Positions 1 to 64,000 of a stretch of 64,000 nt of DNA are shown piece by piece. Location of the stretch: NCBI GenBank assembly GCA_023388355.1, contig JAEWGI010000063.1:79269-143268 (forward strand), in the 5' to 3' direction. The translations under genes were made by a program, and so were the position numbers. Within the stretch, counting starts at the first letter, position 1, and each line of letters starts with the position of its first letter. The notes below the pieces were generated by a model. It searched no databases and was not told the origin of the DNA. It worked only from the letters and a program-made list of their open reading frames with translations. The DNA comes from Pseudomonadota bacterium (GTDB lineage Bacteria; Pseudomonadota; Gammaproteobacteria; Xanthomonadales; Xanthomonadaceae).

Positions 1-283
1 GCGGCGCCGGGTCGATCAGAAACAGCACGTCGCCTTCCTGCACGTCGCTGCCTTCCTCGTACACGCGCTTCTGCAGCACGCCCGGCACGCGCGCGCGCAC
101 GTCGGCGCTGCGGAAGCCGGCTAGGCGGCCTCCGATCTCGCGGGTCAGCGGCAGGTCGGTCGCGGTGGCTTCGACCACGCCCACCTCGGGCGGCGGCGGC
201 TGGGCGGGCGCCCCGTCACCGCCGCAGGCGGCGAGCAGGCACACGGAGAGGACGAGCGGCAGGGCGGCGGCGATACGGGACAT
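1..283 (-). CDS. RND efflux periplasmic adaptor lipoprotein (5' part only)
   Basis: The N-terminal 94 residues of a gene cut by the left edge. The protein opens with a lipoprotein signal whose lipobox LLAAC places the lipidated cysteine at residue 20. A Pro-rich linker follows, then a stretch (PEVGVVEATATDLPLTREI, later DVQEGDVLFLIDPAP) typical of the biotinyl-lipoyl-like region of AcrA/MexA membrane-fusion proteins. By family knowledge such proteins bridge an inner-membrane RND pump to an outer-membrane channel. The pump gene would be expected beyond the left edge. The ATG at 281-283 directly precedes the signal peptide. A HlyD-type adaptor for another transporter class cannot be excluded from this fragment. 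Confidence 0.82.
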   Translation of the reverse strand, partial: MSRIAAALPLVLSVCLLAACGGDGAPAQPPPPEVGVVEATATDLPLTREIGGRLAGFRSADVRARVPGVLQKRVYEEGSDVQEGDVLFLIDPAP

Positions 284-349
284 CGTGGGGGACCTGTCTG
301 GGCCTGCACGGCAGGCGGCGGCAATGGCAATGCAATTTCTGAACCGGGC

Positions 350-355
350 AGTATA
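350..355 (-). promoter_or_regulatory. Possible -10 element for the efflux adaptor gene
   Basis: On the minus strand the hexamer TATACT lies about 70 bases upstream of the adaptor start. A weak TTCTGT can serve as a -35 with a 16-base spacer. This is a visual match only. No TetR-type palindrome was seen around it. Confidence 0.3.
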
Positions 356-508
356 CTTGACCGCCAAATGAACAGAACCCTGCCATAGGTCAGGTGTGCC
401 GGGAGTGTGGGCGGGGCGGCGTTCTTCCTCGACCCGGGCCGGGCCGGCTAGTGGATCACGGAATGAATCCGGTGAGGAGGCGCCGGTCGCCTGCCCCACC
501 CCGCGCGA

Positions 509-1180
509 TCAGCCCGGCAGCACCAGCTCCTCCGCCGCGGCCGCGCCGTCGCCCTGCGCCGCGTGCGACAGCACGCCCAGACACGGCCCCGGCAACGCGC
601 CACGCAGCAGCGCCAGATACTCCTCGACGCGATCGAACTCCCGATCGACCCGATTGCCGATCCAGCCGACCAGTCGGCAGCCGTTGGCCTCGATCGCGCG
701 CGCGGTCAGGCGCGCATGGCTCAGGCAGCCCAGGCGCAGGCCCACGACCAGCACCACGTCGGCGTCGATGGCGCGCACCAGCGCCGCCTGCTCCAGGCCG
801 TCGCCCATCGGCGCCAGCCAGCCGCCGGCCCCCTCGACCACCACCGCGTCGGCCTGCGCGACCAGCCGCGAGAACGCCGCCAGCAGCGGCGCCAACGCCA
901 CCTCGATGCCGGCCTCGCGGGCCGCCAGCTGCGGCGCGGTGGCCGCCGGCAGGGCAAAGGGGTTCACGTCCGCATAGGCGGGCCGCGGCCGGCTGGCGGC
1001 GAGCAGGGCCAGCGCATCCCCGTTGCGCCAGCCCGCCTCCGTCCGCTCGCAACCGCTGGCCACCGGCTTCATGCCCAGCGCGCGCACCCCGCGCGCGCGC
1101 AGCGCGTGCAACAGCGCCACCGAAGCGAAGGTCTTTCCGATCCCGGTATCGGTACCGGTGACGAACCAGGTGCGCGTCAC
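509..1180 (-). CDS. bioD: ATP-dependent dethiobiotin synthetase BioD
   Basis: BioD carboxylates 7,8-diaminopelargonate to dethiobiotin, the penultimate step of biotin synthesis, in the cytoplasm. The 223-residue product has the P-loop GTDTGIGKT at residues 9-17, a switch-like VEGAGGWLAPM and the usual family length. The start is GTG at 1180: it overlaps the TGA of the upstream gene as GTGA (1177-1180), and the P-loop then sits at the normal distance from the N-terminus. An in-frame start further upstream would run deep into the neighbouring gene. Translational coupling to the TMEM175-like gene is likely. No other bio gene lies in the window. Confidence 0.93.
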   Translation of the reverse strand: MTRTWFVTGTDTGIGKTFASVALLHALRARGVRALGMKPVASGCERTEAGWRNGDALALLAASRPRPAYADVNPFALPAATAPQLAAREAGIEVALAPLLAAFSRLVAQADAVVVEGAGGWLAPMGDGLEQAALVRAIDADVVLVVGLRLGCLSHARLTARAIEANGCRLVGWIGNRVDREFDRVEEYLALLRGALPGPCLGVLSHAAQGDGAAAAEELVLPG

Positions 1181-1947
1181 CGCGCATCCCCATCGACCGG
1201 CAGCGCCAGGCGCCGGCGTTCGCGCGCGGTGTGGAACCAGGGCATCCACAGCGCGAGCGTGGCGTAGATCCACATCGGCGCACCGGCCACCAGGCGCCAG
1301 CCGCCGACCGGCAGCGGGTCGATCGCATACAGCACCAGACCCAGCATCAGGCTAGCCAGCGACACCGCGGCCAGGATCGCGTGCGACCCGGTCTCGGTGC
1401 GCAGCTGGTGGACTTCGTTGCGATCGAGGCCGAGTGCGGCGGAATGACGCAGCGCATGCGCGTTCATCCGCCACAGCAACCAGGCCAGCAGGCCGAAGCC
1501 GAGGCTGTAGACGATGAAGGCGGTCTGCAGATCGCGCAGCGCCGTGCCCGCACCCTCACCAAGTTCGCTGGGCAGCCAGCCGCCCGTGAGCAGCGACAGG
1601 AAGCTCGAAACCACCATCCGCAGCGGGTAGACGTAGACCATCACCACCAGTACGAAGGCCAGGCTGAGCACCGTTGCCCGCGCGTCCTCCAGGCCGGTGC
1701 GGCGGCTCCAGCGGTTGTGCGCGGCCCAGAACATCATCAGCAGCGCGAAGCAGGCGACGAAGCCCGGCACCCTCTTCAGCGCCTCGCGCAGCTCCGCGGC
1801 CGACTGCGGCAGGTCGCTGGTGAAAATCACCAGCAGGCTCAGCGAGAACGCGAACGCGGCATCGACGAAGGTTTCCAGCCGCGTGACCTGTTCGCCGCGC
1901 AGGCGGAAGCCGGAGCCGTCGCGATCGAGATATTCCAGTGTCCCCAT
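1177..1947 (-). CDS. TMEM175/DUF1211-family membrane protein
   Basis: A 256-residue integral membrane protein with about six hydrophobic segments. Near the N-terminus (residues 23-40) the sequence RLETFVDAAFAF resembles the R-x-x-x-F-S-D signature of the TMEM175/DUF1211 family, whose characterised bacterial members are potassium channels. Here the serine of FSD is replaced (FVD), so channel activity is inferred from family only. It lies upstream of bioD with a four-base overlap and is divergent from msrC across a 43-base gap that must hold both promoters. Confidence 0.72.
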   Translation of the reverse strand: MGTLEYLDRDGSGFRLRGEQVTRLETFVDAAFAFSLSLLVIFTSDLPQSAAELREALKRVPGFVACFALLMMFWAAHNRWSRRTGLEDARATVLSLAFVLVVMVYVYPLRMVVSSFLSLLTGGWLPSELGEGAGTALRDLQTAFIVYSLGFGLLAWLLWRMNAHALRHSAALGLDRNEVHQLRTETGSHAILAAVSLASLMLGLVLYAIDPLPVGGWRLVAGAPMWIYATLALWMPWFHTARERRRLALPVDGDAR

Positions 1948-1990
1948 CCGGTCCTCCGGAGTGCGCGGGGGCCGCTGCTACACTGGCCCC

Positions 1991-2473
1991 ATGTTCACGG
2001 CCCCCAGTCTAAGCGGCGACCGGCCGCAGCAGTACCACCAGCTGGCGGACCAGGCTCGGGCGCTGCTGCACGGCGAGCGCGACCGCATCGCCAATGCCGC
2101 CAACCTCTCGGCGCTGGTCTACCACGCGCTGCCGCGGCTGAACTGGGTCGGCTTCTATTTCTTCGACGGCAGCGAACTGGTGGTCGGCCCGTTCCAGGGC
2201 CAGCCGGCCTGCGTGCGCATCCCGCTCGACCGCGGCGTGTGCGGCGCTGCCGCGCGCACCCGCCAGGCCCAGCGGGTCGACGACGTGCAGGCGTTCCCGG
2301 GCCACATCGCCTGCGACGCGGCCTCGCGCTCGGAGCTGGTGCTGCCGCTGGTGCGCGCGGGCGAGCTGCTGGGAGTGTTCGACCTCGACAGCCCGGATCC
2401 GTCGCGTTTTGACGTTATCGACCAGGAGGGGCTGGAGTCCATCGCCCGGATCTATATCGAGTCGCTGTCATGA
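1991..2473 (+). CDS. msrC: Free methionine-(R)-sulfoxide reductase (GAF type)
   Basis: The product (160 residues) is a single GAF domain that reduces free methionine-R-sulfoxide with thioredoxin as electron donor. Three cysteines at 74, 84 and 108 reproduce the spacing (10 and 24 residues) of the redox cysteines of E. coli fRMsr, in the contexts QPACVRI, RGVCG and HIACDAASRSE. The ATG at 1991 gives the normal family length. The gene overlaps the next by four bases (ATGA at 2470-2473), so the two are probably co-translated. Confidence 0.9.
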   Translation: MFTAPSLSGDRPQQYHQLADQARALLHGERDRIANAANLSALVYHALPRLNWVGFYFFDGSELVVGPFQGQPACVRIPLDRGVCGAAARTRQAQRVDDVQAFPGHIACDAASRSELVLPLVRAGELLGVFDLDSPDPSRFDVIDQEGLESIARIYIESLS

Positions 2474-2850
2474 ATGCACCGCTGAAGATGCGCAACATCG
2501 GCCCCAAGTCCGCCGCCTGGCTGCGCCAGGTGGGCCTGCATACGGAGGCCGACCTGGTGTCCGCGGGTCCGGTGGACGCGTTCATGCGGGTCCGGCGCGC
2601 CGGCTTCAAACCGAGCCTGAACATGCTTTATGCGCTGGAGGGCGCGCTGCGCGACTGCCACTGGCAGGAGGTGCCCGAAGCACGCCGCAGCGAGCTGGTG
2701 GCCGCGGTGGAAGCCGCCACCGCCGAACTGCCGCCGCCGCGCGGCCGCCCCGCCGCCGCACCGGTGACCACCACCCATCACCAGGACGAATCGTCCGCCC
2801 CCGCGCCGGACTTCCTCGACGAGCCGGGCGCCGGCCACGACCGCGACTGA
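2470..2850 (+). CDS. TfoX/Sxy C-terminal domain protein
   Basis: A 126-residue protein whose first 80 residues match the TfoX C-terminal domain (MRNIGPKSAAWLRQVGL, then ALEGALRDCHW), a helix-hairpin-helix-like fold. The TfoX N-terminal domain is absent, and a Pro/Ala/Asp-rich tail of about 40 residues follows. In other gammaproteobacteria full-length TfoX/Sxy promotes competence-gene expression. Stand-alone C-terminal-domain proteins have no firm role, so regulation of competence is only a possibility. It is translationally coupled to msrC. Confidence 0.8.
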   Translation: MNAPLKMRNIGPKSAAWLRQVGLHTEADLVSAGPVDAFMRVRRAGFKPSLNMLYALEGALRDCHWQEVPEARRSELVAAVEAATAELPPPRGRPAAAPVTTTHHQDESSAPAPDFLDEPGAGHDRD

Positions 2851-2964
2851 GCGCGACCGGGGAACCGGACGGCCCGCCGCGACGCGTTCCGGCCAGCCAG
2901 CAACCAGCCACGACCAGCGGCCGGCCGCCGGCCTCGCCGTCCCCGATCCCGTACAATGCCCCCG

Positions 2965-3175
2965 CTTCGAGGTGGCCCGCGGACGTTCGTCCAAGGGCTG
3001 AAACGGGAAGCCGGTGACGCCGGCGTCGCGACATGCGACGCGGCCATCCCGGCACTGCCCCCGCAACGGTAAGCGCGTCAGGCCGCCGCATCCGCCACTG
3101 TGCCCGGGCATGGGAAGGCGCGACGGCCGAGGCATCGATGCCTCGCGCGCGAGTCCGGAGACCGGCCGCGAAGTC
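2965..3175 (+). promoter_or_regulatory. Cobalamin (AdoCbl) riboswitch
   Basis: The 447-base gap before btuB holds the conserved blocks of a cobalamin riboswitch in order: GGGAAGCCGGTG near 3007, CACTGCCCCCGCAACGGTAA near 3053, GCCACTG near 3096, GGGAAGGCG near 3112, and a B12 box GAGTCCGGAGACCGGCC at 3151-3167. By family knowledge, cobalamin binding shuts down expression of the downstream transporter. A -10-like TACAAT lies at 2952-2957 just upstream. The boundaries are estimated. Confidence 0.93.
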
Positions 3176-3297
3176 CACTGGTTGCGATGCGGAGGGCGTC
3201 GCGGCGGCGATGCCGGCGTTGGATCCGGCTGCGCGGCCCTTCTCCTCGCGACTCCCGAAACTGCGCGTACGCGGGTGTGCGCGCGATGGAGACCTGC

Positions 3298-5169
3298 ATG
3301 CAACGTTCCCTTCCGGCGGCCGTCGCCGCCGTCCTGTTCCTGCCTTCGCTGGCATTCACCGGCAGCGCGCGCGCCGACGCCGCCGCCGCCGACCTCGACA
3401 CCGTGCTGGTCACCGGCACCCGCAGCGAGATGCTGCTGGCCGACAGCCTGGTGCCGGCCCAGGTGATCGAACGCGCCGAGATCGAGCGCAGCCAGGCGCG
3501 CGATCTGATCGAGCTGCTGCGCGGCCGCTCCGGCATCGACGTGGGCAATACCGGCGGTCGCGGCAAGCTCAGCAGCCTGTTCCTGCGCGGAACCGAGTCC
3601 GACCACGTGCTGGTGCTGGTGGACGGGGTCAAGATCAATTCCGCCACGGCGGGCATGCCGGCGATCCAGGACCTGCCGCTGGCGCAGATCGAGCGCATCG
3701 AGATCATCCGCGGCCCGCGCTCGAGCCTGTACGGCTCCGAGGCGATCGGCGGGGTGATCCAGATCTTCACCCGCGGCGGCCGCGATCCCGGCTTCTCCCG
3801 CTACCTGCAGCTCGGCGCCGGCAGCCACGGCGCGCGCGAGGCCGGCGCCGGCTTCGAGTATCGCGGCGAGCGCGGCTGGGTGGGCGCGCACGGCGCGCGC
3901 GAGTCGACCGACGGCATCAACGCCTGCCGCGGTTCGGGCGCGCTGTTCCAGGGCTGCTTCGCCGACGAGCCCGACGACGACGGCTACCGCAACACCTCGC
4001 TCAACCTGCACGGCGGCGTGCGCCTGGGCGAATCGCTGAGCCTGGACGGGCGCTTCCTGCAGGCCGACGGCGACAACGAGTTCGACGGCTCCTGGACCAA
4101 CCGCTCGCGCACCCGCCAGCGCGTGATCGGCGGCCGACTGCTGCACGCGCCGGAGGACGGCCGCATGGTGCTGACGCTGGCGCTGGCGCGCAACCAGGAC
4201 CGCTCCGACGATTTCCACGACGACACGCTGCGCACCAGCTTCCAGACCCGCCGCGACAGCGCCTCGCTGCAGGCCGACGTGAAGCTGGCGCAAGCGCACC
4301 TGCTCAGCGTCGGAATCGACCACGGCAACGACCAGGTCGACAGCACCACGGTGTACGCGGTGGGCGACCGCGACAACACCGGCGTATTCCTGGCCTACGG
4401 CGGTCGCGCGGGCGCGCAGCGTTTCCAGGCCAGCCTGCGCCACGACGACAACGCGCAGTTCGGCAGCCATCTCACCGGCGGGCTGGGCTGGGGCACGGAG
4501 GTCGGCGGCGGCGTGCGCCTCAACGCCACCCTCGGCACCGGCTTCAAGGCACCGACCTTCAACGACCTCTACTACCCCGGATCGGAAAGTCCCGACCTGC
4601 GGCCGGAGGAATCGGTCAGCCTCAACCTCGGGCTGTCGCGCATCGGCGCGAACCACCACTGGTCGTTCGACGTGTACGAAAGCCGGATCGACGACCTGAT
4701 CGTGTTCGTCTATCCGCCGCCGGACTACCGCGGCGTGGGCCGCAACGTCGACCAGGCGCGGATCCGCGGCGCCGAATTCTCCTTCGCCACCACTCTGGCA
4801 GGCACCGACCTGGCGTTCGAACTCGGCCACACCGATCCGCGCGACCGCAGCGGCGGCGCCAACCACGGCAACCTGCTGGCGCGGCGCGCGCGCACCACCG
4901 GTCGCATCGACGTGGATCGCGCGTTCGGCGCGCTGCGCGCCGGCGTCTCCGTGCAGGGCGCCGGCGCGCGCTACGACAACGCCGCCAACAGCGTGCGCCT
5001 GGGCGGCTACGCCACCACCGACCTGCGCCTGGAATACGCGCCGCACCGCGACTGGACGATCCTCGCGCGCGCCAGCAACGTGTTCGACCGCAGCTACGAG
5101 ACCGTGGCCTGGTACTACCAGCCAGGGCGCGAATTCCACCTCGCCCTCCGCTGGCGCCCCGCGCGCTGA
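3298..5169 (+). CDS. btuB: TonB-dependent vitamin B12 receptor BtuB
   Basis: Outer-membrane receptor that takes up cobalamin using TonB energy. The 623-residue product has a signal peptide ending near SARA, a TonB-box-like DLDTVLVTG close to the mature N-terminus, a plug domain (residues about 45-160, with IERIEIIRGPRSSLYGSEA) and a C-terminal beta-barrel ending in an aromatic-rich strand. BtuB identity is supported by its size and by the cobalamin riboswitch about 120 bases upstream. The ATG at 3298 was chosen because a GGAG lies 6-8 bases before it and the signal peptide starts there; an in-frame ATG at 3286 is an alternative. Confidence 0.93.
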   Translation: MQRSLPAAVAAVLFLPSLAFTGSARADAAAADLDTVLVTGTRSEMLLADSLVPAQVIERAEIERSQARDLIELLRGRSGIDVGNTGGRGKLSSLFLRGTESDHVLVLVDGVKINSATAGMPAIQDLPLAQIERIEIIRGPRSSLYGSEAIGGVIQIFTRGGRDPGFSRYLQLGAGSHGAREAGAGFEYRGERGWVGAHGARESTDGINACRGSGALFQGCFADEPDDDGYRNTSLNLHGGVRLGESLSLDGRFLQADGDNEFDGSWTNRSRTRQRVIGGRLLHAPEDGRMVLTLALARNQDRSDDFHDDTLRTSFQTRRDSASLQADVKLAQAHLLSVGIDHGNDQVDSTTVYAVGDRDNTGVFLAYGGRAGAQRFQASLRHDDNAQFGSHLTGGLGWGTEVGGGVRLNATLGTGFKAPTFNDLYYPGSESPDLRPEESVSLNLGLSRIGANHHWSFDVYESRIDDLIVFVYPPPDYRGVGRNVDQARIRGAEFSFATTLAGTDLAFELGHTDPRDRSGGANHGNLLARRARTTGRIDVDRAFGALRAGVSVQGAGARYDNAANSVRLGGYATTDLRLEYAPHRDWTILARASNVFDRSYETVAWYYQPGREFHLALRWRPAR

Positions 5170-5197
5170 GCCCTGCCCGCACCGCAGTCTCCGCACA

Positions 5198-5651
5198 GGT
5201 TGGGGTGAGCGCAGCGAACCCCAACAGATCGGAAGCCGCACGCCAAGCTGGAGCGGCCGGACGCGCGGAGAGATGTCACCGACGCCGTGGGGTCCGCGCG
5301 TTGGGGTTCGCTTTGCTCACCCCAACCTATGGGTGGCGTGGGCCTGCGTGGGTTGTTCGCCGCCGTTCTCCCGCCACCCGGCTCGACGCCGGCTCATGCA
5401 GGACGACGCCCGCCGACAGCCATAGGTTGGGGTGAGCGCAGCGAACCCCAACGGATCGGAGGCCGCACGCCAGGTTGGAGCGGCCGGACGCGCGGAGAGA
5501 TGTCATCGACGCTGTGGTGGCCGCGTGTTGGGGTTCGCTGCGCTCACCCCAACCTATGGTTGATGCGGGCCTGCGTGGGTTGTTCGCCGCCGTTCGACAG
5601 CCACCCGTCTCGGCGCCGGCTCAGTGCAGGACGACGTGGGGCGGCAGCGCG
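5198..5651 (+). repeat. Two 227-bp direct repeats carrying palindromic REP-like units
   Basis: The btuB downstream gap holds two near-identical blocks, 5198-5424 and 5425-5651. Each block has a 28-base hairpin-forming unit beginning GGTTGGGGTGAGCGCAGCG (5198, 5425) and its inverted partner about 100 bases later (5300-5327, 5527-5554). The partners can pair over the whole block. The second block runs into the last codons of the leftward gene at 5621, and the first block carries a copy of the same tail (around 5394-5410). This looks like a local tandem duplication of an intergenic palindromic element plus a gene end. Confidence 0.85.
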
Positions 5652-6097
5652 TCCGCTGCGGGCACGGTTCCACGCAGGCCGCGCAATGCCGACACCAGCT
5701 CGCGGTAGCTCGCGGCGAGGTGGGCGAACAGCCCGGCGTAGGCGTCGTGTCCGGCGTCGGCCACGCCCTGGTAGGCACCGCGGCCCAGGTCGACGAAATA
5801 GTCCACCGCGACCCGGCGCCGCTGCGCCAGGTCCGGGAACAGGCCGGCCACCAGCAGGCAGCGGTCGCCGACGTCGCGCAGCGCGTCGCGGCGCGCGCTT
5901 CCTTCGCGCTGCTGCGCATCCAGCCATTCCAGCGCCTGGATGCGCGCCAGCAGGCGTTCGTCGCGCTGGTGGCGCAGCAGCACGAACACCAGGTAGCTTT
6001 CCTGCGATTCGTCCAGCGTGCGTCCGCATCCGGCCAGCGCCTCGCGGATCGCATCCTGCCACAGCGCGGCCGCGGCCCCCTGTCGTATCACGGTCAT
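5621..6097 (-). CDS. Conserved hypothetical protein, helical
   Basis: A 158-residue soluble protein rich in Leu, Ala, Arg and Asp, predicted largely helical, with no signal peptide, membrane segment or motif I recognise. A segment around residues 30-60 (DESQESYLVFVLLRHQRDERLL) resembles hypothetical proteins I associate with xanthomonads, but I cannot name a family. The start ATG at 6095-6097 opens straight into an amphipathic helix. Its last codons lie inside a 227-bp direct repeat, so the 3' end may have been reshaped by duplication. Confidence 0.65.
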   Translation of the reverse strand: MTVIRQGAAAALWQDAIREALAGCGRTLDESQESYLVFVLLRHQRDERLLARIQALEWLDAQQREGSARRDALRDVGDRCLLVAGLFPDLAQRRRVAVDYFVDLGRGAYQGVADAGHDAYAGLFAHLAASYRELVSALRGLRGTVPAADALPPHVVLH

Positions 6098-6152
6098 CGT
6101 CCCCCTCCGCTGTCCCCTGCCACGAGCCTAGCGCCGGGGCGCCGGCGCGTGT

Positions 6153-6180
6153 TGTCAGCAGTCGGGGGCGAGTGCTGACA
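6153..6180. other. Inverted repeat between the hypothetical gene and gph
   Basis: TGTCAGCA at 6153-6160 is followed after 12 bases by its exact complement TGCTGACA at 6173-6180. It lies about 55 bases upstream of the gene starting at 6097 and 34 bases beyond the gph stop. There is no T-tract, so it may be an operator or a weak terminator hairpin. Confidence 0.4.
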
Positions 6181-6213
6181 GCGGTGCCGGCCGTCGGCCG
6201 CGTGGCGCCCGCT

Positions 6214-6900
6214 TCAGACCGGTGCGGTGCCGGTGGCGCGCGCGTCGAGCAGGCTGCGCAGGTCGCCGGTCACTGCCAGCGCATCCGCCGAGTCCAGGTC
6301 GAATCCGCGGTGGTAGCCGTAGTCCACCAGCACCAGCGGCATGCCGGCGGCGCGCGCGGCCTCGGCGTCGGTGCGCGAGTCGCCCACCATCACGCAGTCG
6401 CCGGCCGCGGCGCCGAACGCGCGCGCCAGGTGCAGCAGCGGCAGGGCCGCGGGCTTGCATTCGGGCAGGGAGTCGCCTCCGACGATGCCGTCGAACAGCG
6501 CATGCCAGTCCAGCGCGTCGAGCAGCGGGGCAATGAAACGCTGCGGCTTGTTGGTGCACAGCGCCACCCGCGTGCCGCGTGCGCGCAGCCCGCGCAGCGC
6601 TTCCGCGGCGCCCGGGTACGGCTGCGCCTGGCGCGGCAGCGAGTCGGCGTAGTGGCGCATCAGCAGCGAGAACACGCGCTCGAACGACGGGCCGTCGGGC
6701 AGGTCCGCATCCGCGTGGCGCAGCGCGCGATGCAGCAGGATGCGCGCGCCCTCGCCGATCCACTCGCGCACCCGCGCTTCGGCAACGCCCGGATGGCCCA
6801 GTTCCACCAGGGTCCGGTCCACCGCCCAGGCGATGCCGCCGGCGCTGTCGATCAGGGTGCCGTCGAGGTCGAACAGCACCGCTCGCGGAAATTCCGGCAT
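6214..6900 (-). CDS. gph: HAD-superfamily phosphoglycolate phosphatase
   Basis: Dephosphorylates 2-phosphoglycolate, a product of DNA 3'-end repair and oxygenation side reactions. The 228-residue protein shows HAD motif I at the N-terminus (FDLDGTLIDS; nucleophile Asp11 and acid/base Asp13), motif II LCTN, the motif III lysine in ECKPAALP and motif IV VMVGDSRTDAEAA, with a helical cap between motifs I and II. A start at 6900 gives the usual length; longer in-frame reading runs into dinB. Members of this subfamily vary in substrate, so phosphoglycolate is the best family guess. The gap to dinB is 55 bases. Confidence 0.88.
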   Translation of the reverse strand: MPEFPRAVLFDLDGTLIDSAGGIAWAVDRTLVELGHPGVAEARVREWIGEGARILLHRALRHADADLPDGPSFERVFSLLMRHYADSLPRQAQPYPGAAEALRGLRARGTRVALCTNKPQRFIAPLLDALDWHALFDGIVGGDSLPECKPAALPLLHLARAFGAAAGDCVMVGDSRTDAEAARAAGMPLVLVDYGYHRGFDLDSADALAVTGDLRSLLDARATGTAPV

Positions 6901-6955
6901 CGCGCTGGCTCCAGGAGTGGCCGCGCAGTCTAACGTCTGGCGCGCGGGCCGATGC

Positions 6956-8035
6956 TCATGCAGGCTCGGCTGCGGGGAACAGCCCGGGCTGCGCCGCGGC
7001 CTCTTCGACGTCGCGGAAGTTGGACAGGCCCACGCCCACCAGGCGGTAGCGGGTGCCGGCGGGCAGGTCCACGCGCGCAAGCAGCGACAGCGCGATCGCG
7101 GTGAACGCCTCGCAGCCGCGCGGCGGCGCGTCGGGCGTGTGACTGCGGGTGAGGATCCGGAACTGCGCGGTCTTGAGCTTGAGCACCACCGTGCGCCCGA
7201 CCCGCCCGGTCCTGCGGTCCGCGGCCTGCCAGGCCTTTTCCGCCATCCGCCGCACGTGCGGCTCGAGTTCGGACAGGGCCAGGTCGCGCTCGAAGGTGTC
7301 CTCGGTCGAGATCGACTGCACCGGCTGGTCCGGCTGCACCGGGCGCTCGTCGATGCCGCGCGCGCGCCGGTACAGCGAAGCGCCGAAGCTGCCGAAGCGC
7401 ACCTGCAGCTCCTCAAGCGCCAGCGCGCGCAGCTGGCCCACGGTTTCCACGCCCAGTTGCGCCAGCTTGCCCTGCATCACCCGGCCCACGCCGGGAATGC
7501 GGGCCACCGGCAGCGGCTGCAGGAAGGCGTCGACCTGCGCCGGCCGGACCACGAAGATGCCGTCGGGCTTGTTCCAGTCCGAGGCGATCTTGGCCAGGAA
7601 CTTGTTCGGCGCCACCCCGGCCGAGGCGGTCAGCCGGGTCTGCTCGCGGATCCGGGCGCGGATCGCCTGCGCGGTGGCGGTGGCGCTGGGCGAGGGCAGC
7701 TTGGGCTCGGTGACGTCGAGGTAGGCCTCGTCCAGCGACAGCGGCTGCACCAGGTCGGAATGTTCGAGGAAGATCGCGCGCACCTGCCGCGACACCGCCT
7801 TATAGCGGGCGAAGTCCGGCGGCACGAACACCGCTTCCGGGCATAGGCGTTCGGCGCGCGCGGCCGGCATCGCCGAACGCACGCCGTAGCGTCGCGCCTC
7901 GTAGGACGCCGCGCACACCACCGAGCGCGCACCGCGCCAGGCCACGACCACCGGGCGGCCGCGCAGCGACGGATCGTCGCGCTGCTCCACCGAGGCGTAG
8001 AACGCGTCCATGTCGATGTGGATGATCTTGCGCAC
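6956..8035 (-). CDS. dinB: DNA polymerase IV (Y family)
   Basis: Error-prone translesion polymerase. The 359-residue product begins with the catalytic motif IIHIDMDAFYASVE (Asp8) and has the second carboxylate motif SLDEAYLDVT near residue 100, a thumb with the helix-hairpin-helix LPVARIPGVGRVM and a little-finger domain. Its length matches DinB. The C-terminus ends in LFPAAEPA, which may be a reduced beta-clamp-binding motif. I saw no obvious LexA box in the short upstream stretch, which is occupied by the DUF421 remnant. Confidence 0.95.
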   Translation of the reverse strand: MRKIIHIDMDAFYASVEQRDDPSLRGRPVVVAWRGARSVVCAASYEARRYGVRSAMPAARAERLCPEAVFVPPDFARYKAVSRQVRAIFLEHSDLVQPLSLDEAYLDVTEPKLPSPSATATAQAIRARIREQTRLTASAGVAPNKFLAKIASDWNKPDGIFVVRPAQVDAFLQPLPVARIPGVGRVMQGKLAQLGVETVGQLRALALEELQVRFGSFGASLYRRARGIDERPVQPDQPVQSISTEDTFERDLALSELEPHVRRMAEKAWQAADRRTGRVGRTVVLKLKTAQFRILTRSHTPDAPPRGCEAFTAIALSLLARVDLPAGTRYRLVGVGLSNFRDVEEAAAQPGLFPAAEPA

Positions 8036-8071
8036 GCCGCGCCATTCTAGGCGCCGCGGCGACCGCCCGGC

Positions 8072-8290
8072 CTACCCGCCCTCGCTCTCGACGATGCCGG
8101 TGTGGCCGTTGGGCTCGAGCACCGCCAGCGCGATCCCGTTGCGGCTGCCGCAGCCGGCCGAGCGCATCTCCGAATCGAACTCCCGGGGGCTGATCGACTG
8201 GCGTCGCAGCACGTCGCTGAAGACCTCGCCGTCGCGCGCGACCAGCGCCGGCTGCCCTCGACCGCGCGGTTCAGCGCCGGGCTGGACGAG
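8072..8290 (-). pseudogene. Remnant of a DUF421 (YetF-like) membrane protein gene
   Basis: The minus strand encodes PALVARDGEVFSDVLRRQSI followed by AVLEPNGHTGIVESEGG and a TAG stop at 8072-8074, which matches the C-terminal cytosolic domain of DUF421/YetF membrane proteins. Immediately upstream the homologous sequence SSPALNRAVEG continues in another frame, so a one-base frameshift lies near 8255. The N-terminal transmembrane part is gone and is replaced by repeat-rich sequence. No start codon or ribosome site is seen. Identification is from pattern memory. Confidence 0.6.
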
Positions 8291-8357
8291 TCGGGGTGGG
8301 GGCAGACCGGTTGCCGCGCCGCTTCACGCGCGCCTGCGGCGCGCGCCCCCATCCCGA

Positions 8358-8442
8358 CCTTCCCCCGCTCGCGGGGGAAGGAGTCGTGTCGGCACGCCTT
8401 CCCGCAGCCCTGCGCCAACCTTCCCCCGCGCGAGGGGGAAGG
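8358..8442. repeat. Two copies of a short GC-rich hairpin repeat
   Basis: Two 24-base hairpins of the form CCTTCCCCC-GCNCGN-GGGGGAAGG lie at 8358-8381 and 8419-8442, separated by 37 bases. They sit inside the non-coding stretch from 8290 to 8690, where I see no convincing gene on either strand. Such hairpins are frequent between genes in xanthomonads and may arise from mobile REP-like units. Confidence 0.7.
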
Positions 8443-8694
8443 GCAGGGCAGCAGCGCCTGGGGGGCGTCAGCTCCCCTGGACGCGCTGCGGCGGCGGGTC
8501 GGCCGTGGGCGGGTGCGGACAGCTTGCGCGGCGCTGCCGCGCGTCCACACGGACGCGCCCGGTGCGCTGCACCGTGCCGGACCGTGAAGCGGGCCGACCG
8601 GGCCGGGGAGCAATGCCGGAGCGACCCCGACCCGCAGGCGTGAATCCGATCCGTTGCCACGAGCAGTCATCCCGCGAATGGGGGAAGAACCAAT

Positions 8695-8729
8695 AAAAAG
8701 CCCCGCAGGCAGGGGGGGCCGGCGGGGCT
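8695..8729 (-). terminator. Rho-independent terminator of the sX13-like sRNA
   Basis: On the minus strand AGCCCCGC (from 8722-8729) pairs with GCGGGGCT (8699-8706) around a C-rich loop and is followed by a run of five T. It can also stop any transcription reading through from polA, whose stop lies about 220 bases upstream. Confidence 0.85.
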
Positions 8730-8816
8730 GGGGAACGGGACTCGGGGAGAAGTCTTGCGTTCCGGATCTGCTCCAGGGGATGGGAGGAGATCTGCGACAG
8801 ACCTTGCATCTGTCGC
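8695..8816 (-). ncRNA. sX13-like C-rich small RNA downstream of polA
   Basis: The stretch 8695-8816 folds on paper into a chain of stem-loops. The first is a perfect 8-bp stem (8794-8801 with 8809-8816). The second is closed by GATCT/AGATC with a C-rich loop (CTCCCATCCCC). The third is closed by GGAACG/CGTTCC with loop TCTCCCCG. Last comes a strong terminator. A TATAGT -10 lies just upstream (8819-8824). About 120 nt, C-rich loops and the position next to polA match what I recall of the Hfq-dependent Xanthomonas sRNA sX13, which pairs with G-rich mRNA leaders. Homology is inferred from architecture, not alignment. The exact 5' end is uncertain. Confidence 0.72.
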
Positions 8817-8949
8817 GAACTATATGACCACTTCGAACATTGAGAGTTCGTGAAGAAAACGGACACGTCCCGGAAGAATTCAGCCGGCGTTTACCTCGCA
8901 CGCGCGGCGCTGTGAGCGCTCACATCCGGCGACCTGAATGTCCCACGGA

Positions 8950-11727
8950 TCAGTGCGCCTCGTCCCAGTTCACGCCGCTGCCCGAATCGACCACCAGCGG
9001 AACACCCAGTTCCGCGGCTGCCGACATCCGCGCCGGCACCTGCTCGAGCAGGGTGTCGACGAAGCCGGCATCGACTTCGAACACCAGTTCGTCGTGCACC
9101 TGCAGGATCATCATCGCCTGGCCGCCCTGGCCGGCCAGCCAGGCGTCGATGTCGACCATCGCGCGCTTGATGATGTCGGCGGCGGTGCCCTGCATCGGCG
9201 CGTTGATCGCGGCGCGCTCGGCGCCGGCGCGCTGGCCCTGGGTGCCGCGCTGGATGTACTCCAGGTACAGGCGGCGGCCGAACACGGTCTCAACAAAGCC
9301 CTGGTCGCGCGCCTGCTGGCGGGTGCGCTCCATGTAGTCGCGCACGCCCGGGTAGCGCGAAAAATAGGTGGCGATGTAGTCCTGTGCCTCACCGCGGCCG
9401 ATGCCGAGGTTGCGCGCCAGGCCGAATGCGCTCATGCCGTACATCAGGCCGAAGTTGATCGCCTTGGCGGCGCGGCGCTCGCTGGCCGTGACCTCCTCCA
9501 GCGTCCTGCCGAACACCTCGGCCGCAGTGGCGCGGTGGATGTCGGCGCCGGCGGCGAACGCCCCGAGCAGGCCGGCGTCCTGCGACAGGTGGGCCATGAT
9601 CCGCAGCTCGATCTGCGAATAGTCGCAGGCGACCAGGAGGCGCCCCTCCGGCGCCACGAAAGCCCGGCGGATGCGGCGCCCGTCTTCGGTGCGGATCGGG
9701 ATGTTCTGCAGGTTCGGGTCGCTCGAGGCCAGGCGCCCGGTGGCCGCGCCCGCCTGGTGGTAGCTGGTGTGCACCCGGCCGGTGTCCGGATTGACCATCT
9801 CCGGCAGCTTCTCGGTGTAGGTGCTGCGCAGCTTGGCCAGGCCGCGGTATTCAAGGATCACCCGCGGCAGCTCGTGCTGGTCGGCGATCGCCTCCAGCGC
9901 CTCCTCGTTGGTGCTGGGCTGGCCCTTGGGCGTCTTCACCAGCGCCGGCAGGCCGAGTTCGTCGAACAGCAGCGCCTGCAGCTGCTTGGGCGAATCGAGG
10001 TTGAAAGTGCGCCCGGCCAGCGCGGTCGCGGTCTGCTGGGCGGCGAGCATGCGCCGCGACAGGTCGACGGTCTGCCGTCGCAGCTCGTCGGCGTCGAGCC
10101 TCACGCCGTTGGCCTCGATGCGCTCGAGCACCGGCACCAGCGGCATCTCGATCTCGCGATAGACGCGTTCGAGCGCAGGCTCGGCGGCCAGCCTCGCGCC
10201 AAGCACGCGGTGCAGGCGCAGGGTGATGTCGGCGTCCTCGGCGGCGTAGTTCGCCGCGTCGTCGATCGCCACCGACGAGAACGGGATCTGCTTCGCGCCC
10301 TTGCCGGCCACCGCCTCGTAGGGAACGGTCTCGTAGCCGAGCAGGCGCCTGGCCAGCGAGTCCATGTCGTGGCGCTGGCTCGAATCGAGCACGAAGCTTT
10401 CGAGCATGGTGTCGTCGGCATAGCCGCGCAGGAGCACGCCGTGGCGACGGAACACGTGCAGGTCGTACTTGCCGTGCTGGCCGAGCTTGCGCAGCGCGGG
10501 GTCTTCCAGCAGCGGCCGCAGCGCGTCAAGCGCCAGGGCGCGGTCGAGCTGGGCCGGGGCACCGGGGTAGTCGTGGCCCAGCGGCAGGTAGGCCGCGCTG
10601 CCCGGCTCGACCGAGAAGCTGATGCCGACAAGGTTGGCGCGCATCGGATCGAGCGAATCGGTTTCGGTATCGAGCGCGAAGCCGCCGGCCGCCGCCAGCC
10701 GCGCCAGCCATGCCTGCAGCTGTCCGGGGGCCAGGATCGTCTCGTACCTGCCCGGCGCGGCCAGGGCCGGATCGGGCGGCGGCTGGTCGGGCGTGGCCGG
10801 CGCGGAGATGCGGCCGCTGCCGCGCGCCCTGCCCGGCTCCTTCTCCGGCGCATCCACCGCACCGCCGCCCTCGAGCTCGCGCAGCGCCTGGTTGAAGCCG
10901 TAGCGCGCGTACAGCTCGCGCAGTTCGTCGACGTGGCGCTCGCGCAGGCGCAGGTCGGACGGCGCGTGGTCGAGCCCGACGTCGGTCCTGATCGTCGCCA
11001 GCTGGCGGCTCAGCGGCAGCTGCGGCAGGGCCTCGCGCAGGCTCTCGCCGATCTTGCCCTTCACCGCCGCCGCATTGGCGATCACGCCGTCGAGGCTGTC
11101 GTGTTCGGCCAGCCATTTGGCCGCGGTCTTGGGCCCGCACTTGGGCACGCCGGGAATGTTGTCCACGCTGTCGCCCATCAGCGCCAGCATGTCGACGATC
11201 TGGTCCGGGCGCACGCCGAACTTCGCCACCACCGCATCCACGCTGTCCAGGCGGCTGCCGGTCATGGTGTTGACCAGTTCCACCAGGCCCCGGCCGGGCG
11301 CGGGTTCGCGCACCAGCTGGGCGAAATCCTTGTCGCTGGTGGAAATGGTGACGTCGATCCCGTCGCCGGCGCCCTGCAGCGCCAGGGTGCCGATCACGTC
11401 GTCGGCCTCCACCCCCGGCACCCGCAGGATGGTGAAGCCCAGGGCCTCGACGATCCGGCACATCGGCTCGACCTGCGCGCGCAGATCGTCCGGCATCGGC
11501 GGCCGGTTGGCCTTGTACGCCGGATACATCTCCTCGCGGAAGGTCGGGCCGCTGGCGTCGACCACGAACGCGACGTAGTCCGGCGCCTCCTTGAGCGTGG
11601 CGCGCAGCATGTTCACCACCCCGAACAGCGCCCCGGTCGGCTCGCCGTCGGCATTGGTCAGCGGCGGCAGCGCGTGGAAGGCGCGGAACAGGTAGGAGGA
11701 TCCGTCGATCAGCACGAGTCTTGGCAT
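8950..11727 (-). CDS. polA: DNA polymerase I
   Basis: Repair and Okazaki-fragment-processing polymerase, 925 residues. Three domains are visible: an N-terminal 5'-3' exonuclease (LVLIDGSSYLFRAFHALP at the start), a 3'-5' exonuclease with intact carboxylates (FALDTETDSLD, later NYAAEDADITLRL), and the family A polymerase with motif A LLVACDYSQIELRI, the O-helix RRAAKAINFGLMYG and motif C QVHDELVFEV. All three activities therefore look intact. The start at 11727 gives the canonical N-terminus. It is divergent from the DUF2782 gene and followed by the sX13-like sRNA. Confidence 0.97.
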   Translation of the reverse strand: MPRLVLIDGSSYLFRAFHALPPLTNADGEPTGALFGVVNMLRATLKEAPDYVAFVVDASGPTFREEMYPAYKANRPPMPDDLRAQVEPMCRIVEALGFTILRVPGVEADDVIGTLALQGAGDGIDVTISTSDKDFAQLVREPAPGRGLVELVNTMTGSRLDSVDAVVAKFGVRPDQIVDMLALMGDSVDNIPGVPKCGPKTAAKWLAEHDSLDGVIANAAAVKGKIGESLREALPQLPLSRQLATIRTDVGLDHAPSDLRLRERHVDELRELYARYGFNQALRELEGGGAVDAPEKEPGRARGSGRISAPATPDQPPPDPALAAPGRYETILAPGQLQAWLARLAAAGGFALDTETDSLDPMRANLVGISFSVEPGSAAYLPLGHDYPGAPAQLDRALALDALRPLLEDPALRKLGQHGKYDLHVFRRHGVLLRGYADDTMLESFVLDSSQRHDMDSLARRLLGYETVPYEAVAGKGAKQIPFSSVAIDDAANYAAEDADITLRLHRVLGARLAAEPALERVYREIEMPLVPVLERIEANGVRLDADELRRQTVDLSRRMLAAQQTATALAGRTFNLDSPKQLQALLFDELGLPALVKTPKGQPSTNEEALEAIADQHELPRVILEYRGLAKLRSTYTEKLPEMVNPDTGRVHTSYHQAGAATGRLASSDPNLQNIPIRTEDGRRIRRAFVAPEGRLLVACDYSQIELRIMAHLSQDAGLLGAFAAGADIHRATAAEVFGRTLEEVTASERRAAKAINFGLMYGMSAFGLARNLGIGRGEAQDYIATYFSRYPGVRDYMERTRQQARDQGFVETVFGRRLYLEYIQRGTQGQRAGAERAAINAPMQGTAADIIKRAMVDIDAWLAGQGGQAMMILQVHDELVFEVDAGFVDTLLEQVPARMSAAAELGVPLVVDSGSGVNWDEAH

Positions 11728-11909
11728 GAACGCGATTCTACGCGCGCCGCGCCAGACGCCTCACGGCGACGAGCGCATGATGAAGGCGTCGCGCCCCCGG
11801 CAAACCACCACGCGCCCGCTTTCCCCCCAACCCCCAACCCTGAACCACCAACTGCCAACTGCCGGCCCCCGCCCCATAATGCCCCCAGCCCCCCCAAGGA
11901 GCCCCAACC

Positions 11910-12200
11910 ATGCCCACCCGCCCCCTCGCCCTCTCCGCCGCACTGCTGTTCGCGCTGGCCGCCTGCGCCACCACCGGCCCGGAAGCGGTCGAGATCCCGC
12001 CGGGCGCGGAGCAGAACGTGCGCACCGAAGCCAACGGCGACGTGATCACCGAATACCGGGTCGGCGGCCAGCTGCGCGTGGTCGAGGTCCGGCCGGCGCG
12101 CGGCCCGACCTACTTCCTCTACGTGCGCAACGGCCAGGTGATGTCCACGCGCCAGGGCGACAATCCGCCGCAGACCTATTTCAGGCTGTTCAGCTGGTGA
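11910..12200 (+). CDS. DUF2782 lipoprotein
   Basis: A 96-residue secreted protein with a lipoprotein signal (LFALAACATT; lipidated Cys near residue 20). A compact domain follows, with ITEYRVGGQLRVVEVRPARG and ending in PQTYFRLFSW, which matches DUF2782, a small family found beside polA in related genomes. Function is unknown. An AAGGAG ribosome site lies 7 bases before the ATG. The preceding 182-base gap to polA is C-rich and low-complexity, with no gene visible. Confidence 0.85.
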   Translation: MPTRPLALSAALLFALAACATTGPEAVEIPPGAEQNVRTEANGDVITEYRVGGQLRVVEVRPARGPTYFLYVRNGQVMSTRQGDNPPQTYFRLFSW

Positions 12201-12231
12201 GCCGGACGCCACGCGCATCAGGCATGCGCGG

Positions 12232-13266
12232 GTGACCCCTGCTCCGCTCAACGTGGCCCTGCTGGGCTACGGGCTCGCCGGTCGCGTCTTCCACGCCCCG
12301 CTGATCGTGCACACGCCGGGGCTACGGCTGCACTCGATCGTCTCCAGCGATGCGGCGAAGGTCGCGGCCGACTTCCCCGACGTCGCCGTCGTCGCCGATC
12401 CGGCGCGCGCCCTGGCCGACCCCACCGTCGACCTGGTGGTCGTGGCCACGCCCAACCTTACCCACGCGCCGCTGGCGATCGCGGCGCTGCGGGCCGGGCG
12501 CCACGTGCTGGTGGACAAGCCGCTGGCCACCGGCCTTGCCGAGGCGGAGCGGATGGTGGTCGCCGCGCGCGGGTCCGGACGCATCCTCAGCGTGTTCCAG
12601 AACCGGCGCCAGGATGCGGATTTCCTGACCCTGCGCGGCCTGGTCGAGGATGGCCGGCTGGGCGAGGTGGTGGAGCTGCATTCGCATTTCGACCGCTTCA
12701 GGCCCGCGGTGGCCGACCGCTGGCGCGAGCGCGCCGGGCCGGGCGCAGGGCTGTGGTTCGACCTCGGGCCGCACCTGGTCGACCAGGTCCTGCAGCTGTT
12801 CGGCATGCCGCTGGCGGTGCAGGCCGACATCGCCACGCAGCGGCCGGGGGCGGTGGTCGACGACTTCTTCCACGTCGTGCTGCGCTATCCGCGCCTGCGC
12901 GCGGTGCTGCACGCGGGCACGCTGGTGGCGGCCAACGGCCTGCGCTTCGCGGCGCACGGCACCGGCGGCAGCTATATCAAGCACGGGCTCGATCCGCAGG
13001 AGGCGGCGCTGCGCGCAGGCATCGCGCCCGGCGCACCGGGCTGGGGCCGGGACCCGCAGCCCGGCACCCTCACCGTGGCCGGTGCGGAGCCGCAGCCGCT
13101 GGCCGGCGCCGACGGCGACTACCGGGCCTGCTATGCGGCGATGCGCGACGCGATCCTCGGACTGGGGCCGGCCCCCGTGAGCCTGGAGCAGGCGCTGGCG
13201 GTGATGCGCGTGCTGGACGCGGGCGGCGAAAGCGCTGCCGGCAACCGCACCGTGGCGCTGGACTGA
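12232..13266 (+). CDS. Gfo/Idh/MocA-family NAD(P)-dependent oxidoreductase
   Basis: A 344-residue protein with an N-terminal Rossmann fold (VALLGYGLAGRVFHAPLI), the family DKPLA motif near residue 100 carrying the catalytic-type lysine, and a C-terminal alpha/beta domain with GPHLVDQ. Members oxidise sugars, inositols or related polyols with NAD(P). It most resembles the YdgJ/YvaA-like branch; the substrate cannot be told from sequence. The start is GTG at 12232, 31 bases after the DUF2782 stop. It ends 7 bases from the convergent stress-protein gene. Confidence 0.88.
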   Translation: MTPAPLNVALLGYGLAGRVFHAPLIVHTPGLRLHSIVSSDAAKVAADFPDVAVVADPARALADPTVDLVVVATPNLTHAPLAIAALRAGRHVLVDKPLATGLAEAERMVVAARGSGRILSVFQNRRQDADFLTLRGLVEDGRLGEVVELHSHFDRFRPAVADRWRERAGPGAGLWFDLGPHLVDQVLQLFGMPLAVQADIATQRPGAVVDDFFHVVLRYPRLRAVLHAGTLVAANGLRFAAHGTGGSYIKHGLDPQEAALRAGIAPGAPGWGRDPQPGTLTVAGAEPQPLAGADGDYRACYAAMRDAILGLGPAPVSLEQALAVMRVLDAGGESAAGNRTVALD

Positions 13267-13273
13267 GCCCGGC

Positions 13274-13723
13274 TCAGCGCACGACCAGCACCGGCAGGTG
13301 GCCGCGGCTGACCACGGACTGGGTCTGGCTGCCCAGCAGCAGCTTGCGCAGCCCGCGGTGGCCGTGCGAGGCCATCACGATCAGGTCGGCGCCGACATTG
13401 GTCGCGGTCTCCAGGATCGCCTCGTCCGCGAGCCGCTCCGGCACGTAGACCGTGTCCAGGGCGACGCCGGCGCGCCCGGCGCGCTCGCGTGCCGCGGCAA
13501 GGATCTGCTGGGCCTCGGCCTCCCTGCGCCGGCGCTGTTCCTCGCGCAGTTCGGCGCCCAGGGCCATTCCCGACGGCTCGGTCGCCATCATCGCCTGCCA
13601 GGGATCGGACGCCGTCACCAGGGTTGCCCGCGCGCCGAGGGCCGCGGCCAGCGCCAGCCCCGCGTCCAGGCCCTTGTCTGCCAGCGCCGAACCATCACTT
13701 GCGATCAGGATATGCGTGTACAT
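13274..13723 (-). CDS. Universal stress protein (UspA family)
   Basis: A 149-residue single-domain Usp. It opens MYTHILIASDGSALADKGLD, with the usual strand-Asp-Gly-Ser start, and carries a nucleotide-binding-type motif near the C-terminus (MASHGHRGLRKLLLGSQTQSV), so it is probably an ATP-binding member. The ATG at 13723 was chosen over an upstream in-frame ATG because GGAGG lies about 8 bases before it and the domain begins at once. Such proteins aid survival under stress by unclear means. Confidence 0.92.
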   Translation of the reverse strand: MYTHILIASDGSALADKGLDAGLALAAALGARATLVTASDPWQAMMATEPSGMALGAELREEQRRRREAEAQQILAAARERAGRAGVALDTVYVPERLADEAILETATNVGADLIVMASHGHRGLRKLLLGSQTQSVVSRGHLPVLVVR

Positions 13724-13810
13724 CGAAGCCTCCAGGTGGTGGGACCCGCCCATGGAACCACGCCGCGCCCGCGCCTGCACTGATCCGGCGCAAGCGCCGC
13801 GAACCAGGCC

Positions 13811-14716
13811 TCAGCCCGTCTTCACGCCGTGGCCGCCGAAAGCGTCGCGCATCGCCGCCAGCATGCGGTCGGCATAGGCGTTGCCCTCGCGCGAGCGCAG
13901 CCGCTCGATCAGCGACTGGGTGATCACCGGTGCGGCGACGTCGAGTTCAATCGCCTCGGCCACCGTCCAGCGCCCTTCGCCCGAATCGGGCACGTAGGGC
14001 GCGATGCCGTCGAGCCCGGGATTGGCGGCCAGCGCCTGTGCGGTGAGATCGAGCAGCCACGAACGCACCACGCTGCCGTGGCGCCACAGCTCGGCCAGGC
14101 CGGCGATGTCGGGCACCAGGTCGGCGCGGCGCTCGAGGATGGCGAAGCCCTCGGCATAGGCCTGCATCATTCCGTACTCGATGCCGTTGTGGATCATCTT
14201 GGCGTAGTGGCCGGCGCCGGACGGACCCACGTGCGCCCAGCCGCGATCGGCTGCCGGCGCCAGCGCGCGCAGCAGCGGCGCCAGCCGCGCCACCGCGCCG
14301 GCGTCGCCGCCGGCCATCAGGCAATAGCCTTCCTCCAGCCCCCAGACGCCACCGCTGGTACCGACGTCGACGTAGGCGATGCCGGCCTGCGAGAGCGCCT
14401 GCGCACGCCGCTGGCTGTCGCGATAGAACGAGTTGCCGCCGTCGATCACCGCGTCGCCCGGGGCCAGCAGCGGCTGCAGCTCGGCAATCGTGTCGTCCAC
14501 CGGCGCGCCGGCCGGAACCATGATCCAGACCGCGCGCGGCGCGTCGAGCGCGGCCACCAGCGCCGGCAGCGAATCCACCGCGTCGGGCCCGGCAGTCGCC
14601 AGCCGCGCGCGCGCCTCGGGCGAGCGGTCGAAGCCCACCACCGCGTGTCCACCGCGCTGCAGGCGCTGCGCCATGTTGGCGCCCATGCGCCCCAGTCCCA
14701 CCATGCCCAGCTGCAT
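13811..14716 (-). CDS. gnd: 6-phosphogluconate dehydrogenase (decarboxylating), short type
   Basis: Converts 6-phosphogluconate to ribulose-5-phosphate, CO2 and reduced NAD(P). At 301 residues it belongs to the short GndA-type, whose members often prefer NAD, rather than the 470-residue enzyme. It has the Rossmann motif GMVGLGRMGANMAQRL at the N-terminus, the substrate-site DGGNSFYRDS and the catalytic region GPSGAGHYAKMIHNGIEYG with its lysine. The ATG at 14716 starts directly at the Rossmann strand. The gap of about 190 bases to uvrD shows nothing further. Confidence 0.92.
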   Translation of the reverse strand: MQLGMVGLGRMGANMAQRLQRGGHAVVGFDRSPEARARLATAGPDAVDSLPALVAALDAPRAVWIMVPAGAPVDDTIAELQPLLAPGDAVIDGGNSFYRDSQRRAQALSQAGIAYVDVGTSGGVWGLEEGYCLMAGGDAGAVARLAPLLRALAPAADRGWAHVGPSGAGHYAKMIHNGIEYGMMQAYAEGFAILERRADLVPDIAGLAELWRHGSVVRSWLLDLTAQALAANPGLDGIAPYVPDSGEGRWTVAEAIELDVAAPVITQSLIERLRSREGNAYADRMLAAMRDAFGGHGVKTG

Positions 14717-14902
14717 GCCGCCTCCACTTGCGTATGCGGAAACCCTTCCGCTGCCGTCATGATGCCGCAACGGGCGTCCTGATCGCGTTGCTGCTGCATT
14801 CCAGGATGGCGCATGGCGCTTTCAGGCTACTGCAGCCGGCGGCCGCGTTCGCGGCGGCTGAGGCGACCGCCGCGGCTTCGGCCGGGATCGCCGATCAAAC
14901 GC

Positions 14903-17098
14903 CTACGCCGGCGTCAGGTTCGCGTAGGCAAGCACCAGCCACTTGCTGCCGGCCTCGTCGAAGTTCACCTGCACCCGCGCATGTGCGCCGGCACCCTCGA
15001 GGTCGGTGACCACGCCGCTGCCGAACTTCGCGTGCACCACGTTCTGGCCCAGGCTGAGCCCCGGCGACTGGTCGAGAGAAGCGTGCCCCCAGTCGCGGCG
15101 CGGCCGCGGCGCGAACGCCGGGCGCGAAACCTGCACCCGCGGGCGCACTTCGTTGAGCAGGGTCGACGGAATCTCGCGCAGGAAGCGCGAGGGCACGCCG
15201 TACATGTCCTGGCCGTGCAGGCGCCGCGACTCGGCGTAGCTGAGCACCAGCTTCTGGCGCGCGCGGGTGATGCCGACGTAGGCCAGCCGCCGCTCCTCCT
15301 CCAGCCGCCCGCTTTCCTCGATCGAGCGCGCGTTCGGGAACAGGCCTTCCTCCATCCCGGCCAGGAACACCAGCGGGAATTCCAGGCCCTTGGCGCTGTG
15401 CAGGGTCATCAGCTGCACGCCGTCCTCGTCGGCCTGGGCCTGGCCTTCGCCGGCCTCGAGCGCGGCATAGGCCAGGAAGGCCACCAGTTCGCTCAGCTGC
15501 GCGGCATCGTCCTCGTCTCCCTTGACGAAGCGCGAGGCCACCGAGACCAGCTCGTCGAGGTTGTCCACGCGCGAATCGGCCGCGCCCCTGGATTCGTTGG
15601 TGTAGTGCACGCGCAGGCCCGAGCGCAGCAGCACGTGGTCGATCTTGTCCTTGAGCGGCAGTTCGGCGACCTCGGCTTCGAGCGTGTCGATGAGCGCGTG
15701 GAAGCCGGCCAGCGCATTGCGCGCCCGCGCCTGCAGCGCGCCGCCCTGCTGCACCCGCAGCGAAGCCTCCCACAGCGACACCCCGGCGCCGCGCGCCTGC
15801 CTGCGCACCTCGTCCAGGGTGCGCCCGCCGATGCCGCGCGCCGGCGTGTTGACCGCGCGCTCGAAGGCCGCATCGTCGGCGCGGTTGGCCACCAGCCGCA
15901 GGTAGGCAAGGGTGTCCTTGACCTCGGCGCGCTCGAAGAAGCGCACGCCGCCATACACCCGGTAGGGCACCTGCTCGACCAGCAGCGTTTCCTCGAACGC
16001 GCGCGACTGGGCGTTGCTGCGGTACAGGATCGCGCAGTCGCCGTGGCTGCCGCCATCGCGCACCCACTGCGCGATGCGCTCGATGACGAAGCGCGCCTCG
16101 TCGATCTCGTTGTAGGCCGCGTACAGGTCGATCGGCTCGCCTTCGCCGCTGTCGGTCCACAGCTGCTTGCCGAGGCGCTCGGGGTTGTGCGCGATCACCG
16201 CGTTGGCCGCGCCCAGGATGTTCGCGCTGGAGCGGTAGTTCTGCTCCAGGCGGATGGTCTGCGCGCCGGGGAAGTCGCGCAGGAAGCGCTGCATGTTCTC
16301 GACCCTGGCGCCGCGCCAGCCGTAGATCGACTGGTCGTCGTCGCCGACCACGAACACCTGGCCGCGGCCTTCATCGGCACCGTTGCCGGCCAGCAGCCGC
16401 ACGAAGCCGTACTGGACCGCGTTGGTGTCCTGGAACTCGTCCACCAGCAGCTGGCCGAAGCGCTGCCGGTAGTGCGCCAGCAGCGCCGGCGTGTCGCGCA
16501 GCAGCTCGTGCGCGCGCAGCAGGATCTCGGCGAAGTCCACCAGCCCGGCACGATCGCAGCGCTCCTGGTAGAGCTGGTAGCAGCGCAGCATCACGTTCGA
16601 CCACTCGTCGCCGCCGGACTGGATGTGCTGCGGCCTGCGTCCCTCGTCCTTCTGCGCGTTGATCCACCACGCGATCTGCCGCGGCGGGAAGCGCGCCTCG
16701 TCGAATTCCAGCTGCTGGACCACGCGCTTGACCAGGCGCAGCTGGTCGTCCGAATCCAGGATCTGGAAGCCCTCGGGCAATGTCGCGTCCTGCCAGTGCA
16801 GGCGCAGCAAACGGTGGGCCAGGCCGTGGAAGGTGCCGATCCACATCCCGCGCGCACCGTGGCGCAGCTGCGCGTCGACGCGCTGGCGCATCTCGGCCGC
16901 GGCCTTGTTGGTGAAGGTGACGGCGAAGATGCCGTGCACGGGCACGCCCGCCACTTCATGCAGCCAGGCGATGCGGTGGGTCAGTACGCGGGTCTTGCCG
17001 CTGCCGGCGCCGGCCAGGACCAGGTAATGGCCGGGCGGCGCGGACACGGCCTCGCGCTGGGCCGGGTTCAGCCCGTCGAGCAGGTGGGAAACATCCAT
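14903..17098 (-). CDS. uvrD: DNA helicase II (UvrD, SF1A)
   Basis: ATP-driven 3'-5' helicase for nucleotide-excision and mismatch repair. The 731-residue protein carries the Walker A motif AGAGSGKTRV, TFTNKAAAEM (motif Ia), the DExx motif VDEFQDTN, GDDDQSIYGWRGA (motif III), EQNYRSS (IV), LMTLHSAKGLEFP (V) and VGITRARQKL (VI). It ends in a UvrD-type C-terminal segment (VVHAKFGSGVVTDLEG) that distinguishes UvrD/PcrA from Rep. It starts close to the antiporter gene, with a 68-base gap. Confidence 0.95.
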   Translation of the reverse strand: MDVSHLLDGLNPAQREAVSAPPGHYLVLAGAGSGKTRVLTHRIAWLHEVAGVPVHGIFAVTFTNKAAAEMRQRVDAQLRHGARGMWIGTFHGLAHRLLRLHWQDATLPEGFQILDSDDQLRLVKRVVQQLEFDEARFPPRQIAWWINAQKDEGRRPQHIQSGGDEWSNVMLRCYQLYQERCDRAGLVDFAEILLRAHELLRDTPALLAHYRQRFGQLLVDEFQDTNAVQYGFVRLLAGNGADEGRGQVFVVGDDDQSIYGWRGARVENMQRFLRDFPGAQTIRLEQNYRSSANILGAANAVIAHNPERLGKQLWTDSGEGEPIDLYAAYNEIDEARFVIERIAQWVRDGGSHGDCAILYRSNAQSRAFEETLLVEQVPYRVYGGVRFFERAEVKDTLAYLRLVANRADDAAFERAVNTPARGIGGRTLDEVRRQARGAGVSLWEASLRVQQGGALQARARNALAGFHALIDTLEAEVAELPLKDKIDHVLLRSGLRVHYTNESRGAADSRVDNLDELVSVASRFVKGDEDDAAQLSELVAFLAYAALEAGEGQAQADEDGVQLMTLHSAKGLEFPLVFLAGMEEGLFPNARSIEESGRLEEERRLAYVGITRARQKLVLSYAESRRLHGQDMYGVPSRFLREIPSTLLNEVRPRVQVSRPAFAPRPRRDWGHASLDQSPGLSLGQNVVHAKFGSGVVTDLEGAGAHARVQVNFDEAGSKWLVLAYANLTPA

Positions 17099-17166
17099 TC
17101 GCCCATTCTAGGCGACCGCTGTCGCAGCCCGGGACGCTTGCCGCAAAGCGCGCAGCAAGCGCTCGC

Positions 17167-18423
17167 TCACGGAGTGCGCTCGACCGCAGCCGCCGTGGCC
17201 TGCTCCGGCGCCCTGTGGTAGATCAGCGCCAGCAGCGGCGAGGCCATCACCGTGGTCACCAGGGTGACCGCGAACAGCATCGTGAACAGCTGCGGGCCGA
17301 TCAGGCCGGCGTCGTAGCCGATCCTGATCACGATCAGCTCCATCAGGCCGCGCGCGTTCATCAGCGATCCCACCGCCAGGCTGTCGCGCCAGCCGTGGCC
17401 GTTCAGGCGTGCACCCGCGGCGCAGCCGACCAGCTTGCCGGCGATGGCCACCAGCAGGACCAGGCCGAACGCGCCCAGGCCCGCGCTGCCGAACGCGTCG
17501 GGCGTGGCGTGCTGGCCGGCCATGACGAACATCACCGGCATCAGCAGGCCGATCGCGAGCGGTTCGATCCGGTGCGCGAACCAGCGCAGCAGGCGATCGT
17601 CGCGCGGCAGGCTCACGCCGAACAGGAACGCGCCGAAGATCGCGTGCAGTCCGATCCATTCGGCGATCGCGGCGCAGCCCAGCAGCCCCAGCAGCACCGG
17701 CACCAGCGCGGATGCGCGAGGCTCGCCGTCGAGCGCGACCGGGCGCAGCAGGCGCGCATACAGCGGCCTGAGCAGGCCGAACACCACCGCCACCAGGGCC
17801 ACCGCCCCGAGGACGGTGAACCCGACCCCGGACGCCGGCCCGCTCCCGGACAGGGCCACCACGCCCGCCAGGAAGATCCACACCACGGCGTCGTTGACCA
17901 GTCCGGCGCCCAGCGCCAGGCGGCCGGGCGTGGTCCGGGTCATGGCGCGGTCCCTGAGGATCCGCGCCAGCACCGGAAACGCGGTGACCGAGATCGCCGC
18001 GGCGATGAACATCGCGAACGGCCAGTAGCCGATGCCTTCGGGCGCGAAGCTGCGATACAGCGTCGGCGCGATCGCCAGCCCCAGCGCGAACGGAAGCGCG
18101 ATGCCGAAGCCGCCGATGCCGACCGCGGCGCGCACCTGGCTGCGGCTGCCTTCGGGCGCACGCAATTCGACGCCGATGATGAACATGAACAGGGTCACGC
18201 CCAGCGTGCCCAGGCCCGAGAGCACCGGCAGCGACGCGGCGGGGAACATCGCCGCATGCGCCTCCGGCAGCCAGGCGCCGAACACCAGCGGCCCCAGCAG
18301 CAGCCCCGCCGCCATCTCGCCGATGACCGGCGGCTGGCCCAAGTGGCGCAGCACCGCGCCGCAGGCCTTGGCCGAGGCCAATACCAGCACCAGCTGCAGC
18401 AACAGCAGCAGCATCGCGTTCAT
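17167..18423 (-). CDS. CPA2-family cation/proton antiporter
   Basis: A 418-residue membrane protein with about 12 hydrophobic segments, the antiporter fold of the NapA/KefB type. LGQPPVIGEMAAGLLLGP near the N-terminus is diagnostic, and the ion-binding segment reads GLVNDAVVWIFLAG, an Asn-Asp pair (the Asp-Asp pair marks electrogenic members). There is no C-terminal RCK/TrkA domain, so it is shorter than KefB/KefC. It probably exchanges Na+ or K+ for H+. The start at 18423 precedes a Leu-rich first helix. Confidence 0.87.
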   Translation of the reverse strand: MNAMLLLLLQLVLVLASAKACGAVLRHLGQPPVIGEMAAGLLLGPLVFGAWLPEAHAAMFPAASLPVLSGLGTLGVTLFMFIIGVELRAPEGSRSQVRAAVGIGGFGIALPFALGLAIAPTLYRSFAPEGIGYWPFAMFIAAAISVTAFPVLARILRDRAMTRTTPGRLALGAGLVNDAVVWIFLAGVVALSGSGPASGVGFTVLGAVALVAVVFGLLRPLYARLLRPVALDGEPRASALVPVLLGLLGCAAIAEWIGLHAIFGAFLFGVSLPRDDRLLRWFAHRIEPLAIGLLMPVMFVMAGQHATPDAFGSAGLGAFGLVLLVAIAGKLVGCAAGARLNGHGWRDSLAVGSLMNARGLMELIVIRIGYDAGLIGPQLFTMLFAVTLVTTVMASPLLALIYHRAPEQATAAAVERTP

Positions 18424-18496
18424 GCCGGTACCGACGAGCGGCCCGGACCAGTCCGGGACAACGGGCACGACATCGCTCCGGCCCCTGGCCGCGACC

Positions 18497-19237
18497 TCAT
18501 CGCGCCGGCGCCAGCACGTCGACGAAACTGTTGATCGACAGGCGCCCGGTATGGACATCCGCAGGCGGCACCCGCGTGCTGTCGATGTTGCCCGAGTGCA
18601 GCGCGTTGCGCCGGTAGACCACGAGCCGGTTGTAGACGCCGTCGACGCTGCCGATCTGTTCGAACAGGGCGGAGTCCCCGTTGATATAGCCCGGGCCGAC
18701 CGCCTCCTCGTGCCGGCTTTCCTCCTCCAGGGTCTGGAAGTAGGTCGAATGGCGCGAGGCGTCCACGTATTCGAAGCCCGTGGCCCGATGACGGTAGAAG
18801 GCCGTTCCGCCCCAGTCCCCGCGAAACAGGTAATGCATCACGGCCAGGCCGTTGGTCTGCACCGAATCGATGTGCGGGATTCGCTGCAGGAAGGCCAGCC
18901 GCTCCGGCGGCAGGGTCACCAGCGAGAAGTGGCACGTGGGAAAGGTGAACCGCCCCTGCGACGGCAGCCCGAAGTGTTCGTCCAGCAGCGGACGCAGCAG
19001 TTGCTCGAGGAACACTTCATATGACAGCGGCGCGCGCAGGCGCAGCCCCGGGAACAGCGCGCCCTGCCGGGTAAAGTGTCCGCGCCCGGCCTTGCGCACC
19101 AGGCGGTCGGGGTCGGCCACCGCCTGGTCGACGACCAGCAGCGGCGCCCCTTCCGCGCCGATCCGCCGCACCTCAAGGCGCAGTCCGGGGTGGGCCTGGA
19201 TCAGCATCTGCGCGTCACTTGGCCAGGTCTCCGCCAA
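18497..19237 (-). CDS. DUF6445 family protein, possible 2OG-Fe(II) oxygenase-like
   Basis: A soluble protein of up to 246 residues that I associate with DUF6445, a family found beside tryptophan-halogenase-like genes. It contains HIDSVQTNGLAVMHYLF, where HxD could be half of an iron-binding triad, followed by a later histidine (ALHSGNID), as in 2-oxoglutarate/iron dioxygenases. That enzymatic reading is inference. The start is uncertain: the TTG at 19237 overlaps the halogenase by 23 bases, while an ATG at 19207 avoids the overlap; neither has a strong ribosome site. Last gene of the halogenase locus. Confidence 0.75.
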   Translation of the reverse strand: MAETWPSDAQMLIQAHPGLRLEVRRIGAEGAPLLVVDQAVADPDRLVRKAGRGHFTRQGALFPGLRLRAPLSYEVFLEQLLRPLLDEHFGLPSQGRFTFPTCHFSLVTLPPERLAFLQRIPHIDSVQTNGLAVMHYLFRGDWGGTAFYRHRATGFEYVDASRHSTYFQTLEEESRHEEAVGPGYINGDSALFEQIGSVDGVYNRLVVYRRNALHSGNIDSTRVPPADVHTGRLSINSFVDVLAPAR

Positions 19238-20843
19238 CGCCCGCGACCGCGCCGGTCACCCGCTCATGCTGCCGGGCGCGTGCGTACATCTGTTCCCAGG
19301 CCGAGGGTGGCGCCTTGCAGTAGCTGTCGATGAACTGCTCCTGGCTGGGCATGGCCGCCACCATGGCATCGATCGGCCTGCGCACACCCTCGAGCAGGCG
19401 CTTGAGATCGGCGTCCGACACCGCGCGGGTCAGCGGGTGGTGGTTCCGGGGCATCACGCCCTGCCCGAGCATGCAGTGGGTCCAGGAGTCGAGGCGGAAC
19501 AGCTCGTCCTCGCCCTGCCAGGCGTAGCCGGTCTCGCGGAACACCTGGATGCGCTCGGCCAGGCCCGGCGGCAGTTCCATTTCCCGGCACTGCTTCCACA
19601 GGGGCTCGTCACGCTGGTTGAGGTGGTAATGCAGCACGACGAAGTCGCGGACGTGCTCCAGCTCCTGGCGGCTGACCTGGTTGTAGCGGTCCACCGCCGC
19701 CTGGCTGATCCCCTCGAACGGGAAGAACTGCACCAGGCGGGTGACCGCGCTCAGGGTCAGGTGGATGCTGGTGGACTCCAGCGGCTCGATGAAGCCGCTC
19801 GCCAGGCCCAGCGCGATCACGTTCTTGTTCCAGGCCTTGCGCCGGCGTCCGGTGCGGAACGGGATGATCCACGGGTCGCGCAGCGGCTTGGCCGGGTTCT
19901 CGGCGAGCAGTTTCGCGGTCGCCTCGTCGTCGGACATGTGCGCGTCGGAGAACACGATGCCGCAACCGATCCGGTGCTGGAGCGATATCTTCCAGTGCCA
20001 GCCGGCCTCGTGCGCGATCGCGCGCGTGTACGGCACCGCCGGCCCGTCGGCTTCGGTCTGCAGCGCCACCGCGCGGTTGCTTGGCAGCCAGTGGTTCCAG
20101 TCCTCGTAGCCGGTATGCAGGGCCTGCTCGCTCAGCACCGCACGCGCGCCGGTGCAGTCGATGAACAGGTCGCCCTCGATGACCTGCCCATCCTCCAGCA
20201 CCAGCGCCTGCACGTAGCCGCTATCCGGATCCTGGCGCACCTGGGCGATCTTGCCCTCGATGCGCCTGAGTCCGCGGCCCTCGCACTTGACGCGCATGAA
20301 CGCCGCATACAGCCCGGCGTCGAAGTGGTAGGCATAGCTCACATCCTTGCGTTCCATCGTGGCCGCCTGGGTCCAGCGCATCGACCACTGCTGGGCGTTC
20401 TGGCCGGTATTGAGCAAGGCGAAGCGGTCCTGGCGCGCGGCGGCGGTCTCCAGGCAGTAGTCGCCCAGCTCGCCCTGCATGCCGCGGCGGCGGCTCTCCA
20501 GCCAGAACTGGTGGAAGTCGCAGGACCAGGTGTTCACGCCGGTGGTGCCGAACGGATGGAAGTAGTGCGAGCCCGGACGGATCCAGTTCTCGAACGAGAT
20601 CGCCAGCTTGAAGCTGCCGGCCACGGCGCTGAGGAATTCGCGCTCGTCGATCTGCAGCAGCTTGTGGAAGGTGCGGATGGTCGGGATCGTGGACTCGCCC
20701 ACGCCGACGGTGCCGACCTGCTCAGACTCGACCAGGGTGATGTCCAGCAGGTCGCGGAACTGATGGGTCAGCGCGCACGCCGTCACCCAGCCCGCGGTGC
20801 CGCCACCGGCGATGACCACCCTGCGGATCCGGTTCTTTTCCAA
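19215..20843 (-). CDS. Flavin-dependent (tryptophan-halogenase-family) halogenase
   Basis: A 542-residue FADH2-dependent halogenase homologue. The FAD-binding motif GGGTAGW is at residues 13-19. The catalytic lysine aligns at Lys79 (GSFKLAISF), the same number as in PrnA. A Glu in FIEPLESTS (Glu356) matches PrnA Glu346. The halogenase tag WxWxIP reads WHWKIS at 282-287, so its final proline is replaced by serine. The enzyme would form HOCl/HOBr and halogenate an electron-rich aromatic. Homologues in TonB-receptor loci of Xanthomonas are reported to prefer bromination of indoles; the natural substrate here is unknown. It lies between a cupin and a DUF6445 gene. Confidence 0.9.
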   Translation of the reverse strand: MEKNRIRRVVIAGGGTAGWVTACALTHQFRDLLDITLVESEQVGTVGVGESTIPTIRTFHKLLQIDEREFLSAVAGSFKLAISFENWIRPGSHYFHPFGTTGVNTWSCDFHQFWLESRRRGMQGELGDYCLETAAARQDRFALLNTGQNAQQWSMRWTQAATMERKDVSYAYHFDAGLYAAFMRVKCEGRGLRRIEGKIAQVRQDPDSGYVQALVLEDGQVIEGDLFIDCTGARAVLSEQALHTGYEDWNHWLPSNRAVALQTEADGPAVPYTRAIAHEAGWHWKISLQHRIGCGIVFSDAHMSDDEATAKLLAENPAKPLRDPWIIPFRTGRRRKAWNKNVIALGLASGFIEPLESTSIHLTLSAVTRLVQFFPFEGISQAAVDRYNQVSRQELEHVRDFVVLHYHLNQRDEPLWKQCREMELPPGLAERIQVFRETGYAWQGEDELFRLDSWTHCMLGQGVMPRNHHPLTRAVSDADLKRLLEGVRRPIDAMVAAMPSQEQFIDSYCKAPPSAWEQMYARARQHERVTGAVAGVGGDLAK

Positions 20844-20938
20844 GGTACCCCACTCCTTTCAATGGCCCGCCGCGAAGGCGGCTGGCGAAGCAACGACGTC
20901 GCACCAGCGCGGCGCCGGATTCCGCTGCCCGCAGGCGG

Positions 20939-21961
20939 TCAGCGGTTGAGTCTGGACAGCAACGCCGCGCGCATGCGCCGGGCGGCGGTTTCGTCGAACG
21001 GACCGAGCTCGCCGCGGCCCTGCTCGGGCAGGTGCGCGCCGGCCAGCCCGGCCGGACCGAACACGTAGTACTCGAACAGCTCCTTCCAGCCTCGCTTCTC
21101 GTGCTCGGGGCGGTCGCGGATGGACCACAGCGCCATGTTGAGCGCATGCATCGGCGTGGGGATCCACTCCGGCATGCTGCTCCACCAGTAGTTGACCAGC
21201 ACGGTGAACGGATCCAGCCCCTGCACGTGATGCCACCACAGGCTGGGAATGAAGATCGCGTCACCAGGCTCCAGCACGACGGTCTGGCCGGCCTCCATCG
21301 CCGCGGCGAAGCGCGGGTAGCGCTCCAGGTCCGGGGCATCGAAATCCACCACGCTCACTGCCTGGCCGCCCGGCGTGGGCTGCAGCGGGCCCGGGTACAG
21401 GTTGTGCACCTGCTCCGGGGGGAACACGGTGAAGCGGCGCCGGCCGACAGCGCAACAGGCGATGTTGTTCGGCGCGTCGTAATGGCAGGACGCGGTCACC
21501 CGGTTGCCGATCCAGATGCTGGGCGGCGCCTGGACCCCCTGCCGCTCCAGGCCCAGGTCGTTGTGCTGGCGCAGCGCCGGCAGGCAGTAGTCGACCAGCA
21601 GCGAGGCCATGTAGTAGGTGGGCGGCGCCGGGTCGTCCAGATGCGAGGCCAGCTCGTCCAGCACCTGGTCCAGGGTGCCGCGACGCACCTGGCAGTTCAG
21701 CGCGGTGAAATCATCGTTGTAGAACGGCCGGCCGATGGTGGCCGGCTCGCCCCAGTTGTACTGCACCGGGCGTCCGTTGTAGCTGGCACGCAGCTGCTCC
21801 ATTGCCGCCTGCGGCGAGTCCAGCCCGGCCTGCACCAGGCTCCACTGGCGAGCCACGCCCGGAAGCACGGTGGGCAGATTCTCGGCAACGAGGCGATCGA
21901 CCGGCAAGGTCCCGGCGCTGAAACCCTCCAGGACACGCACCTTGGACAACCGGTCGAACAT
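20939..21961 (-). CDS. Cupin-like (JmjC/Cupin_8) protein
   Basis: A 340-residue protein with a JmjC-type cupin core. The iron ligands read CHYDAPNNIA (HxD) and WWHHVQGL (distal His), with an intervening RRRFTVFPPEQ strand typical of Cupin_8. These suggest an Fe(II)/2-oxoglutarate hydroxylase acting on a protein side chain or small molecule. It lies 2 bases from the SapC stop and 95 bases upstream of the halogenase, on the same strand. Partners and substrate are unknown. Confidence 0.85.
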   Translation of the reverse strand: MFDRLSKVRVLEGFSAGTLPVDRLVAENLPTVLPGVARQWSLVQAGLDSPQAAMEQLRASYNGRPVQYNWGEPATIGRPFYNDDFTALNCQVRRGTLDQVLDELASHLDDPAPPTYYMASLLVDYCLPALRQHNDLGLERQGVQAPPSIWIGNRVTASCHYDAPNNIACCAVGRRRFTVFPPEQVHNLYPGPLQPTPGGQAVSVVDFDAPDLERYPRFAAAMEAGQTVVLEPGDAIFIPSLWWHHVQGLDPFTVLVNYWWSSMPEWIPTPMHALNMALWSIRDRPEHEKRGWKELFEYYVFGPAGLAGAHLPEQGRGELGPFDETAARRMRAALLSRLNR

Positions 21962-21963
21962 GT

Positions 21964-22713
21964 TCAGGCCGCCTGGCCCGCCGCCTGTGCGTGCAGCCTG
22001 CTCTGCTTCTCGGCGACCAGCCGTTGCATGTTGTGCAGCGAGGCCACCAGCAGGTAGACGCCTTCCAGCCAGCCGGCGCTGTGCAGCTGGTGCAGCTGGG
22101 TGGCATCCAGCGCGGCCAGGCGCTCGCGGTCGATGCCGTACAGGCCCTCGAGGTTGATCTGGCTGTCGTCGTCGAAACGCACGTTCAGCTGCACCGGCTG
22201 GATCAGCTCCAGGCGCTCGAGTTCCGCGTACATGGTCCTGGCCGCGCCGGCGCCGGCGTGCAGCCCGCGCAGCACCCGGATCACCTTCTCGAGGTACGGG
22301 CTATGGCCGCCATGCGGCGCGAACACCGGGTGGCCCTGCTGGCCATCGCCCAAGCGCGGATGATCCAGGTCGACGTGCAGCACCGGCTCGTTGCGCAGTT
22401 CGCCGTCGACCATCTGTTCCTGGAATCCGATCAGGAACGGACCTCGCGCGACCACCGCCGGCAGGTAGTTGGCCTGCCATTCGTCATCACGCAGGTAGAG
22501 GTTTTCGTTCGCCGCGAAGCCGAGCAGTGCAACGGCATGGAACGAGCCGTCGGGTCCCTTGCGGAAGAAAATCGGGTATTCGCGCTGCATTTCGGCGAAC
22601 TCGGTCGGGAATGCCTCGACCATGCCGACGTCATCACCGTAATCGGTGCTGAAACGTGCTGAAACGCGCAGGTGACTGTGCGCGACGTTGTTGAGCAGTT
22701 CATAACGGGCCAT
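21964..22713 (-). CDS. SapC-like family protein
   Basis: A 249-residue soluble protein of the SapC family (named after a Campylobacter S-layer secretion gene). Matching segments include AEMQREYPIFFRKGPDGSF, ANENLYLRDDEWQANYLP and ARGPFLIGF. No signal peptide or membrane segment is seen despite the family name, so it is presumably cytoplasmic. GGAG lies 7 bases before the ATG at 22713, which was chosen over an upstream in-frame ATG. It sits between the TonB receptor and the cupin gene, an arrangement I recall from other TonB-receptor/halogenase loci. Biochemical role unknown. Confidence 0.85.
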   Translation of the reverse strand: MARYELLNNVAHSHLRVSARFSTDYGDDVGMVEAFPTEFAEMQREYPIFFRKGPDGSFHAVALLGFAANENLYLRDDEWQANYLPAVVARGPFLIGFQEQMVDGELRNEPVLHVDLDHPRLGDGQQGHPVFAPHGGHSPYLEKVIRVLRGLHAGAGAARTMYAELERLELIQPVQLNVRFDDDSQINLEGLYGIDRERLAALDATQLHQLHSAGWLEGVYLLVASLHNMQRLVAEKQSRLHAQAAGQAA

Positions 22714-22776
22714 TTCGGCTCCAACTTGTCTTCGGACCGCAGGGGTCCCTTCCACGAAACAGTGCTTCCCCGGAGG

Positions 22777-22806
22777 ACCATATCGGCAACCGGGTACCGC
22801 CCGCAA
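22777..22806 (-). promoter_or_regulatory. Possible promoter for the SapC-cupin-halogenase genes
   Basis: On the minus strand TTGCGG (22801-22806) and TATGGT (22777-22782) are spaced by 18 bases, between the receptor terminator and the SapC start. This would give the four downstream genes a promoter of their own. The match is by eye. Confidence 0.35.
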
Positions 22807-22832
22807 GCTGCGCGTGGCCTGCGGCACAGCGG

Positions 22833-22866
22833 AAAAAAAAGGGACCGTCGCCGAAGCGACGGTCCC
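22833..22866 (-). terminator. Rho-independent terminator after the TonB receptor
   Basis: A perfect 11-bp stem (GGGACCGTCGC with its complement) with a 4-base loop at 22841-22866 is followed on the minus strand by a run of eight T. It lies 39 bases beyond the receptor stop and separates receptor transcription from the SapC-cupin-halogenase genes, at least partly. Confidence 0.92.
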
Positions 22867-22904
22867 TCGCCTTTCCATGGAACCTGACTACATCGCTGTT
22901 GCGG

Positions 22905-25900
22905 TCAGAACGTGTAACGCAGACCCAGCATGTAACGCGGCGACTGGTCGACCATGCGCACGAACTGGTTGTCCGAACGCGCCTTCCAGCGGACGTCCTC
23001 GCCGGTAAGGTTGATGGCCTCGGCCGCAATCGTCAGCTGGTCGGTCAGCTGGTAGCTCACGGTCAGGTCGATCTGGTCGTACGCCTCGACGAAGTACGGG
23101 TTGCGGTTGTTGCCGTTCTGGTTAGCAGCCATCAGATACTCGTCACGCCAGTTCCAGGCCACACGCGCCGACCATCCGAAGTTCTCGTACATCAGCACGA
23201 GGTTGGCGGTGTCGCTCAGGCCGGTCAGGGCAAACACGTCCGTACCCGGATCGGCGGCACGGTCCACGCCCACGTCACCCTTCACGATGGTGTAGTTGGC
23301 CTGGAAGCCGAAGCCAGTGTCACCGAAGAAGTACTGGCCGCCGATTTCCCAGCCGCGCAGCTTGGCCGCACGCTGGTTGATAGGGCGATTGACGTCGAAC
23401 ATGTACAGCGGGTCGCCGAAGGCGGCGTCGCCGATGATGTCGTACTGGCCCTCGAGCGCGAGCGACTGCGCGTTGGAACCGTCGTACGCCGCCAGGCCAC
23501 CGGTCTCGCTGGCGTAACGGAGCAGCGCGGTGGCAGCGAACAGGGTGGTGTAATTCTGGGCGCAGCCCGTGGCCGGGTCGCCACCCGCCGCGGTCACCTG
23601 CGCAGCACATGCCGGGCTGGCCAGGAACTCGTTGGCAGCCACCGCGTCCGCACCGGAGGTCGGGTCGCGCAGCTCGTACAGGTTCTCGCGCACCACGGTG
23701 TTGCCGATGAAGTTCGTGACGCGCTTGTTCCAGTAGGTCACGCCGATGAAGCTGGAGGGAGCGAAGTACCACTCCACGCCGAGGTCGAAGTTGTCGGACT
23801 CGAGCGGCAGCAGCGACGGGTTCTGGGCGCTGCCGGTGGCACGGAACTGCTCGCCGTAAAGGATCGAGCCGCTGGGCCCACCTGCGGTCGGACCGGCATA
23901 CAGGTTGCCGTACGGCGCGCGGGCGATCGTCTTGCTGAACGACGCACGTCCCTTGATGTCGGAAGTGAAGTCGATGCTGAAGTCGAGGTTCGGCAGCAGG
24001 TAGCTGTAGCTGTTGGTCTCGCTGAACGGCATCGTATCGGGCGAGGTCCGCACCTGGAAGTCGTTGTTCGACAGCCACGCCATGGAGCCCGGCACCTGGA
24101 TGACCGAAGTCGACGTCAGGTCGGTCTTCTCGTAACGCAGGCCGGCAACCGTGTAGGTCGGGAAGTCGCCCAGCATGCCGTCCTGCTCCCACTGGATGTA
24201 GATCGAGCGCGTCTTCTCCTGGACCTGGTTGTCGGAGTCATAGGCGGTACGGACCCGGGACGAGATGTTGTCGCACCGGCTGTTGGCCGCCCACGCCGCG
24301 GGCTGGGTACCGGCGGCGCAATGGGCTTCGGCCCACTGGGCCATCTCGCTGGCGTTGCCGATCCACACGCTCGAGTCGGCCTGGCCGACGTTGTAGTCGT
24401 CGAACTGGTCGGTGATGCTGAACGGGCGCAGCAGCGAAGCGAGGTCGGCGATCTGGCCGCGGTCGACCGAGCCCCAGTCACCCAGGGTCATCAGGTGCGC
24501 ATGGCCGTCGACGTTCAGGCGCCGCATCCTGGTATCGCTGGAGTCGACGCCGAACCGGAAGCGGCCGTTGTCGAATGCGAACTCACCGTCGATCCGGCCC
24601 TGCTTGATCTCGCTGTCCTGCCGGGTCGACCAGATGCGCATGATCTGGCTGCCGAACTGCTCCGGGGGGAATTCCGGAGTGACCACGCCATTGGTGCCGG
24701 CCAGCGCGTCCGGCGTGGTCGGGTACAGCGTGTTCCACGCGATCGGCAGGCCGCTGCCGAACAGGTATTCCTGGGTCCAGTTGTTGGTGCTTGGATCCGG
24801 GGCGAAGCCGCCGAAGCTGAACGCGGTGGAGCTGCCTCCGGTGATCGGGTCGTTGGGACGGCTGCTGTTCTTGGTGTTGTGGGCGTCGAAGGTCAACGAG
24901 AAGCTGTCGTTGAGGTCCCACTTCACGTTCAGGCCGATCGAGTCGAGCTTGAACTTCTGCTGGTCGCGCTGCTGCTCGAAGCCGAAGTCCTTGCCGCCGC
25001 CGGCCAGGTCCCGGATGTAGGACGGGGTCGCGACCAGCGGATCGCCATCGAAGGTCACGTGGGTCAGCTGGTTCTGCAGCCACAGGGTCTGCTCGCCACG
25101 GTTCTGGGCGATCTCGTTGGTCGAGTGGGTGTAGTCCAGGGTGAAGACCACCGCGTCGGTCGGGGCGAACTGCAGCACCGCCTGCGCGTTGAGGCGCTCG
25201 CGCTCGAAGTCCTGGTACGCGTAACGCACGTCGTTCGGCATCGAGTACAGCTGGCCGATCGAAGGCGCGTTCTCGATCACCGCGCCCGGGAGGAAGCGGC
25301 TGTCCGACCCGGTCCAGCGGGCCACGTTCCAGGTGTTCTGGGTGGCCTGGGCCGAGCCGCCGCGACGCTCCTGGTAGCTGGCATTCACGCTCACGCCCCA
25401 GGTCTTGTCCGGGTTGGCGTAGCTGAAGATGCCCGAGATTTCCGGGGTGATGTCGCTGCCAAGGACCTGCGACTGGTCGGAGACCGCCTTGACGCCGGCG
25501 CTGGCGACGATTTCGCCACCGCGGTTGTTGAACGGACGCGAGGTCAGGATGTCGATCGTGGCGCCGATGCCGCCGCTGGGGTTGGAAGCACGGCCGGTCT
25601 TGTACACGGTCACTCCGCTGACGGCCTCGGAGGCCAGCTGGGCGAAGTTGAAGCCTCGGGTACCCGAACCGACGCCGCCGATCTCGAGGCCGCCGCTGCC
25701 GAAACCGTCGGCACCCGGGATCTGGCGGCCGTTGAGGGTGACCAGATTGAAGCCCGGGCCGAAGCCACGCGCGGTGACCTGGGCGCCTTCACCGTCGCGA
25801 CGCTCGATCGAGATGCCGGTGATGCGCTGCAGCGACTCGGCGAGGTTGGTGTCCGGGAACTTGCCGATGTCCTCGGCGCTGATCGCGTCGACGATACCGC

Positions 25901-26117
25901 TGGCGTCGCGCTTGATGTTCATCGAGTTCTCGAGGCTGTTGCGCAGCCCCGTGACGACGATGGTGTCGAGCGTGGAAGCATCGCTCTCGGCTTGCGTTTC
26001 CTGCGCGGCGGGCTGCTGCGGGGCAGGGTCCTGCGCGAATGCGGGGTTGATGACCAGCACGCCACCGATAAAGGTGAACATTGCCTTCGACTTCAAGCCC
26101 TTCAACTTATGGTTCAT
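22905..26117 (-). CDS. TonB-dependent receptor (Xanthomonas/Caulobacter type)
   Basis: A 1070-residue outer-membrane receptor. It has a signal peptide ending at NPAFA, a Pro/Gln/Ala-rich linker, a TonB-box-like TLDTIVVTG, a plug domain with the subfamily hallmarks DAISAEDIGKFPDTNLAESL and ARGFGPGFNLVTLNGRQIPG, and a large beta-barrel ending in MLGLRYTF. This subfamily is expanded in xanthomonads, where members take up plant or chitin sugars; the ligand here is unknown. The 559-base gap upstream holds two operator-like palindromes and no gene. A terminator follows directly. Confidence 0.93.
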   Translation of the reverse strand: MNHKLKGLKSKAMFTFIGGVLVINPAFAQDPAPQQPAAQETQAESDASTLDTIVVTGLRNSLENSMNIKRDASGIVDAISAEDIGKFPDTNLAESLQRITGISIERRDGEGAQVTARGFGPGFNLVTLNGRQIPGADGFGSGGLEIGGVGSGTRGFNFAQLASEAVSGVTVYKTGRASNPSGGIGATIDILTSRPFNNRGGEIVASAGVKAVSDQSQVLGSDITPEISGIFSYANPDKTWGVSVNASYQERRGGSAQATQNTWNVARWTGSDSRFLPGAVIENAPSIGQLYSMPNDVRYAYQDFERERLNAQAVLQFAPTDAVVFTLDYTHSTNEIAQNRGEQTLWLQNQLTHVTFDGDPLVATPSYIRDLAGGGKDFGFEQQRDQQKFKLDSIGLNVKWDLNDSFSLTFDAHNTKNSSRPNDPITGGSSTAFSFGGFAPDPSTNNWTQEYLFGSGLPIAWNTLYPTTPDALAGTNGVVTPEFPPEQFGSQIMRIWSTRQDSEIKQGRIDGEFAFDNGRFRFGVDSSDTRMRRLNVDGHAHLMTLGDWGSVDRGQIADLASLLRPFSITDQFDDYNVGQADSSVWIGNASEMAQWAEAHCAAGTQPAAWAANSRCDNISSRVRTAYDSDNQVQEKTRSIYIQWEQDGMLGDFPTYTVAGLRYEKTDLTSTSVIQVPGSMAWLSNNDFQVRTSPDTMPFSETNSYSYLLPNLDFSIDFTSDIKGRASFSKTIARAPYGNLYAGPTAGGPSGSILYGEQFRATGSAQNPSLLPLESDNFDLGVEWYFAPSSFIGVTYWNKRVTNFIGNTVVRENLYELRDPTSGADAVAANEFLASPACAAQVTAAGGDPATGCAQNYTTLFAATALLRYASETGGLAAYDGSNAQSLALEGQYDIIGDAAFGDPLYMFDVNRPINQRAAKLRGWEIGGQYFFGDTGFGFQANYTIVKGDVGVDRAADPGTDVFALTGLSDTANLVLMYENFGWSARVAWNWRDEYLMAANQNGNNRNPYFVEAYDQIDLTVSYQLTDQLTIAAEAINLTGEDVRWKARSDNQFVRMVDQSPRYMLGLRYTF

Positions 26118-26316
26118 GGAATTATGTCCTCAGCACTGGATTGGAGCGAAGAAAAGCATGTCGCGTGGGCCTGGTGACGGACTTTGCCCGCCACCCGCGC
26201 CAGTGCGGGACCTGAATCTGGTCTTCATCCGACTGCCCTCCCCGTTGTTGCACGACTTCAGTAGGAATCCTCGATGACGCCCTCCTCCGGGCAACCGCGG
26301 ACCCCCTCGGCCCGCG

Positions 26317-26330
26317 TGTCAACACTGTCA
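26317..26330. promoter_or_regulatory. Degenerate copy of the local LacI-type operator
   Basis: TGTCAACACTGTCA matches the operator TGACAACGCTGTCA, found before the GH3 gene, at 12 of 14 positions. It lies 200 bases upstream of the first TonB receptor, in the gap 26118-26676. It could bring that receptor under the same regulator, but symmetry is reduced and chance cannot be ruled out. Confidence 0.35.
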
Positions 26331-26449
26331 AAACGTCCGCTGCCCTGCCCAGCCACCCCGGCCGGGTCCGCTCGTGCGTACCCGGAACGTGGTCCTGAAC
26401 CCTGCGTGTTTCACGGAACGAGCCCGCTTCCCTGCATGTTTATGATTCT

Positions 26450-26463
26450 TGTTAGCGCTAACA
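26450..26463. promoter_or_regulatory. Palindromic LacI/GntR-like operator TGTTAGCGCTAACA
   Basis: A perfect 14-base palindrome with the central CG typical of LacI-family operators lies about 330 bases upstream of the first TonB receptor and about 210 bases beyond the UPF0114 stop. Its sequence differs from the operators near 27.5, 32.4 and 34.1 kb, so a different regulator, not encoded in the window, is implied. The rest of this 559-base gap shows no gene. Confidence 0.7.
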
Positions 26464-26676
26464 TCAGCACGACGAATTGATAACATGTCGTTACGCGGGG
26501 TGTCACTTTGCAGTGCAGCAACGCCTCGCGAAGCGCATGACAGCGCGGTCGTTACCCTCGAAACGGACGACGGTTTTCCGTCAACTGCGCAGGAATTTCC
26601 CGCGTTTTCCGGTGTTTTTCCGCTCGCAGCACGGCCTGGTCGGGCATCGTGGAACCCGGCTGGGGTCCGGATGCGG

Positions 26677-27330
26677 TCAGTGCGCCGCAGCATGCTCGCG
26701 CCTGGCGGTGCTGCCGGTCATCAGCTTGTCGGTATAGGCGATGCCCAGGGCCGAGAGGATGAAGGCGCCGTGGATGATCGACTGCCACATCACCCCGGCC
26801 GCGCTGACCCGGGTGCAGACCGGCTCGGCCAGGGTCAGGCCGCCGGCGACCGCGGCCGCGTGCGCGCTCATGGCCCCGATGAACTCGGCGCCGCCGCAGA
26901 GCGGCAGCCCGACCTCGCCGGCGGCGATGAAGGTCTTGAGCAGGTGGATCGAGGAAATGCCGATGATCGCCATCGCCAGCTTGACCTTGAGCACGCTGGC
27001 GTTGACGTGGCTGAGCCACTCGGGCTGGTCCGGATGGCCCTGCAGGCCCAGGCGCGAAACGAAGGTCTCGTAGCCGCCCACGATCACCATCACCAGCAGG
27101 TTGGAGATCATCACCACGTCGATCAGCCCCAGCACCAGCAGCATGATTCCCTGCTCGGTCAGGCTGTTGGCGTCGGTCACCAGGTGGGTGAGCTCCTTGA
27201 CGAACAGGAACACATACACGCCCTGGGCGACGATCAGGCCCAGGTAGAGCGGCAGCTGCAGCCAGCGCGAGCCGAAGATCACCCAGGCAAGCGGATGGAG
27301 GCGCGGGCTGTGCGGTGCGGTGGCGGACAT
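26677..27330 (-). CDS. UPF0114 (YqhA-like) membrane protein
   Basis: A 217-residue inner-membrane protein with four hydrophobic segments. The sequence LTHLVTDANSLTEQGIMLLV, LGLIDVVMISNLLVMVIVGGYE and VKLAMAIIGISSIHLLKTFI identify UPF0114. Unlike the roughly 165-residue members, it has an insertion of about 35 residues (GEVGLPLCGGAEFIGAMSAH and following) before the last helix. Function unknown. The start at 27330 directly precedes the conserved domain. It is divergent from the sugar transporter. Confidence 0.85.
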   Translation of the reverse strand: MSATAPHSPRLHPLAWVIFGSRWLQLPLYLGLIVAQGVYVFLFVKELTHLVTDANSLTEQGIMLLVLGLIDVVMISNLLVMVIVGGYETFVSRLGLQGHPDQPEWLSHVNASVLKVKLAMAIIGISSIHLLKTFIAAGEVGLPLCGGAEFIGAMSAHAAAVAGGLTLAEPVCTRVSAAGVMWQSIIHGAFILSALGIAYTDKLMTGSTARREHAAAH

Positions 27331-27510
27331 CGGCGGCCTGTGGCGCGGGAAAGCGCGCGAGCGTAACGGCGGCAGCCGCGCCTGCCAAGCCCCCCCGGCC
27401 GCGCTGTCCGCGATGCCCGGATGGCTGCGCGATGTCGATGTTGCGACGCACACGAACCCGCGCCGCATCAATGATTTGGGGCTGGACCCGAGCGATCTCC
27501 GGGCCTGGTT

Positions 27511-27524
27511 TGACAACGTTGTCA
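27511..27524. promoter_or_regulatory. LacI-type operator TGACAACGTTGTCA before the sugar transporter
   Basis: A perfect 14-base palindrome lies about 160 bases before the MFS transporter start, in the 352-base gap to UPF0114. It overlaps a consensus -35 (TTGACA at 27510-27515), followed after 17 bases by TACAAG. Binding there would block the promoter. Similar sites precede the TonB receptor and the GH3 gene, and a LacI gene lies in the same locus. Confidence 0.85.
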
Positions 27525-27682
27525 CGACCCCGTACAAGCGTTCGCGCACCGGGGTTCCGGCGCCGAGACGCGTGGAGAGGCGCGTCTCCGGCCGCCGGCC
27601 GCGTGGCCGGCGGCGGTCGGGGGGGATATCCCGGCCGCCGCCACTTTCGTTCCGACCTCCCACCTCAGCAACGGCAGGCTCC

Positions 27683-29134
27683 ATGACCACCATCAAGACC
27701 CGCTGGTCTCAGTTCGGCGTGCTCGTCACCGTGTTCTTCTTCTGGGGCTTCGTGGCCGCCAGCAACGACATCCTGATCCCGGTCTTCAAGAACGCCTTCC
27801 ACCTTTCGCAGCAGCAGAGCATGTACGTGGCGGTGGCGTTCTACGTCGCCTATACCGTCGGTTCGATCATCTATTTCGGCATCTCGCGCGCGACCGGCGG
27901 CGACGTGCTCAACCGGATCGGCTACAAGAACGGCATCTGCCTGGGCCTGCTGATCTCGGCCGCCGGCTCGCTGCTGTTCTTACCGGCGGCGAACAGCGGC
28001 TCGTTCACGCTGATGCTGTCGGGCCTGTTCATCGTCGGCCTGGGTTTCTCGCTGCAGCAGATCGCGGCCAACCCGCTGGCGATCGTGATGGGCAACCCGG
28101 CCACCGGCGCCCAGCGCCTGACCATGGCCGGCGGCGTCAACAATTTCGGCACCACGATCGGGCCCCTGCTGGTGAGCTTCGCGATCTTCGGCAGCGTGGT
28201 CGGCGGCAACAGCGAGGCCAGCATCGAAAGCGTCAAGGTGCCCTACCTGGTGCTGGGCGCGGCCTTCGTGCTGGTGGCGCTGTTCCTGAAGTTCTCCTCG
28301 GTGCCCAACCGCATCGACCTGGACGGGGTGGCGCGCGACGAGGCCGAGGACGCCAGCCGCCTGGTCAAGCAGAAGTCCGCCTTCGCCTACCCGCAGCTGA
28401 CCCTGGGCATGATCGCGATCTTCCTCTACGTGGGGGTCGAGGTCTCGACCATCGCCAACCTGCCGGCCTACCTGGAGGAAGACCTGGGCATCCCGACCTC
28501 GCAGCTGGCGCCGTATGTGTCGCTGTACTGGGCGAGCCTGATGATCGGGCGCTGGGCCGGCGCGGCCGGCGCGTTCGAGGTCGGCCTGAACGCGCGACGG
28601 ATGCTGACCGTGCTGCTGCCGTACGTCGCGTTCGGCGTGTTCCTGGCGGTGAACGCGATCGCGCGCCACGACGTCACCCAGTTCTTCGGCTATGCGGCGG
28701 TGATCGTGCTGATGATCGTGGCCACCTTCGCCAGCCGCGGCAATCCGGCGCGCATGCTGCTGATCTTCTCGCTGTGCGGCGCGGCCGCGCTGCTGCTGGG
28801 CATGGCCACCACCGGCACCACCAGCATCGTGGCCTTCGTCAGCGTGGGCCTGTTCTGCAGCACGATGTGGCCGTGCATCTTCGCCCTGTCGATCACCGGC
28901 CTGGGGCGCAACACCAACCAGGGCAGCAGCCTGCTGATCATGATGATCATGGGCGGCGGTTTCGTGAGCCTGTTCCAGGGCTGGCTGGCCGACGTGACCA
29001 CGGTGCACATGAGCTTCATCGTCGGCGTCGCCTGCTTCGCCTACCTGGCGTTCTACGCCATGCGCACGCCGGGCATCCTGCGCCGCCAGGGGATCGACCT
29101 CGACCGGTTGACCACCGAGGGTGGCGGCCACTGA
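27683..29134 (+). CDS. Sugar:H+ symporter, FucP/GluP-type MFS transporter
   Basis: A 483-residue inner-membrane carrier with about 12 helices. The start QFGVLVTVFFFWGFVAASND and the segment GFSLQQIAANPLAIVMGNP identify the FucP/glucose-galactose transporter family, which imports monosaccharides with protons. Given the nearby secreted GH3 enzyme, glucose is the likely cargo. The ATG at 27683 fits the first helix; longer in-frame reading would enter the promoter region. It is convergent with the TonB receptor; GC-rich hairpin sequence lies in the 100-base gap. Confidence 0.9.
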   Translation: MTTIKTRWSQFGVLVTVFFFWGFVAASNDILIPVFKNAFHLSQQQSMYVAVAFYVAYTVGSIIYFGISRATGGDVLNRIGYKNGICLGLLISAAGSLLFLPAANSGSFTLMLSGLFIVGLGFSLQQIAANPLAIVMGNPATGAQRLTMAGGVNNFGTTIGPLLVSFAIFGSVVGGNSEASIESVKVPYLVLGAAFVLVALFLKFSSVPNRIDLDGVARDEAEDASRLVKQKSAFAYPQLTLGMIAIFLYVGVEVSTIANLPAYLEEDLGIPTSQLAPYVSLYWASLMIGRWAGAAGAFEVGLNARRMLTVLLPYVAFGVFLAVNAIARHDVTQFFGYAAVIVLMIVATFASRGNPARMLLIFSLCGAAALLLGMATTGTTSIVAFVSVGLFCSTMWPCIFALSITGLGRNTNQGSSLLIMMIMGGGFVSLFQGWLADVTTVHMSFIVGVACFAYLAFYAMRTPGILRRQGIDLDRLTTEGGGH

Positions 29135-29234
29135 GCCGCCTTCCGGCGCCGCATCCGGGCCCGACCGGGCCCGGGGCGGACAGCACGACGATCCGGCCGC
29201 CGCGACAGATGACTGCCGCGGCGGCGGGGGTGGC

Positions 29235-32200
29235 TCAGAACCGGTAGCGCAGTCCGAGCATGTAGCGCGGGCCGGTCTGGGTGGCATAGAACACCTGCCG
29301 CTCATGCCGCCCGTGCGAGCGCATCGTCTCGTCGGTCAGGTTGATCGCCTCGGCGTGCAGCGAGAGGTTCTCGTTGACCTGGTAGCTGACGTTGACGTCG
29401 ACCTGGCCGTAGGCCTCGACGTGGACCGGGTTCGGGCGCCAGCTGTCGAAGGTGCTCGACAGGAACTCGTCGCGCCAGTTGTAGGCCGCACGCACCTGCC
29501 ACGGACCCCGGTCGTAGAACGCCACCAGGTTGGCCGAATCGCTCAGCCCCAGCAGGGCGAACTGGTCGCCGAGGTTGAAGTCGTCGTAGGTCAGGTCGGA
29601 TTCGACGATGGTGTAGTTGGCCGACATGCCGAAGCCGCTTTCGCCGAACATGTGCTGGATGTTGAGCTCCCAGCCGTCGAGCTGCGAGGACTCCTTGTTC
29701 ACCGGCACGCTGACCCGGAACAGCGCCAGCGGGTCGCCCGGCATGCCGGCGATGGTGCCCAGCGGCTGGCCGTCGGTGCCCACGCCCGTCTGCACCACGC
29801 CCGGCGTGCCCGCGTAGTTGTCGAAGATGTAGCTGCGCACGCAGCCGCGGAAATCGATCGCGCCCTCCACGCAGCCGCTGGCGACGGCCTCGTTGAACCA
29901 CGCGCCGCCCACCGGCGTGCGCAGGTCGAACGGCGAGATCTCCACCATCGAGGTGCCGATGTAGTTGTCGATGTCCTTGCGGAAGTAGCCGACCGAGAGG
30001 TAGCTGGCCTCGCCGTAGTACCACTCGAAGGACAGGTCGAAGTTCCTCGACTCCAGCGGCTTCAGGCCGGGATCGCCCTGGGAGCCGGTACCGCCCTCGT
30101 AGGCGGCGAAGGAATCGAGCGTCTGGCCGCCCTGGATGTGGTTCCACTGCGGCCGGCCGATGCTGTGGCCGTAGCTGCCGCGCAGGATCATGCTGTCGGT
30201 GAGTTCCAGGCCCAGGTCGAGGCTGGGCAGCCAGTACTCGTACTTGCCGCGCAGGGTGGTGAAGTCGGGATCACCGAACTGCACCGAGAACTCGTTGTTG
30301 CCGGTCCACAGCAGGCCGGTCGCGATCGGCACCAGCGCGCTGGAGGTGACCTCGGTCTCCTCGTAGCGCACGCCGGCCGCAACGTGGAGCGGCATACCCA
30401 GCTCGAACGTCTGGTTCCACTGCACGTAGGCGCTCTTCGACTTCTCGGTGGTGCGGCGATCGGTGGAGAAGTCCGACGGCGGCAGGTAGGCCGCCTCGTC
30501 TCCGCCGCGCGCGGCGATCGCGGCCTCGCGCACGGCCAGGAAGTCGAACAGGAAGAACGAGCCGAAGGCGTTGCCGCTGCCCGGGAACTGGTCGAAATAG
30601 CGGCTGATGTCGTCGGCGATCCAGAGGCTGTCGTCATAGTCCGCAGCACCGCCGGCAAACCCGCCCCAGTCGTCGCGCTGGGTGAAGTTGTAGGCGGTGC
30701 GGTTCTGGACCTCGGTATAGGCGACGCCGAAGTCGAGCCGCGAATAGTTGGCGAAATCGAAGCTGCCGCGAACCTGGCCCTGGTCGACTTCCGACTTCAT
30801 GTGGCTGTTGCGGAAGGACGAACCGGTGACCATCATCTGGTCGGCGCCGACCGTGCTCATGCCCGGGGGCAGCAGCACCGACAGCACCGGGAAGTCGCCG
30901 CTGAAATCGACGTTGGTCACGCCGCGCACGAAGGCGGCGGTGCCGATCACGTTGTTCGAGCCATACGGGCTGTTGGCGCCCGATTCGGCGCTCGATCTGT
31001 GGTAGTCGAACTCAAGGTCCAGCGAATCGGTCACGTCCCAGGCCACGTTGAAGCCGAGCGACTTGTTCTCGTTCTTCGTGGCGTTGAGCGAACCGGCCAT
31101 CGCCAGGTCGCCCCAGCGCGGCTCGAAGCCGGCCGGGCAGACGTTGGCCGCATCGCTCGCGGTCCACTGCTCGGTGGCCGGATTGAAGCAGCCGGCGTAC
31201 TCGGTGTAGCTGGTCGGCGCCGCGATCGGGCCGTCGGTCCACGAGGTCTGGGACGCCGCCTGGTTGAACCAGGTCGACAGCTCGTGGCGGCGGGCCTGGA
31301 TCTGGTTCTCGGCGTAGGTGTAGTCGAGCGTGGCGGTGACCCGGTCGGTCGCCTTCCACTGCAGGGTGGCCTGCGCGTTGGTGCGCTGGCGGCTGACGCC
31401 GTTGACCGCGTAGATCAGGTTCTGCGGGATCGAATAGATGTCGCCGGCGCCGGGGGGATTGGTCGCGTTCGCGGCCGGCTCCGGATTGGCCAGCGGCCCC
31501 TCGCCGCCCGGGAACGCGTACCAGCCGCCGCCCACCGCCGCTTCGTTGTAGCCGAAGTCGCGGTCCTGGTAGCTGCCGCTGAGCGCGATGCCGACCCGGC
31601 CGTCGGCGAAGGTGTCGCTGAAGATGCCGGACAGCTCGCCGGTCCACGTGTCGCCGCGCATCGGGCCGGGCAGGTTGTTGACCGAACTGTCGTGCACGGC
31701 CTTGATGCCGACGCTCGCCAGCGTGCCGCTTTCGAGCGGGCGCGCGGTCTTGATGTTGATGGTGGCGCCGATGCCGCCGGTGGGCGTGGCCGCGCGGCTG
31801 GTCTTGTAGACCTCCACGCCCGAGATCGACTCGGAGGCCAGGTTGGCGAAGTCGAACGCGCGCGAGTTCGAAGCGTTGGTCGCCTCGATGCTCGACGCCG
31901 GCATCTGGCGGCCGTTGAGCAGCACCAGATTGAAGTCCGGGCCGACGCCGCGGACGGTGACGCGCGAGCCTTCGCCCATCGAGCGGTCGATCGACACGCC
32001 GCTGATGCGCTGCAGCGATTCGGCCAGATTGGTGTCGGGGAACTTGCCGATGTCCTCGGCGACGATGCCGTCGACGATGCCCTGGGCATCGCGCTTGAGG
32101 TTCATCGACGATTCCAGGCTCGCGCGGATGCCGGTCACGAAGATGGTGTCGAACTCCGCGGGGTCCTCGGCCGGCGCCTGTGCGGGGGCCGGTGGCGGTG

Positions 32201-32300
32201 CGGAATCCTGTGCGGTTTGTGCCGCGAGCGGCGGGGCCAGCGCCAGAAGCAGCGCGGACGTCAACAGGCGCCGCTTCGGCGCCGGGTGCTTGATCTTCAT
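29235..32300 (-). CDS. TonB-dependent receptor of the beta-glucoside locus
   Basis: A 1021-residue outer-membrane receptor of the same subfamily as the one at 22.9-26.1 kb. It has a signal peptide ending at PPLAA, a Pro/Ala-rich linker, the TonB-box-like EFDTIFVTG, plug motifs DGIVAEDIGKFPDTNLAESL and VRGVGPDFNLVLLNGRQMP, and a beta-barrel ending in MLGLRYRF. The ATG at 32300 opens the signal peptide. Its promoter overlaps a LacI-type operator, and it lies between a sugar permease and a GH3 hydrolase gene, so an oligosaccharide (probably beta-glucan fragments) is the likely ligand. Confidence 0.92.
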   Translation of the reverse strand: MKIKHPAPKRRLLTSALLLALAPPLAAQTAQDSAPPPAPAQAPAEDPAEFDTIFVTGIRASLESSMNLKRDAQGIVDGIVAEDIGKFPDTNLAESLQRISGVSIDRSMGEGSRVTVRGVGPDFNLVLLNGRQMPASSIEATNASNSRAFDFANLASESISGVEVYKTSRAATPTGGIGATINIKTARPLESGTLASVGIKAVHDSSVNNLPGPMRGDTWTGELSGIFSDTFADGRVGIALSGSYQDRDFGYNEAAVGGGWYAFPGGEGPLANPEPAANATNPPGAGDIYSIPQNLIYAVNGVSRQRTNAQATLQWKATDRVTATLDYTYAENQIQARRHELSTWFNQAASQTSWTDGPIAAPTSYTEYAGCFNPATEQWTASDAANVCPAGFEPRWGDLAMAGSLNATKNENKSLGFNVAWDVTDSLDLEFDYHRSSAESGANSPYGSNNVIGTAAFVRGVTNVDFSGDFPVLSVLLPPGMSTVGADQMMVTGSSFRNSHMKSEVDQGQVRGSFDFANYSRLDFGVAYTEVQNRTAYNFTQRDDWGGFAGGAADYDDSLWIADDISRYFDQFPGSGNAFGSFFLFDFLAVREAAIAARGGDEAAYLPPSDFSTDRRTTEKSKSAYVQWNQTFELGMPLHVAAGVRYEETEVTSSALVPIATGLLWTGNNEFSVQFGDPDFTTLRGKYEYWLPSLDLGLELTDSMILRGSYGHSIGRPQWNHIQGGQTLDSFAAYEGGTGSQGDPGLKPLESRNFDLSFEWYYGEASYLSVGYFRKDIDNYIGTSMVEISPFDLRTPVGGAWFNEAVASGCVEGAIDFRGCVRSYIFDNYAGTPGVVQTGVGTDGQPLGTIAGMPGDPLALFRVSVPVNKESSQLDGWELNIQHMFGESGFGMSANYTIVESDLTYDDFNLGDQFALLGLSDSANLVAFYDRGPWQVRAAYNWRDEFLSSTFDSWRPNPVHVEAYGQVDVNVSYQVNENLSLHAEAINLTDETMRSHGRHERQVFYATQTGPRYMLGLRYRF

Positions 32301-32385
32301 GAACCTTCCCTCTCCCAAGGTCGTCACGAAACGGGTTGTGATGCCGCGGCCACGGTGCCGCGGCGCGGGCATTAGGAGCCCCGTC

Positions 32386-32399
32386 TGACAGCGTTGTCA
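32386..32399. promoter_or_regulatory. LacI-type operator before the second TonB receptor
   Basis: TGACAGCGTTGTCA, one mismatch from a perfect palindrome, lies 86 bases upstream of the receptor start. On the minus strand it overlaps TTGACA, followed after 17 bases by TCCTAA, a plausible sigma-70 promoter. Confidence 0.8.
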
Positions 32400-32833
32400 A
32401 CAACTGCCTGGGTTTGTTTTTGCACTGGAAAACAAGGGGTTTCCAGCGCGTCATGGACAAGCCATGGCATGCGGTCCGGGAGCGTCGCGATCACCTCACC
32501 ACGGACATGGAATGTCCTGCGCATGTCGCTCCGGCTGCGGGCTCCGCCATCCCGCGGCAAGTGCGTGCAAACTGCGGCGCCGCAGCGCGGAACGCAGGTC
32601 GCCGCGCTGCCGCGGTCGCGTCACGGATGCGCCCGGATGGACGCGCAGGGCGATGCCGGATCCACGGATTCGGGCCACGTGGCGTCATCGGCGATCGCGG
32701 CCCATCCCATGCGGGATCGCGACAGGACTTGCGCAGGACACGCATGCCCTGCGTGGCGTGGTCGCAGGCGGGAAGAAGCTGCGCTGCCGTCTCCGCGCGC
32801 GCTACGCGTCGGTCAGTGGGCGTTGCGCCGCGC
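32400..32833. other. Non-coding stretch between receptor promoter and lacI 3' end
   Basis: No gene, RNA fold or repeat I can support is visible here. Open frames that cross it show no family resemblance and have the composition of shadow frames. It contains only scattered short inverted repeats. Confidence 0.5.
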
Positions 32834-34000
32834 TCAGCGACGCGTGGCGCGCCTGCCGCCCTTCGCCTGTGCCCCCGCACGCACCGGCCCGGTGGAGCGA
32901 CGCAGCTCCAGCGTGTACGGCACGGTGACCATGCCGCCCTCGTCGCGGCTGCGGATGGCCTTGAGCAGTTCCAGGCCCGCCAGCCGCCCCATCTCGCGCG
33001 TGGGCTGGCGCACCGTGGTCAGCGAGGGATAGATGTGGCGGGCGATCGGGGTGTCGTCGAAGCCGCACACCGAAACGTCCCCGGGCACCGCCATGCCGCG
33101 CTCGCAGATCGCACCGATCGCGCCGGCGGCCATGTCGTCGTTGGCGGCAAAGATCGCGGTCGGCGGATCGGGCAGGTCGAGCAGGCGGTTGGTGGCTTCG
33201 AAACCGGAGTCGTAGGAGAACCCGCCCGATATCTCCAGCGCATCGTCGGGCGCGATGCCGGCCTGCGCCAGTCCGTCGCGGTAGCCGGCGTAGCGCCAGG
33301 CGCTGGCGCCGTGCGCGGCGTGGCCCCGGATATGGGCGATGCGCCGGTGCCCCAACGACACCAGGTGGGCGATCATCTCCGCCACCGCGCTGCGCTCGTC
33401 GACCACCACGCCGATGCGGCGGTTGGATTCGGTGGGCGAGATGCTCGACCAGGGAATGTCGAGCTCGTCCAGGCGCGCGAGCAGCGCCGCGTCGTCGGTG
33501 ATCGGCGGGGTCAGCACCACGCCGTCGAGGCGCGACTGCAGCACCAGCGACTCGACCTTGGACACGATGTCCTTGGCGTCGTACACCAGCGGCGCCAGCA
33601 TCAGGTTGTAGTGCTGGGCCTGGCAGGCGTCGAGCACGCCCAGCTCGACCTCCATCAGGTAATTGCTCGACGGGTTGTCGTAGAGCATCGCCACCAGGTA
33701 GGACTTGCGCCCGGCCAGCACCCGCGCCGATGGATGCGGCCGGTACTGCAGCCGCTCGACCACCGCGCGCACCCGCTCGCGGGTGGCGTCTGACACGTTG
33801 GGCTCCTCGTTGAGCACGCGCGAGACGGTCTTCATCGACACGCCCGCCTCGGCCGCCACGTCCTCGATCCTTACCCGTGCCATCGGCCTGCCGGTCCTGT
33901 CCGCGAAGGTCGGGGATTCTGCCAGAGGCGCGGTCGCGCCACGTCCCTGCTCCATGGGGCTGGACGCGGGCTTGCGCCCGCCATCGCGTTGCGGTGCCAT
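32834..34000 (-). CDS. LacI-family transcriptional regulator
   Basis: A 388-residue repressor. The DNA-binding helix-turn-helix and hinge read [20 protein letters not shown] near residues 43-62, followed by a periplasmic-binding-like effector domain ([20 protein letters not shown], later [16 protein letters not shown] and [20 protein letters not shown]). The ATG at 34000 was chosen because GGAGGAG lies 6 bases upstream; an ATG at 33883 would give the usual 349 residues but has only a weak site. The result is an unusual 39-residue N-terminal extension. It probably binds the TGACAACGNTGTCA palindromes in this locus, one of which lies in its own divergent promoter region. Confidence 0.88.
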
Positions 34001-34078
34001 GCTGCTCCTCCGGTTGGCCGATCCGGCTTGTGCTGTGCAACAAGCATCGCCGCCACAGACCGGGTATGGTGCACATTC

Positions 34079-34092
34079 TGACAACGCTGTCA
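34079..34092. promoter_or_regulatory. LacI-type operator in the lacI/GH3 divergent region
   Basis: TGACAACGCTGTCA, one mismatch from a perfect palindrome, lies 66 bases before the GH3 start and 79 bases from the lacI start. A site here can control both the hydrolase and the regulator itself. Confidence 0.8.
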
Positions 34093-34157
34093 TGCCGCGA
34101 CGCGCCATCGCAACGCGGCCGGCAGGCCGGAAAACCGCCACTACGGGACCGACTTAC

Positions 34158-36752
<2,595 letters not shown>

Positions 36753-36816
36753 GTCGCTTCCTCCGCCGGGGGGAGCCGATTCCAGGATGGCCGCCCCGGT
36801 ATTTTCCGATCCATGC

Positions 36817-36845
36817 GACGGCCCCGGCAGCACGCCGGGGCCGTC
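36817..36845. terminator. GC-rich hairpin after the GH3 gene
   Basis: A 12-bp perfect stem (GACGGCCCCGGC) with a 5-base loop lies 65 bases beyond the GH3 stop. The following sequence is not a true T-run, so termination is likely but not certain. Confidence 0.55.
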
Positions 36846-36947
36846 GTCCGTTCCGGGCCACGGCACGGATCGATCGCGCGCCGTCACCGGCGGCCTGCAG
36901 CGCCAGTGTCTACACTGTGCCGATCATGGTTCCGGCGGAGGCGTTCG

Positions 36948-37664
36948 ATGATCGACCTGTACTACTGGCCTACACCCAACGGCCACAAGATCACCCTGAT
37001 GCTCGAGGAGCTGGCCGACGCCGGCGCCCGCCTCGACTACGCGATCAAGCCCGTAAACATCGGCAGCGGCGACCAGTTCCGGCCGGACTTCCTCGCCATC
37101 TCGCCCAACAACAAGATGCCGGCGATCGTCGACCACGCGCCCGCCGACGGCGACGCGCCGCTGAACGTGTTCGAATCCGGCGCGATCCTGCTCTACCTGG
37201 CCGAAAAGACCGGCCGGTTCCTGCCTGCCGACCTGCGCGGCCGCACCGCGACGCTGGAATGGCTGTTCTGGCAGATGGGCGGGCTGGGGCCGATGACCGG
37301 CCAGTACGGCCACTTCCACGTCTACGCGCCCGAGCCGATCGAATACGCGAAAAAGCGATACGCCAGCGAAGCCAACCGCCTGCTCGGCGTGCTCGACAGG
37401 CGCCTGGCCGGGCACGCCTTCGTCGCCGGCGACGACTACAGCATCGCCGACATGGCGATCTATCCGTGGATCGGCGTCTACGACAAGGCCCCGATCGACC
37501 TGTCGCCCTATCCCGAAGTGCAGCGCTGGCGCACCGCCATCGCCGCGCGCCCGGCCACGGCGCGCGCGTATGCGCTGGCGACGCAGGTGAACCCGGATGC
37601 GGGCAAGCCGATGAGCGACGAGCAGAAGAAGCTCCTGTTCGGGATCGAGCCTGGCAGCAGGTAG
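36948..37664 (+). CDS. Glutathione S-transferase, Nu class (YfcG/YghU-like)
   Basis: A 238-residue cytosolic GST. The thioredoxin-like N-terminal domain begins MIDLYYWPTPNGHKITLMLE, with a Thr-Pro-Asn context like YfcG instead of a catalytic Tyr/Ser. It has SPNNKMPAIVD with the conserved cis-proline and FESGAILLYLAEKTG (GSH-binding Glu-Ser). The C-terminal helical domain holds GDDYSIADMAIYPW (N-capping box). YfcG-type enzymes act as disulfide-bond oxidoreductases. The ATG at 36948 fits the first strand. It stands alone. Confidence 0.9.
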   Translation: MIDLYYWPTPNGHKITLMLEELADAGARLDYAIKPVNIGSGDQFRPDFLAISPNNKMPAIVDHAPADGDAPLNVFESGAILLYLAEKTGRFLPADLRGRTATLEWLFWQMGGLGPMTGQYGHFHVYAPEPIEYAKKRYASEANRLLGVLDRRLAGHAFVAGDDYSIADMAIYPWIGVYDKAPIDLSPYPEVQRWRTAIAARPATARAYALATQVNPDAGKPMSDEQKKLLFGIEPGSR

Positions 37665-37756
37665 GCATCCGTTCCGCCACGCGGTACTCCTGCACGAACG
37701 GCCTCAGCCGCGGCCGGGCGCATGGATGCGACTGGCGGCGCGGAGACCCGACCTGA

Positions 37757-40168
<2,412 letters not shown>

Positions 40169-40271
40169 GGAGGTCCAACGGGGGCGGTCAACCGACGGGC
40201 GAACACGATGGGACGTTGGCGCGGACGTCGGGGGAGTGGAAAAGCGCGGTCTATCCTCACGGCGCGATGGC

Positions 40272-40277
40272 TATACT
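40272..40277 (+). promoter_or_regulatory. Possible -10 element of the pigment cluster's right-facing arm
   Basis: TATACT lies 25 bases before the GTG start of the ketosynthase gene. No good -35 is visible. If used, it excludes the in-frame ATG at 40267 as a start, because transcription would begin after it. Confidence 0.4.
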
Positions 40278-40302
40278 CGGCCGGCTTTTCACAGGACGCG
40301 CC

Positions 40303-41532
40303 GTGCCGACAACGTCTTCGCCCAACCCCATGCCGCCCATCGCCATCCGCGCGTTCAGCGCGACCACGGCCCTTGGACGCGGCGTGGCGGCGCAGGCCGC
40401 GGCGCTGGAGGCGCGTCGCGGCGGGCTGCGCCGCAACGATTTCGGACCCGCACCGCTGGCCACCTGGATCGGGCGCGTGGACGGTATCGAGCACATGCCG
40501 CTACCCGGCGCGCTCGCCGGCTGGGAGTGCCGCAACAATCGGCTGGCCTGGCTGGCGCTGCAGCAGGACGGGCTGCCCGACGCGCTGGCCGCCCTGGTCG
40601 ACCGCCATGGCGCGGAGCGCGTGGCGCTGGTGGTCGGCACGTCCACCTCCAGCATCGGCGCAAGCGAGGAAGGCTATGCGCGCGCGCAGGTCGATGCGCA
40701 GGGCAATCCCTGCTTTCCCGAGGACCTGCGGCGTCCGATCGTGCACACGCCGCATTCGCTGGGCGATTTCCTGCAGCGCGCCACCGGCCTGCGCGGCCCC
40801 TGCGTGACCGTGGCCACGGCCTGTTCGTCCAGCGCCAAGGTGTTCGCCCAGGCGGCGCGGCTGATCCACGCCGGGGTGGCGGACGCGGCCCTGGTCGGCG
40901 GCGTCGACACGCTCTGCGGCAGCGTGCTGTTCGGCTTCAACGCGCTGGGCCTGGTGTCGGCCGAGCCCTGCCGTCCCTTCGACGCCACGCGCGACGGCCT
41001 GTCGCTGGGCGAGGCCGGCGGCTTCGCCCTGCTCGAGCGTGCGGCGCCGGGCGAAGACGGCCTGCAGCTGCGCGGCTACGGCGAATCGAGCGACGCCCAC
41101 CACATGTCGGCGCCGCATCCGGAAGGCCTGGGCGCCACGCTCGCCATGCGCGACGCACTGGCGCGGGCCGGCATCGACGCGGGCGAGGTGGGATACCTCA
41201 ACCTGCACGGCACCTCGACGCCCGCCAACGACGCGATCGAAGCGCGCGCGGTGGCCGCGCTGTTCCCCGCCTCGCTGCACGCCGGCTCCAGCAAGGGCTG
41301 GACCGGGCACACCCTGGGCGCGGCCGGCATCGTCGAATCGGTGTTCGCGCTGATCGCGCTGCGCGACGGCCTGCTGCCGGGCACGCTCAACAGCGCCACG
41401 CCCGATCGGGACTGCGGCCCGCAGATCCGCTTCGACAACGCGCGCCGCGACATCGCATACGCAATGAACAATTCATTCGGCTTCGGCGGCAACAACTGCT
41501 CGCTGGTGTTCGGCCGCGGAGCCGCGGCATGA
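40303..41532 (+). CDS. Beta-ketoacyl-ACP synthase of the aryl-polyene cluster
   Basis: A 409-residue FabB/FabF-type condensing enzyme. The Cys-His-His triad is complete: Cys174 (TVATACSSSAKV), His302 (NLHGTSTPAND) and His336 (KGWTGHTLGAAG). In aryl-polyene and xanthomonadin pathways it extends the aryl starter with malonyl-ACP. The GTG at 40303 was chosen for an AGGA 6-9 bases upstream and its place just after a -10-like TATACT; an ATG at 40330 is the alternative. It is followed by a translationally coupled chain-length-factor gene (ATGA overlap). Confidence 0.9.
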   Translation: MPTTSSPNPMPPIAIRAFSATTALGRGVAAQAAALEARRGGLRRNDFGPAPLATWIGRVDGIEHMPLPGALAGWECRNNRLAWLALQQDGLPDALAALVDRHGAERVALVVGTSTSSIGASEEGYARAQVDAQGNPCFPEDLRRPIVHTPHSLGDFLQRATGLRGPCVTVATACSSSAKVFAQAARLIHAGVADAALVGGVDTLCGSVLFGFNALGLVSAEPCRPFDATRDGLSLGEAGGFALLERAAPGEDGLQLRGYGESSDAHHMSAPHPEGLGATLAMRDALARAGIDAGEVGYLNLHGTSTPANDAIEARAVAALFPASLHAGSSKGWTGHTLGAAGIVESVFALIALRDGLLPGTLNSATPDRDCGPQIRFDNARRDIAYAMNNSFGFGGNNCSLVFGRGAAA

Positions 41533-42308
41533 GCGTACTGGCCGCCCGCATCGCCGGCATCGGCTGGTGGAGCGACGGCCTGCCCGACTGGGCCGCCGCG
41601 CGCGCGTTCGCATCCACCGGCGCGTTGCCTGCCGAGGCCCCAGCCAAACCTGCGCCGACCCTGCTGGCGCCCAACGAGCGCCGCCGCGCGCCGCCCTCGG
41701 TGCTGGTTGCGCTGGAGGTCGCGCTCGCGGCCTGTGGCGATGCCGGCATCGCGCCCGATACGCTGCCGTCGGTGTTCACCTCCACCCACGGCGACCTGGG
41801 CATCACCGACTACATGTGCGCCACCCTCGCGGCCGCGCCCGCCGAAGTCTCGCCGACGAAGTTCCACAACTCCGTGCACAACGCCGCCGCCGGCTACTGG
41901 ACCATCGGCAGCGGCTGCATGCGCACCACCACCGCGATCAGCGCGCACCGGGCCAGCTTCGCCCAGGGCCTGGTCGAGGCGATGGTGCAGCTGGCCACCG
42001 ACGCCGACGCGGTGCTGCTGGTGGGCTACGACACCAGCGCCAGCGGCCTGCTGTCCACGGTGACGCGCAGCCAGGGCCTGCTCGGTGGCGCCCTGGTGCT
42101 GGTGCGCGACGGCGACGGCCCGCTGCTGTCGGCGCGGCTGGAACAGGGCGATGCCGCTGCCGGCGACGGCCCGCTGTCCACGCGCGCGCAGGGCAATGCG
42201 ATGGCGCCGATGCTGCCCCTGTTCGACGCGCTGGCCGCGGGCGATGCGGCCACGGTGCTGCATGCCGGGCCCGGCAGGCGGCTGGTGCTGGACATCGACC
42301 ATGGCTGA
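41529..42308 (+). CDS. Beta-ketoacyl synthase-like chain-length factor
   Basis: A 259-residue protein matching the N-terminal half of ketosynthases, as in the partner subunit of aryl-polyene ketosynthases. It contains VFTSTHGDLGITDYMCATLA and HNSVHNAAAGYWTIGSGC, and lacks an obvious catalytic Cys-His-His set, so it probably supports the KS as a heterodimer partner. It overlaps the KS gene by four bases and the glycosyltransferase gene by eight. Part of the pigment cluster. Confidence 0.88.
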   Translation: MSVLAARIAGIGWWSDGLPDWAAARAFASTGALPAEAPAKPAPTLLAPNERRRAPPSVLVALEVALAACGDAGIAPDTLPSVFTSTHGDLGITDYMCATLAAAPAEVSPTKFHNSVHNAAAGYWTIGSGCMRTTTAISAHRASFAQGLVEAMVQLATDADAVLLVGYDTSASGLLSTVTRSQGLLGGALVLVRDGDGPLLSARLEQGDAAAGDGPLSTRAQGNAMAPMLPLFDALAAGDAATVLHAGPGRRLVLDIDHG

Positions 42309-43101
42309 GCAGCCGCGCCTGCACCGCGGCAACGTCGCGGTGTTGATCCCGGCGCTCAACGAGGCGCTGCGCATCGCCGATGTCGTCGCCGGCGCGCTGG
42401 AACAGGCCGACCTGGTGATCGTGGTCGACGACGGCTCAGACGACGACACCGCCGCGATCGTCGCCGCCACGCCCGCGGTGCTGCTGCGCCATCCGCAGCG
42501 CATGGGCAAGGGCCGCGCCCTGCGCGACGGCTTCGCCGAGGCCCTGCGCCGCGGCATGGCCGCGGTGGTGACCATGGACGGCGACGGCCAGCACGATGCG
42601 CGCGACGTCCCGCGCCTGGTCGCCGCGGCCAACGCGCATCCGGGCAACATCGTCAACGGTGCGCGCCTGCGCAAGCGCAGCACCCAGCCCTGGTACCGGC
42701 GCATCGGCAACGACTTCGGCGACTGGGGCATCGCCTGGGGGTGCGGCTTCCAGCTGGTCGACAGCCAGAGCGGCCAGCGGCTGTACCCGGCGCCGGTGCT
42801 GGCGCTGCAGGATGTGCCCGGCGAGGGCTTCGTGTTCGAGGCGCAGATCCTGATCTCGGCCGCGCGCGAACTTGGATTCGGCGTGGTGTCGGTACCGGTG
42901 GAGACGCGCTACGCGGTCGCCGGTGGCGGCGAGCTGTTCCGCAAGAGCCACTTCCGCCTGTTCCGCGACCTGGCCAGCATCACCTCCCACGTGGTGCGCC
43001 AGGTACTGACAGGCGGCCGGCTGCTGGACGCCTACCGCGCCACGCGCCGCCGCGCGCCGGTGGTGTTCGACCCCGACGCCCCGCCCGGCGCCCGGCACTG
43101 A
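42301..43101 (+). CDS. Family 2 glycosyltransferase of the pigment cluster
   Basis: A 266-residue GT-A enzyme of the DPM/UgtP-like GT2 branch. VAVLIPALNEALRIADVV and VVDDGSDDDT bind the nucleotide sugar, and MDGDGQHDARDV supplies the metal-binding Asp residues. No strong transmembrane segment is seen. In xanthomonadin biosynthesis a glycosyltransferase helps build the carrier to which the polyene is esterified; here the sugar and acceptor are unknown. The ATG at 42301 overlaps the chain-length-factor gene by eight bases. Confidence 0.88.
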   Translation: MAEQPRLHRGNVAVLIPALNEALRIADVVAGALEQADLVIVVDDGSDDDTAAIVAATPAVLLRHPQRMGKGRALRDGFAEALRRGMAAVVTMDGDGQHDARDVPRLVAAANAHPGNIVNGARLRKRSTQPWYRRIGNDFGDWGIAWGCGFQLVDSQSGQRLYPAPVLALQDVPGEGFVFEAQILISAARELGFGVVSVPVETRYAVAGGGELFRKSHFRLFRDLASITSHVVRQVLTGGRLLDAYRATRRRAPVVFDPDAPPGARH

Positions 43102-43166
43102 AGACGCGGCGGCCGGCTGCGGACAGGCGCGGCGCCCCTCCCCTTTCCCACGAGCGAGCCCCCGCG

Positions 43167-44843
43167 ATGCCCAAACCCAGCCCAGCCAGCGCGCCCGACA
43201 CCGATGTCGACGTCCTCATCCTCGGCGGTGGCCTCGCCGGCCTGACCCTGGCGATGCAGCTGCGCATGCAGCAGCCCGGACGCTCGGTGACGGTGCTCGA
43301 GCGTCGCGCGCATCCGGTGCGCGAGGCCGCGCACAAGGTGGGCGAATCCACGGTCGAGATCGGCGCGCACTACTTCGCCGAGGTGTTGGGCCTGCGCGAG
43401 CACATGGAAACCCAGCAGGTGCGCAAGTACGGCCTGCGCTACTTCTTCAGCGACCGCATGGACAACGTCCAGGACTGCAGCGAGATGGGCGTGAGCCGGC
43501 TGCTGCCCACGCCCTCGTGGCAGCTCGACCGCGGCCGCTTCGAGAACCACCTCGGCGAGCGCGCGGTGGAGCTGGGCGCGGACTTCCGCCACGGTGCGGT
43601 GGTGCGCGGCATCGAGCTGTCCGACGACGGCGGCGTGCACACGGTGACGTTTGAACACGAAGGCGGCAGCCACGCGCTGCGCGCGCGCTGGGTGGTCGAT
43701 GCCGCCGGCCGCGCCGGCCTGGTCAAGCGCAAGCTCGGCCTGGCGCAGACCAACGACCATGACGTCAATGCGGTGTGGTGGCGGGTGGACGGGCACGTGG
43801 ACCTGGATGCCTGGACCGGCGAGGGCAACTGGCCCACGCGTTTCCAGCCGGCCGAGCGCTGGATGTCGACCAACCACATGTGCGGGCCCGGCTACTGGTT
43901 CTGGCTGATCCCGCTGGCCTCGGACTCGCATTCGCTGGGCATCGTCTGCGACGCGAAGATGCATCCGCTCGAGACGATGAACACCCACGACAAGGCGATG
44001 GACTGGGTGCGCCGGCACCAGCCGCGGGCGGCACGGGCGCTGGAGGATCCCCGCCACCGGGTGCAGGATTTCCTGTTCCTGCGCCACTTCTCGCATGACT
44101 GCAAGCAGGTGTTCTCCGGCCGGCGCTGGGCGCTGACCGGCGAGGCCGGCGTGTTCCTTGATCCTTTCTATTCGCCGGGCAGCGATTTCATCGCGATCAG
44201 CAATACCTACGTCGCCGAGCTGGTGCGGCTGGATTTCGCCGGCGAGCCGGTGGGCCCGTATGCGGACATCTTCCAGCAGCTGTACTTCTCGTTCTATCGC
44301 AACACGCTCACCCTCTACCAGGACCAGTACCCGATCTTCGGCCATCCGGTGGTGATGCCGATCAAGGTGCTGTGGGACTACGCCTACTACTGGTCGCTGC
44401 TGGCGCCGCTGTTCTTCAGCGGCCGCCAGGCGAAGCTGCCGGTGCTTTCGCAGCTGCGGCCGCACTTCGACGCCGGCAGCCGGCTCAACCTGGCGATGCA
44501 GGCGCTGATGCGCGACTGGGGCCTGCGCGACGCCTCGCCGCGGCTCGACGGCGCGCGCGCCTACGACCAGCACGCGGTCGAGTGGTGCCGGCGCATGAAT
44601 GGTGCGCTGACCGACGAGCTCGACGATGCGGCCTACCTCGAGCGCACGCGCCGCGACGTGGACGGCATGCGCCAGCTGGCCAGCGAGGTGCTGGCGATGG
44701 CGCGCGCGCAGTTCCCCGAGATCGACGACCAGGGGCTCGATGCGCTGCTGGACGGGCACGATTCCGCCGCGCACGCGCCGATGCTGCCGGCGCACTGGTT
44801 TGCGGCCGCGTCCAGCGCCCGCGCCGAAACGGCCGACGCCTGA
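43167..44843 (+). CDS. Flavin-dependent halogenase-like enzyme of the pigment cluster
   Basis: A 558-residue FAD enzyme with the Rossmann motif VLILGGGLAGLTLAMQL near residues 15-31, a GES motif (HKVGESTVEIG) and GYWFWLIPL, a full match to the flavin-halogenase tag WxWxIP. It also has GEAGVFLDPFYSPG in the FAD-pyrophosphate site. Xanthomonadins are brominated aryl polyenes, so ring or chain halogenation is the likely role, though related family members are hydroxylases. It lies 65 bases after the glycosyltransferase and ends the right-facing arm. Confidence 0.83.
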   Translation: MPKPSPASAPDTDVDVLILGGGLAGLTLAMQLRMQQPGRSVTVLERRAHPVREAAHKVGESTVEIGAHYFAEVLGLREHMETQQVRKYGLRYFFSDRMDNVQDCSEMGVSRLLPTPSWQLDRGRFENHLGERAVELGADFRHGAVVRGIELSDDGGVHTVTFEHEGGSHALRARWVVDAAGRAGLVKRKLGLAQTNDHDVNAVWWRVDGHVDLDAWTGEGNWPTRFQPAERWMSTNHMCGPGYWFWLIPLASDSHSLGIVCDAKMHPLETMNTHDKAMDWVRRHQPRAARALEDPRHRVQDFLFLRHFSHDCKQVFSGRRWALTGEAGVFLDPFYSPGSDFIAISNTYVAELVRLDFAGEPVGPYADIFQQLYFSFYRNTLTLYQDQYPIFGHPVVMPIKVLWDYAYYWSLLAPLFFSGRQAKLPVLSQLRPHFDAGSRLNLAMQALMRDWGLRDASPRLDGARAYDQHAVEWCRRMNGALTDELDDAAYLERTRRDVDGMRQLASEVLAMARAQFPEIDDQGLDALLDGHDSAAHAPMLPAHWFAAASSARAETADA

Positions 44844-44918
44844 ACGCGGCACGGCGTCCTGATCCGGGAGAAGGAGAAGAAGTCCGGGTCAGCGCGTTGC
44901 GGCCCCCATCGGCACGGT

Positions 44919-45377
44919 TCAGGGCGTCGACGGCGGCCCGGCTTCGGGCGGCGGGTCCTCGACCCAGACCGCGATCCCGCTGGCATGCTTCGGCGTGGGC
45001 GAGATGTTCACGCCCACGCCCACGCTCGAGGCGCTGCGCCCGCCGACGCGGCCGACGCCGCCGCCAACGCTGACCGCACTCCGGTCCGGCCCTTCGCCGA
45101 CGCCCTGCAGCAGCACCCCGTTCGCGCCCAGGCGCGCGGCTTCGCGGCGCAGGTTGCGGATCACCGCATTGGACTTGTTCTGCGCGCCATAGGTGAATGC
45201 GCCGCTGCGCACCTGCAGGCGCGCGATCTCCTCGTAGCCGCCCGGCGGCGGACCGTAGTAGATCCGCACCTGAGACGGGTCGATCGGCGGGCGCGGGGTG
45301 CCGGTGAGCACGTGCGAACTGGCGCAGGCGGCGAGCGCCAGGGCGCACAGCAGTGCGAAGACGACCGGACGGACCAT
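44919..45377 (-). CDS. Small lipoprotein of unknown function
   Basis: A 152-residue secreted protein with a lipoprotein signal (ALALAACASS). A central domain (YEEIARLQVRSGAFTYGAQ, then AARLGANGVLLQGVGEG) is followed by a Gly/Val/Ser-rich segment. The central part resembles small outer-membrane lipoproteins of unknown function, but I cannot name the family. It is read against the halogenase arm and in the same direction as the leftward pigment arm, 83 bases beyond the ketoreductase stop, so it could be the last gene of that operon. Confidence 0.75.
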   Translation of the reverse strand: MVRPVVFALLCALALAACASSHVLTGTPRPPIDPSQVRIYYGPPPGGYEEIARLQVRSGAFTYGAQNKSNAVIRNLRREAARLGANGVLLQGVGEGPDRSAVSVGGGVGRVGGRSASSVGVGVNISPTPKHASGIAVWVEDPPPEAGPPSTP

Positions 45378-45460
45378 GGCGGCGATTCCTGTTGGACCCG
45401 GCCCAGTGTCCGTCCGCCGGTGTGAACGCAACGCAACCTGCGCGGCTACCGACGGTCGCC

Positions 45461-46180
45461 TCAGCTCATGCCGCCATCGATGCCGATCACCTGGCCGTTG
45501 ATGTAGCCGGCCTCGTCCGAGCACAAGAAGGCGACCAGCGCCGCGACCTCCTCCGGCGTGCCGGCGCGGGCGGCCGGCACCATCTGCCGGATCATGGCCG
45601 GGTCGAAGGCCTCCCCGCTCATCCGCCCGGCGATCACGCCCGGCGCGACCACGTTGGCGGTGATCCCGCGCGAGCCCATTTCGCGCGCCAGCGACTTGGT
45701 CGCGCCGTGCAGCGCCGACTTGGCCGCGGCGTAGTTGGCCTGGCCGCGGTTGCCGAGCACGGCGGCGACGCTGGACACGCTGACGATCCGGCCGCGCCGC
45801 ATGCGCGCCATCGGCAGCAGCAGCGGCCGGGTGACGTGGAAGAAGCCGTGCAGCGAGACGTCGATGACCCGCCGCCACTGCGCGTCCGACATGCCGGCCA
45901 TGGGCGCGTCGTCGTGGATGCCGGCGTTGTTGACCACCGCGCCGATCGCGCCGTCTTCCAGCAGCGCCTCCACCGCCGCGGTCGCGGCCTCGCCGTCGGC
46001 CACGTCGAAGGCGACCGCCTGCGCGCTGCCGCCGGCCTCGCGGATCCGTTCGACCACCGCTTCGGCGCGGGCGAGGTTGGCGTTGGCGTGCACGATCACG
46101 TGCCAGTGCGCGTCAGCGAGCCGGCGGCAGATCGCGCCGCCGAGATCGCCGCTGCCGCCGGTGACCAGGGCTCGTTTCAT
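45461..46180 (-). CDS. 3-oxoacyl-ACP reductase (FabG-like) of the pigment cluster
   Basis: A 239-residue short-chain dehydrogenase/reductase. NADPH-binding TGGSGDLGGAI is at the N-terminus, NNAG follows, and the catalytic set is Ser (SVSSVAAV), Tyr and Lys (YAAAKSAL). It reduces the beta-keto intermediate during polyene extension and is paired with the two dehydratases and the ketosynthase of the cluster. It lies 147 bases from the dehydratase gene; that gap holds a small palindrome. Confidence 0.9.
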   Translation of the reverse strand: MKRALVTGGSGDLGGAICRRLADAHWHVIVHANANLARAEAVVERIREAGGSAQAVAFDVADGEAATAAVEALLEDGAIGAVVNNAGIHDDAPMAGMSDAQWRRVIDVSLHGFFHVTRPLLLPMARMRRGRIVSVSSVAAVLGNRGQANYAAAKSALHGATKSLAREMGSRGITANVVAPGVIAGRMSGEAFDPAMIRQMVPAARAGTPEEVAALVAFLCSDEAGYINGQVIGIDGGMS

Positions 46181-46286
46181 GGTGGGTCCGTCGGGAAATG
46201 GGGGGATTATGCGGGGTTGGGGCGTGGGTGGCTTCGATATCGCGAGCGCTGCGTTGGCGTTCGCGGATTACACCATCCCCACCCAA

Positions 46287-46307
46287 CCCTCCCCTTGAAG
46301 GGGAGGG
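46287..46307. repeat. Perfect 10-bp inverted repeat between dehydratase and ketoreductase genes
   Basis: A CCCTCCCCTT arm faces its exact complement with one base between. It lacks a T-run. Such hairpins recur between genes in this group and might tune expression of the downstream ketoreductase. Confidence 0.6.
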
Positions 46308-46327
46308 CTTCAGGCCTTGGAGGGCTT

Positions 46328-46759
46328 TCAGCGGAGCATTGCGGTGGCGCGGCCTTCGGCGAGGAGGTTGCCGGCGTGGTGGATGCGGAAGGCGTACTGC
46401 TGGCTGGCCTCGCCGGCGGCCAGCTGTTCGGCCTCGCACTCGATCGGGCCGGGCAGCCGGTCGATGCGGGCGAGGTGCAGGCGCACGCCGCGCAGCGCGA
46501 CCAGGAAACCAGGCCGCGCCGCGCCGCCCGCTTCGCGCGCCAGCAGGCCGCCGTGCACGGCCATGGCCTGGGCGCCGTATTCGCACAGGTGCACGGCGCG
46601 CAGGCCGTCGCCGCCGCGCAGCGGATGCGCGGGGTCGCGATGGCTGACGGCGCGCAGGCGGATGCGCTGCGCGTCCCAGTCGATCACCTCGTCCCACAGG
46701 CACATCGCGTGCTTGTGCGGGATCAGCGCCTCGATGGCGGCGCGGTCGATCGCGCTCAT
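46328..46759 (-). CDS. Hotdog-fold 3-hydroxyacyl-ACP dehydratase (ApeP-like)
   Basis: A 143-residue hotdog protein. The N-terminal ALIPHKHAMCLWDEV matches the dehydratases of aryl-polyene clusters (ApeP type), which remove water from the 3-hydroxyacyl-ACP to give the conjugated double bond. The segment AVHLCEYGAQAMAVHGGLL should form the central hotdog helix. The ATG at 46759 starts directly before the domain. It is followed by fabG and preceded by the exporter gene with a 28-base gap. Confidence 0.82.
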   Translation of the reverse strand: MSAIDRAAIEALIPHKHAMCLWDEVIDWDAQRIRLRAVSHRDPAHPLRGGDGLRAVHLCEYGAQAMAVHGGLLAREAGGAARPGFLVALRGVRLHLARIDRLPGPIECEAEQLAAGEASQQYAFRIHHAGNLLAEGRATAMLR

Positions 46760-46787
46760 CGCGTGCGCTCCGGGCTGCGGGCCGCGA

Positions 46788-49160
46788 TCATGCCGGGTCC
46801 TCCGACGCCGACGGCGCCTCGCCCACCGGCGCGCGCGCAACCAGCAGCGACAGCGCGAAGTTGAACACCACGCCCAGCGCCACCGTGCCGCCGATCGCGC
46901 GCAGCACCGGCACCGACGACAGCGCCAGCAGGCTGAACACCAGCAGGGTCATCAGGCTGCACACGATCACTGCGTGCAGGGTGCGCAGCTGGTCGTCGCG
47001 GTCCTCGCCGGCGTGTTCGAAGAACAGCGCGTAGTCGAGCCCGAGCCCGGCGGCCAGGATCAGCGACACCAGGTGGAACAGGTTGAGCTCGACGCCGAAG
47101 CCGCGCAGCACCGCCAGCACCAGCAGGGTGGTCAGGGCCATCGGCAGCAGCACCCGCGCCACGCGGCGCGGCGCGCGCAGCGCGAACCAGACCGTGGCCA
47201 CCAGCGCCAGCGCGGCCACCGCCAGCGCGGCGAGGATGCGCGTGCGGTAGTCGGCCACCAGCGATTCGGAGGCCTGCTTCATGTCCAGCAGGCGCGCGCC
47301 GTGGGCCTGCGCCGCACGTTCGACGGCGTCGGCATCGCTCAGCCCGGTCAGCGACACCAAAGCAGTGGCGTGGGTCTCGCCCTCGATCAGCAGGCCGCCG
47401 ACGCGAGTGGCCAGCGGCGTGCCGGCGAGGTCGCGCGGCTGCAGCGGCGCGGCCTGGCGCGCGCGCTCGACGTCGGCGAGGAAGGGTTCGAACGCGTCGG
47501 GCTGGAACGGCGAACCCGACAACGCAGCGTCGAGCGAGGCGCGCAGCGCGTCGGCCTCGGGCAGCGACTGCTGGCGCGCGCGCTGCACCGCCACGCTGGG
47601 CAGGTAGCGCGCGGCCAGGTCGTAGCCTTCGATCGCGCCCTCGGCCACCAGCGCATCGAGCACCGGACGCAGCCGTTCGCTCGCCGCAAGCGCGGCCTCG
47701 GCGTCGTCGGCCTGCACGGTCAGCACGTAGCGCACGTCGGGCGCGCCCAGCTCGGCGCGCAGCTGCGCGTCGCGCTCCAGCAGCGGCGCGGGCACCGGAG
47801 TCAGGCGCGAGAGGTCGTTCTGCCAGAACTCGCCCGGGCGCAGCGCCACCACCGCCAGCGCCAGCGCCGCCAGCACCGCCAGCGCGACGCGCGGGCGCGG
47901 CAGCCGTTCGATCGCGCGCCACAGCGCCAGCAGCCGCGGCGAGCTGGCCACGTCGCGCGGCGCCGGGTCGATCAGCCCCGGCAGCAGGAAGCGCGTGCAC
48001 AGCGCCGCGGTGGCCAGCGCGACGATGGTGAACACCGCCAGCTGGCGCAGGCCGTCGACGCCGGAGAACAGGAAGGTGAGATAGGCGATGCAGGTGGCGA
48101 CCACGCCGGTGGCCAGCGCCGGCCACAGCCTGCGCACGCTGCGCCAGGGCGAGAGCCCGGCGTGCTGGTGGCTGAAGAAGTGAATCGGATAATCCTGGAC
48201 CACGCCGATCAGGGTGAAGCCGAAGGCGATGGTGATGCCGTGCACGCGGTCGCCGAACAGCAGCACCAGCGCGGCCAGGCCGGCCAGGCCCGCGCTGGCC
48301 AGCGGCAGCACGCCCAGCAGCGGGATCCTCCAGCTGCGGTAGGCGATCAGCAGCAGCAGCACCAGGCCGATGCTGTCAACGGTGCCGATCCAGCCGGCCT
48401 CGCGCGCGGTGCGGCTGCCGATCTCGTCGGCGAACGCGCCGGGGCCGATGATCTCCAGCGCGCCATCGCTACCGGCAGCTGCGAACGCGATCTCGATGGC
48501 ATCCACGGCCTCGCGCTGGCCGTCTGGATCGAACCCCGCGGCGCGCGTTTCCAGCAGCAGCAGGGCCTGCTCCCCGGCGCGGTCGAACCAGACCCCGTGC
48601 AGGGTTCGCGGCGCGCTCGCCGGGCGCCAGGCTTCGGCCAGGGCCAAGGTTTCCAAAGTGGGGTCGGAGGCCAGCAGCGGCTCGACCAGGTCGGCCGCAG
48701 GCGAGCCCAGGTCCTGCAGCCGCGCCTCGAGCGCATCGGCCAGCGCATCCGCGTCCAGCGCCGCCGCATCGATCCGCGGCGAGAGCAGGTAGCGGTACGG
48801 GCGCAGCGCTTCGGGAATCGCATCGAGGCCGGCATCGGCGCCGTTGGCGGCGAAGACGAAGCGCGCATCGGCCGCCAGCGCCTCGCGCATCGCCTGCGAG
48901 GTCGCGGCCAGCGCCGGCGGCGCATCGCCCGACAGCGCCACCATCAGCAGCCGCGAGCCGGGGCCTTCGCCCAGCTCGTCGATCAGCAGCCGCTGCTCGG
49001 GCGTGCGCGCATCGGGCAGGAAGCGGCGCAGGTCGCCGCTGAAGCTCAGCGTCTGCGACAGCCAAGCGCCGAAGCCCAGCAGCAGCGCCAGCCACGCCAG
49101 CGCCCAGACCAGGCGCGTACCGGCGCTCAACGCGCGCTCATCCGGCGCCGGCGTCGCCAC
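46788..49160 (-). CDS. MMPL/RND-type exporter of the pigment cluster
   Basis: A 790-residue inner-membrane protein with two repeats, each a single helix, a large periplasmic domain and five further helices (for example FGFTLIGVVQDYPIHFFSHQ in the first half and AAGLGLDYALFFEH in the second). This is the MMPL family, which in aryl-polyene clusters is thought to move the finished lipid across the inner membrane. Its start overlaps the LolA-like gene by 23 bases, so the two are co-translated. Confidence 0.9.
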   Translation of the reverse strand: MATPAPDERALSAGTRLVWALAWLALLLGFGAWLSQTLSFSGDLRRFLPDARTPEQRLLIDELGEGPGSRLLMVALSGDAPPALAATSQAMREALAADARFVFAANGADAGLDAIPEALRPYRYLLSPRIDAAALDADALADALEARLQDLGSPAADLVEPLLASDPTLETLALAEAWRPASAPRTLHGVWFDRAGEQALLLLETRAAGFDPDGQREAVDAIEIAFAAAGSDGALEIIGPGAFADEIGSRTAREAGWIGTVDSIGLVLLLLIAYRSWRIPLLGVLPLASAGLAGLAALVLLFGDRVHGITIAFGFTLIGVVQDYPIHFFSHQHAGLSPWRSVRRLWPALATGVVATCIAYLTFLFSGVDGLRQLAVFTIVALATAALCTRFLLPGLIDPAPRDVASSPRLLALWRAIERLPRPRVALAVLAALALAVVALRPGEFWQNDLSRLTPVPAPLLERDAQLRAELGAPDVRYVLTVQADDAEAALAASERLRPVLDALVAEGAIEGYDLAARYLPSVAVQRARQQSLPEADALRASLDAALSGSPFQPDAFEPFLADVERARQAAPLQPRDLAGTPLATRVGGLLIEGETHATALVSLTGLSDADAVERAAQAHGARLLDMKQASESLVADYRTRILAALAVAALALVATVWFALRAPRRVARVLLPMALTTLLVLAVLRGFGVELNLFHLVSLILAAGLGLDYALFFEHAGEDRDDQLRTLHAVIVCSLMTLLVFSLLALSSVPVLRAIGGTVALGVVFNFALSLLVARAPVGEAPSASEDPA

Positions 49161-49788
49161 GGCACAGCGCGGCGATGTCGGCGCTGTCGCCGGCGCGGGT
49201 CGCGGCCTCGGCGGCCGGGCCCATCAGGGTGCGCCGGGGATCGCCCTTGACCGGGGTGTTCTCGATGCAGTGCAGCTGGTCGCCGTGGCCGTGCAGCACC
49301 AGGTCGCGCAGGCGTGCGGCCAGCTCCGGATCGCGCGGCACCAGGCGCAGCGACCAGTGCTGCGCGCTGCCCTGCGCGTCGACCGTGTAGTGGCGGCGCA
49401 GCGCGGCCGCGTCGCCGGCCAGCAGCGCGCCGAAGCTGCCCTGCAGCGCGGCCAGCTCCGGCGCGCGGGTGAGCGCGAAGCGGCGCTCGGGCTTGCCTTC
49501 GCGCGCCAGCACCGCCTCGCCGTCGCGCAGGGTGGTGGTTTCGGCATAGGGCGCGCGCACCTCGCGCACCAGGGTGTCGGCGTCGGGGCGGCGGTACTCG
49601 CCCGAGACCCGCAGCGGCGCCTTGAGCAGCGGCGAGTCGCGCACCTCGACGAACGGCGTGGCCGCCGGCGCCGGGCGCGCCAGCGAACGCAGGATCGCCT
49701 CGCTATCGGGGCCGGCCTGGGCCCACGTCGACGGCGCCGTCGCCACCAGCAGCAGCGCCGGCAGCCATCGCCACCGCGCGCGCGTCAT
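49138..49788 (-). CDS. LolA-related periplasmic carrier of the pigment cluster
   Basis: A 216-residue secreted protein with a signal peptide ending at APSTWAQ. The body (ATPFVEVRDSPLLKAPLRVS, then LVREVRAPYAETTTLRDGEA) resembles the LolA-like proteins found next to MMPL exporters in aryl-polyene clusters, which may carry the lipid through the periplasm. The ATG at 49788 is chosen because the signal peptide starts there; it overlaps the acyltransferase gene by 86 bases and the MMPL gene by 23. Confidence 0.82.
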   Translation of the reverse strand: MTRARWRWLPALLLVATAPSTWAQAGPDSEAILRSLARPAPAATPFVEVRDSPLLKAPLRVSGEYRRPDADTLVREVRAPYAETTTLRDGEAVLAREGKPERRFALTRAPELAALQGSFGALLAGDAAALRRHYTVDAQGSAQHWSLRLVPRDPELAARLRDLVLHGHGDQLHCIENTPVKGDPRRTLMGPAAEAATRAGDSADIAALCRGDAGAG

Positions 49789-50719
49789 CGGTGCCGGATC
49801 GGTTGGTCTGGATCTGCTGTTGGTCGACATGCCAGAAATCGTAGAAGTTGAACCAGTTGTAGGGCGCCTGCCGGGCATGATGCTCCAGCCGCGCGGCGTA
49901 ACCGCGGATGAGCGAGGCCAGTACCGCGTCGCGGCGGCCGCGCGGGGCGTCGATCGGATCGCTGAAGTCCTCGAACGTCAGCGAATAGCGGTTGGACCCA
50001 TGGTAGAGGCCGAAGCCGAGTACCACCGGCAGCTTCAGCACCGCGGCCATCTGCCAGGGCGCCAGCGGGAATGGCGCCGGCTCGCCGAAGAACGGCACCT
50101 GCAGCGCCGCCTGGCCGGGCAGGGTGCGGTCGACCAGCAGCGCGACCAGCGCGCCCTCGGCCGCGGCCTGCTGGATCTGCAGCATCAGCGCCGGCCCGTC
50201 CTGGCTGGCGTCGATGACGCCTGCGGCGATCTCCGGCGCCAGCGCGTCGAGCAGCTGGGTCAGCGCGCGACTGTGGGCCTTGTCGAGCACCACCCGCAGC
50301 CGCAGCCCCGGCCGCTGGCGCGAGAGCACGCGCATGGCCTCGAAGCTGCCCAGGTGCGAACCGAACATCAGCACGCCGCGACCCTCGTCGACCCTGGCCG
50401 CCAGCGCTTCGAGGCCGCGGGTTTCGATCCGGAACCGCGACTCCTTGCCGTCGAGCAGGAACAGGCGGTCGAGGATGGTCGAGGCGAAGGTGTGCACGTG
50501 GCGCGCGCCGTCGAGCAGGCGCGCCGGCCGGCCCAGGGCGCGGCCAAGGAAGGCGATCGAGGCGCGCCGCTCGGGGCCGCGCCGGAGCAGGAAATACAGG
50601 GTGATCGGATACAGCAGCAGGCGCGCGAACGGCCGCCCGCCGTGGCGCGCCACCGTGCGCAGCAGCCACAGCGCGCAGCGGCCGCCGCCCTCGGGCCGCT
50701 GCTTCCAGTCCGCGCTCAC
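49703..50719 (-). CDS. LpxL/HtrB-like acyltransferase of the pigment cluster
   Basis: A 338-residue inner-membrane-associated acyltransferase. The catalytic HX4E box reads MFGSHLGSFEAM, and VALLVDRTLPGQAALQVPFF matches the lipid A late acyltransferase family. In aryl-polyene and xanthomonadin clusters this enzyme is proposed to transfer the polyene to its glycolipid carrier. The C-terminal 28 residues, read over the start of the LolA-like gene, are low in conservation. It overlaps the dehydratase gene upstream as ATGA. Confidence 0.87.
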   Translation of the reverse strand: MSADWKQRPEGGGRCALWLLRTVARHGGRPFARLLLYPITLYFLLRRGPERRASIAFLGRALGRPARLLDGARHVHTFASTILDRLFLLDGKESRFRIETRGLEALAARVDEGRGVLMFGSHLGSFEAMRVLSRQRPGLRLRVVLDKAHSRALTQLLDALAPEIAAGVIDASQDGPALMLQIQQAAAEGALVALLVDRTLPGQAALQVPFFGEPAPFPLAPWQMAAVLKLPVVLGFGLYHGSNRYSLTFEDFSDPIDAPRGRRDAVLASLIRGYAARLEHHARQAPYNWFNFYDFWHVDQQQIQTNRSGTDDARAVAMAAGAAAGGDGAVDVGPGRPR

Positions 50720-51018
50720 GGCTGCGGCTCCGCCGCGGCCACTTCGCCGCTGGCGATCAGGCTGTCGCCGCGCAGCACCCGGAAGCGCCAGCGCGGCACC
50801 GGCGTCGGCGCCAGCGGTTCGAGTTCGACCCGCGCCACCTCGCCCGGCAGCAGCGGCTGCACGAACTTCGCCTGCGGCAGGGCCAGCGCCGGCAGCGGGC
50901 CGGCCTCGCGCTCGACCGCCTCCAGCACCCGCTCCAGCACCACCACCCCGGGCACCACCGGCTGGCCGGGAAAGTGCCCGGGCAGGGCCGGATGGTCGGG
51001 GCCGATCACGAACTCCAT
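50716..51018 (-). CDS. FabZ-like dehydratase of the pigment cluster (ApeI type)
   Basis: A 100-residue hotdog protein. HPALPGHFPGQPVVPGVV near residue 9 is the FabA/FabZ active-site signature (catalytic His15 in GHFPG). It is shorter than FabZ, as is usual for aryl-polyene cluster members. It is the second dehydratase, with the one at 46.3 kb, acting on 3-hydroxyacyl-ACP. It overlaps the acyltransferase gene by four bases and lies 7 bases from the PlsC-like gene. Confidence 0.87.
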   Translation of the reverse strand: MEFVIGPDHPALPGHFPGQPVVPGVVVLERVLEAVEREAGPLPALALPQAKFVQPLLPGEVARVELEPLAPTPVPRWRFRVLRGDSLIASGEVAAAEPQP

Positions 51019-51025
51019 GCCGCGC

Positions 51026-51895
51026 TCACTGCCAGGCCCGCAGCATCGCCAGCACCTCGTCGCGGGCGCGGTCGGCCAGCGCCTGGCGCGGCACCGGGAC
51101 GTCGTCCACGCGCACCGCCAGCGGCTTGCCGAAGGCGATCCGGATGGTGCCCGGCCGGGCCCGGAAAAAGCCCTCCGCCGGCAGCACCCGGCCCGCGCCC
51201 TGCAGGGCCACCGGCACCACCGCCACCCCGGCGTCGATCGCCGCCTGCAGCGACCCGCCCTTGAACGGCCCGACCTCGCCGCTGCGGCTGCGGGTGCCCT
51301 CGGGGAACAGGCACAGGCTCTGCCCGCCGGCCAGCAGCGCCGCCGCCTGGCGACGGAACAGCGCGCCGGCGCGGATGCTGTCGCGGACGATGAACAGCAT
51401 CCCGGTGGCGCGCGCGTACCAGCCCACGAACGGCGCCCGCTTCATCTCCTCCTTGAGCAGGAAGCGCAGCGGCACCGGCACCGCGGTGAACAGGGCGCAG
51501 ACGTCGAAGATCGACTGGTGGTTGGCGACCAGCAGGCAGGGTTTCGACCAGTCGACGTTGCCCGCGCCCTCCACCCGCAGCCGCGCGCCGGCCAGCAGCA
51601 GCAGGCCCGGGGCCCAGCAGCGCGCGGCCATGCGCAGCGGCAGCCGCGCCTGCGGCCCCGACAGCGGCCGCAGCAGCAGCGCCAGCGTGATCCAGGCTGC
51701 GGTCCAGACCAGGCCGATCGCCAGCTGGAACATGTTGAACGCGCGCCAGATCATCGTTCCCGCCGTCACCCGCCCCGCCTCCTCCGGGGACACCGGTCCC
51801 ATGCAATCGTTGCGCATGATACCGTCGCCGGCGGGCGCGCCCGCGGCGGCGGAGTCTCCGTGCATGCCGTCGGAGTGCATGCCGTCCGGACTCAT
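51026..51895 (-). CDS. PlsC-like 1-acylglycerol-phosphate acyltransferase
   Basis: A 289-residue acyltransferase with an N-terminal Met/His/Asp/Gly-rich stretch (repeated MHSDG/MHGDS), a hydrophobic anchor near residues 50-75, the HX4D box NHQSIFD, FPEGTRSRSGEVGPFKGG and VPVALQGAGRVLP. It probably supplies the lysophosphatidic/phosphatidic acid part of the carrier for the polyene. The ATG at 51895 overlaps the upstream stop as ATGA, supporting this start; internal ATG codons could give shorter forms. Confidence 0.87.
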   Translation of the reverse strand: MSPDGMHSDGMHGDSAAAGAPAGDGIMRNDCMGPVSPEEAGRVTAGTMIWRAFNMFQLAIGLVWTAAWITLALLLRPLSGPQARLPLRMAARCWAPGLLLLAGARLRVEGAGNVDWSKPCLLVANHQSIFDVCALFTAVPVPLRFLLKEEMKRAPFVGWYARATGMLFIVRDSIRAGALFRRQAAALLAGGQSLCLFPEGTRSRSGEVGPFKGGSLQAAIDAGVAVVPVALQGAGRVLPAEGFFRARPGTIRIAFGKPLAVRVDDVPVPRQALADRARDEVLAMLRAWQ

Positions 51896-52575
51896 CGCAC
51901 CACGTCCCGCCAGAACGCCGGCCCGAGGCCTCCGAGCCGGCGCAGGAAGCCGAAGAAGCCCGGATTCCGCTCCGGGAAGCGGCGCCGGCGCCACTGGAAC
52001 TCGAGCACGAAAAAGCCGCCGACCACGCCGTAGCCGAGCAGGTTGGCGAACCACGACCACTGTTCGTGGGTGATCGGCCAGGGCGAGGCCAGCCCCATCT
52101 GCGCCAGCAGCCCGCCGGGCGTGGCCAGCATCGCCAGCACCAGGTTGGCCAGCCCCATGCCGGCCAGCAGCGCGGCCCAGATCGCGGTCAGGCCGCGCGC
52201 ATAGGCGGCCACGTCGGCCGGCAGCTGCTCCGGCGGCTCGCCGTCGAGGCCCGAGACGATGCGGGTGATCAGCGGCACCCGCCCCGGGCGCAGGCTGCGC
52301 CCGAACACCCAGGCCACCAGGGCCACGAACACCACCGGCACCAGCAGCAGCGGCAGCGCGGCCAGGCCACGCGCGTGCAGCCACCACACCGCGGCGGTGG
52401 ACGCCGCGGCCAGCGCGAACGCCCACGGCCGCAGCTTCAGCAGCGGCGCCACCAGCATCAGCGCCACCAGCACCAGCAGCGCCGCGGACGCCAGGCGCGC
52501 GTCGTCGCGGGCGCTGGCAGCGTGCGCCAGCACCGCGTAGGCCACCGCCAGCGCGATCTGCAGGGTCGGGATCAA
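51892..52575 (-). CDS. Polytopic membrane protein (COG4648-like) of the pigment cluster
   Basis: A 227-residue protein with about six transmembrane helices and the conserved-looking segments RPGRVPLITRIVSGLDGEPP and ELPADVAAYARGLTAIWAAL, typical of the COG4648-type membrane protein in aryl-polyene clusters. Function is unknown. The start is TTG at 52575, which overlaps the ACP stop as TTGA. No ATG in this frame precedes the first helix, so the rare TTG is favoured. Confidence 0.8.
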   Translation of the reverse strand: MIPTLQIALAVAYAVLAHAASARDDARLASAALLVLVALMLVAPLLKLRPWAFALAAASTAAVWWLHARGLAALPLLLVPVVFVALVAWVFGRSLRPGRVPLITRIVSGLDGEPPEQLPADVAAYARGLTAIWAALLAGMGLANLVLAMLATPGGLLAQMGLASPWPITHEQWSWFANLLGYGVVGGFFVLEFQWRRRRFPERNPGFFGFLRRLGGLGPAFWRDVVR

Positions 52576-52847
52576 GTCGTTCGGTGTTGCTGGATATGTT
52601 CGGACAGCGCCCGCAGCGAGGCGAAGATGCGCCGGTTCTCGTCGCTGTCCGAGCGCAGCTGGAAGCCGTAGCGCTTGCTGACCGCCAGCGCCAGCTCCAG
52701 CGCGTCGATCGAATCCAGGCCCAGCCCGGCGTTGAACAGCGGCGCCTCGGGATCGATCTCGGCTGCGGCCACGCCGTCGAGGTTCAGGCTGTCGACCAGC
52801 AGGTCGGCGAGTTCGCGTTCGGCGTCGGTTTGCGCGGGCATTGGCAT
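52572..52847 (-). CDS. Acyl carrier protein of the pigment cluster
   Basis: A 91-residue ACP. The phosphopantetheine attachment site reads GLGLDSIDALEL (Ser46 from this start). It carries the growing polyene during extension. An in-frame ATG at 52883 would add 12 residues (MHDCCRSCPNRQ) and has a GAGG upstream; the ATG at 52847 gives the normal ACP length, so the start is unsettled. First gene of the leftward arm, divergent from the second flavoenzyme. Confidence 0.9.
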   Translation of the reverse strand: MPMPAQTDAERELADLLVDSLNLDGVAAAEIDPEAPLFNAGLGLDSIDALELALAVSKRYGFQLRSDSDENRRIFASLRALSEHIQQHRTT

Positions 52848-53017
52848 CTGGCGGTTCGGACAGGACCGGCAACAATCGTGCATCGCGCGGCCTCGCGCAA
52901 GACGGCGCGCGGCGTTCAGGAAAGCCGCCGGCCGGCGCGGGTGCCCGCTCCGGGCGCGGCGGGGCGTCCGCTATCATGCGCTCCCGCTCCACTTGCAGCA
53001 GTCGCAGACGTCCCCGG

Positions 53018-54388
53018 ATGGCCAGCCAAGCCCAGCCCGCCAGCACCGCCACCGCGCCGGAGGAATGCGACGTCCTGGTGATCGGCGGCGGCCCCGCCGG
53101 CACCACCGCGGCCACCCTGCTGGCGCGCCGCGGCTGGCGCGTGGTGCTGCTGGAAAAGGACGCGCATCCGCGCTTCCACATCGGCGAGTCGCTGCTGCCG
53201 ATGAACCTGCCGATCCTCGAACACCTGGGGGTGCTGGAGCAGGTGCGCGCGATCGGCGTGCACAAGGCCGGCGCCGATTTCCCGGTGCACGAGTCCGGGC
53301 AGCCCTGGGCGGGCATCACCCACGTGTTCAGGTTCGATCGCGCGCTCGATCCGAAGTTCGGCTACGCCTTCCAGGTGCGGCGCTCGGAGTTCGACCAGCT
53401 GCTGTTCGAACACGCCCGCGGCAGCGGCGTGGACGCACGCGAGCGGGTGCGGGTGAGGGAGGTCGAATTCGGCCGCGACGGGCGCCCGGCGCTGGTCCAC
53501 GCCACCGGCCCGGACGAGGCGCCGCTCGCGCTGCGGCCGCGCTACGTGGTCGACGCCAGCGGCCGCGACACCTTCCTGGGCAACCGGCTCAGGCTCAAGC
53601 GCAAGAGCGGCAGGCACCAGTCGGCGGCGATCTTCAGCCACTTCCGCGGTGTGCAGCCGCGCGAGGGCGACGATGCCGGCAACATCACCATCGACCGTTT
53701 CGAATACGGCTGGTACTGGCTGATCCCGCTGCGCGACGGGGTGATGAGCGTGGGCGCGGTGTGCTTTCCCGAATACCTCAAGCAGCGCCGCGGCGACAAC
53801 GAGGCGTTCCTGATGCAGACCCTGCAGCGCACGCCCAGCGTGTGGGAGCGCATGCAGCGGGCCGAGCGGGTGGCGCCGGTGCACGCCACCGGCAACTATT
53901 CCTACCAGTGCACGCGCATGTCCGGCCCCGGCTGGGTGATGGCCGGCGACGCGTTCGCCTTCGTCGATCCGGTGTTTTCCTCGGGCGTGTACCTGGGCAT
54001 GAACAGCGCCGGGCACGCGGCCGAGGTGGTCGACGGCGCGCTGCGCGAACCGGCGCGCGAGGCGGCGCTGCAGCGGACCATGGACCGGCGCCTGAAGCGC
54101 GGGCTCAAGCACTTTTCCTGGTTCATCCACCGCTTCACCACGCCGGTGATGCAGCGCCTGTTCTGCGCCCCGCGCAACGACTGGAAGCTGGAGCAGGCGG
54201 TGATCTCGATGCTCGCCGGCGACGTGTTCGACAATCCGCGGGTGCGCTGGCGGCTGTACCTGTTCCGGCTGGTGTACGCGCTCAACGCGGTCGCGATCGC
54301 GCCGCAGGCGCTGCGCGGCTGGCTCGACCGGCGCCGCCAGGTCCGCGCCGCGTTCGCCGGCGACACCCTGCACGAGGGCAACCCGTGA
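53018..54388 (+). CDS. Second halogenase-like FAD enzyme of the pigment cluster
   Basis: A 456-residue FAD-dependent enzyme with DVLVIGGGPAGTTAATLLA near residue 18, GESLLPMN, the pyrophosphate-binding segment VMAGDAFAFVDPVFSSGVYL and GWYWLIPLRDG, a match to the halogenase tag WxWxIP. Together with the enzyme at 43.2 kb, this gives the cluster two halogenase-like flavoenzymes. One may halogenate and the other hydroxylate the polyene. It overlaps the chorismatase gene as GTGA and is divergent from the ACP. Confidence 0.83.
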   Translation: MASQAQPASTATAPEECDVLVIGGGPAGTTAATLLARRGWRVVLLEKDAHPRFHIGESLLPMNLPILEHLGVLEQVRAIGVHKAGADFPVHESGQPWAGITHVFRFDRALDPKFGYAFQVRRSEFDQLLFEHARGSGVDARERVRVREVEFGRDGRPALVHATGPDEAPLALRPRYVVDASGRDTFLGNRLRLKRKSGRHQSAAIFSHFRGVQPREGDDAGNITIDRFEYGWYWLIPLRDGVMSVGAVCFPEYLKQRRGDNEAFLMQTLQRTPSVWERMQRAERVAPVHATGNYSYQCTRMSGPGWVMAGDAFAFVDPVFSSGVYLGMNSAGHAAEVVDGALREPAREAALQRTMDRRLKRGLKHFSWFIHRFTTPVMQRLFCAPRNDWKLEQAVISMLAGDVFDNPRVRWRLYLFRLVYALNAVAIAPQALRGWLDRRRQVRAAFAGDTLHEGNP

Positions 54389-55437
54389 GCCGCCCCGTGC
54401 CGCTGCCGCCCGGCCCGCCGCCGCAGCTGCGGGTGGAGTACGTGGACGATGCCGACGCCACGCGGCTGCTGGCGCGCGACGACGTGCTGGCGGTGCTCGG
54501 CTTCGGCAGCGCCGCGCCGCGCCTGGACGATCCGCGCTACCTGCGGGTGCCGCTGGAGCCGCACGGGCACGCGCCGCTGGAGGTCTGGCACGCCTCGGCG
54601 CCGGTGCGCTCGGGGCGCGAGCCGGTCGCCGGCGACATGGGCGGCGAGATCGCCTGGGCCTGCGACGGCCAGCTGCTGTTCGGCGCGATCGAGGTCGACG
54701 AGCCGGCCGGCCATACCGGCGATGGCGACAACAGCGGCATCGTGCTGGCCGCCGAACACGCCTACCGCTCGCTCACCCGCTTCATCGCCGCCGGCGAGCA
54801 CCCGCACCTGCTGCGGATCTGGAATTACCTCGACGCGATCACCCTGGGCGACGGCGACGCCGAGCGCTACCGGCGCTTCTGCGTCGGCCGCGCGCGCGGC
54901 CTGGGCGACTTCGACGCCGGCACGCTGCCGGCCGCGACCGCGATCGGCCGCTGCGACGACGCGCGCACCATCCAGGTGTACTGGCTGGCCGCGCGCACGC
55001 CCGGCACGCCGGTGGAGAACCCGCGCCAGGTCAGCGCCTACCGCTATCCGCGCGAATACGGCCCGCAGCCGCCCAGCTTCGCCCGCGCGATGCTGCCGCC
55101 GCCGGGCGCGCGGATGCCGCTGATGCTCTCGGGCACCGCGGCGGTGGTCGGCCACGCCTCGCGCCACACCGGCGAACTGCTGGCGCAGCTGGACGAAACC
55201 TTCGCCAACTTCGACGCGCTGCTCGATGCGGCGCGCGTGCGCGCCCCTGCGCTGCCGGCCCGGTTCGGCGCCGGCACCCGGCTCAAGGTCTACGTGCGCG
55301 ACCGCGACGACCTGCCGCTGGTCGAGCGCGCCCTGGACGAGCGCTTCGGTGACCGCGTGCCGCGGATCCTGCTACACGCCGCCATCTGCCGCCGCGAGCT
55401 CGCGGTCGAGATCGACGGCGTGCACGACGCCGGCTGA
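54385..55437 (+). CDS. xanB2: Chorismatase (XanB2-like) making hydroxybenzoates
   Basis: A 350-residue protein of the chorismatase/FkbO-Hyg5 family. In Xanthomonas and Lysobacter, XanB2 cleaves chorismate to 3- and 4-hydroxybenzoate, the xanthomonadin starter and a precursor of ubiquinone and of the DF signal. Family features visible here are DDVLAVLGFG, LRIWNYLDAIT, RYRRFCVGRARGL, AATAIGRCDD, QVSAYRYPREYG and MLSGTAAVVGHASRHTG. The GTG at 54385 overlaps the flavoenzyme stop (GTGA), which fixes the start. Confidence 0.9.
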   Translation: MSRPVPLPPGPPPQLRVEYVDDADATRLLARDDVLAVLGFGSAAPRLDDPRYLRVPLEPHGHAPLEVWHASAPVRSGREPVAGDMGGEIAWACDGQLLFGAIEVDEPAGHTGDGDNSGIVLAAEHAYRSLTRFIAAGEHPHLLRIWNYLDAITLGDGDAERYRRFCVGRARGLGDFDAGTLPAATAIGRCDDARTIQVYWLAARTPGTPVENPRQVSAYRYPREYGPQPPSFARAMLPPPGARMPLMLSGTAAVVGHASRHTGELLAQLDETFANFDALLDAARVRAPALPARFGAGTRLKVYVRDRDDLPLVERALDERFGDRVPRILLHAAICRRELAVEIDGVHDAG

Positions 55438-55464
55438 GCGCGGCGCTGCCGCCCTTGCCCCTCT

Positions 55465-55545
55465 GTAGGAGCGGCTTAAGCCGCGAACGGGAATCCGGAT
55501 TGCGCGATGCCCAATCGACCGTTCGCGGCTGAAGCCGCTCCCACA
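55465..55545. repeat. Paired REP-like palindrome after xanB2
   Basis: GTAGGAGCGGCTTAAGCCGCGA and its inverted partner ending CTCCCACAG flank about 35 bases. It is the same element as in the four-unit array at 58.4-58.9 kb. It separates the pigment cluster from the small membrane protein gene and may limit read-through. Confidence 0.8.
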
Positions 55546-55633
55546 GAAAGCGCGCGCCCCGCAAGTCACATCCACCCCACGCCCGCCGTCCCATCATCGG
55601 GCAGCACGCCCACCACCACCGGAGAACGACACC

Positions 55634-55882
55634 ATGGGATTGATCAGCCTGCTCTGGGGCATCGTCGCGCTGGCCTGGATGATCCTGGCCCTGCTGCCCA
55701 TCGTGGGCATCACCAACTGGCTGCTGATTCCGTTCGCCGCGGTCGGCGCGCTCCTGGCCGCGATCGGCGTGCTGTTCACCCGCGCCGGCAATCGCGGTCG
55801 CGCCAAGACCGGCCTGGTGCTCAACGGCATCGTCATCATCGTCGCGATCTGGCGCCTGGGGCTTTTCGGCGGCATTGCCTGA
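55634..55882 (+). CDS. Small membrane protein, conserved hypothetical
   Basis: An 82-residue protein that is almost entirely hydrophobic: two or three helices (LLWGIVALAWMILALLPIVG, WLLIPFAAVGALLAAIGVLF and VLNGIVIIVAIWRLGLF) with a short basic loop (RAGNRGRAK). A GGAG lies about 10 bases before the ATG. No function can be given. Confidence 0.75.
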   Translation: MGLISLLWGIVALAWMILALLPIVGITNWLLIPFAAVGALLAAIGVLFTRAGNRGRAKTGLVLNGIVIIVAIWRLGLFGGIA

Positions 55883-55905
55883 GGAGCAACATCATTTCGC
55901 TCCTG

Positions 55906-55994
55906 CTCGTCATCCCCGCGAAAGCGGGGATCCATGGACGTCGACTGGTTGAAAATCAGAGTCCATGGATTCCCGCTTTCGCGGGAATGACGAG
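55906..55994. repeat. Inverted-repeat element with about 25-bp arms
   Basis: An arm reading CTCGTCATCCCCGCGAAAGC and its near-exact complement (to 55994) flank about 40 bases of spacer that also contains a palindromic TCCATGGA. It is an intergenic element of a type common in proteobacterial genomes, without a coding frame. It lies between the small membrane protein and hemB. Confidence 0.75.
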
Positions 55995-56076
55995 CGTTGT
56001 TCAGGCCGTCCCGAGTCGGTTCGGGAGACCTCCCTCGACCACGCGGCCAGTCCCGTCCCGACGGGGCGGCGAGTAG

Positions 56077-57494
<1,418 letters not shown>

Positions 57495-57544
57495 CCCGGG
57501 GCTGCGAGTAGACTCTGAACGGGTCCACTGATGAACGGAGCGCC

Positions 57545-58390
57545 ATGAGCAGCCTGTACGCGGTCTTCGGCCATCCCGTCGCGCACTCGCTGTCGCCGCG
57601 CATCCACGCCACCTTCGCCCGCGAGACCGGCATCGGCCTGCGCTACGAAGCGATCGACGCCAGCCTGGACGCCTTTCCCGACGCGCTGGCGGCCTTCGTC
57701 GCGGCCGGCGGCGCCGGCGCCAACGTCACCCTGCCGCTGAAGGAAGCGGCCTTCGCCCTGAGCGCGACCACCACCGAACGCGCGCGCCGCGCCGGCGCGG
57801 TCAACACCCTGGTGCGCGGCGACGACGGCCGCTGGCACGGCGACAATACCGACGGCGCCGGCCTGGTGCGCGACCTCACCGAGCGCCGCCGCCTGGACCT
57901 GCGCCAGCGCCGCACCCTGCTGATCGGCGCCGGCGGCGCCGCGCGCGGGATCGCGCCCTCGCTGCTGGACGCGGGCGTGGGCGAACTGTTCATCGTCAAC
58001 CGCACCCCCGAGCGCGCGGACGCGCTGGCCGACACCCTGGGCCAGCCCGGCCGGGTGCACGCGCGCTACCTGTCCGACCTGCCCGCACTGGGCGACTTCG
58101 GCCTGCTGATCAACGCCACCTCGGCCGCACGCGGGGGCCAGCTGCCGCAGCTGCCGATGTCGCTGCTGTCGCCGCGCTGCACCGCAGTCGACCTGAGCTA
58201 CGGCGAGGCATCGATCCCGTTCCTGGCCTGGGCCCGCGCCCACGGCGCGCACGAAGCGGTGGACGGCCTGGGCATGCTGGTCGAACAGGCCGCCGAGAGC
58301 TTCGCCCTGTGGCACGGCGTGCGCCCGCACACCGACGACGTATACGCCGAACTGCACGGCCGGCAGGCGACGCTGGTGACCGCGGACTGA
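57545..58390 (+). CDS. aroE: Shikimate dehydrogenase (NADP+)
   Basis: Reduces 3-dehydroshikimate to shikimate in aromatic amino-acid and chorismate synthesis. The 281-residue protein opens [20 protein letters not shown] (shikimate site), has the catalytic lysine in [21 protein letters not shown], the NADP loop GAGGAARGI and NRTPERAD. It lies 3 kb from the chorismate-consuming XanB2-like enzyme. The ATG at 57545 fits the first strand. Confidence 0.96.
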
Positions 58391-58420
58391 GGCCGCCCGA
58401 ACCGGCTCACTCCCGCCTTT

Positions 58421-58878
58421 GTAGGAGCGGCTTCAGCCGCGACCCGCGCGTTCGGGCATCGCGCAACCCGGATTCCCGTACGCGGCTGAAGCCGCTCCTA
58501 CAGGAAAAGCGCGCAGGGCCAGGCGGACGGACGACTGCCGCTCTTCGTAGGAGCGGCTTCAGCCGCGACCCGCGTGTTCGGGCATCGCGTCAACCGGATT
58601 CCCGTTCGCGGCTGAAGCCGCTCCTACGGGAAAAGCGCGCAGGGCCAGGCGGACGGACGACTGCCGCTCTTCGTAGGAGCGGCTTCAGCCGCGACCCGCG
58701 CGTTCGGCATCGCGCCAACCGGATTCCCGTTCGCGGCTGAAGCCGCTCCTACGGGAAAAGCGCGCGGGGCCAGGCGGACGGACGACTGCCGCTCTTCGTA
58801 GGAGCGGCTTCAGCCGCGACCCGCGCGTTCGGGCATCGCGCAACCCGGATTCCAGTTCGCGGCTGAAGCCGCTCCTAC
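58421..58878. repeat. Tandem array of four REP-like paired palindromes
   Basis: Four near-identical units begin at 58421, 58547, 58673 and 58798 (periods 126, 126 and 125). Each unit has GTAGGAGCGGCTTCAGCCGC, about 35 bases of spacer, and the inverted arm ending CTCCTAC. Linkers of about 45 bases starting GGGAAAAGCGCGC join them. The array fills the 524-base gap between aroE and the convergent DUF58 gene. No repeat-spacer variation typical of CRISPR is seen: spacers are also nearly identical. Confidence 0.93.
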
Positions 58879-58914
58879 AAAAGCCATGGCGCGGGTCGAT
58901 CCGATTGGATACGG

Positions 58915-60266
58915 TCAGAGCAGGCCCTCGCGCTTGATCGCCAGGTAGCGCTCGACCAGGGCGCCGGGAAGCTGGGCGGCGGTGACGTCGAGGACGGTGA
59001 CGCGGTGGCGGCGCAGGGCGTCGTGGGCGGCGGCGCGTTCGGCGAGGTAGCGGGCGGTGGCGCCGGCGCGCACGGCCGCGGCCAGGTCGGGCACGTCCTG
59101 GTCCAGGACCTCGTCGAGCACCCGCTCGCGCAGCGAGGCCACCACCACCAGGTGGCGCTTGCCCAGCATGCGCACCGCGGCCAGCACGTCTTCCAGGTCC
59201 TCGTCGCGCAGGTTGGTCACCAGCATCAGCAGGCCGCGCCGGCGCTGGCGCATCGCAAGCTCGGTGGCCGCCGCCAGGTAGTCGGTGGCCACCGGTTCGG
59301 GCTGCAGGTCGTAGCTGGCGCGCAGCAGTTCGTCGATCGCGGCCATGCCGCGCCGCGGCGGCACCCAGCGGCGCTCGCCGCCGGTGGCCAGCAGGCCGAC
59401 CGCATCGCCGCGGCGCAGGGCCAGCCAGGCAACCAGCAGCGAGGCGTCGAGGGCATGGTCGAAGTGGGACAGGCCGTCGCCGATGCCGCCTGCCGCGGGC
59501 TCGCGCGCAAGCATGCGGCGGCCGGTGTCGAGCACCACCACCAGCTGCTGGTTCTGCTCGTCCTGGTATTCGCGCGAGATCAGCTTGCGCGCGCGCGAGG
59601 TGGCTTTCCAGTCGATCTGGCGCAGGCTGTCGCCGACCCGGTATTCGCGCATCTGGTGGAAGTCGGTGCCCTCGCCGCGGCGGCGGCGGATGTGCGCGCC
59701 CATCATCCGCGAGGCGCGCTCGGCGCTGACCAGGGCCAGCTTCGACAGCGGCGCGAAATCGGGGAATACCCGCACCCGCTGGGCGGTGCCGGCCAGGCAG
59801 CGCCGGCGCCACAGCCGCAGCGGCGAGTGCAGCAGCAGGTGCACGCCGTCGAAGTCGAAATCGCCGCGCGCATCCGGACGCAGCCGGTAGCCCACCGCCG
59901 AGACCATGCCCGGCGCCAGGCTGAGCCGGCGCGGCAGGCCCGATGCGCTCCAGCCGCCCGGGTGCAGGTCGTGCACGTCCACGCGCACCGCGCGCGCGCC
60001 GGGTTCGAGCTCCAGCCGCACCTCGCGTTCGACCCCCAGCGCCAGCGCCTCGGGGACGCGCCGCGCCACGTCCGGCACCGGCGTGCGCCACAGCCAGGCC
60101 AGGTCGGCCAGGGCCAGCAGCGCCAGCCCCGCGCCGGCGCCTATCCACGCCCAGGCCGGCAGCCAGCCGAAGCTGGCGGCCGCACCGGCCGCGCCCCAGG
60201 CGCACAGCGCCACCGGCAGCGCGGGCGCCGGACGTGGCAGATCGCGGCGGCGGAGGTGACCCGGGT

Positions 60267-60270
<4 letters not shown>
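58915..60270 (-). CDS. DUF58 domain protein
   Basis: A 451-residue protein. Two hydrophobic segments near the N-terminus are followed by a beta-rich region and the DUF58 core RRGEGTDFHQMREYRVGDSL followed by RQIDWKATSR, then a von Willebrand A-like domain with QLVVVLDTGRRM. In MoxR-type operons such proteins act with the AAA+ ATPase in membrane-protein or chaperone functions that are poorly defined. The start is GTG at 60270, overlapping the MoxR stop as GTGA. Last gene of the operon. Confidence 0.88.
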
Positions 60271-61252
<982 letters not shown>

Positions 61253-61256
<4 letters not shown>

Positions 61257-62377
61257 AGTCGTCTTCTCAGGTCGATGAGTCGGGCCATGCGCTGCACGAA
61301 GTCGCGGCCGTCGCGCGGCCGCGGGTCGCGCAGGGCGTATTCGATGTCGGCCGCGGCCACGCCGGTGCGCGCGGCGATCGCCTCGGCCCGGGCCGCGCCC
61401 TCGAGCGCGGCGGCCATCGGGTCGCGCCGGCGCAGGCGGTCGAGGAAGGCCTCGCGCAGCGCGCCGTGCAGCATCGCGCCGCGGCCGTAGCGGCGCAGGT
61501 GCTCGCCGCTGGCCTGGACGTGTTCGAGCAGCGAGCGCCGCTCGTCGTCCGGTCGCGGCAGCACCGGGCCGACCCGCTGCAGCCGCATCCACAGGAACGC
61601 CGCCAGCGCCAGCGCCAGCGGCAGCCAGGCCATCCACGCGCGCTCCATCAGCAGCCGCCACAGCGGCGGCATGCTGGCCGCATACACCAGGTGCACGGTG
61701 CCCCGGCCGTAGTTGCGGTCGAGCAGCTGGCGGGTGAGCGCGGCGTGCGGCGCCTCGGCCAGCTTGTCGTTCTCCATGAAGTCGAGCGAGGCCAGCACGT
61801 CGACCGCGCCGGCGCCGCGGCGCAGCCGCGCGTAGACGAAGCCGGCGGAGAAATCGCCCCAGGCGTATTCGGGATCGACCCCGCGCGTGACGAAGCGGTT
61901 GCCCTGGCAGAACTCCACGTGCGACTGCTCGTCAGGCACGAACATGCGTTCGCAGCTGCCGCTGCCGGAGCGCACGTCGATCCCGATCCGCGGCAGCAGC
62001 GCGTCGGCCTGCGCGCCGGACAGGCGCCGGCCGCGCGGGGTCGAGACCAGCAGGTGCCCGCCGCCCTCCACCCAGTCCAGCAGCGCCTCCACGTCGCGCG
62101 GCGCCAGGGTGCCCGGATCGCCAAGCACCAGCACCGTGTCGCGTTCGCCCGGCGGATGCGCGGCCAGGTCCAGGCGCTGGCGCGAGACCGCGTCGACGCC
62201 ATCCGCGCGCAGCGCCAGCCGCAGCGCGTACAGCGGGTTGTAGGCGGCCTCGCCCGCCGGCGGCAGCTGCTCTTCGCGCGACACCCGCTCATAGGTGTGC
62301 AGCCACCAGGCGACGAACAGGCCCGAGCCCAGCAGCACGAACAGCGCCAGCGCGAGCCGATGCCAGAGCCGGTTCAA
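61253..62377 (-). CDS. DUF4350 domain membrane protein
   Basis: A 374-residue protein with an N-terminal membrane anchor (LALALFVLLGSGLFVAWWL), a periplasmic DUF4350-like glutamine-amidotransferase-type domain (DTVLVLGDPGTLAPRDVEAL, GGHLLVSTPRGRRL), a second membrane segment (AWMAWLPLALALAAFLWM) and a cytosolic helical tail. The start is TTG at 62377, overlapping the upstream stop as TTGA; a GTG at 62386 is possible. It is part of the MoxR operon; function unknown. Confidence 0.82.
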
Positions 62378-63954
62378 GACGCCCACCCGAAGCGCTGCGA
62401 CAGTTCGCCGACCAGCTCCTCGAACTCGCCGTCGCCCGGCATGCGCCCGGCGTAGGCGGCCTGCTGCCAGACCCGCACCGCGCGCGCGAACGCGCCGCGA
62501 TCGGCGGCGTCCGGCAGGCGGCGCGAGGCGCGCAGGCACTCCGATTCGGTGGCCCCGGGCACCAGGGTCACCCCGGCCCGGGCCACCATCGCCTCGACGC
62601 TGCCGCGGTACAGCAGCGCCAGCGCGCGCCGCCGCCGGCCTTCGCGCCACAGCCGGCGCACGTGCGCGGCCAGATCGTCCGGCAGCACGTCGAGCTCGGG
62701 AACCGGCACCTGCTCGACCGGCGCCGGCGCCAGGCTCGGTCCGCGCAGGCCCTGCATCCACGGCCACCAATGGCGCGCGGTCAGCGCCAGCGCCAGCACC
62801 ACCAGGCCCAGCAGCAGCCACAGCCCGAACTCGGCCACGATGCCCAACATCCGCGCCAGCACCTGCAGCCACGGCGGGACGTCGGGCGGCGGACGGTCAC
62901 GGGGCTTGCGCAGCTGCCAGTCGCTCCGGATCCGGCTGCGGTCGAGCAGCGGATCCTCGTGCGCGCGCTTGACCGCCTGCCGGAACGGCCGGTCGTCGAC
63001 CAGCGCCTCCGCGCCGAACACGCGCGCCAGGGTGTCCGTCTCCTCCGCTTCGGCCGGCGCCCGCTCGCCCGCCTTCGGCGGCAGGTGGCTGCGGGCTTCG
63101 CGCTGCTCCTGGATGCGCTGCGCCGGCTGCGCCGCGGCCGGGCCCGGCACCAGCAGCGCGAAGGCCAGCGCGCATGCGGCCAGGCCGGTGCCAGCCGAGG
63201 CCAGGCGCGCGCGCATGCGCCGCAGCGCCAGTTCGATGTCCCAGGCCTCGATCCGCGCGCGCCGGCCGAGGTACAGCCCGAAGCCGGCGCCGACCACGAA
63301 CGGCTCGACCATCGACAGCGCCAGCCACAGCGCGAAATTGATCCCGAGCATGCTGCCGCGCGAGGGCGTGTCCACCAGCAGCGACCACATCGCCCGCGCC
63401 GACTCCGACAGCAGCTGCGTCGGCACGAACATCAGCACCAGCATCAGCAGCGAGACCAGCAGCGAGACCACGAACATCAGGCTCACCAGCGACAGCAGGA
63501 ACGCGTGGCCCTGGATGCCGTCGGCCACCACCCGCCGTCGCTGCCGCAGTTCCTCGCCGGACAGGCCCTCAAGCAGCTCGACCGGCATGACGATGCTGCG
63601 CCACGGGCTCGGCCGCGCCCAGGCCAGGCGCACCGGCGTGCCGCCCGCGCCCAGCGCGCGCTGCGCGGCCAGCACCTCGCGCACGCCGGGCGCCGGACCG
63701 AACACCGCGCGCGACAGCACCAGCAGCGGGATCCGGTCGAACAGCGGCAGCAGCCACCACATCGCCAGCGCCGCCAGCCACATCGCGTCGATCGCCCAGG
63801 CCGCGGCGTTGAGCAGCGCGAACAGCGGCAGGGTCACCAGCGCCCACGGCCGCCAGATCGCGCGCGCGTGGCGGCGCACCAGCGCCAGGCCCAGCTCCAT
63901 CGCCTCCCAGGGCGAACGCGGCCGCAGCTCGACCCGGGCGGCGTCGAGCCTCAT
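62374..63954 (-). CDS. DUF4129 domain membrane protein
   Basis: A 526-residue protein. About six hydrophobic segments occupy the first 265 residues; a hydrophilic region follows, then one more helix (AEFGLWLLLGLVVLALAL) and a cytosolic DUF4129 domain at the C-terminus (LWREGRRRRALALLYRGSVE, ESECLRASRR). DUF4129 domains resemble the C-terminal part of transglutaminase-like proteins and are common in MoxR operons. It overlaps its neighbours by four bases on both sides. Confidence 0.85.
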   Translation of the reverse strand: MRLDAARVELRPRSPWEAMELGLALVRRHARAIWRPWALVTLPLFALLNAAAWAIDAMWLAALAMWWLLPLFDRIPLLVLSRAVFGPAPGVREVLAAQRALGAGGTPVRLAWARPSPWRSIVMPVELLEGLSGEELRQRRRVVADGIQGHAFLLSLVSLMFVVSLLVSLLMLVLMFVPTQLLSESARAMWSLLVDTPSRGSMLGINFALWLALSMVEPFVVGAGFGLYLGRRARIEAWDIELALRRMRARLASAGTGLAACALAFALLVPGPAAAQPAQRIQEQREARSHLPPKAGERAPAEAEETDTLARVFGAEALVDDRPFRQAVKRAHEDPLLDRSRIRSDWQLRKPRDRPPPDVPPWLQVLARMLGIVAEFGLWLLLGLVVLALALTARHWWPWMQGLRGPSLAPAPVEQVPVPELDVLPDDLAAHVRRLWREGRRRRALALLYRGSVEAMVARAGVTLVPGATESECLRASRRLPDAADRGAFARAVRVWQQAAYAGRMPGDGEFEELVGELSQRFGWAS

Positions 63955-64000
63955 GCGCGGCCCCCGTCCGCCGGCGGCCGCGCCCGGCGCCGGCCGGCGC
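63951..64000 (-). CDS. 3' end of a further gene in the MoxR operon
   Basis: A TGA at 63951-63953 overlaps the DUF4129 start as ATGA, and about 15 codons of a Gly/Arg/Ala-rich C-terminus precede it at the window edge. By operon pattern this is probably an SpoIIM-like or RDD membrane protein, but the fragment is too short to identify. Confidence 0.4.
   Translation of the reverse strand, partial: AGRRRARPPADGGRA

Follow-up and report, generated by a model that had tools for sequence, protein, structure and literature searches.

The locus analysed here raises the question of what a flavin-dependent halogenase (FDH), a JmjC-type cupin (Cupin_8), a DUF6445 protein and a SapC protein do beside the gene for a TonB-dependent receptor (TBDR). 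It lies in a 64,000-nucleotide stretch of contig JAEWGI010000063.1 (assembly GCA_023388355.1, Xanthomonadaceae), referred to below as the window, and all coordinates count from the start of that window. The minus strand carries all five open reading frames, TBDR, SapC, Cupin_8/JmjC, FDH and DUF6445 (18497..26463). The list of open reading frames and Pfam/NCBIfam matches confirm the five same-strand genes where an initial annotation had placed them, their GC content by codon position is typical of real genes, and alignments with relatives show that the catalytic residues ascribed to the halogenase, the cupin and DUF6445 are all intact. The interpretation offered with that annotation is supported only in part. 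The five genes are one portion of a sugar locus that reaches ~36.7 kb, and the end at 26463 is the outer border of a LacI-type palindrome.

The receptor gene (22905..26117, minus strand) matches TIGR01782 (TonB-Xanth-Caul) at 725.7 bits against a cut-off of 310, and its product begins with a hydrophobic segment that resembles a signal sequence. Receptors of this type serve in carbohydrate uptake (PMC1790865). About 333 bp upstream of the gene is the LacI-family operator-like palindrome TGTTAGCGCTAACA (26450..26463, no strand assigned), which is identical at 13 of 14 positions to the published xyl-box, a difference of one base. Beyond it lie a UPF0114 membrane protein (26677..27333, minus strand; profile match) that is probably a bystander, an MFS sugar transporter (27683..29134, plus strand) whose nearest models, GluP/FucP/NagP, are matched below their cut-offs, a second TIGR01782 receptor (29235..32300, minus strand; profile match) positioned among FDH-linked receptors in a tree, a LacI-family regulator (32834..34141 as the frame is listed, minus strand), and a GH3 glycoside hydrolase with an Exop_C domain (33975..36752, plus strand) whose true start is inside the frame. 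Since the HTH of the regulator runs from residue 92 on, its true start should be later than listed. The genes expected of a carbohydrate-utilisation (CUT) locus, a carbohydrate-type receptor, an MFS sugar transporter, a GH3 enzyme and a LacI regulator, are present, and judged by sequence the setting of the cassette is such a locus with a predicted sugar-responsive operator. It resembles the sux and xylan/xylose CUT loci of Xanthomonas, as PMC1790865 describes them, in combining a receptor of the carbohydrate type with an inner-membrane sugar transporter, a degradative enzyme and a regulator; in contrast, the SapC/Cupin_8/FDH/DUF6445 set is absent from that description, and the paper makes no mention of halogenase, SapC, cupin or tryptophan. 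Import of an aromatic compound, as proposed in the initial annotation, finds no support here: the TIGR01782 receptor adjoins LacI, GH3 and sugar MFS genes and carries the LacI-type operator, and FDHs elsewhere lie near several families of glycan hydrolase (GH1, GH3, GH10, GH13, GH30, GH97 and glucoamylase).

The receptor and the enzyme genes are probably not one simple operon. Between them is a terminator-like hairpin (22839..22868, minus strand; 13 pairs followed by a T-run), which recurs in the TBDR-SapC gap of 29 of 32 relatives, and because the hairpin is conserved we set aside the view that the receptor shares a single operon with the enzyme genes. Terminator-like sites across the region (3, shuffle mean 4.5) are not above shuffles, so the case for a terminator stands on conservation.

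Is the association of these genes more than an accident of one genome? Six FDH-rich genomes carry 4 to 16 FDH copies each, and 47 of their 54 FDHs have a TIGR01782 receptor no more than 5 kb away, against 2.5 expected. The FDH-receptor association is far above chance, and the check on chance co-occurrence suggested with the initial annotation did not refute the recurring receptor-linked neighbourhood claimed there. The gene order TBDR-SapC-Cupin_8-FDH was seen in 34 of 54 loci, all retrieved through the window FDH. Related xanthomonads (Pseudoxanthomonas, Luteimonas, Lysobacter, Rhodanobacter and kin) account for the majority of the close loci; the receptor-linked set is also found in Asticcacaulis, receptor-FDH neighbours occur in Burkholderiales as well, and single genomes can contain several paralogous sets. 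FDH linkage follows receptor subfamilies in the receptor tree. SapC, Cupin_8 and DUF6445 are each found apart from the set too, and SapC is often without partners (19 of the 20 top-scoring SapC loci have no FDH, receptor, Cupin_8 or DUF6445 profile match within ~1.5 kb). It is near certain from these comparisons that the gene content comprises an uptake part and a recurring SapC/Cupin_8/FDH/DUF6445 set linked to TIGR01782 receptors. A halogenase, a TonB receptor and SapC were not met jointly in the consulted portions of PMC5945002, PMC7336383, PMC8269204, PMC7748154, PMC10714752, PMC10380989, PMC4911050, PMC1790865 and PMC11340318, a mostly open literature from which absence from print is not implied.

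The FDH (19215..20843, minus strand; PF04820, 615.5 bits) has catalytic Lys79 and Glu356 and a GxGxxG motif in the form GGGTAG. By sequence it is nearer to BrvH (E 2e-126) and Xcc4156 (E 1e-155) than to free-tryptophan halogenases (best tryptophan 5-halogenase, E 7e-89), and its three closest solved relatives are 6frl and 6y1w (BrvH/Xcc4156) and 9luq. It has the catalytic Lys and Glu in common with BrvH and Xcc4156, as well as a halide loop in which ST is followed by Ser or Asn in place of Gly; its Ser359 is at the position of PrnA Gly349. In agreement with what the initial annotation had said of related halogenases, PMC5945002 and PMC7336383 report that these FDHs, the nearest published ones, brominate indoles in vitro and do not act on free tryptophan, and give their native substrates as unknown; BrvH has low activity on indole, which its authors doubt to be the natural substrate. 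By analogy with the inactivity of BrvH and Xcc4156 on free tryptophan, we rejected that amino acid as the likely substrate of the window FDH. Neither paper describes the receptor-linked set, since their main texts are without TonB, receptor, SapC or cupin. Flavin reductase PF01613, the family searched, is present in three of the six FDH-rich genomes, at a distance from an FDH of 39.9 kb in the nearest case and more than 360 kb in the other two. The flavoproteins LodB, GoxB and QhpG and the MibH-type peptide halogenases have as substrates residues held within a peptide or protein. The window FDH has a weak similarity to the QhpG, LodB and GoxB models; it differs in scoring far under their cut-offs and in being a distant match of MibH (5uao), which the literature on BrvH/Xcc4156-class halogenases also names as a peptide halogenase. 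No precursor peptide gene of the kind expected for a MibH-like RiPP was recognised in two inspected gaps or the receptor 5' region.

The nearest relatives of the neighbouring enzymes favour a protein substrate. Cupin_8 (20939..21961, minus strand; PF13621, 225.5 bits) is a JmjC-type, FIH-like protein whose nearest sequence match is FIH (E 8e-21), and its metal triad, His160-x-Asp162 and His244, is kept at each position in 36 of 36 relatives. The protein hydroxylases FIH and JMJD5 share with it the JmjC-type core, by sequence, and the HxD...H metal site, whereas Cupin_8 is bacterial and receptor-linked. DUF6445 (18497..19207, minus strand; PF20043, 264.6 bits), for which alignment with relatives favours a start at 19207 rather than 19237, has His112-x-Asp114, His204 and Arg222 invariant in 31 aligned proteins, including four at 34-37% identity to the window's copy. 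A sequence-level PDB search gave one match, which was unrelated (E 0.74); the predicted structure, however, is a double-stranded beta-helix with HxD...H plus Arg. Protein hydroxylases make up most of its best fold matches, where rows within one Z unit are ties, and the small-molecule 2OG oxygenases HygX, AndA and PasI are also among them. The prolyl hydroxylases OGFOD1/Tpa1, PHD2 and bacterial P4H differ from DUF6445 in sequence, with identity of only 10-17 percent in their rows of the fold comparison. What had been noted as a possible third iron site can thus be upgraded, and we predict from the modelled fold and the invariant HxD...H...R that DUF6445 is a 2OG-Fe(II) oxygenase.

SapC (21964..22713, minus strand; PF07277, 224.5 bits) likely starts at 22713 and not 22878, from alignment with relatives. 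A solved relative was looked for and none was found, and hydropathy gave no obvious N-terminal signal sequence. The namesake role of SapC is in S-layer secretion; among the 15 window proteins scanned, none was an S-layer or secretion gene product.

Our best guess is that the four extra genes act chemically on some cellular protein or peptide. Tentatively, and with rather less than even confidence, we read the whole as a sugar-induced locus for uptake across the outer membrane (CUT), to which a cytosolic module for the oxidative modification of a polypeptide is linked through the receptor. Sugar would relieve the LacI repressor and the receptor would be made, with the module expressed via readthrough or from a promoter of its own. 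The FDH, which probably prefers bromide, would take FADH2 from a general reductase in the cytosol and, together with Cupin_8 and DUF6445 as predicted Fe(II)/2OG oxygenases, would add halogen or hydroxyl groups to the side chains of a polypeptide that SapC may hold or present. Candidates for this polypeptide would be the receptor precursor, prior to its export, and some other protein on that uptake route. The general form of the idea, that sugar receptors of xanthomonads, caulobacters and kin rely on dedicated cytosolic halogenation and hydroxylation of an exported or uptake-route protein presented by SapC, we consider improbable. If the cassette does modify protein, the role of BrvH/Xcc4156-class halogenases, whose native substrates PMC5945002 and PMC7336383 leave unassigned, would be answered, and halogenation would be tied to sugar uptake in bacteria that, in the six genomes examined, have 4 to 16 such FDHs; side-chain halogenation, if true, would be a halogen-based post-translational modification coupled to nutrient uptake. 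The cassette is in any case a sharply defined gene set, in which DUF6445 gains a predicted fold and a probable chemistry.

If the receptor itself were the modified protein, some of its residues might track the halogenase. In 34 FDH-linked receptors versus 41 others, R1061 is found in 28/34 vs 12/41, W990 in 24/34 vs 10/41 and S728 in 23/34 vs 9/41, and no residue is universal to the FDH-linked group. A kinship-corrected test with ~10 independent pairs, and thus little power, gave no significant residue (pairs for vs against: W990 0.5 vs 0.2; R1061 1.5 vs 1.3; S728 4.7 vs 0.7, median p 0.22). Shared operon descent alone can produce the correlation between FDH and receptor. A protein side chain is the target favoured by the nearest structural relatives, while the low-power sequence test for a receptor site is negative.

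Other readings of the same genes must be weighed against modification of a polypeptide. The module might instead serve catabolism or detoxification, acting in the cytosol on a glycan with aromatic decorations or on an aglycone (for example a phenolic ester or an aryl glucoside) that the MFS transporter has brought in. The shared locus of receptor, sugar MFS and GH3, the FDH linkage to receptor subfamilies, and the in vitro action of BrvH and Xcc halogenases on small indoles are consistent with this; nonetheless, the FDH-adjacent hydrolases are of many families and indicate no single aromatic substrate, relatives of Cupin_8 and DUF6445 are mostly protein hydroxylases, and the weak indole activity of BrvH was itself doubted as natural, so that we regard this reading as possible but doubtful. 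Brominated xanthomonadins occur in this bacterial family. A polyene-type cluster at ~40-54 kb of the window, 20-30 kb away (ketosynthase, ACP, FabG, acyltransferases, MMPL exporter and two halogenase-like flavoproteins), could likewise suggest that the FDH and its partners serve to build or modify a diffusible compound, such as a brominated aryl-polyene-type pigment, or a sugar-excess signal, with the receptor linked only through a common sugar response. We think this unlikely: that cluster has flavoproteins of its own, the set reaches Asticcacaulis and receptor-FDH neighbours reach Burkholderiales, and the number of FDHs per genome and their proximity to receptors are unfit for one pigment.

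The activity of Fe/2OG and flavin enzymes varies with the levels of oxygen and metabolites, and the cassette is linked to a receptor carrying an operator-like site, so the enzymes might protect or sense, consuming oxygen, hypohalite or 2-oxoglutarate and, as a redox or oxygen sensor, tuning receptor production without a specific modified target. A profile scan of the four cassette proteins gave no DNA-binding domain match, however, and catalytic residues are retained in nearly all aligned copies, a sign that the enzymes probably turn over an actual substrate; a sensing role is very unlikely in our estimate. Equally remote is a hitch-hiking cluster of genes with separate jobs, whose order descends from a single ancestor. 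The origin of most close loci in related xanthomonads and the occurrence of SapC, Cupin_8 and DUF6445 apart from the set agree with such descent, but the linkage also holds in distantly related lineages and across several paralogous sets of one genome.

The five same-strand genes proposed in the initial annotation are real, and all lie on the minus strand: a TonB-dependent receptor of the TIGR01782 type (TBDR, 26117-22905) is followed by genes for SapC (22713-21964), a JmjC-type Cupin_8 protein (21961-20939), a flavin-dependent halogenase (FDH, 20843-19215) and DUF6445 (19207-18497), the SapC and DUF6445 starts being chosen from relatives. The best-matching genomes belong to Pseudoxanthomonas and Luteimonas, with FDH identities of 91–94% in loci L001-L008; of these, Luteimonas marina (L008) is the closest in its neighbouring genes. 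A single FDH-based scan of named genomes yielded 54 loci, a set biased to close relatives by having been found through similarity to the window FDH, and the order TBDR-SapC-Cupin_8-FDH is kept in 34 of them, with DUF6445 next in 28 of the 34. Two of the order-keeping loci are from Asticcacaulis (Alphaproteobacteria). At a further locus, L019, the four enzyme-side genes are present and the contig shows no receptor match, and five Burkholderiales loci (L037, L038, L039, L041 and L044) have a receptor-like match beside the FDH and gave no match to SapC or Cupin_8. DUF6445 (18497-19207) also resembles phage family phrog_1644, labelled minor coat protein (E 1.7e-12), a label that may mislead because the predicted DUF6445 fold is that of an oxygenase.

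Co-occurrence and receptor linkage both bear out the suggested gene association and make it more general than could have been known from the window. We searched one even draw of 249 genomes from the phylum of G001 (Pseudoxanthomonas) and kept strong rows. For the FDH (E ≤1.3e-88, at most six candidates scored per genome) these are at least 83 places in 24 genomes among the matches listed, while at a looser E of 0.001 114 of the 249 genomes have a match; for Cupin_8 (E ≤7.4e-26), 37 places in 19 of 40 genomes; for DUF6445, 19 of 20 rows in 11 of 12 genomes, one broken fragment being left out; and for SapC, taken only from genomes with another of the families, at least 46 places in 25 of 84 SapC genomes among the matches listed. 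Among the matches listed, SapC occurs in 23 of the 24 FDH genomes, Cupin_8 in 14 and DUF6445 in 11 (Fisher p 2.6e-11, 6.7e-13 and 5.5e-13, respectively, kinship ignored), and an FDH is found no more than 5 kb from 23 of 37 Cupin_8, 22 of 46 SapC and 10 of 19 DUF6445 places. No listed FDH is close to the other 14, 24 and 9 places, which count against linkage, as does the finding that, to a distance of about 1.5 kb, none of the other four profiles was matched around 19 of the 20 top-scoring SapC loci. At SapC loci L100, L101 and L103 the scanned neighbours include Mu-type phage portal proteins (PF06074 match in 3 of 36 neighbours).

In six FDH-rich genomes, where every FDH candidate was scored, 47 of 54 FDHs have a TIGR01782 receptor no more than 5 kb away, versus 2.5 expected, and 24 have one within 1 kb. 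Seen from the receptor side, 33 of the 74 receptor places above cut-off (two pieces of one frame merged; candidates only partly scored in two of the six genomes) are linked to an FDH, one solely to another cassette gene, and 40 to none. On a FastTree phylogeny that joins these 74 receptors with the two from the window (76 in all), the FDH label requires 11 changes; shuffled labels require 25.0, and none of 500 shuffles is as low. Paired FDH and receptor distances give an r of 0.28 over 32 pairs; one of 5000 free permutations reached this value, and none of 5000 within-genome permutations did. Shared descent of the linked genes could account for part of this signal.

On the 5' side of the cassette receptor are genes for a UPF0114 protein, an MFS transporter (on the plus strand), a further TIGR01782 receptor, a regulator of the LacI family and a GH3 hydrolase, a gene content that fits a carbohydrate utilisation locus as passages of PMC1790865 describe it; the transporter is nearest to glucose/galactose, fucose and GlcNAc transporter models, with scores under their cut-offs. 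From 20 fetched FDH regions we scanned 152 of the 220 ORFs that reach 190 aa, representing 19 regions (L127 left out), and the 25 top families listed per batch include receptor plug domains (16 proteins), MFS, LacI, GH3, GH10, GH13, GH1, GH30, GH97 and glucoamylase, along with clearly unrelated housekeeping genes. Since so many glycan-hydrolase families are found near FDHs, a single glycan substrate common to these loci is unlikely.

Some 333 bp ahead of the receptor start lies a palindrome, TGTTAGCGCTAACA (26450-26463). With up to three mismatches it has 2 matches in the window versus 0.67 expected, and therefore the exact match alone counts; a degenerate form, TGNTANCGNTANCA, has a single match in the window versus 0.01 expected, so that none precedes any other gene of this locus, and 27 of 33 relatives carry it close to the receptor start, a count made without a shuffle control. 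The window site is one base off the Xanthomonas xyl-box TGGTAGCGCTAACA, as quoted in parts of PMC7748154 and PMC10380989, and given this one-base difference the regulated sugar might possibly be xylan- or glucan-derived. A block in the receptor 5' region, conserved between the window (26100-26250) and relatives, reads GGGGAGGG ... ATG ... CCCGCACTG; it is not clearly coding and gave no Rfam match at the gathering threshold. Between the receptor and SapC stands a 13-pair hairpin with a T-run. By the criteria of our own script, 29 of 32 relatives have a terminator-like hairpin at this place (L014, the thirty-third, is not counted because its SapC start was misplaced); terminator-like sites across the whole region number 3 versus 4.5 in shuffles, and as this is not above shuffles it is the conservation that speaks for a terminator. 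Readthrough or a promoter of their own probably drives transcription of the enzyme genes; a consensus scan found no sigma-70-like promoter.

The best solved relatives of the FDH are 9luq (E 5e-158), Xcc4156 (6y1w, 1e-155) and BrvH (6frl, 2e-126), followed by tryptophan 5-halogenase (7e-89). Catalytic Lys and Glu are each present in 51 of the 54 FDHs of the six genomes, the same three being without both, and in 54 and 53, respectively, of 54 in the named-genome loci, where the Glu exception (L036) is a copy read as a partial frame. Three PF04820 proteins without catalytic Lys and Glu, L295 (genome G246), L296 (G228) and L297 (G029), each directly adjoin a catalytically intact FDH and are possibly non-catalytic partners. 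The residue after ST in the halide loop, which in PrnA is in contact with the halide, is Ser in the window FDH, BrvH and 9luq, Asn in Xcc4156 and Gly in tryptophan 5-halogenase; Ser is present in 37 of 54 FDHs of the six genomes and 50 of 54 in the named-genome loci. This residue may be tied to the bromide preference of BrvH and Xcc4156 reported in passages of PMC5945002 and PMC7336383. No PF01613 flavin reductase match was found in G239, G246 and G029, genomes that carry 9, 7 and 8 FDHs, so another reductase must feed these FDHs, if active.

The analysis establishes the gene linkage, the glycan context and the intactness of the catalytic residues, together with fold predictions. Hydropathy suggests that the cassette enzymes are cytosolic; what we say of their substrate class, and of the role of SapC, we infer. 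Halogenation and hydroxylation of an imported aromatic or of a protein side chain had been proposed, and import of an aromatic finds no support here. A protein side chain may be the target, a reading that we favour because of the kind of proteins the nearest relatives are and because Xcc4156 has an open active site. The strongest form of this polypeptide reading is a shared modified site on the receptor. Residues R1061, W990 and S728 are enriched in FDH-linked receptors before correction, and over about 10 independent pairs the counts for and against are 0.5/0.2 for W990, 1.5/1.3 for R1061 and 4.7/0.7 for S728, none of them significant in a test that is weak, since 0.05 is out of reach with fewer than six informative pairs. 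The target may be a different protein, a site that varies, or a small molecule.

The window also holds a polyene/pigment-type biosynthetic cluster (40236-54388) with ketosynthase, ACP, FabG, acyltransferases and an MMPL exporter; it includes two flavoproteins that are distant matches to Trp_halogenase and lies about 20 kb from the FDH. Rfam matches mark a cobalamin riboswitch on the plus strand (2953-3184) and an sX13 sRNA on the minus strand (8694-8805).
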